Source: a virus
Direction: 5' to 3' (one strand)
DNA: 22,749 bases
IMG/VR virus record: IMGVR_UViG_3300042691_007354
Span: 1-22,749 of that record
Made by a program: the position numbers and the translations under genes. Below, piece by piece: positions 1 to 22,749 of the stretch. A model generated the notes under the pieces. It saw only the letters and a program-made list of their open reading frames with translations. It was not told where the DNA came from and did no database searches. How positions within the stretch are numbered: position 1 is the first letter of the stretch; each line of letters begins with the position of its first letter.

Positions 1-1
1 T

Positions 2-1486
2 TCTGAGTATAATATTGAAGACGATACAATGGCGGAGGATGATGCTGGCGGTGTAGGTGCCGGTGGCGAACCAGACTTTGATCCTAAGTCAATGACGGAT
101 GAAGAATTCCGCAAGCGTGAATCTGAATTAGTATCCGATGAAATCAAACCATATCGTTATGCGACATTGCCATTGATTAGTACTAAAGATTTTATTATTC
201 CTCACAAGAAACTTTATGCTGAAACCGATTGGCAAATTATTGATGAAGACTATGGTGCATCTGATCCAATGTTTGCTGAGTATACTGTTCCTTCCGGTGA
301 TGTATTATACTCGGAATATAAACAGACAAACTCTAAATTCATTCAATACCTAGTAAAAGAATTTGAATTGAAGCGTAATGCTGCTCAATTTGCTAGAGCA
401 CACGTTGCTAAAACAGGTGAGCTTGATATTGATAAAGTATTTGGTTATAAATTTAAAACAGATTTATTCAAGCGTGTTACTGTTGTTCCTGGTGGTAAGA
501 ATCATGGTATGGTAATGTTTATTGATTGGTCAGGTTCAATGACTGATATTATCAAACAAACAATTGAACAAACAATCGTGCTTGCAGACTTCTGCAAAAA
601 AGTAAATATCCCATTCCGAGTATTTGCTTTTTCAGACTCAAGTCAAAACGATAAAGGTAAAGATGTTGTTGCTATTAGAAAAACTAAATACTCACAACGA
701 GTTGGCGATTTATCGTTAGATAGTTATAGCACATATATGCTTGAACTATTATCTAATACTATGACAAGTGCTCAATATCATTATGCTCAGAAACGATTGT
801 TGCAGATTGGTCATGTATTTGGTCGTGTCCATCGCAGACATTATGTACCACACGGTTGGAATTTAAGCGGCACGCCTTTAAATGAGGCATTAGTATTTGC
901 TAATTACTATATTCCGGAATTTAAGGAAATGCACCGATTGGATATTGTAAATACAATTGTATTGACTGACGGTGAAGCAAATGAGACTGAAGAAATTATC
1001 GCACCTGACGGCCGCCGTAGACATATGAATTCAGTATATGAAATCGGCTGGAAAGGCAAAGCAAATACTGTTATTACAGATAAAGCAACAGGTAAAACCG
1101 GTTTTGCTAAACCTGGTCAGCCGTTAACAGCTGCTCTTTTAGATTTATTAAAGAATAGAACTGGAACTAATTTAGTTGGATATTATATTTTATCCGGTGT
1201 TTCTAAATATCGGATTAATAGTTTTATTGTAGGTCAGGGTATTATTAATGAGGATACTCATAATATTATTCAGAAAATTAGAAAAGAAAAGTTTTATGCG
1301 ATTAACTCTTATGTTTATGATAAATATTTTCTGGTTAAATCAGACGATTTAAATATTAATGACGAAGAATTAACCGTAAAATCAGATTCTTCTAAAAAGG
1401 ATATTCTAAAATCTTTTATGCAAAGTCAAAAATCAAAGATCGTGAACCGTGTACTTTTGAACAAGTTTATTGCAGAAATTGCTTGA
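2..1486 (+). CDS. cobT: CobT-like vWA-domain protein, 5' end outside window
   Basis: The reading frame is open to the left edge, so the gene starts upstream and position 2 is only its first complete codon; the ATG at 29 lies in an acidic, Gly-rich linker and is unlikely to be the start. The visible part (about 494 residues) has an acidic N-terminal stretch and then a von Willebrand A domain with a MIDAS metal site: DWSGS at 524-538, a conserved SGTPL threonine near 870 and LTDGE near 960. This is the architecture of CobT, the vWA subunit that pairs with AAA+ CobS in aerobic cobaltochelatase. The CobS partner lies directly downstream. In phages such pairs are annotated as cobalamin or porphyrin genes, but no CobN-like chelatase is visible, so a MoxR/vWA-type remodelling role is equally possible. 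Family call is firm; function is not. Confidence 0.8.
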   Translation, partial: SEYNIEDDTMAEDDAGGVGAGGEPDFDPKSMTDEEFRKRESELVSDEIKPYRYATLPLISTKDFIIPHKKLYAETDWQIIDEDYGASDPMFAEYTVPSGDVLYSEYKQTNSKFIQYLVKEFELKRNAAQFARAHVAKTGELDIDKVFGYKFKTDLFKRVTVVPGGKNHGMVMFIDWSGSMTDIIKQTIEQTIVLADFCKKVNIPFRVFAFSDSSQNDKGKDVVAIRKTKYSQRVGDLSLDSYSTYMLELLSNTMTSAQYHYAQKRLLQIGHVFGRVHRRHYVPHGWNLSGTPLNEALVFANYYIPEFKEMHRLDIVNTIVLTDGEANETEEIIAPDGRRRHMNSVYEIGWKGKANTVITDKATGKTGFAKPGQPLTAALLDLLKNRTGTNLVGYYILSGVSKYRINSFIVGQGIINEDTHNIIQKIRKEKFYAINSYVYDKYFLVKSDDLNINDEELTVKSDSSKKDILKSFMQSQKSKIVNRVLLNKFIAEIA

Positions 1487-1511
1487 CATCAAACGAAAAC
1501 GGTGTTATAAT
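1483..1511 (+). promoter_or_regulatory. sigma70-type promoter for cobS
   Basis: A perfect -35 box TTGACA (1483-1488) and a perfect -10 box TATAAT (1506-1511) are separated by 17 bases, with an extended -10 TG at 1503-1504. The -35 overlaps the stop codon of the upstream vWA gene. The start of cobS is 33 bases downstream of the -10. In T4-like phages such promoters are read early by unmodified host polymerase. This gives cobS its own transcription start even though it sits behind cobT. Confidence 0.85.
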
Positions 1512-1544
1512 TAATTGTTGAACAAACATTTTTAGGACTATATT

Positions 1545-2720
1545 ATGAAATCTGATAACCTCCAGAAACAACAACTTGTATCTGACTTAATTGGTGCTTT
1601 CGGCAAAACAGCATCCCGCAAAGATGTAATTGCATTCGTTAAGCAAAAAGACTTGAAGATGCCCAATTGGTTAATCAATGGTGCAGCATATCGAGAAGCT
1701 CGTGGTCTAATTAACCTTGACGCATTTGGTAGTGATAAAGTAAACAACATTCCAGCAAACCCTACTCCTGAGATTGAGGCAATGCCAGCATTACAAGCTC
1801 AGGTTGTACAACTCCGACAAAAACGTATGGTATCAGAAGTAGAAGATTTGGTTCCTATTAAAGACACAAATTATGTACCATTTGGTTTTTATAAAGACTT
1901 AGAATCAATTATTAAATCTAAAGTGTTTTATCCTGTATTCATTACTGGTCTTACTGGTAATGGTAAGACTACAATGGTAGAACAGGTTTGTTCTAAATTG
2001 AAGCGCGAATGTGTTCGTGTTAACGTATCAATCGAGACCGATGAGGATGACCTTGTAGGTGGTTCTACATTGATTGACGGTAACGTAACATTCCGTGAAG
2101 GTCCTGTTATTCTAGCTATGCGCCGTGGTGCTGTTTTGTTGATTGACGAAATTGATCGTGGTTCAAATAAGTTGATGTGTATTCAAGGTATTCTTGAAGG
2201 CAAGCCATACTTCAATAAAAAGAATGGCGATGTAATTCATCCTGCTCCTGGTTTTACAGTTATTGCTACAGCAAATACTAAAGGTCAAGGTTCAGATAGC
2301 GGCAAATATATTGCGGCACAAATTCTTGACGAAGCATTCTTAGAGCGTTTCCCAATCACAGTTGAACAAGAATATCCTTCAGCTAAAGTTGAACGTGCAA
2401 TCATTGTAAACAATATGGAACAACATAGTTGTTTAGATGAAGAATTTGCAGACAAACTTGTAACCTGGGCAGAGGTTATTCGTAAGACATATCTTGAAGA
2501 TGCAGTTGACGAATTGATTTCTACTCGACGCCTTGTTCATATTGTGAAGGCATTCTCAATGTTCAAAGATCGTCAAAAGGCAATTGAACTTTGTATTAAT
2601 CGTTTTGATTCAGATACAAAGAATGCGTTCTTAGACTTGTATAAGAAAATGGAAGCACCGGCAGAAGAACCAGTTGCACCGGTTCAAGAAAATGTTATAG
2701 ATGAAGATATCCCATTCTAA
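1545..2720 (+). CDS. cobS: CobS-like AAA+ ATPase
   Basis: A 391-residue AAA+ ATPase of the MoxR/CobS group. Visible motifs are Walker A GLTGNGKTT (135-143), Walker B VLLIDEID (197-204), sensor-1-like ATANT (241-245) and an ERF arginine-finger region (267-269). The first ~100 residues are a family-specific N-terminal region without a motif I recognise, and the C-terminus is acidic. CobS proteins form hexameric rings that work with a vWA partner (CobT) to drive metal insertion or to remodel a target. The partner is encoded immediately upstream, and its promoter lies across the gene boundary. The start at 1545 is supported by AGGA at 1534-1537. Whether the phage protein really acts on cobalamin or porphyrin is not shown by sequence. 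Confidence 0.87.
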   Translation: MKSDNLQKQQLVSDLIGAFGKTASRKDVIAFVKQKDLKMPNWLINGAAYREARGLINLDAFGSDKVNNIPANPTPEIEAMPALQAQVVQLRQKRMVSEVEDLVPIKDTNYVPFGFYKDLESIIKSKVFYPVFITGLTGNGKTTMVEQVCSKLKRECVRVNVSIETDEDDLVGGSTLIDGNVTFREGPVILAMRRGAVLLIDEIDRGSNKLMCIQGILEGKPYFNKKNGDVIHPAPGFTVIATANTKGQGSDSGKYIAAQILDEAFLERFPITVEQEYPSAKVERAIIVNNMEQHSCLDEEFADKLVTWAEVIRKTYLEDAVDELISTRRLVHIVKAFSMFKDRQKAIELCINRFDSDTKNAFLDLYKKMEAPAEEPVAPVQENVIDEDIPF

Positions 2721-2738
2721 GATATTTTTAATTTAACC

Positions 2739-2762
2739 AAAGGGCACAGTATTGTGCCCTTT
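2739..2762 (+). terminator. Rho-independent terminator after cobS
   Basis: A 9-bp stem, AAAGGGCAC (2739-2747) pairing with GTGCCCTTT (2754-2762), closes a 6-base loop. The 3' arm ends in a short T run. It lies 18 bases after the cobS stop and before the late promoter of the glycan cluster, so it separates the two transcription units. Confidence 0.8.
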
Positions 2763-2776
2763 TACCTTTCTCAGCA

Positions 2777-2784
2777 TATAAATA
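2777..2784 (+). promoter_or_regulatory. T4-type late promoter driving the glycan cluster
   Basis: An exact TATAAATA box, the T4 late promoter element recognised by gp55-programmed polymerase and activated by the gp45 clamp. It lies in the short gap between the cobS terminator and gmd, 33 bases before the gmd start. No sigma70 -35/-10 pair is visible in this gap. It is the only promoter I see before about 14.6 kb of tightly overlapping genes, so expression of the cluster late in infection is the simplest reading. Confidence 0.75.
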
Positions 2785-2817
2785 TAATTATATTATTAAT
2801 TCATTATAGGGATTGAA

Positions 2818-3825
2818 ATGAAGACAGCATTAATTACTGGCATCACAGGCCAAGACGGATCTTACCTTGCAGAACTATTACTCGAAAAGGGTTATATGGT
2901 TCATGGCATTATTAGACGTAGTTCGTCAATCAACACAGGTCGAATCGACCACATCTATAGTCACCCCAATTTAAAATTGCACTACGGTGACGTAACAGAT
3001 TCATTATCTATTATGAACATACTTAAGAAGTATGAACCAGATGAAATCTATAATTTAGCAGCACAAAGTCATGTTAAAGTTTCTTTTGAAACTCCTGAAT
3101 ATACTGCACAAGTTGATGCATTAGGAACATTGAAGATTCTTGAATCCGTTCGGTTATTAAACTTAGAACACAAGACAAAGATTTATCAAGCATCTACTTC
3201 AGAGCTTTATGGTCTAGTACAAGAAACTCCGCAAAAAGAAACAACCCCATTCTATCCGCGCTCACCCTATGGCGTAGCTAAACTATATGGATATTGGATC
3301 GTTAAAAACTATCGTGAATCTTACAATATGTTTGCTTGCTCGGGCATTCTATTTAATCACGAATCTCCTCGTCGTGGACATAATTTTGTTACAAAGAAAA
3401 TTGTAAATGGCATTGAAGCAGTTAGTGCTGGTCGTCAAGAGTGTTTGTATTTGGGTAATATACATGCTAAAAGAGATTGGGGACACGCAAAAGACTATGT
3501 TAACGCAATGTGGTTAATGTTGCAACAAGATACCCCTGACGATTTTGTTATTGCTACAGGCGAACAATATTCAGTAAAAGAGTTTGTTGAACGATGCGCG
3601 CCATTCTTTGGATTAAAAATTCGATGGGAAGGTGAAGGCCTTAACGAAGTAGGTATTGACACTATAACCAATAAAATTGTTGTTCGTGTGGATGAAAAAT
3701 ATTTCCGCCCTGCAGAAGTTGAAACTTTATTGGGAGATTCTACAAAAGCTAGAAGTGTGCTAGGTTGGGTTCCTGAGCATTCTTTCGATGATCTTGTTCA
3801 CGACATGTGTATGAATTTTGCGTAA
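2818..3825 (+). CDS. gmd: GDP-mannose 4,6-dehydratase
   Basis: This enzyme converts GDP-D-mannose to GDP-4-keto-6-deoxymannose, the shared precursor of GDP-fucose, GDP-colitose and related sugars. At 335 residues it is close to the usual family length. The extended-SDR fold is marked by the NADP-binding [13 protein letters not shown] (7-19). The catalytic set is in STSELYG (126-132, with Thr127 and Glu129) plus Tyr151 and Lys155 in YGVAK. The start is supported by AGGGAT about 10 bases upstream. It is the first gene behind the late promoter, and the next gene is the matching fucose synthase. No GDP-mannose-making gene is present, so the substrate must come from the host or from elsewhere in the genome. 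Confidence 0.95.
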
Positions 3826-3830
3826 ATAAA

Positions 3831-4766
3831 ATGGAAAAGAATAGTAAAATCTTTGTAGCTGGACACAGAGGCCTTGTTGGTTCAGCAATTGTTAAAAAAT
3901 TAAAAGAAGAAGGTTATACAAATTTTGTCCTTCGTACTAAATCTGAATTAGATTTGCGAGATCAACCTGCAGTTAAAAAATTCTTTAGTGAAGAAAAACC
4001 TGATTATGTATTTTTAGCTGCTGCTAAGGTTGGCGGCATTAATTGGAATTGGACTAATCCGGGTGAGTTCATTTATGACAATTTACAAATCCAGACTAAT
4101 GTTATTGATTCTGCATATCGTAATGGATGTAAAAAATTATTGTTTCTTGGATCAGCTTGTATCTACCCTAAGGTTGTCCCGCAACCGATTAAAGAAGAAT
4201 ACTTGTTAACAGCACCACTTGAGCCTACAAATGAGGGATATGCTTTAGCAAAAATTACCGGTTTGCGTATGTGTGAGTATTACAGACGGCAGTATGGATT
4301 CAATGCTATTAGTCTAATGCCTGCAAATTTATATGGACCCAATGATAATTTTATTCCAGAACACGGTCACGTAATTCCTGGTATTATTACTAAATTGTAT
4401 AACGCAATGCAGAATGGTGATAAGTCTATTGAATGTTGGGGAGATGGAACACCCACACGAGAATTTCTTTATGTAGATGATTTAGCAGATGCTTGTTATT
4501 GGACAATGTTAAATTACGACAAAGCTGAATTTATAAATGTAGGTAGCGATGAAGAATTAACTATTAAAGATCTTGCTGAAAAATTAAAAGATGCAATGGG
4601 GTTTAAGGGTGACATTATTTGGAACACTGATAAACCAAATGGTACTCCTAGACGTAAGATGGATAATAGTAAATTAAAAACACTTGGCTGGTCTGCGAAA
4701 ATATCTTTTACTGAAGGATTAAAACGGACTATTGATTGGTACAAACAACAAAAGGGTATGTTATGA
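3831..4766 (+). CDS. fcl: GDP-L-fucose synthase
   Basis: This bifunctional 3,5-epimerase/4-reductase converts GDP-4-keto-6-deoxymannose to GDP-L-fucose (Fcl/WcaG). The NADP-binding GHRGLVGSA is at 11-19, and all residues expected from the E. coli enzyme are in place: Ser108 and Cys110 in GSACIYP, Tyr137 and Lys141 in GYALAK, and His180 in the HVIPGI segment. At 312 residues it is near full family length. I chose the ATG at 3831; an upstream GTG at 3807 would overlap gmd and add residues foreign to the family. No good ribosome binding site is visible, so translation may be coupled to gmd. A related enzyme (ColC) makes GDP-colitose, and the ColD-like gene next door means a relaxed or dual role is possible. 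Confidence 0.93.
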   Translation: MEKNSKIFVAGHRGLVGSAIVKKLKEEGYTNFVLRTKSELDLRDQPAVKKFFSEEKPDYVFLAAAKVGGINWNWTNPGEFIYDNLQIQTNVIDSAYRNGCKKLLFLGSACIYPKVVPQPIKEEYLLTAPLEPTNEGYALAKITGLRMCEYYRRQYGFNAISLMPANLYGPNDNFIPEHGHVIPGIITKLYNAMQNGDKSIECWGDGTPTREFLYVDDLADACYWTMLNYDKAEFINVGSDEELTIKDLAEKLKDAMGFKGDIIWNTDKPNGTPRRKMDNSKLKTLGWSAKISFTEGLKRTIDWYKQQKGML

Positions 4767-5932
4767 GATGGCCTTTAATGGGTGAGACAATCACCTTCAC
4801 GGATAGATTAAAAATGGCGCACTTTGCTTTAACCGCAAAGAAATTCACCTTTGGCGAAAAAGTAAAACAGTTTGAAAATGAATGGAGCCAATGGTTAGGC
4901 GCAAAGCATTCATTGTATGTTTCTAGTGGAAGTACTGCGAACTTCTTATTGGTCGCCGCCGTAAAGGAATTATATAAATTAAAAACAGGTGATAAGGTTT
5001 TGTTGCCGGCCTGCACTTGGATGACCAATGTTGCACCTATTATGCAACTTGGACTTGAACCAGTATTCTGTGATATTAATTTAGATAATTTTAGTTTCGA
5101 TTTAGAAGAAGCTAAACTAATTGCGATTAAGCATGATATTAAAGCAGTGTTTATTACTCATTTATTGGGATTCTCTGCAGATAATGAAGGCATTAAACGT
5201 ATATTTCCCCGTGCATTAATTATAGATGACATTTGCGAATCGCATGGATGCCAATCCCCATACGGCGAAAAGCGAGGATCAAATAGTTTAGGCGCAACAT
5301 TTAGTTTCTATTTTGGTCACCATATGTCTACGGTTGAAGGTGGTATGGTTTCAACAAACAATACTAAATTATACGACCTAATGAAGTTGAAGCGTAGTCA
5401 TGGTATGGCGAGAGAATCAATTAACTTTGCAGACTATGCGAAGAAGTATCCTAAGATTGATAAGCAATTCTTGTTTGTTACAGATGGTTACAATTTTAGA
5501 AATCATGAAATTTGTGCAGTATTGGGTATATCTCAATTAAAGCGTTTGGATAAAATGGTTAATATTCGTAATAGAAACCACAATTTATTTACTAAAATTG
5601 TTGACAAATATCCTAATCTGTTTTATAATATTAAAAATCCTGAGACAATCAGTAGCTTTTGTTTCCCCTTCATTTGCAAATCTAATGAGATTATGCTCGC
5701 AATGAAAGATACATTTACTAAACACGGTATTGAATATAGACCTATTGTTGCAGGTAACTTATTAGCTCAACCTTTTCTAAAAGATTATAGTATTGAAACT
5801 ACAAAGAAAAGAACTAATGCAGATATTCTTCATACTCAAGGGGTGTACGTTGGTAACAATCATTTCGTCACTGAAGCAGATATGAAATTTTTAAACGAGG
5901 TAGTTGGAGAAATCAATGAAAAATTTAGGTGA
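4763..5932 (+). CDS. ColD-like GDP-4-keto-6-deoxymannose 3-dehydratase
   Basis: A DegT/DnrJ/EryC1-fold PLP enzyme of 389 residues, nearly the length of E. coli ColD. The position that holds the PLP-binding lysine in the aminotransferases is histidine here (SFYFGHHMST, His186), as in ColD, which removes the C3 hydroxyl of GDP-4-keto-6-deoxymannose using glutamate instead of transferring an amino group. VSSGSTAN (53-60) and the C-terminal IEYRPIVAGN and GVYVGNN segments also look ColD-like. It lacks the CYC cysteines of the Fe-S type relative at 9708. The start at 4763 overlaps the fcl stop (ATGA) and has AAAGGG six bases upstream; a TTG at 4736 is less likely. Sitting after gmd and fcl, it should compete with Fcl for the same intermediate. 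Substrate identity is inferred. Confidence 0.78.
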   Translation: MRWPLMGETITFTDRLKMAHFALTAKKFTFGEKVKQFENEWSQWLGAKHSLYVSSGSTANFLLVAAVKELYKLKTGDKVLLPACTWMTNVAPIMQLGLEPVFCDINLDNFSFDLEEAKLIAIKHDIKAVFITHLLGFSADNEGIKRIFPRALIIDDICESHGCQSPYGEKRGSNSLGATFSFYFGHHMSTVEGGMVSTNNTKLYDLMKLKRSHGMARESINFADYAKKYPKIDKQFLFVTDGYNFRNHEICAVLGISQLKRLDKMVNIRNRNHNLFTKIVDKYPNLFYNIKNPETISSFCFPFICKSNEIMLAMKDTFTKHGIEYRPIVAGNLLAQPFLKDYSIETTKKRTNADILHTQGVYVGNNHFVTEADMKFLNEVVGEINEKFR

Positions 5933-6293
5933 AAGTATTGAAGACATTATTAGCAGAACAGTTGGTAGTGTATTAGAAGATGTTAGGAATGCTGATCGAT
6001 GGAATCCATTAGTTATGCCAGATTCTACCTATATTGCTACAGACAATTTAGGTGAAGTTATTGAAAAGCTAGCAATCATTCACATTAGAATGTGGATGTT
6101 AGAAGATGCGATTCAAACAGCAAAATCAGATGAAGAGATTGCAGAACTAAAGCGCAAGTGTGATATTTGTTTTAAAGTTAAGCGTCCTAAGTATGTTCAA
6201 GCAATTAATGCTTTGGTTGAAGATGCAATTACAAATAACAAGTCTTTACGAGAAGATTCGGTAAAGTTATACAAAGGTGTTAATGATGAGTAA
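5916..6293 (+). CDS. Small helical protein, DUF4254-like
   Basis: A 125-residue, probably all-helical protein without signal peptide or membrane segment. The central stretch (LAIIHIRMWMLEDA, then EEIAELKRKCD) resembles the pattern of DUF4254, a small uncharacterised family often encoded beside glycosyltransferases in surface-polysaccharide clusters, where a similar segment reads roughly N-x-x-LW-x-x-ED followed by I-x-x-x-KR-x-ID. The match is from memory and partial. The start is ATG 5916 with GGAG at 5906-5909; a TTG at 5904 is possible. It overlaps both neighbours. No function is assigned; a structural or accessory role for the transferase that follows is a guess from position. Confidence 0.6.
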   Translation: MKNLGESIEDIISRTVGSVLEDVRNADRWNPLVMPDSTYIATDNLGEVIEKLAIIHIRMWMLEDAIQTAKSDEEIAELKRKCDICFKVKRPKYVQAINALVEDAITNNKSLREDSVKLYKGVNDE

Positions 6294-7209
6294 GATTGTT
6301 TTCTTCAATCACTTTCATAAAGGTGATCTACACACGCATAAAGAATTTATTCGTCATCTACAATTTGAATTGCCCGATGTTACGTTTGAATATATGCATA
6401 GCAATGCAGAAAAACTAACTGCAGAATTAAATATTCCTTTAGTAGGTTCCCCGTCTGAATTGAATAATAAAGAACCATTTTATTATGATGAAGATACAGA
6501 AACGTTATTCATTAATACTTGGGTCGGTTGTAATTGGGATGTGTTCTGCAAACACGGCGGCATTAACATGCACACCTTGTATGAACAATGGGAAGGCATT
6601 GTAGAACAAGTCAATGAAGTATTTGATGCAAATATTAAATTAAATGAAGAAAAAGAATCTTATTTGCCAAGAATTAAATCTGATTTGTTAAAGATTGATA
6701 AGATTGAAGATTACTTATTGACTGCGGATGAGGGTGTACGTAAAGTATTGATCTGTAATAATGCACCAATGTCTAATCAATCTTTCAAATCTGATATGAA
6801 AGAACACATTCTGCCTTTTGCAGAGATGTATCCAGACACACATTTTATATGTACTAATAAATTTGATACTGAAGGTCATGAGAATATTAAATTTACAGAT
6901 GATATAATTGGGCCGGTTGATGGTGGCGATCTACAAGAAATTTCATATCTAAGTAGAAACTGTGATGTTATTATTGGTAAAAATTCAGGCCCTTATGTTT
7001 TTTGCGAAACATATGATAACTACATGGATGATACTAAAACATTTATTTCTTTCAATACTAAACATCCTGATTACGAAGATGTACAAGAAACAATGTCAAA
7101 TGGCTTAAAATTGAAATGTTCTTATAAAGCTATTCCTATTTTAAGTAATGATCTAACAGAAAAAGATCACGAAAATATCATGGCGGCTCTTAATGAGGCG
7201 CTTGCATGA
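6286..7209 (+). CDS. Probable GT-B-type glycosyltransferase
   Basis: A 308-residue soluble protein with an N-terminal KIVFFNHFHKGDL segment like the start of a GT-B fold. The C-terminal half contains DLQEISYLSRNCDVIIGKNSG, reminiscent of the donor-binding region of GT9/heptosyltransferase-type enzymes, in which a series of L/I residues leads to a conserved xIGxxSG. The assignment rests on this pattern and on the cluster setting, so donor and acceptor are unknown. ATG 6286 is preferred (8 bases from AAAGG at 6273-6277), with ATG 6283 as an alternative. It overlaps the genes on both sides, consistent with translational coupling. Confidence 0.55.
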   Translation: MSKIVFFNHFHKGDLHTHKEFIRHLQFELPDVTFEYMHSNAEKLTAELNIPLVGSPSELNNKEPFYYDEDTETLFINTWVGCNWDVFCKHGGINMHTLYEQWEGIVEQVNEVFDANIKLNEEKESYLPRIKSDLLKIDKIEDYLLTADEGVRKVLICNNAPMSNQSFKSDMKEHILPFAEMYPDTHFICTNKFDTEGHENIKFTDDIIGPVDGGDLQEISYLSRNCDVIIGKNSGPYVFCETYDNYMDDTKTFISFNTKHPDYEDVQETMSNGLKLKCSYKAIPILSNDLTEKDHENIMAALNEALA

Positions 7210-8084
7210 AAAAGCTGGCTATTGGGTTTACTGATACACACGAGCATCTCGCTGCGTTTTTTATATTCTTATTAAGTACTCGATATGATTTAGAAGTTAT
7301 CGACACCAGAAAAGAAACTCCCGATATTCTTTTATTTGGTGACGATAATTTTGGTAAACGCAATTTAGATTTCTCCAGGAAAGATTGTACTAAGTTATTT
7401 TATACTGGAGAAAATCGTAGACCGGAAAACTTTGATTGTGACTATGCTATTAGCTTCGATCATAATTTTGAACCATGGCATTACAGATTACCATTATATG
7501 TAATTTATATGTGGGCGTTGGAAAATATCCATAACACAAAATATGATTTTAACTATATCTTTAATCCTAAGATTGAAGAAAAAACAGACTTTTGTTCTTT
7601 CGTAGTATCAAACCCTAACTGCACTGAACGTAATGAATTCTTTAAAGAGTTACACGCAGAAAAACATGTCGATAGTGCAGGTAAATTGTTTAATAATACA
7701 TCTGCAAATTTAGTTGGCGAAGCTGCTAAGATTGAATTTCTATCTAAACGAAAATTTAATATTTGTTTTGAACCATACTCACACCCGGGGTATGTAACAG
7801 AGAAAATTCTACATGCATTTTATGCAGGCACTGTTCCTATTTACTGGGGAAGCGAAACAATAAGTTCTGATTTTAATCCCGACGCATTCGTTAATGTGCA
7901 TGACTTTGATAGCTATTATGATGTAATTAAACATCTTGCATATTTGGATAGCAATAAACAAGCATATGATGCAATGGTAAATGCTCCTAAGTTTAGAAAC
8001 GGAATTCCCCCTTCATACATAATGCTCGACAATTTTCTAAATTGGTTTGATGCTGTTGTTTACAATAAAATTCTTAAACGATGA
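7206..8084 (+). CDS. GT10 alpha-1,3-fucosyltransferase
   Basis: A 292-residue member of glycosyltransferase family 10, which transfers L-fucose from GDP-fucose, usually in alpha-1,3 or alpha-1,4 linkage. Diagnostic stretches in order are GENRRPENFDCDYAISFD (68-85), FCSFVVSN (129-136), VDSAGKLFNN (155-164) and the signature block FNICFEPYSHPGYVTEK (184-200), followed by AGTVPIYWGS. The E/YVTEK residues bind GDP-fucose in characterised bacterial family members. No membrane anchor is visible, and C-terminal repeats like those of the H. pylori enzymes are absent. Together with gmd and fcl it makes a self-contained make-and-transfer fucose route. ATG overlaps the upstream stop (ATGA). The acceptor is unknown. 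Confidence 0.9.
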   Translation: MKKLAIGFTDTHEHLAAFFIFLLSTRYDLEVIDTRKETPDILLFGDDNFGKRNLDFSRKDCTKLFYTGENRRPENFDCDYAISFDHNFEPWHYRLPLYVIYMWALENIHNTKYDFNYIFNPKIEEKTDFCSFVVSNPNCTERNEFFKELHAEKHVDSAGKLFNNTSANLVGEAAKIEFLSKRKFNICFEPYSHPGYVTEKILHAFYAGTVPIYWGSETISSDFNPDAFVNVHDFDSYYDVIKHLAYLDSNKQAYDAMVNAPKFRNGIPPSYIMLDNFLNWFDAVVYNKILKR

Positions 8085-8791
8085 AAATACAAACATTTAT
8101 TTTCAACTGGCGCGGACAGTATGAAAAAACAAAAGAAAAACAAAAACAACTGAGTGCCATTGGGGTCGTGCCTGTCGTTATTAATAGTGACGACAATCAC
8201 CGTGAGGACGATCCTAATTGGCACAATATTGGCGAGGAAAGTTATTTTACTGCACAATTTTTGAAAGCGCTTGAATTGTTTGACGGCGACGCAATGTTCC
8301 ATATTCAAGCAGATGCTTCATATAGTAATTGGGCTGAAATTTATGCTGGCGCTGAAGAATGTTTTGATACTTATAATTGGGGTATCTATGCTCCTAATGT
8401 AGATTATACCTGGTATAGTTCTGACAGAACTGATCTTACATCTTTTGATTTAGATGAACCCCATTATAAAATGGTTGCTAATCCAGACTGTACTTGCTGG
8501 TTTATTCATAAAGACATAATCAATGAAGCTAATAACAGAGGTGTGGATTTTGCACCATATAAGATGGGTTGGAGTTTTGACATTGTTTATACTGCTTTAG
8601 GCTATCTTAATAAAAGACCAGTTATCCGAGATTACCGATATACTATTGACCATCCGCCCGGAACCAATTATAATAAAGATCAAGCTGAAATTGAGATGTA
8701 TTCCTTATACGCAGCTTTGCCTACTGATATTCAGCAAGCATTTAGAAGCATAAAACAAGATAAAGAACAATTGGCAAAATATTACGCATGA
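8081..8791 (+). CDS. Putative GT-A-type glycosyltransferase
   Basis: A 236-residue soluble protein beginning MKIQTFIFNWRGQYEKT, with FHIQADASY (near 70) where a GT-A enzyme would carry the metal-binding acidic motif. WFIHKDI and GWSFDIVY follow in the region usually near the acceptor site. This is a resemblance, not a named family match. Gene order supports the call: it lies between the fucosyltransferase and another transferase-like gene, with 4-base overlaps at both ends. The acidic motif is unusual (QADA instead of DxD). Moderate confidence as a transferase; the sugar cannot be assigned. Confidence 0.5.
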   Translation: MKIQTFIFNWRGQYEKTKEKQKQLSAIGVVPVVINSDDNHREDDPNWHNIGEESYFTAQFLKALELFDGDAMFHIQADASYSNWAEIYAGAEECFDTYNWGIYAPNVDYTWYSSDRTDLTSFDLDEPHYKMVANPDCTCWFIHKDIINEANNRGVDFAPYKMGWSFDIVYTALGYLNKRPVIRDYRYTIDHPPGTNYNKDQAEIEMYSLYAALPTDIQQAFRSIKQDKEQLAKYYA

Positions 8792-9711
8792 CACATAACT
8801 TCTCTCAATTAAATGAACTAATCGGTGATTTGCTTAAAGCAAATGAACCGTTTTCGTTATTGCGTATTGACAATACAATGGGATACGTATTAGATTCTTT
8901 GCAGAAAAATACTACTCCTGTTAGAGAATTTTATAATGAAAATACTTTAGTTGAAGGTGGTGTGTATCCCAATGTGATGGATTATGCATATGATGTTGTT
9001 ATACCTAAGACATTAGAATCAATGACACATTGTGATATTCTTGGGTTTGTTGACCTATCAGGTGAAATAGAACGTAATACAGAATTTACTAATTTATTTG
9101 GTAAGAAGCCTAAGTTCTATGGGCATGATAGTATATTAGTTCTTGATCCATGTGCATTGTTAAATGTGGATGGAGCGCATCAATTAGATACACCTTGGCC
9201 CACATATTTAAAAGATAAAAAGGTATTAGTTGTTTCTACCCATGCAGAAACAATTAAACATCAATGGAAAAATATAGACAATATTTGGGGTTGGAATAAG
9301 CACCGAATCGCACCATTTGAATTAGTAGATGTTATTAAATCCCCGTATCACCCTGTTATGGATCCTAATCAATATCCTGGATGCAATACTTGGGAAGATA
9401 CTGTTGAATATATAAAAGCAAAGATTGATACATATGACTACGATGTATTAATTGCAGGATCAACAACTTCTTCTCCTATGTATGCAGAACATGCTAAACA
9501 ACAAGGCAAAGTAGGAATACAAACTGGGGGCGTTCATCAGTTGTTCTTTGGTATATTGGGATATCGTTGGTCGCCTGAAGCACAGAATGGTTACAGATCA
9601 TGGGCAAAATTATACAATCAACATTGGAGATATCCATTGGAAGTAGATGAACCCGTAAACAGAAACAAATATAAATTTTTAGAAACTAACTACGCATACT
9701 GGAAAAAATGA
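8788..9711 (+). CDS. Putative GT-D-fold glycosyltransferase
   Basis: A 307-residue protein. The N-terminal FSLLRIDNTMGYVL resembles the fSLLRxGDGE start of the GT-D (DUF1792-type) glycosyltransferases first described in streptococcal serine-rich-repeat glycoprotein loci. The C-terminal YDVLIAGSTTSSPMYAEHAKQQGKVGIQTGG followed by an FG segment matches the family's usual ending (written here in pieces of one continuous region near 215-250). The acidic DxE is not cleanly preserved, since IDNT stands where GDGE is expected, so activity may be altered. No membrane segment. It overlaps both neighbours by 4 bases. Confidence 0.5.
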   Translation: MTHNFSQLNELIGDLLKANEPFSLLRIDNTMGYVLDSLQKNTTPVREFYNENTLVEGGVYPNVMDYAYDVVIPKTLESMTHCDILGFVDLSGEIERNTEFTNLFGKKPKFYGHDSILVLDPCALLNVDGAHQLDTPWPTYLKDKKVLVVSTHAETIKHQWKNIDNIWGWNKHRIAPFELVDVIKSPYHPVMDPNQYPGCNTWEDTVEYIKAKIDTYDYDVLIAGSTTSSPMYAEHAKQQGKVGIQTGGVHQLFFGILGYRWSPEAQNGYRSWAKLYNQHWRYPLEVDEPVNRNKYKFLETNYAYWKK

Positions 9712-11030
9712 ATAAACAAGATATTATTAAAAGTGTTGCTGAATTTATTCAAGAGAAAAACAGCAAAAAGACTTGGGTGGCAGGAAAAGACTTTGTTAAT
9801 TATGCTGGCCCTTATTTTGACGAACACGAAATTATGGCTTCGGTATCTACATTATTAGATGGCTGGCTTGTAATGGGAGATCAATCATTAAAGTTTGAGA
9901 AACAATTCCCTAAGCAATTCCAAAAGAACTATGGTATACTTACTAATTCAGGATCAAGTTCTAATCTATTAATGATGTCTACGCTTACATCTAAGCGTGG
10001 TCGTAACTTGCCTAAAGGTACAAAGGTATTGATGCCTATTGCAGGCTTTCCCACAACATTAAATCCTACATTGCAAGTAGGGTTTGAGCCTGTATTTTTA
10101 GATATCGAATTAGACACACTTAATTTAGATTTAACTAGAGCAGAAGAATTAATTAAGAAACATGATATTAAAGTTATTACATTTGCTCACGTGTTAGGCA
10201 ATCCCCCTAATATGCGTTGGGTAATGGAATTAGTTAATCGGTATGATTTGATTTTATTAGAAGATTGTTGCGATGCGTTAGGTTCCACATATGGTGGTCA
10301 ACCACTAGGATCATTTGGTGAAATGGCATCTTGCTCATTCTATCCTGCGCATCATATGACAATGGGTGAAGGCGGGTTTGTAGCATGTAAGTCATATGAG
10401 ACAGAAGTTATCCTTCGTTCATTTAGAGAATGGGGACGCGGTTGTTATTGCGTAGGACCCGAAGCTAATAAATTAAAATGTGGTTCCTGCGGCAAGAGAT
10501 TTCAAGAATGGATTCCGGAAATGCCAGGTGAAATATTTGACCACAAATATGTGTATGATGAGATTGGATATAACCTTAAGCCTATTGAATTGCAAGGTGC
10601 AATGGGGTTGGTTCAACTAGAAAAATTGGAGACTATTCATGCACTACGTCGTCGCAATTATGGTTTGTTGTTTGATATCTACAGCAAATACGAGGAGTAT
10701 TTTCATCTACCAAGAGCACAAGAATACTCAGACCCAAGTTGGTTCGCATTTCCACTAACAATTCGTGCAGGATCTCCTTTCAAGCGTAGCGACATTGTAG
10801 ACTATTTAGAAGAAAAATTAATTCAGACGAGACCTTATTTTGCTGGGAATATTATGCTACAGCCTGCATATTCTCATTTAATGAATCCTGCGGATGCAAG
10901 AGATAATTTTCCTGTTGCTACAATGACAATGACTAATACTTATTTCCACGGTACAAGTCCTGTTATTACCCCTGAGCAAATTGCCTACATCGGAGAAACT
11001 GTAGACAGTTTTATGAGTTTATTTACCTAG
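9708..11030 (+). CDS. RfbH/E1-like Fe-S sugar 3-dehydratase
   Basis: A 440-residue DegT-fold protein that follows RfbH/AscC (E1, CDP-4-keto-6-deoxyglucose 3-dehydratase) along its length: SLDGW-like LLDGW, TNSGSSSNLL, IAGFPTTLNP, EDCCDALGS (185-193), SFYPAHHMTMGEGG, WGRGCYC and a DPSWFAFPLT segment. The PLP lysine is replaced by His215, so the enzyme should use PMP and dehydrate instead of transaminate. The [2Fe-2S] cysteines of E1 are present as Cys188-X57-Cys246-X-Cys248, but the last one is shifted: Cys258 and Cys261 give X9 or X12 instead of X7. E1 normally needs a ferredoxin-type reductase (E3) that I do not see here. Substrate could be a CDP-, dTDP- or GDP-linked 4-keto-6-deoxy sugar. 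Confidence 0.85.
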   Translation: MNKQDIIKSVAEFIQEKNSKKTWVAGKDFVNYAGPYFDEHEIMASVSTLLDGWLVMGDQSLKFEKQFPKQFQKNYGILTNSGSSSNLLMMSTLTSKRGRNLPKGTKVLMPIAGFPTTLNPTLQVGFEPVFLDIELDTLNLDLTRAEELIKKHDIKVITFAHVLGNPPNMRWVMELVNRYDLILLEDCCDALGSTYGGQPLGSFGEMASCSFYPAHHMTMGEGGFVACKSYETEVILRSFREWGRGCYCVGPEANKLKCGSCGKRFQEWIPEMPGEIFDHKYVYDEIGYNLKPIELQGAMGLVQLEKLETIHALRRRNYGLLFDIYSKYEEYFHLPRAQEYSDPSWFAFPLTIRAGSPFKRSDIVDYLEEKLIQTRPYFAGNIMLQPAYSHLMNPADARDNFPVATMTMTNTYFHGTSPVITPEQIAYIGETVDSFMSLFT

Positions 11031-11037
11031 GAAAAAT

Positions 11038-12048
11038 ATGAGAGTATGCGATTGGATAGCCGAATACCTGTGGAACTATGGCGTCAAGAATGTTTATGGC
11101 ATCATGGGTGGAGGGGCTTCGGGGCTTAATGATGGGTTTATTAAACAAGGTAAAATTAATTACCGTTGTTTCCATCATGAACAAGGTGCAGCTCACGCTG
11201 CAATAGGCGAAGCAAAATTAACTAGAGAAGTTGCTGTGGTTAATCCCACCACGGGGTGTGCAGGAACAAACTGTGCTACTAGTGTATTGAATGCTTGGCA
11301 CGATGGTATTCCTTTAGTGTTTATTAGTGGTAATGTTAGAATTGATACTTGCTCTGGACATATTAATCGTACCAAAGGTATTAATATTCGCAAATACGGA
11401 ATACAAGAACATCACATAGTTGACATATACAAATCAATAACTAAGTATGCAGAGTTTGTTACTAAAGTTGAGGATATTCCTAAGATTTTACAACAGGCAT
11501 TATATATTGCACAAGACGGTCGTCCTGGCCCTGTGTGGATAGATATACCCGGAAATATACAAACAGCACAAATGCCTACTGAATATGAGGAGTTTATTCC
11601 TCCTTCTAAATCTAATATGTCTTTTGATTATGCTGATATACAAGTAAAACTTAATGAAGCAAAAAGACCAATAGTCCTTGCAGGATATGGTATTCGCCAG
11701 GCAAAATGCGTAGATGAGTTTGTGCAGTTTGTTGAGAAATATCAGATTCCGTTTGTCAGTACATTCGGCGGCGTGGATTATACTATTACAGATCATCCTT
11801 TAAGTATTGGCGCTATAGGAATTAAAGGTTCTCGTTCTGGTAATTTTGCAATAACCAACGCAGATTTATTATTAGTTTTAGGTAGTAGTTTGCCCGGAAG
11901 CGCAATTGGTTATGATCCAAAGCAGTTTAGCCCTGGGAGTTATAAAATTGTTGTTGACATTGACTCAGATGAACTTAAAAAAGATATTGTAAAAATTGAT
12001 AAACCTATTAATGTAGATCTTAAAGAATTTTTTGGAGCCATGCTATGA
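11038..12048 (+). CDS. ThDP enzyme, N-terminal half (PYR and central domains)
   Basis: A 336-residue protein equal to the first two domains of an acetolactate-synthase-type thiamine-diphosphate enzyme. The PYR domain runs to about residue 165 with the catalytic glutamate Glu48 in HHEQGAAHAA and the PTTGCAGTN segment. The central Rossmann-like domain follows from about 190 and ends in VDIDSDELKKDI. It stops before the cofactor-binding PP domain, which is encoded by the next gene. Full-length relatives are about 560-580 residues. In deoxysugar clusters such enzymes (YerE is the studied case) add a two-carbon acetyl unit from pyruvate to a 4-keto-3,6-dideoxy sugar, which fits its position after an RfbH-like dehydratase. 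The start has AGGAAAA just upstream. Confidence 0.85.
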   Translation: MRVCDWIAEYLWNYGVKNVYGIMGGGASGLNDGFIKQGKINYRCFHHEQGAAHAAIGEAKLTREVAVVNPTTGCAGTNCATSVLNAWHDGIPLVFISGNVRIDTCSGHINRTKGINIRKYGIQEHHIVDIYKSITKYAEFVTKVEDIPKILQQALYIAQDGRPGPVWIDIPGNIQTAQMPTEYEEFIPPSKSNMSFDYADIQVKLNEAKRPIVLAGYGIRQAKCVDEFVQFVEKYQIPFVSTFGGVDYTITDHPLSIGAIGIKGSRSGNFAITNADLLLVLGSSLPGSAIGYDPKQFSPGSYKIVVDIDSDELKKDIVKIDKPINVDLKEFFGAML

Positions 12049-12779
12049 ATAGACAAGAATGGATAGCTAAATGTCAGTCTTGGAAAAACAAGTGGCCTAC
12101 TATGCAACAAGAATATCTCGATGATAGTAAAGGTCTAACCATTTATGCAGTAATAGATGCGTTAAACGCTCATAGCAGACCTGGTGATATTTTTGTAGGC
12201 GATGCTGGTCAAATTTATTATGCAGGTCCCGTGGCATATAAATTAAAAGAAAATCAAAAATTAATTTGGAGTCACGCCCAGGCGGATATGGGATGGAGTT
12301 TACCTGGGGCAATAGGCGTATCATACAATACAGACAGTACGGTTATTGCTGTTATAGGCGATGGTAGTTTTATGAGTAATATACAGGAACTAGCTACAGT
12401 TAAACAAAATAAAACTAATACTAAGTTTATAGTATTAAATAATGGCGGATATGTTAGTATTAAAAATACTCAAACTAAATACTATGAGGGTAGAGTATAT
12501 GGTACAAGCGATGAATCGGGGTTGTGGTTTCCTAAATTTAAAGATGTTGCTGATGCATTTGGTTTAGATTATATTTGTTTAGAAACGTTTGAAGATTTAT
12601 CTAAACTATCTGATTTATTAGCGATCGACGGTCCAATAATAATTGAATGTATTAGCGTAAAGGAACAGGATATACTTCCAGCACAAGCATTAAAAGATGG
12701 CAAACAATGTGGTCTACATGATATGGCTCCTTTTTTAAGTGACGAAGAACTGAATACAGAAATGGTTATTAATTTATGA
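12045..12779 (+). CDS. ThDP enzyme, C-terminal half (PP domain)
   Basis: A 244-residue protein carrying only the diphosphate-binding PP domain: GDAGQ (52-56), MGWSLPGAIGVSY, and the ThDP/Mg motif from GDGSFMSNIQE (105-115) to the NN at 132-133. With the preceding gene it makes one complete enzyme. The halves meet at a natural domain border with an ATGA overlap, and this gene has its own GGAG at 12034-12037, 7 bases before the ATG, so two separate subunits look intended. A T6 run (12028-12033) lies just upstream, and one extra T there would fuse the frames, so a recent deletion or read error cannot be excluded. Confidence 0.83.
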   Translation: MNRQEWIAKCQSWKNKWPTMQQEYLDDSKGLTIYAVIDALNAHSRPGDIFVGDAGQIYYAGPVAYKLKENQKLIWSHAQADMGWSLPGAIGVSYNTDSTVIAVIGDGSFMSNIQELATVKQNKTNTKFIVLNNGGYVSIKNTQTKYYEGRVYGTSDESGLWFPKFKDVADAFGLDYICLETFEDLSKLSDLLAIDGPIIIECISVKEQDILPAQALKDGKQCGLHDMAPFLSDEELNTEMVINL

Positions 12780-13564
12780 ATAAAGTAATGATTATTGGTG
12801 CAAGCGGATTCATTGGATCATATATAGCACCTCTTTTAAACAGAACACATGAAGTAATACCTATCCATAAGAATGAAATAGACATTTTAGATAACGACAC
12901 GGTTACAAAAATGTTAGACATTATTAGACCAGATGTTATTATAAATTGTTTAACATTTGGTGGCAAGACAGAACTGCATGAAAACAATGCTCAAAATGTC
13001 GGCAAAAATATGGCATTCTTCTATAATTTTTACACAAATCAAGACAAGTTTAATTTTTTTATAAATTTGGGATCGGGTATTGAATTGCAGGGTGACGAAA
13101 ATAATGCGTATGCTTTTTCTAAAAGACTAATTAATAGTTTATGTTTTGGCCCTAAATTTTTAACATTAAGACTGTTTGGATGTTTTGGCAAAGGCGAACC
13201 GAGCCACAGATTGTTAAAACAATATAATGCGTCTGAAGGTGAATTTAAAATAAAGAATGATAGACTATTCGATTATTTTTCAGTTCAAGATTTATATAAT
13301 GTCATAGAATATTCTATTGATAAATTTGGTACTAAAGATTGGCTGGTAGGTGATATAGTTGATTGTGTTTACCACAATAAAATTACCCTAAGTGATTTTC
13401 TAGGCATGTACTGTGATATAAATAATATAGAGAAAAGATTTGTAGTAGAGTCTACAAGTGACGAAAAATATACAGGCCATTCAACTGATCTTTATACATT
13501 GCAAGAGCATGGAGGATTAAAGTTGTATGGCATTGGACATGGGTTGAAAGTTTATAATGACTAA
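12776..13564 (+). CDS. NAD(P)-dependent sugar reductase/epimerase
   Basis: A 262-residue extended SDR protein with nucleotide-binding GASGFIGS (8-15), a DVIINCLTFGG segment, Ser100 in NLGSG, and the catalytic Tyr112/Lys116 in AYAFSK. It is shorter than the 4,6-dehydratases and resembles RmlD-type 4-keto reductases. In yersiniose synthesis the product of the ThDP enzyme is reduced by an SDR enzyme (YerF), and this gene sits exactly after the ThDP gene, so reduction of the new acetyl or keto group is the natural guess. A general 4-keto reductase or epimerase is the alternative. It overlaps both neighbours and lacks a clear ribosome binding site, so coupling is likely. Confidence 0.72.
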   Translation: MNKVMIIGASGFIGSYIAPLLNRTHEVIPIHKNEIDILDNDTVTKMLDIIRPDVIINCLTFGGKTELHENNAQNVGKNMAFFYNFYTNQDKFNFFINLGSGIELQGDENNAYAFSKRLINSLCFGPKFLTLRLFGCFGKGEPSHRLLKQYNASEGEFKIKNDRLFDYFSVQDLYNVIEYSIDKFGTKDWLVGDIVDCVYHNKITLSDFLGMYCDINNIEKRFVVESTSDEKYTGHSTDLYTLQEHGGLKLYGIGHGLKVYND

Positions 13565-14507
13565 AGTTGTTTATGTTACAGGATGTATTGGATTTATAGG
13601 TTATCATGTAACCAAAAAATGTTTAGATGCGGGTTATCATGTTTTGGGAATAGATAGTAAAACATATGCAAGCAATTTAAATCTCTTACCTGAATTATTA
13701 AAATATCCCAGATTCAAATTTTTAGAATTGGATATTAATGATCTAGACCGTCTTCACGACTGCGATTATTTTATTAATACCGCAGCTGAAACACACGTCG
13801 ATAACAGCATTGTTAGTTCGGATGTATTTTTAAGAAGTAACATCAACGGTGTTCATAAAATACTAGAACTAATTAAAGCTATACCAAAAGCTCGTAGACC
13901 AATATTATTACACTTCAGTACAGATGAAGTATATGGCGATATTGTAGATGGATTTCATTCTGAAACAGATTTACTAAAACCAAGCAATCCTTATTCAGCA
14001 ACAAAAGCAGCAGCTGATATGTTGGTGACTGCCTGGGCAAGAACATATGACGTTCCCTATGTAATTATTAGACCAACTAATAATTATGGAATTGGTCAAT
14101 ATGTTGAGAAGTTTATTCCCAAAGCAATTAAAAATTTATCGCTAGGTAGACCTATTATCATGCATGACAACGGATCTCCTAGAAGAACTTGGTTGCATGT
14201 ATCTGACACAGCAAATGCAGTATTAAAAATTATTGAATCTGGAACAGTTAACGAAACCTACAATATTTCAGGTAATTATGAGGAACAAAATATTATTGTT
14301 GCTAAACATTTAGTTGATTTATTCTTTAATTGGAATGTTATCCACTATACAGAATTTATGGATTTTTCTGAAAAGCGTGCGGGGCAGGATGTTAGATATG
14401 CTATAGATGATTCTAAATTAAAAGCATTGGGTTGGAACCCTGAAGCAAATTTTAATGAAGCTTTAGTAGATATTGTAAAATACTATAAAGAAAATTTTAT
14501 ATGGTAA
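13557..14507 (+). CDS. RmlB-like NDP-glucose 4,6-dehydratase
   Basis: A 316-residue extended SDR enzyme closely resembling dTDP-glucose 4,6-dehydratase (RmlB): NAD-binding TGCIGFIG (8-15), AAETHVDNSI (76-85), the catalytic STDEVYG (121-127; Thr122, Asp123, Glu124), Tyr146/Lys150 in YSATK, RPTNNYGIGQ, RRTWLHVSD, and a final RYAIDDSKLKALGW. All catalytic residues are present, although it is about 40 residues shorter than E. coli RmlB. It would give an NDP-4-keto-6-deoxyglucose, the type of substrate the E1-like enzyme at 9708 dehydrates. No nucleotidyltransferase (RmlA or RfbF) is seen in the window, so NDP-glucose must come from the host. The nucleotide (dTDP, CDP or UDP) is not decided by sequence. 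Confidence 0.85.
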   Translation: MTKVVYVTGCIGFIGYHVTKKCLDAGYHVLGIDSKTYASNLNLLPELLKYPRFKFLELDINDLDRLHDCDYFINTAAETHVDNSIVSSDVFLRSNINGVHKILELIKAIPKARRPILLHFSTDEVYGDIVDGFHSETDLLKPSNPYSATKAAADMLVTAWARTYDVPYVIIRPTNNYGIGQYVEKFIPKAIKNLSLGRPIIMHDNGSPRRTWLHVSDTANAVLKIIESGTVNETYNISGNYEEQNIIVAKHLVDLFFNWNVIHYTEFMDFSEKRAGQDVRYAIDDSKLKALGWNPEANFNEALVDIVKYYKENFIW

Positions 14508-15199
14508 ACAAAATTATATCATTAAGTGTCTGGGGCAATGATCCTAGATATATTGTTGGCGCAAATCGTCAATATGAATTGGCAAAACAATATTATCCTG
14601 GATGGGAATTTAGAATTTATACAGATGACAAAACTAAATTCGCAAATTTAACTGATGCTAACATTGTAGAAGTGACCGATGGTTCATATGGAATGTATTG
14701 GCGATTCCGTGCAATGTTTGAAGATGAAAACAATATAGTAATTGTTCGTGATTCAGATAGCAGAATTACTGTCAGAGAACAAAGAGCAGTTAATGAATGG
14801 ATGGAATCCGACAAAAAGTTTCACACATTTAAAGACCATCAAGCACATTTTGAATTCCCTATTATAGGTTGTGCATTTGGATATAAGGGTAAATTTAATG
14901 AGCAAACACAAACTCAATTAAATTCCTACACAAAAGAACTTAACTATTATGTGGGTGATCAAATATTCTTAAGGGATGTTATTTGGCCATTGGTTAAAGG
15001 TGATGCTATAGTTCATTGTATGAACGATGGATGGTTTAAAGAAACAAGACAACAATTAGTTAATCCATATGATTTCTGTGGCAACGGGTATGACGAAAAC
15101 GACATGCCGCTATATCCACCAACACTAGCAGAATGCGCGGGGTTTAATCCTGGCAATACATCTAAAGTATTTAAATTTAATAAAGGTCTTTTAAAATGA
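14501..15199 (+). CDS. Putative GT-A glycosyltransferase with DSDSR motif
   Basis: A 232-residue soluble protein. It begins NKIISLSVWGNDPRY, followed by a region with YGMYWRFRAMFED and then VIVRDSDSRIT, where DSD is a plausible metal-binding DxD of a GT-A enzyme. The remaining GCAFGYKG and GDQIFLRD pieces fit a small nucleotide-sugar transferase. I do not recognise a named family. It overlaps the dehydratase stop by a few bases with no evident ribosome binding site, and ends in an ATGA overlap with the next transferase. Substrate unknown. Confidence 0.55.
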   Translation: MVNKIISLSVWGNDPRYIVGANRQYELAKQYYPGWEFRIYTDDKTKFANLTDANIVEVTDGSYGMYWRFRAMFEDENNIVIVRDSDSRITVREQRAVNEWMESDKKFHTFKDHQAHFEFPIIGCAFGYKGKFNEQTQTQLNSYTKELNYYVGDQIFLRDVIWPLVKGDAIVHCMNDGWFKETRQQLVNPYDFCGNGYDENDMPLYPPTLAECAGFNPGNTSKVFKFNKGLLK

Positions 15200-15999
15200 A
15201 AAGCTTTTTTATTGTACCTGTTTTTAACAAAGAACATTTAATTGCTGAAGTATACAAAGGTATAGAGTTATCTGTAAGTGAGGAATATCCTCACACAAAA
15301 ATATTCATTATTGATGGGTGTACTGATAAAAGCGAAAAGATACTTAAAGAATTTAAGGATCCTAATAGTATATTTTTGTTTGCTGATAACGTACACGAAA
15401 TTCGATCATTAAATATTGGTCTTGATTATATTAAAGATAATTGCAATCCTTCTCCTGAAGATTTAATTTTTACAGTACAAGATGATGTTATCTTACAGGA
15501 AAACGATATTGATATAAGATTCAAAGAATTATTTGAAGAATATACTGATCTCGGATATGTTAGTATGAGATTAGGTAGTAAGTTATCTAAAGCAGGCAAT
15601 ACATTAAATGAATCTTCATTAATAGAATCTGAATTTGGACATTGGGCACACCTGGGATTGAATCATTTTACAAAGGTTGGTCACACGGAGATAATGGAAA
15701 CAGAGATTGCAGTAAGAAGCCCAACCTGTATGGAATGGAAACGATATGTTGAAGCTGGATTCTATGATGATAATTTAGCCCCATGTGGTTACGATTGTCA
15801 TGATATGTCTATTAGATTAAACAAATTAGGTTATAGAAATTGCGTGTATGCGTTAAAGTATCAAAGTGATCCTAATTGGGGAACAATGCGAGAAAAACCT
15901 GATACTGATTACAATATAAAAACAGGTGATAACTATGAACGCAACAGACAATACTTAGTTAAAAAACATAATGATTATTTTGGGAGAACAAATGAGTAA
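15196..15999 (+). CDS. Family 2-like glycosyltransferase
   Basis: A 267-residue GT-A protein of GT2 type. The N-terminal FFIVPVFNKEHLIAEVYKGI and IFIIDGCTDKSEKIL are the standard GT2 opening with the nucleotide-binding Asp. FTVQDDVIL (near 95) supplies the metal-binding acidic motif in QDD form, and CGYDCHDMSIRLNKLGYR resembles the acceptor-side ED region. No membrane segment is present, so it would act in the cytoplasm or at the inner face of the membrane. ATGA overlap upstream and overlap with the methyltransferase downstream. Sugar and acceptor not assignable. Confidence 0.8.
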   Translation: MKSFFIVPVFNKEHLIAEVYKGIELSVSEEYPHTKIFIIDGCTDKSEKILKEFKDPNSIFLFADNVHEIRSLNIGLDYIKDNCNPSPEDLIFTVQDDVILQENDIDIRFKELFEEYTDLGYVSMRLGSKLSKAGNTLNESSLIESEFGHWAHLGLNHFTKVGHTEIMETEIAVRSPTCMEWKRYVEAGFYDDNLAPCGYDCHDMSIRLNKLGYRNCVYALKYQSDPNWGTMREKPDTDYNIKTGDNYERNRQYLVKKHNDYFGRTNE

Positions 16000-16717
16000 A
16001 ACCTTTAATGATTATACGGTCAAAGAAATTGAAAGTATAAAAGATCGCAATCAATTATATGATATATTTAAAAATTCATATAATATATTACCAGATGTAA
16101 TTAAAAAACATCGCAAGTATTTTGTAGAAGACAATAGAGGATTTGGTGAAGACGCATTTCACGCAATGTGGTATTATATCTTTAAAAATTATAGACCACA
16201 AAATGTTTTAGAAATTGGAATTTATAGAGGACAGACACTTTCTTTATTTCAGCTTTTAAGCGATCATTTTAATATCGGTAGTAATGTTGTAGGTATTTCA
16301 CCTTTGACGGCAGCAGGCGATTCTAAATCTAATTACATTGAGCTTGATTATGAAAAAGATATTTTAGAAAACTTTGATAGGTTTAATCTAAAACATCCTA
16401 AATTAGTTAGATCATTTTCAAACCACGGGCCTGCGAGATACGAAATTAAATCTTCAACATGGGATTTAATCTATATTGATGGTTGTCATGATTATGATAT
16501 TGTATTAATTGATTATTATAATTGTGTTGATGCATTGAATCAACAAGGCATTCTTGTTTTAGATGATTCTAGTTTATATGAAGATTTTAATTACCCCAAC
16601 ACATTTAAGGGACACGAAGGCCCTTCAAAAGTCGTTCAAAATTTTATTAAACCCGAGCTTGATAATTTCTTAGCTGTCGGACATAACAATTGTTTTAGGA
16701 TTCCTAATTATGAGTAA
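15992..16717 (+). CDS. Class I SAM-dependent methyltransferase
   Basis: A 241-residue methyltransferase. Motif I is VLEIGIYRGQT (72-82), and the post-core DLIYIDGCHDYD, followed by an acidic/hydrophobic ILVLDDSS, is typical of the Methyltransf_24/cephalosporin-hydroxylase-like group found in glycan clusters. Its likely target is a sugar hydroxyl, either on a nucleotide sugar or on the finished glycan. The start is ATG 15992 with GGGAGA at 15982-15987; an in-frame ATG at 15971 lies deep in the previous gene and is less likely. It sits between two GT2-type genes. Confidence 0.75.
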   Translation: MSKTFNDYTVKEIESIKDRNQLYDIFKNSYNILPDVIKKHRKYFVEDNRGFGEDAFHAMWYYIFKNYRPQNVLEIGIYRGQTLSLFQLLSDHFNIGSNVVGISPLTAAGDSKSNYIELDYEKDILENFDRFNLKHPKLVRSFSNHGPARYEIKSSTWDLIYIDGCHDYDIVLIDYYNCVDALNQQGILVLDDSSLYEDFNYPNTFKGHEGPSKVVQNFIKPELDNFLAVGHNNCFRIPNYE

Positions 16718-17435
16718 AGTAACTATTATTACAGCAACAACTGGATCTGCATATTTAACAAAAAATATACTATCCGTTCAATCACAAACATATAAAGATG
16801 TGCAACATTTAGTTGTTGTAGATGGCGAAGAACATGTCATGAAAGTCGCAGAACAACTGGACATGCTTAATCAACCTAATATTGATTTACTAATTCTTCC
16901 ATATCCAACAGGCACAGAACAATATAATGGTCATAGAATTTATGGCGCAGCTACTTATTTGGCTAAGGGAGATTATATTTGTTTCTTAGATGAAGACAAT
17001 TGGGTTGATCCTGACCATGTTAAAAGCTTAATGTACACTATTAAAGATGGCGGATTTGCGTGTGCTCTTAGAAAGATTGTTGATTCAAACGGTAAGTTTA
17101 TTTGCAACGATGATTGCGAATCTCTTGGTAATTGGAAATCTGTTATTAATGATTACTTTGTAGATGTAAATTGTTTCTTTTTGCCAAAGCCGTTAGCATT
17201 AGAACTATCACCTATTTGGTATAGACGTGCAAGACATCCAGACGATCAACCTGAAGTCGATCGAGCATTGACAAACGCACTAAAAGATAATAAAATAGAG
17301 TGTAATGTAACTGGAATGTATTCTGTTAATTACAGAGCAGGCAATAGAGCAGATTCGGTTCAAGCCCAGTTTTTTAAACAGGGCAATGAAATAATGAAAC
17401 AACGATATAATGGAGATTATCCGTGGCGGAAATAG
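16710..17435 (+). CDS. Family 2 glycosyltransferase
   Basis: A 241-residue GT2 enzyme. It starts VTIITATTGSAYLTKNILSV, continues with VQHLVVVDGEE, and has the metal-binding DEDNW (in ICFLDEDNWVDPDH, near 95). The last visible region includes a DDQPEVDRAL segment that may hold the catalytic acidic residue. It is soluble, with no transmembrane helix. It is the last gene of the glycan cluster; its end overlaps the DUF3310 gene that leads into the replication block, so the glycan and replication genes could share a transcript. Confidence 0.85.
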   Translation: MSKVTIITATTGSAYLTKNILSVQSQTYKDVQHLVVVDGEEHVMKVAEQLDMLNQPNIDLLILPYPTGTEQYNGHRIYGAATYLAKGDYICFLDEDNWVDPDHVKSLMYTIKDGGFACALRKIVDSNGKFICNDDCESLGNWKSVINDYFVDVNCFFLPKPLALELSPIWYRRARHPDDQPEVDRALTNALKDNKIECNVTGMYSVNYRAGNRADSVQAQFFKQGNEIMKQRYNGDYPWRK

Positions 17436-17752
17436 ACTACAAATATAATGAAGGTGAATTGATTAAAGAGTTTCAAGAATATATTGATTCTACATATGGT
17501 CAACACTACTCAATGAACAGATTTCAAGCAAGTGAATTTATTATTGACAATGGACACGGTGTTGGTTTCACCGCAGGCAATGTCATGAAATATGTTCAAA
17601 GGTACGGAAAAAAAGCAGGAAGGAATAGACAAGACCTACTAAAGGTGTTACACTATGCATTGATGCTTTTATATGTACATGACATTGAAGTTGAAGAACC
17701 AACGGCACATCGTGAACCAATTGAAAATTTTGTGCCACATCATCCAGTTTAA
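17423..17752 (+). CDS. DUF3310 protein
   Basis: A 109-residue protein with the DUF3310 core: FTAGNVMKYVQRYGKKAGRNRQDLLKVLHYALMLL (spread over about residues 50-85), that is, a GN-x-x-KY-x-x-RxGxK motif followed by a helix with D-L-x-K-x-x-x-Y. The family is frequent in tailed phages and sometimes labelled nucleotide kinase-like, but its biochemical role is not settled. The chosen start is GTG 17423 with GGAG at 17412-17415; it overlaps the preceding transferase by 13 bases in another frame. It is 12 bases upstream of the sliding clamp, so probably co-transcribed with it. Confidence 0.8.
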   Translation: MAEIDYKYNEGELIKEFQEYIDSTYGQHYSMNRFQASEFIIDNGHGVGFTAGNVMKYVQRYGKKAGRNRQDLLKVLHYALMLLYVHDIEVEEPTAHREPIENFVPHHPV

Positions 17753-17764
17753 AGGAAAAATATT

Positions 17765-18421
17765 ATGCAAATTAGTAATGAAACAATCCAAATTTTGAAG
17801 AACTTTGCTGCGGTAAACAGCAATATTCTCATTCGTAAAGGCAAGACTTTGTCTACAATCAGCACAGCAAAGAACATCTTTGCTAAAGCAACAGTAGCAG
17901 AAGACTTTCCCGTTGAGGTTGCGGTGTATGATTTAAATTCATTGTTAGCATTGTTGACATTGATGGAGAATCAAGATGTTGAGTTTGGCGAGAAGTCATT
18001 GACTATCTCTAAAAACAATGGTAAGTTTGAGTACTTCTATTCTAACGCAAACGTAATTGTTGCGGCTCCTGATAAGTCTATTGAGATTGATAATCACTTT
18101 CAATTCCAATTGTCAGCAGAAGATGTTAACATGATTATGAAGGCAGCTAATATTACAGCAGCCCCTACAATTTCAGTAACAGCAAAAGACGGTACAGTTG
18201 TATTGACTATCGGTGATAAGAAAAACGATACAGCAAATACTTATAAGAAAACAATTGGTGCAAGTGACGAGTCATTTGAATGCCATATGTCTGTAGACAA
18301 TTTTAAAATTGTCCCTGACGCCTACACAGTAACAGTATCTAAAAAGAAATTGTTCCACTTCCAGCATGCTACAAAGGCATTGGAATATTTTATCGCAATG
18401 GAACCCGATTCGGTAGTTTAA
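17765..18421 (+). CDS. 45: Sliding clamp (T4 gp45)
   Basis: A 218-residue homologue of T4 gp45 (228 residues), the trimeric DNA polymerase processivity clamp, which is also the mobile activator of late transcription. The opening ETIQILKNFAAVNSNILIRKG aligns with the T4 start (TTALLKNFATINSGIMLKSG in spirit and spacing), VAVYDLNSLLALL matches the T4 VAIYDLNGFLGIL, and the C-terminus YFIAMEPDSVV matches YVVALEADST. The ribosome binding site is AAAGGA (17751-17756), and the start region resembles a RegA target (see findings). Its presence supports the late-promoter calls, since gp45 is required for T4 late transcription. Confidence 0.95.
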   Translation: MQISNETIQILKNFAAVNSNILIRKGKTLSTISTAKNIFAKATVAEDFPVEVAVYDLNSLLALLTLMENQDVEFGEKSLTISKNNGKFEYFYSNANVIVAAPDKSIEIDNHFQFQLSAEDVNMIMKAANITAAPTISVTAKDGTVVLTIGDKKNDTANTYKKTIGASDESFECHMSVDNFKIVPDAYTVTVSKKKLFHFQHATKALEYFIAMEPDSVV

Positions 18422-18422
18422 T

Positions 18423-19067
18423 ATGTTTAAACAATTCATACACGATGTCCATTCTCAAAATGGTGAGGATGGTATTATAGCTAATATTCTGACTCGATTG
18501 CCAACTTCTACATTAACTAAATGGGCGGTAGAATTTGGAACATTGGATGGCAAGATATATAGCAATACTCTTAATCTAGTAAAACAGGGCTGGCATTCTG
18601 TTATGATTGAGGGCGATCCTGCGCAGACTGAAGCATTGCACAACACTGCTAAAGAATTTCCTACTATCATTCCAATTATTGCATTTGTTGCAAGAACTGC
18701 TGAAGAAGAAAATTCTTTATTTAATTTACTTAAAACTACAGATGTCCCAGAAGATTTTGATGTGCTTTCTATAGATATAGACACATATGATTCTGATGTA
18801 TGGGAATCTTTTGTGGGGTATAATCCTAAGATTGTAGTTATTGAAATTAATAGCGATACCCCAGTAGGGGTACATCATCGACACGTTGAAGGTGCTATCT
18901 CTGGAGGAACATCATTTAGCGAAATGTTAAATGTTGGAACTAATAAGGGATATACTTTAGTATGTCACACTGGCAATTGTATCTTTGTTAGAAATGATCT
19001 TATTAGTCATTTAGGAATGCCTCAAAATTTATTGGATAATCCCAATTCATTATTTAAGGGACCGTGA
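18423..19067 (+). CDS. FkbM-family methyltransferase
   Basis: A 214-residue SAM-dependent methyltransferase of FkbM type: SQNGEDGIIANIL near the N-terminus, the motif I region AVEFGTLDGKIYSNTLNL, WHSVMIEGD, and the later LSIDIDTYDSDVW followed by VVIEINSD. These enzymes generally O-methylate sugars or secondary metabolites. It is placed between the clamp and clamp-loader genes, which are neighbours in T4, with only one base separating it from the gene 45 stop and no clear ribosome binding site. It most likely serves the glycan cluster upstream, despite its location in the replication block. Confidence 0.8.
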   Translation: MFKQFIHDVHSQNGEDGIIANILTRLPTSTLTKWAVEFGTLDGKIYSNTLNLVKQGWHSVMIEGDPAQTEALHNTAKEFPTIIPIIAFVARTAEEENSLFNLLKTTDVPEDFDVLSIDIDTYDSDVWESFVGYNPKIVVIEINSDTPVGVHHRHVEGAISGGTSFSEMLNVGTNKGYTLVCHTGNCIFVRNDLISHLGMPQNLLDNPNSLFKGP

Positions 19068-19129
19068 TACTGGTTGGACCTGACGGAAAGCTATACGTCA
19101 AAGAGAATGACATTTGGCGTAAAATTTAA
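19064..19129 (+). CDS. Possible 21-residue peptide
   Basis: A small frame starting at GTG 19064, overlapping the FkbM stop (GTGA), with AAGGG a few bases upstream. It ends at TAA 19127-19129, 18 bases before gene 44. The peptide is polar with a GPDGKLYV turn and an IWRKI end. The overlap style matches the rest of the operon, but the length, GTG start and lack of a known family make this uncertain. It could also be a remnant of a longer FkbM C-terminus. Confidence 0.3.
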   Translation: MILVGPDGKLYVKENDIWRKI

Positions 19130-19147
19130 TATTATGGAGTTATTATT

Positions 19148-20089
19148 ATGGATATTCGTGAACAAGAGTTTTTGTGGGTTGAGAAGTATCGCCCACGCAC
19201 ATTAGCCGATTGTATTCTTCCTGCAGATCAAAAGAAGATCTTTCAGGAAATGCTCTCTAAAGGAGAGATTCAAAATATGCTATTGTGCGGTGGCGCAGGC
19301 ATGGGCAAGACCACAATTGCCCGAGCATTATGTGAAGAATTACAAACAGACTATATCATCATTAACGGCTCAGAAGAATCCGGTATTGATGTTCTTCGTA
19401 CAAAGATTAAACAGTTTGCTTCTACTGTATCATTCAGTGGTAAGCCGAAGGTTGTTATTCTAGACGAAGCTGATTATTTGAATCCCAATTCTACTCAACC
19501 TGCTCTTAGAGCATTTATGGAAGAGTTCTCATCGAATTGTAGATTCATTTTTACTTGTAACTTTAAGAATCGTATTATTCCTCCGCTTCATTCTAGAACT
19601 GCGGTAGTTGAATTTAAGTTGCCAAAGGCCGAGAAGCCAAAGATTGCAGCTGCATTCTTCAAGCGTGTTCTTGAGATTCTCAAGCATGAGTCTGTAGAAG
19701 CAGATGATAAAGTTATTGCTAAAGTAATTGAAAAACACTTCCCCGATTATCGTCGTATTCTAAATGAATTGCAGCGTTATAGTTCTTCGGGCAAAATTGA
19801 TGAGGGCATTCTTGTCAATATGGGTGAGATCAATATGCAAGAACTCACTGCTGCACTTAAAGATAAAGACTGGAAGAAGATGCGTACTTGGGTTGTTAAT
19901 AACATTGACAATGACCCACAGACTTTATTTCGTAAGTTCTATGACACTATGAGTGATAGTGTGGTTCAAGTACCACAGCTTGTTTTGTTACTTGCAGACT
20001 ATCAATATAAATCAGCATTTTGTGCAGACCAAGAAATTAATCTTGTAGCTTGTTTAACAGAGATTATGGCCTCGGTAGAGTTTAAATGA
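19148..20089 (+). CDS. 44: Clamp-loader large subunit (T4 gp44)
   Basis: A 313-residue AAA+ ATPase, close to T4 gp44 (319 residues). Four copies with one gp62 load the gp45 clamp onto primer-template DNA. Motifs: the N-terminal WVEKYRPRTLADCILP typical of clamp loaders, Walker A GGAGMGKTT (48-56), Walker B VVILDEAD (102-109), the NSTQPALRAFMEE segment, sensor 1 in FTCNF, and the arginine finger Arg150 in LHSRT. The start ATG 19148 has GGAG at 19135-19138. The following membrane-protein gene overlaps its stop by 4 bases. Confidence 0.95.
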   Translation: MDIREQEFLWVEKYRPRTLADCILPADQKKIFQEMLSKGEIQNMLLCGGAGMGKTTIARALCEELQTDYIIINGSEESGIDVLRTKIKQFASTVSFSGKPKVVILDEADYLNPNSTQPALRAFMEEFSSNCRFIFTCNFKNRIIPPLHSRTAVVEFKLPKAEKPKIAAAFFKRVLEILKHESVEADDKVIAKVIEKHFPDYRRILNELQRYSSSGKIDEGILVNMGEINMQELTAALKDKDWKKMRTWVVNNIDNDPQTLFRKFYDTMSDSVVQVPQLVLLLADYQYKSAFCADQEINLVACLTEIMASVEFK

Positions 20090-20373
20090 TTGAATTATTA
20101 AAACCTACATTTGATTGGATTAAACATGATTACACTAGTAATAAGTTTCGTTTTTGCGTGGAGTTGTTTGCTTGGGCTATTAGTATTGGGTGTTCAATTA
20201 CCATGGCTCTCACTGTCCCCAATCCGCCCTTACTTTCTCTGTACCCTATATGGATTGTCGGCTGTGGTATGTATGCTTGGGCTGCTTTTACTCGCAAATC
20301 TTTTGGCATGCTGGCTAACTACTTGCTATTGGTAACAATAGATTCAGTCGGATTGATAAGGATGTTAACATGA
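20086..20373 (+). CDS. Small membrane protein between clamp-loader genes
   Basis: A 95-residue protein with three probable transmembrane helices: about 22-44 (VELFAWAISIGCSITMAL region), 52-68 (YPIWIVGCGMYAWAAF) and 75-94 (MLANYLLLVTIDSVGLI). A short polar N-terminus precedes them. It has ATGA overlaps with gene 44 upstream and gene 62 downstream, so it is firmly embedded in the replication operon. I do not recognise a family with confidence; the last two helices loosely recall PnuC-type nicotinamide riboside transporters, but the protein is too short to be one. Confidence 0.7.
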   Translation: MIELLKPTFDWIKHDYTSNKFRFCVELFAWAISIGCSITMALTVPNPPLLSLYPIWIVGCGMYAWAAFTRKSFGMLANYLLLVTIDSVGLIRMLT

Positions 20374-20810
20374 GTTTATTTGGAACCCCTGTTGAAAAAC
20401 CTGCAGAAGTTCCATATAAGGCTCCTGCAATTTCACCCTTTGACTTCATTAATGCTATTCATTACAGTAAAGATAACCTTATTGTAGATGATTGGTCTGA
20501 GAAACAATACAACCCGTTTATTATTAATAAAGGACTATCTTACGGACACGACACAGTAATCCCCGCAAATGAGATGAATTCCCGCCCACATCTTGAGAAA
20601 AAGATGCAGTTTTCGTTTCTTATAAATACTATTAGGCCCCGTAAAAGATTCAACAAATGGATCAAAGCGGACAAACTTGAATCGATCGAAGTAATTAAAG
20701 AATACTATGGATATAGCACAGAGAAAGCCCGCCAAGTACTCCCCCTCTTTGACGACTCAAAATTAGATTATTTAAGAACAAAACTAATAAAAGGTGGTCG
20801 TAATGGCTGA
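20370..20810 (+). CDS. 62: Clamp-loader small subunit (T4 gp62)
   Basis: A 146-residue protein with T4 gp62 character in size class and position (T4 gp62 is 187 residues). Both begin MSLF, and the basic PRKRFNKWIKADKLESIEVIKEYYGYSTEKA region (about 90-118, one continuous stretch) parallels the T4 PRGKRYGKWAKL and following helix. The sequence is otherwise divergent, as is usual for gp62. Its place between gene 44 and regA is the T4 order and is the strongest support. A single gp62 bridges the gp44 tetramer. It is shorter than T4's by about 40 residues, mostly missing from the C-terminal end. Confidence 0.78.
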   Translation: MSLFGTPVEKPAEVPYKAPAISPFDFINAIHYSKDNLIVDDWSEKQYNPFIINKGLSYGHDTVIPANEMNSRPHLEKKMQFSFLINTIRPRKRFNKWIKADKLESIEVIKEYYGYSTEKARQVLPLFDDSKLDYLRTKLIKGGRNG

Positions 20811-21234
20811 AGATATTTTTCACATTGATTATCCGGGATATACTCCGTTAGAAGTAACCCTTGTACAACCTGACGATTTTTTGAAGGTCAGGGAAACACT
20901 TACACGTATAGGTGTAGCTTCTAGAAAAGATAAAGTATTATATCAATCTTGTCATATCCTACATAAACAAGGTAGATATTTTATTGTACACTTTAAAGAA
21001 CTATTTGCGTTAGATGGCAAGTCTGCAGATCTAACTGAAAACGATTTACAAAGACGTAATACAATTGCTAAATTGTTAATAGATTGGGGTTTAGTGCAGG
21101 TCATTAATCAAGATAAGTTTACAGATTTGGCGCCATTATCGCAGATCAAAGTAATTGCTTTTAAAGATAAAAATGAATGGTCTCTCCAAACAAAATATAA
21201 TATTGGTAAGAAAAAACAAACTACAGAGCAGTAA
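20803..21234 (+). CDS. regA: RegA translational repressor
   Basis: A 143-residue homologue of T4 RegA (122 residues), an RNA-binding protein that blocks translation of early phage mRNAs by covering their start regions. The match is strong: LEVTLVQPDDFLKVRETLTR and KDKVLYQSCHILHKQGRYFIVHFKEL correspond nearly residue for residue to the T4 protein, as does the C-terminal DKNEWSLQTKYNIGK. There is an extra N-terminal segment of about 17 residues. ATG 20803 with AAAGG (20789-20793) is preferred over GTG 20794. It is followed directly by a late promoter and a structured RNA instead of gene 43, which follows regA in T4. Confidence 0.95.
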   Translation: MAEDIFHIDYPGYTPLEVTLVQPDDFLKVRETLTRIGVASRKDKVLYQSCHILHKQGRYFIVHFKELFALDGKSADLTENDLQRRNTIAKLLIDWGLVQVINQDKFTDLAPLSQIKVIAFKDKNEWSLQTKYNIGKKKQTTEQ

Positions 21235-21238
21235 TCTG

Positions 21239-21246
21239 TATAAATA
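21239..21246 (+). promoter_or_regulatory. T4-type late promoter upstream of structured RNA
   Basis: An exact TATAAATA late box starting 5 bases after the regA stop. Late transcripts begin roughly 6-8 bases past the box, that is around 21252-21254, which coincides with the first bases of the structured untranslated region. The promoter would thus produce a leader RNA followed by the small protein at 21439, Hsp20 and the two ORFs after it. Confidence 0.75.
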
Positions 21247-21251
21247 ATTAT

Positions 21252-21427
21252 ATCCCCGGGATGGGAAACGCAGCAACCGGTGTGGGCTGTATAAACCAGA
21301 AGCCGAACTAATTTAAGTCCCACTACCTTGGGAACGTCTAAAGCTGGCACAACGTATGGTGCCCCTGTAGTCAGTAAGCAGGATCACGCTATGCCTTCGG
21401 GGTAGCAAAATTATAAACTCGCTTAAT
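21252..21427 (+). ncRNA. Structured 5' leader or non-coding RNA
   Basis: A GC-richer, non-coding interval in an AT-rich genome with at least four consecutive stems. Stem A is GGTGTGGG (21279-21286) with CCCACTACC (21319-21327), 8 bp and one bulged T. Stem B is GGCAC (21346-21350) with GTGCC (21359-21363), 8-base loop. Stem C is CCTG (21364-21367) with CAGG (21379-21382). Stem D is 21388-21395 with 21400-21406, closed by a TTCG tetraloop, with one bulged G. An extra pairing of CCAG (21296-21299) with CTGG (21344-21347) is possible, and would compete with stem B or form a pseudoknot. It starts at the late promoter and ends before AGGAGA of the next gene, so it may be a cis-regulator. The manA motif, reported from cyanophages and marine metagenomes upstream of ibpA-type chaperones among others, is a candidate by context only. 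Confidence 0.65.
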
Positions 21428-21438
21428 AGGAGAACTAT

Positions 21439-21669
21439 ATGTTTTACGCAAACATGGCTATCGATTCAATTCAAGACGCCAAAATCAACTTCCTCAAACA
21501 AAATGTTAAGGAAGAATCCCTTAAAAAACCCCTAGTCGATTTTGTAGAAGCACAACGTGTTTTTACAAAGCAAGTTGCTAAGTCTACCAACGATGTAATG
21601 AACATTGCTGCAGAAACTTTTGCTAATTCGATTTCTGGTATAGTAAATAAAAAGGGAGATACAAAATGA
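21439..21669 (+). CDS. Small phasin-like helical protein
   Basis: A 76-residue, wholly helical-looking protein rich in Lys, Asn and Ala. The region PLVDFVEAQRVFTKQVAKST followed by NDVMNIAAETFANSIS has the amphipathic spacing of phasin-type proteins, but the match is to a pattern and not to a clear family. The ribosome binding site AGGAGA (21428-21433) is strong. It is the first gene after the structured leader and overlaps hsp20 by 4 bases, so it is probably expressed together with the chaperone. Confidence 0.65.
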   Translation: MFYANMAIDSIQDAKINFLKQNVKEESLKKPLVDFVEAQRVFTKQVAKSTNDVMNIAAETFANSISGIVNKKGDTK

Positions 21670-22190
21670 CATTTGTTAAAGATGTATTTGGCCGCGATCT
21701 GTTCAAAGACTTTGACAAACTATATGTAGGCTTTGACGATCAATTTAATAAGATGGCAAAAATTCATGATGATCTAACAAAGAGCATTCCAAATTATCCA
21801 CCTTATAATATTAAGAAAACTGGCGATAACACTTATGTTATTGAAGTTGCTGTTGCTGGATTTGCGCGACAGGATATTGAAATTGAACTTGATAATGGTA
21901 AGATGATTATTAAGGGCAACGTACATAATACAGACGCAGAAGAAAGCTTCTTGTTTAAAGGTATTGCTAATAGAGCATTTACCCGTACATTTGCACTTGA
22001 AGACCAGATTGAAGTTAAAGATGCTGAAATGTTTAATGGTATGCTTAAAGTATGTTTGGAAAGAATTATTCCAGAACATAAGAAGCCAAAGAAAATTGAA
22101 GTTAAAGATGCCGAAGCAAGCACAAAGCCTGCAAAGAAATCTAAACCACAATTGCTTACAGAAGATCCTGTAGAAGCTAGGTCGCTATAA
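21666..22190 (+). CDS. hsp20: Small heat-shock protein Hsp20 (IbpA-like)
   Basis: A 174-residue alpha-crystallin-type chaperone. The N-terminal arm (1-45) resembles bacterial IbpA in its FDKLYVGFDDQF region. The alpha-crystallin domain covers about 46-140: NTYVIEVAVAGFARQDIEIELDNG is its first strand region (about 55-80), RAFTRTFALEDQIEVKDAEM the middle, and NGMLKVCLERIIPE the conserved end with the G-x-L motif. A Lys-rich C-terminal tail contains KPKKIEV, where an I-x-I/V anchor is expected. Hsp20 genes are common in T4-like marine phages, where they are thought to assist protein or virion folding. The start is ATG 21666, with GGGAG about 10 bases upstream. Confidence 0.92.
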   Translation: MTFVKDVFGRDLFKDFDKLYVGFDDQFNKMAKIHDDLTKSIPNYPPYNIKKTGDNTYVIEVAVAGFARQDIEIELDNGKMIIKGNVHNTDAEESFLFKGIANRAFTRTFALEDQIEVKDAEMFNGMLKVCLERIIPEHKKPKKIEVKDAEASTKPAKKSKPQLLTEDPVEARSL

Positions 22191-22375
22191 TGAATAATGA
22201 TCTAAAAGAATTTGAAGGAGTACATGTTCCTTCAATGAAAGACTTTTGGTCATGGGTTGGAAAAGCATTTACCCCTTCATATCAAAAAGAAATTGATATG
22301 TATTTGAAAGATTCTGTAGATCATAAAGATCTAGAAACCAGAATGGCTGTACTAATGAGAAGAGGTTTAATATGA
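22190..22375 (+). CDS. Small hypothetical protein
   Basis: A 61-residue soluble protein, mostly polar, with an aromatic stretch FWSWVGKAF near residue 20 and a C-terminal amphipathic helix ending ETRMAVLMRRGLI. No recognised family. It starts on the last base of the hsp20 stop region (TAATG overlap) and its stop overlaps the start of the following small ORF, so it belongs to the hsp20 operon. Conserved overlaps at both ends argue that it is translated. Confidence 0.6.
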   Translation: MNNDLKEFEGVHVPSMKDFWSWVGKAFTPSYQKEIDMYLKDSVDHKDLETRMAVLMRRGLI

Positions 22376-22464
22376 AATTCATTAAAGCATTTGTAAAAAT
22401 CGTACATGAAGTACGACAACGACTGGCTAACCGCAGGAATAAATATCCTGGAACGGGTTCATAA
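22372..22464 (+). CDS. Basic 30-residue peptide
   Basis: A short frame beginning ATG 22372, overlapping the previous stop (ATGA), with AGAGG 7 bases upstream. The peptide is strongly basic (about nine Lys/Arg) with an amphipathic first half, KFIKAFVKIVHEVRQRL, and a Gly-rich end. It ends just before the terminator hairpin. The overlap and ribosome binding site support it; its function is unknown, and nucleic-acid or membrane binding is only a guess from charge. Confidence 0.5.
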   Translation: MKFIKAFVKIVHEVRQRLANRRNKYPGTGS

Positions 22465-22468
22465 GAAC

Positions 22469-22488
22469 ACTAGGGCTTCGGCCCTAGT
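22469..22488 (+). terminator. Hairpin terminator after hsp20 operon
   Basis: An 8-bp perfect stem, ACTAGGGC (22469-22476) with GCCCTAGT (22481-22488), is closed by a TTCG tetraloop. The following bases (TGTCC) are only weakly T-rich, so termination may be partial. TTCG hairpins of this kind are frequent T4-phage terminators. It separates the hsp20 operon from the next promoter. Confidence 0.75.
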
Positions 22489-22500
22489 TGTCCAATAGTA

Positions 22501-22529
22501 TTGATTATAAATAAAAAAGATGTTATAAT
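22501..22529 (+). promoter_or_regulatory. sigma70-type promoter before the last gene
   Basis: TTGATT (22501-22506) and TATAAT (22524-22529) are 17 bases apart, with an extended -10 TG at 22521-22522. It resembles the cobS promoter in layout and would be read by host polymerase early in infection. The late box at 22506-22513 lies inside its spacer. Confidence 0.7.
22506..22513 (+). promoter_or_regulatory. T4-type late promoter before the last gene
   Basis: Exact TATAAATA placed inside the sigma70 promoter spacer, 36 bases before the start of the last gene. It would give the same gene a second, late start point. Confidence 0.65.
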
Positions 22530-22549
22530 GTAATTGACATGGAGAAAAA

Positions 22550-22749
22550 ATGGCTACTAAAATTTTAAAATTAATTTCGGGTGAAGAGATTGTTGCTGAT
22601 ATTACAGTTGGTAAAGAAGAATATACATTAAATAAACCCTTTCATCTAACTATGGCACGGGATCCAATCAAACCCGACGGGGATTTGCAATTGGCATTGT
22701 TCCCATATGCACCGTATGTACAAGATCATACCTTACACATTAACAAAAG
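22550..22749 (+). CDS. Possible Sm-like phage protein, 3' end outside window
   Basis: Sixty-six codons are visible before the edge. The opening KILKLISGEEIVADI, then EEYTLNKPF, resembles the first two strands of the small Sm/LSm-like proteins common in T4-like aquatic phages, in which K-L-x-x-GE-x-IxA is the usual start. The start is ATG 22550 with GGAG at 22541-22544. The gene is behind its own early and late promoters and the preceding terminator. The truncated end prevents a length check, so the family call is tentative. Confidence 0.55.
   Translation, partial: MATKILKLISGEEIVADITVGKEEYTLNKPFHLTMARDPIKPDGDLQLALFPYAPYVQDHTLHINK

Follow-up and report, generated by a model that had tools for sequence, protein, structure and literature searches.

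The cassette and the viral record

The window, by which we mean the whole stretch of 22,749 nucleotides analysed here, contains five ORFs at 9708-14507 that lie on one strand and either overlap or are 7 nt apart. The features of the locus are as follows.

8788-9711, + strand: possible glycosyltransferase with a GT-D-like fold, directly upstream of rfbH (PF22882, 26.7 bits against a cut-off of 27)
9708-11030, + strand: rfbH, RfbH/E1-type pyridoxamine-phosphate [2Fe-2S] nucleotide-sugar 3-dehydratase, 440 aa (ORF and profile)
11038-12048, + strand: ThN, N-terminal subunit of a YerE-like ThDP carboligase that is split over two genes; it has the pyrimidine-binding domain and the central domain, 336 aa (Pfam)
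12045-12779, + strand: ThC, C-terminal subunit of the same carboligase, with the diphosphate-binding domain and its GDG motif, 244 aa (Pfam)
12776-13564, + strand: extended SDR, proposed branch ketoreductase, 262 aa (Pfam)
13557-14507, + strand: RmlB-like nucleotide-glucose 4,6-dehydratase, probably dTDP, 316 aa (profile)
14501-17435, + strand: overall span of the downstream ORFs of the same locus, which stay beside the cassette in close relatives
14501-15199, + strand: uncharacterised ORF with no Pfam match
starts 15196 and 16710, + strand: two glycosyltransferase-like ORFs, a role assigned by eye
15971-16717, + strand: methyltransferase-like ORF (weak methyltransferase PHROG match)
17765-21234, + strand: T4-like sliding clamp, clamp loader large and small subunits, and RegA (PHROGs 223, 168, 225, and 242)

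The presence of the five-gene set and the T4-like replication genes in one record is confirmed. The clamp, clamp loader, and RegA at 17765-21234 mark the record as viral, and it appears to come from a virus of bacteria related to T4; a host genomic island is ruled out by the same genes. Clamp-loader-family matches were found in 16 of 16 viral records but also in 14 of 14 control genomes, so that they are non-specific. Matches to the gp23 major capsid protein were found in 9 of the 16 viral records (8 above the cut-off) and in none of the 14 control genomes.

The RfbH protein exceeded the cut-off of the equivalog profile NCBIfam NF011936 (439.5 bits against 423), and its best PDB match is E1 (3bcx; E 1e-96). 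Cys188, Cys246, Cys248, Cys261, and His215 align with Cys193, Cys251, Cys253, Cys261, and His220 of E1. The cysteines at these particular positions are presumably the ones that ligate the cluster. All four, together with the histidine in place of the PLP lysine, are kept in 113 of 113 rows (the window and 112 viral rows, the latter only with more than 50% identity and more than 380 aa). Such Fe-S cysteines and the replacing histidine are described as features of RfbH/E1 in excerpts of PMC8987622. The sequence-only reading had named an Fe-S 3-dehydratase of this class, and the protein has the profile and the Fe-S residues expected of one. Its assignment as a C3-deoxygenating enzyme that would need a reductase partner is supported at the sequence level.

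The SDR and 4,6-dehydratase classes named in that reading also agree with the profiles. The SDR matches Epimerase and RmlD_sub_bind of Pfam. Its AF2 model has a pLDDT of 92.9, and a fold search left many NDP-sugar epimerases and reductases tied at a Z of about 25, including GDP-fucose synthase and RmlD, so that the fold does not identify the reaction. Among 20 aligned SDRs, Tyr112 is invariant and Lys116 is present in at least 90%. We propose that this protein may be the branch ketoreductase.

For the RmlB-like protein, the top-scoring NCBIfam family is TIGR01181 (dTDP-glucose 4,6-dehydratase) at 297.8 bits, under its cut-off of 365.1, hence the name "RmlB-like"; the CDP model TIGR02622 gave 67.7 bits (cut-off 278.45). 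Of the 11 PDB matches at E 1e-20, the top 10 were dTDP-glucose 4,6-dehydratases. The catalytic Asp-Glu appears as STDEVY in 92 of 92 viral homologues, and 87 of the 92 match a narrow YxxxK pattern; the window protein has both. No RfbF or RfbG homologue was found at E 1e-20 among 1,966 scanned viral ORFs, a set that omits L001, L002, L062, and L064 (the window itself or repeat contigs). In 25 loci of bacterial relatives, an RfbH-like ORF (at least 35%) was present in 15 and an RfbF homologue in 14. The nucleotide carrier is therefore probably dTDP, not CDP, and CDP-yersiniose itself seems unlikely, since the dehydratase is dTDP-like and RfbF and RfbG are absent from the scanned viral ORFs. A role of the RmlB-like gene in rhamnose synthesis was also considered. 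Against it, RmlC is missing from the window and from 22 of 22 viral records; the host might supply it.

As the sequence-only reading had observed, two precursor enzymes are missing. No nucleotidyltransferase family match was found in the window, and 22 of 23 relatives are without one; no Fer2-type E3 reductase was found in the window or in any of the 22 viral records of relatives. This means that the host must supply both the nucleotidyltransferase and a ferredoxin-type reductase.

The two-subunit ThDP enzyme

The assignment of one ThDP enzyme to two genes holds: ThN matches PF02776 (TPP_enzyme_N) and PF00205 (TPP_enzyme_M), and ThC matches PF02775 (TPP_enzyme_C), so that the PYR, central, and PP domains and the GDG ThDP motif are complete across the two subunits. 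PHROG 11199, which has no stated function, matches both. The best PDB match of both ThN (E 4e-47) and ThC (E 1e-28) is JanthE (8rph), which is also the best PDB match of one fused homologue and one distant slot homologue. The predicted fold of ThN (pLDDT 83.8) aligns with residues 6-341 of JanthE at a Z of 27.9, in a tie with AHASs; in the second fold prediction and in alignment A1, the viral rows are N-parts only. The central domain, which bears on the question of FAD, is present by Pfam and has a JanthE-like fold. It should be mentioned that the residue numbers published for JanthE do not coincide with those of the printed chain, and therefore no argument is drawn from its active-site residues.

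ThN and ThC are joined by a 4-nt ATGA overlap, and a GGAG lies 5' of the ThC start. Fused YerE-like homologues occur in L028 and L030-L033, and the cut shifts the frame, which could suggest a decayed, inactive remnant or an assembly frameshift. This is hardly credible, because the enzyme is split in 52 of the 82 YerE-like loci described below, with N-parts of 326-374 aa, and the GDG motif is kept. The junctions point the same way: 48 of 51 viral split junctions overlap by 4 nt, 46 of 51 with ATGA, and a Shine-Dalgarno-like motif lies within 20 nt 5' of the C-part in 50 of 51, figures that come from often closely related loci with no chance control.

Neither identity nor fold could discriminate a YerE-like enzyme from an acetolactate synthase. 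The window enzyme shares 30% identity with JanthE, 31% with AHAS I, and 28% with PpYerE, and the JanthE and AHAS folds are tied. PDB 5ahk, which we take to be PpYerE, is titled acetohydroxy acid synthase from Pseudomonas protegens. The trees had no more outgroups than three AHASs, GCL, and PoxB, the last in a single tree. In the careful tree (40 hand-picked rows), a 100/100 branch sets AHAS and GCL apart from JanthE, PpYerE, and every phage enzyme. Grouping of the window clade with AHAS was rejected at p-AU 0.0088 in a 39-row tree with GCL omitted. The quick tree (84 rows, with viral ThDP rows thinned to 52 of 83) gave the same separation at 94 SH-aLRT, with one AHAS joining GCL via long branches. 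JanthE sits inside a phage-rich group, and the AHASs lie outside. PpYerE falls between the AHASs and all other sequences (in the 39-row tree, 92/81 with AHAS), so that YerE itself is not shown to be nested with the phage group.

On these comparisons JanthE is the closest of the characterised relatives, and the identification as a YerE-like carboligase, which may accept ketones, is supported. Thus, the YerE kinship proposed from sequence stands as membership of a YerE-like group that includes JanthE and lies apart from AHAS; closeness to YerE itself does not. Of the outcomes that the sequence-only reading had named as fatal to it, neither a ThDP enzyme grouping with acetolactate synthases nor a dehydratase devoid of Fe-S cysteines was observed. 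An ordinary acetolactate synthase serving amino acid synthesis during infection would fit the NCBIfam names, since the best models of the ThDP gene are acetolactate synthases, as well as the 31% identity to AHAS I and the tied folds. These models score far under their cut-offs (e.g., 197 against 970 and 192.5 against 538 bits, for a half-length protein), the tree test rejects the grouping, and the cassette context argues for another role. Plain acetolactate synthase was accordingly discarded on the tree test and the slot context, and this function is very improbable.

A search with ThN by tblastn against 50,697 phage records gave 39 matches, none with at least 60% identity (best row, 35.9%); several are annotated as acetolactate synthase or are host contigs.

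The exchangeable slot after rfbH

A second contig (L003) contains a stretch 99-100% identical to the window. We gathered 113 viral rfbH loci by their similarity to the window; 82 of them have a YerE-like ThDP enzyme, which is split in 52. The near-twin and the 82 loci indicate that the cassette is neither a chance arrangement nor an artefact of a single assembly. The viral loci are not independent, since many contigs are near-identical to one another, and every locus count is for loci selected because they resemble the window, since the best 80 of 144 relatives were kept. The 82 loci have a whole gene (84 with the contig-end fragments in L068 and L105), and the slot and YerE-like counts leave out, besides the four contigs named above, the repeat contig L059.

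The slot was defined as the stretch from rfbH to the next SDR or RmlB match. Of the 113 loci, 70 have a YerE-like enzyme there, 9 an E1-like pair, 2 both types, and 3 a split transketolase; 14 loci have a carboligase outside the slot, and 15 have none in the available stretch. These last two groups count against the branching pathway proposed below, as do L043 and L044, in which a YerE-like enzyme occurs together with an E1-like pair. Decarboxylase-type (YerE-like), E1-like, and transketolase enzymes are the three ThDP superfamilies that excerpts of PMC12247030 name for sugar branching. The phage E1-like pairs are of 206-221 and 176-209 aa and the split transketolase-like pairs of 202-219 and 158-159 aa; the E1-beta-like gene is under the Pfam cut-off (25.3 against 27). 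L058 has a single fused E1-like frame (389 aa, 13153-14321) outside the slot, which was excluded from the slot pairs. The known systems closest to these putative branching enzymes, which lie in or near the slot, are aKADH2 and the split transketolases that make sugar branches in antibiotic clusters; the phage versions are short.

In two close relatives the slot is replaced and the flanks are 81-88% identical. L042 aligns with the window at 88.4% over 1708-11024, then is unaligned, and aligns again at 85.8% over 12767-15192. The edges of replacement are the end of rfbH and the start of the SDR or RmlB gene, and in L044 and L104 additional genes are inserted exactly at the rfbH-end edge. From this replacement, which is a computed result, we take it that related phages swap the ThDP/donor slot among themselves as a cassette.

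A homologue of the possible glycosyltransferase gene (8788-9711) lies directly upstream of rfbH in 32 viral loci, and a ThDP carboligase fills the slot in all 32 (YerE-like in 28, YerE-like with an E1-like pair in 2, an E1-like pair in 1, and a split transketolase in 1), which is the strongest of the new evidence. This bears on the reading that RfbH, the RmlB-like enzyme, and the SDR, acting as a 4-ketoreductase, make a plain 3,6-dideoxyhexose and that the ThDP enzyme serves some unconnected function. The SDR is weakly similar in sequence to 4-ketoreductases and shares their fold, and 12 rfbH loci (L087-L092, L095, L097, L098, and L100-L102) have no carboligase in the available stretch. In clusters of the Synechococcus phage S-H68 type, moreover, a phage rfbH lies beside dTDP-sugar and glycosyltransferase genes as in the window, and, unlike in the window, the stretches examined of S-H68 and AG-345-D19 gave no match to YerE-like, E1-like, or transketolase-like probes. 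The filled slot in 32 of 32 loci sharing the window's synteny, in some from another superfamily, makes a plain dideoxyhexose rather improbable.

Proposed branching pathway

We consider it fairly likely that the cassette is a phage-borne module for a C4-branched 3,6-dideoxyhexose. Computation gave the gene identities, the catalytic residues, the place in the tree, the slot replacement, and the lack of precursor enzymes; we infer the order of reactions, the donor, the nucleotide, and the product stereochemistry, as well as the acceptor glycan and the biological purpose. A nucleotide-glucose of the host, most likely dTDP-glucose, would be 4,6-dehydrated by the RmlB-like enzyme. RfbH, with a reductase of the host as its electron source, would then remove O3 to yield NDP-4-keto-3,6-dideoxyglucose. 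The two-subunit YerE-like enzyme would decarboxylate a 2-oxo acid and add the acyl unit to the C4 ketone, forming a tertiary alcohol. The SDR might reduce the branch ketone to a hydroxyalkyl group, and a neighbouring glycosyltransferase would transfer the sugar to a surface glycan.

This route resembles that of yersiniose A in Yersinia pseudotuberculosis, which likewise uses a 4,6-dehydratase, an Fe-S 3-dehydratase, a ThDP carboligase, and a reductase. Branch ketoreduction in that pathway was uncharacterised as of 2016, according to excerpts of PMC4753412. The yersiniose route runs on CDP-sugars and has YerE as one protein (excerpts of PMC12247030 and PMC4753412), whereas the window has a dTDP-like dehydratase and a two-subunit ThDP enzyme only 28% identical to PpYerE, and the record lacks the nucleotidyltransferase and E3. 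The yersiniose-like logic suggested from sequence is thus retained for 4,6-dehydration, C3 deoxygenation, and ThDP carboligation, as far as classes and trees indicate, and is unlikely to extend to CDP-yersiniose as the product.

No donor gene is present in the window, where the gap between rfbH and ThN is 7 nt, and pyruvate is therefore the simplest donor. The listed donor-type genes are also lacking in 19 split-type loci, including the near-twin L003. Other relatives do add such genes. JanthE of Janthinobacterium and, by description, ErwE of the erwiniose pathway are YerE-like ketone-accepting carboligases, as the window enzyme is predicted to be. In L079 and L061, proteins 70% and 63% identical to JanthE, both with its rare CDG motif, are encoded next to genes for an acylating acetaldehyde dehydrogenase and a 4-hydroxy-2-oxovalerate aldolase, a pair expected to make 4-hydroxy-2-oxovalerate. 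JanthE takes this compound as donor and benzaldehyde as acceptor, and its physiological substrate is unknown (excerpts of PMC12188165). The window enzyme differs from JanthE in its 30% identity, its usual GDG motif, its split, and its lack of adjoining donor genes. Among the 82 YerE-like viral loci, acetaldehyde dehydrogenase and hydroxy-oxo-acid aldolase genes occur in 5, an HpcH-like aldolase, alone or beside an AroB-like cyclase, in 10, and a class I aminotransferase gene in 32. Because of these additions a C2 donor is unproven, and the pyruvate-derived acetyl branch of the sequence-only reading is not supported as stated.

The same chemistry might instead build another branch, from a longer or functionalised 2-oxo acid of the host, or with the branch ketone aminated, not reduced. 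Excerpts of PMC12247030 describe YerE-like enzymes with donors of various lengths, ErwE refusing pyruvate, and branch ketones that are reduced, oxidised, or transaminated, and the donor-type and aminotransferase genes of the relatives fit such variation. With the window and 19 split-type loci free of donor genes, another branch is tentatively entertained and somewhat unlikely here.

With the C4-branched sugar as the preferred product, we lean slightly towards a modular system in T4-like phages. RfbH, the RmlB-like enzyme, and usually the SDR would form a fixed frame for a dTDP-linked 4-keto-3,6-dideoxyhexose, and the slot enzyme, from any of the three ThDP superfamilies and often with genes that make or change the donor, would place different branches at one position, including through a two-subunit carboligase.

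Bacterial LPS and antibiotics are known to contain branched deoxysugars; among the matches listed in the open-licence literature, no viral pathway for one was found. A global-ocean viral gene catalogue left out contigs with LPS islands, according to excerpts of PMC11360552, and exclusions of this kind help to explain how such genes may be overlooked. The phage loci would give context for JanthE-like enzymes, and the slot enzymes would provide candidates for ketone-accepting carboligases to be used in synthesis. The exchange of the branch-making step as a cassette suggests a viral route to surface-sugar diversity: if the reading is true, it is the C-C bond-forming step itself that phages would exchange to vary their surface sugars.

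The gene set and its viral setting

The RfbH/E1-like dehydratase, two-gene ThDP enzyme, SDR reductase and RmlB-like 4,6-dehydratase of the sequence-only reading were confirmed as five adjacent genes at 9708-14507: the ORFs are on the same strand, neighbours overlap or stand 7 nt apart, and profile and structure matches agree with these classes. The window, a viral record, measures 22,749 bases. Its sugar genes form a long run separating the left block, which has a phrog_459 protein and an ATPase of phrog_249 ("porphyrin biosynthesis"), from the T4-like replication genes in the right part, where an Hsp20 gene was also found (PHROGs).

Sugar gene set and replication genes of the window
9708-11030, same strand as the other four genes of the set, RfbH
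11038-12048, same strand as the other four, ThDP N-part
12045-12779, same strand as the other four, ThDP C-part
12776-13564, same strand as the other four, SDR
13557-14507, same strand as the other four, RmlB-like
17765-18421, sliding clamp (PHROG match)
19148-20089, clamp loader large subunit (PHROG match)
20370-20810, clamp loader small subunit (PHROG match)
20794-21234, RegA (PHROG match)

Of the relatives that bear a name, Methylophilales phages (Melnitz, 62%) are closest to the clamp loader. A T4-type gp23 major capsid was matched in 9 of 16 relatives' records (8 above the cut-off), including those of loci L079 (327 kb), L061, L052, L054, L067 and L042, and in none of 14 control genomes.

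RfbH of the window scored 439.5 bits on the RfbH model, above a curated cut-off of 423, and its closest solved structure is Yersinia E1. The four Fe-S cysteines of E1 and the active-site histidine were kept in 113/113 rows (the window and 112 viral rows of >50% identity). PMC8987622 gives four cysteines and a His replacing Lys as the marks of E1 and SpnQ. In a distinct set of 12 viral loci (L087-L092, L095, L097, L098, L100-L102), RfbH is the only window protein matched in the stretch covered; about 10 of them have an epimerase-like gene (cluster C22) upstream.

At 2818-5932, the window has gmd (above its cut-off), an fcl-like gene that scored 434 bits where the cut-off is 500, and another PLP dehydratase, which is closest to ColD among solved structures, has HH at the active site and lacks the full Fe-S cysteine set. 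This stretch is likely a GDP-colitose-type arm alongside the RfbH arm, so that two different 3-deoxygenation chemistries would be combined in one phage. In addition, a GT10 alpha-1,3-fucosyltransferase with its N-terminal domain is encoded at 7206-8084.

Class and division of the ThDP enzyme

The N-terminal and central domains lie in the N-part gene and the C-terminal domain in the C-part gene. The closest solved structure for both is JanthE (PDB 8rph), described in PMC12188165 and PMC12247030 as a YerE-like carboligase converting ketones to tertiary alcohols. The predicted N-part structure covers JanthE residues 6-341 with a Z of 27.9, at which acetolactate synthase (AHAS) structures tie, and the identities are 30% to JanthE, 31% to AHAS I and 28% to the YerE reference, PpYerE. 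Neither identity nor fold sets YerE-like enzymes apart from AHASs.

The phylogeny was more discriminating, with thin outgroup sampling in the trees. The grouping with acetolactate synthases, named in the sequence-only reading as the contrary outcome, did not occur: a 100/100 branch cuts AHASs and GCL, a further outgroup, from all phage enzymes, JanthE and PpYerE (careful tree, 40 rows), and a larger quick tree gave the same AHAS separation with a support of only 94. A grouping of the window clade with the three AHASs was rejected (p-AU 0.0088, 39 rows). PpYerE attached to the branch that joins the AHASs to the remaining enzymes (92/81, 39 rows); the phage enzymes are therefore tied more securely to JanthE than to YerE proper.

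JanthE itself falls within the phage diversity as sister to L079 (9322-11157 of that locus; L061, 9314-11113), suggesting exchange between phages and Janthinobacterium-kind bacteria. Some phage-collection records, such as AFYI01000003.1, are in fact contigs of bacterial genomes (one example being Salmonella, with ilvB and ilvN), and matches in that collection therefore need checking.

The YerE-like enzyme was split in 52 of 82 viral loci and fused in 30; the split clade includes the fused forms L028 and L033. The ten bacterial ThDP frames listed (nine loci) are 599-863 aa long, i.e. fused. The cut of the window sits in the linker after JanthE residue ~342. Among 51 split junctions, 46 were ATGA and two TTGA, all with a 4-nt overlap, and three overlapped by 29-50 nt; a Shine-Dalgarno-like motif was within 20 nt of the C-part start in 50, a count without a chance control. 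The arrangement seems to be one of two translationally coupled subunits rather than of a broken gene.

The carboligase slot in related loci

Viral relatives were gathered with two queries, the ThDP N-part (37 loci) and RfbH (the best 80 of 144), giving 114 loci on differently named contigs, many close to each other and 113 with rfbH. In the slot, counted only from rfbH to the next downstream SDR/RmlB match, these 113 loci had a YerE-like enzyme (70), an E1-alpha/beta-like pair (9), both (2; L043 and L044), a split transketolase-like pair (3) or no carboligase (29); 14 of the last had one elsewhere in the locus, and none was seen in 15. When only the loci from the RfbH scan were counted, where ThDP played no part in the choice (best 80 of 144), 46 of 77 had a YerE-like enzyme anywhere (three also with an E1-like match, one of these outside the slot), nine an E1-like pair and five a transketolase pair. 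The other 17 lacked a whole carboligase, two of them being cut at the contig end. The slot was filled in all 32 loci that have the window's gene directly upstream of rfbH: YerE-like in 28, both in 2, E1-like in L106 and transketolase-like in L107. Slot pairs were matched at the domain level (E1_dh 58, Transketolase_N 29, Transket_pyr 66 bits), each above the Pfam cut-off; the E1-beta-like gene was just under its own (25.3 vs 27). In L106, an ORF at 9905-10558 that by eye resembles a homing-endonuclease-type gene separates the E1-alpha-like gene from the E1-beta-like one.

The review PMC12247030 lists three superfamilies of ThDP enzymes for branched sugars, namely decarboxylase (YerE-like), alpha-ketoacid dehydrogenase 2 and split transketolase, the role of the last resting there on gene-cluster grounds only. 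The occupation of one slot by three ThDP families is the best evidence that its job is branching of a keto-sugar.

L042 aligns with the window at 88.4% over 1708-11024 and 85.8% over 12767-15192, leaving the ThDP genes unaligned. For L041 the figures are 86.7% over 1682-11043 and 80.9% onward of 13570; the interval has four short stretches that match less well. At window position ~11025-11037, an E1-like pair is inserted in L044 and an aminotransferase in L104. Replacement is not universal, since L040 stays collinear across the slot (82%) and L048 almost does. The replacement edges coincide with the rfbH end (11030) and with the beginning of the SDR or RmlB gene; with conserved flanks on both sides, the slot acts as a cassette.

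Nucleotide, branch donor and product

Scored with the dTDP-glucose model, the 4,6-dehydratase reached 297.8 against a cut-off of 365.1, compared with 67.7 for the CDP-glucose model, and 10 of its 11 solved matches at E 1e-20 were dTDP-glucose 4,6-dehydratases, none CDP. A scan of 1,966 viral ORFs at E 1e-20 gave no homologue of RfbF or RfbG; the bacterial relatives use CDP genes (an RfbF homologue is present in 14/25 loci, and L143 and L129 have curated matches). The probable nucleotide is dTDP. As the sequence-only reading had noted for the nucleotidyltransferase and E3 reductase, nucleotidyltransferase, RmlC and Fer2 families had no match in the window; in relatives' records they were found in 1/23, 0/22 and 0/22, an absence that is provisional because many records are fragmentary. 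dTDP-glucose and the reductase would presumably come from the host. SpnQ, a dTDP-using E1 relative, works with general ferredoxin or flavodoxin pairs (PMC8987622).

Among the 82 YerE-like loci, 32 have a class I aminotransferase, five an acylating acetaldehyde dehydrogenase with a 4-hydroxy-2-oxovalerate aldolase (the two tested, L079 dehydrogenase and L096 aldolase, exceeded NCBIfam cut-offs), and ten an HpcH-like aldolase, with an AroB-related cyclase alongside in eight. These enzymes seem suited to making or changing the branch. L079 and L061 carry the dehydrogenase/aldolase pair; their ThDP enzymes are 70% and 63% identical to JanthE and share its unusual CDG motif. JanthE accepts 4-hydroxy-2-oxovalerate in vitro with benzaldehyde as acceptor (PMC12188165), and the pair beside JanthE homologues would fit this use. 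In L041 (9389-11887) and seven other loci, an HpcH-like aldolase, FabG-like SDR and AroB-related sugar phosphate cyclase adjoin a fused ThDP enzyme. L139 (394-6418), a Methylophilaceae contig, has acetaldehyde dehydrogenase, 4-hydroxy-2-oxovalerate aldolase, another aldolase, SDR and ThDP enzyme consecutively, and so offers a cellular counterpart of the L061/L079 slot. Since the window itself lacks a donor gene, host pyruvate would be the simplest donor.

The best reading, and a fairly probable one, is that the virus carries a pathway for a C-branched 3,6-dideoxy sugar. The earlier proposal is supported in part; an identification of the product as yersiniose is unsupported, the nucleotide being probably dTDP and the donor unproven. 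The sugar might alter the host surface against competing phages or decorate the virion. The larger result is the exchangeable nature of the carboligase slot in T4-like phages.
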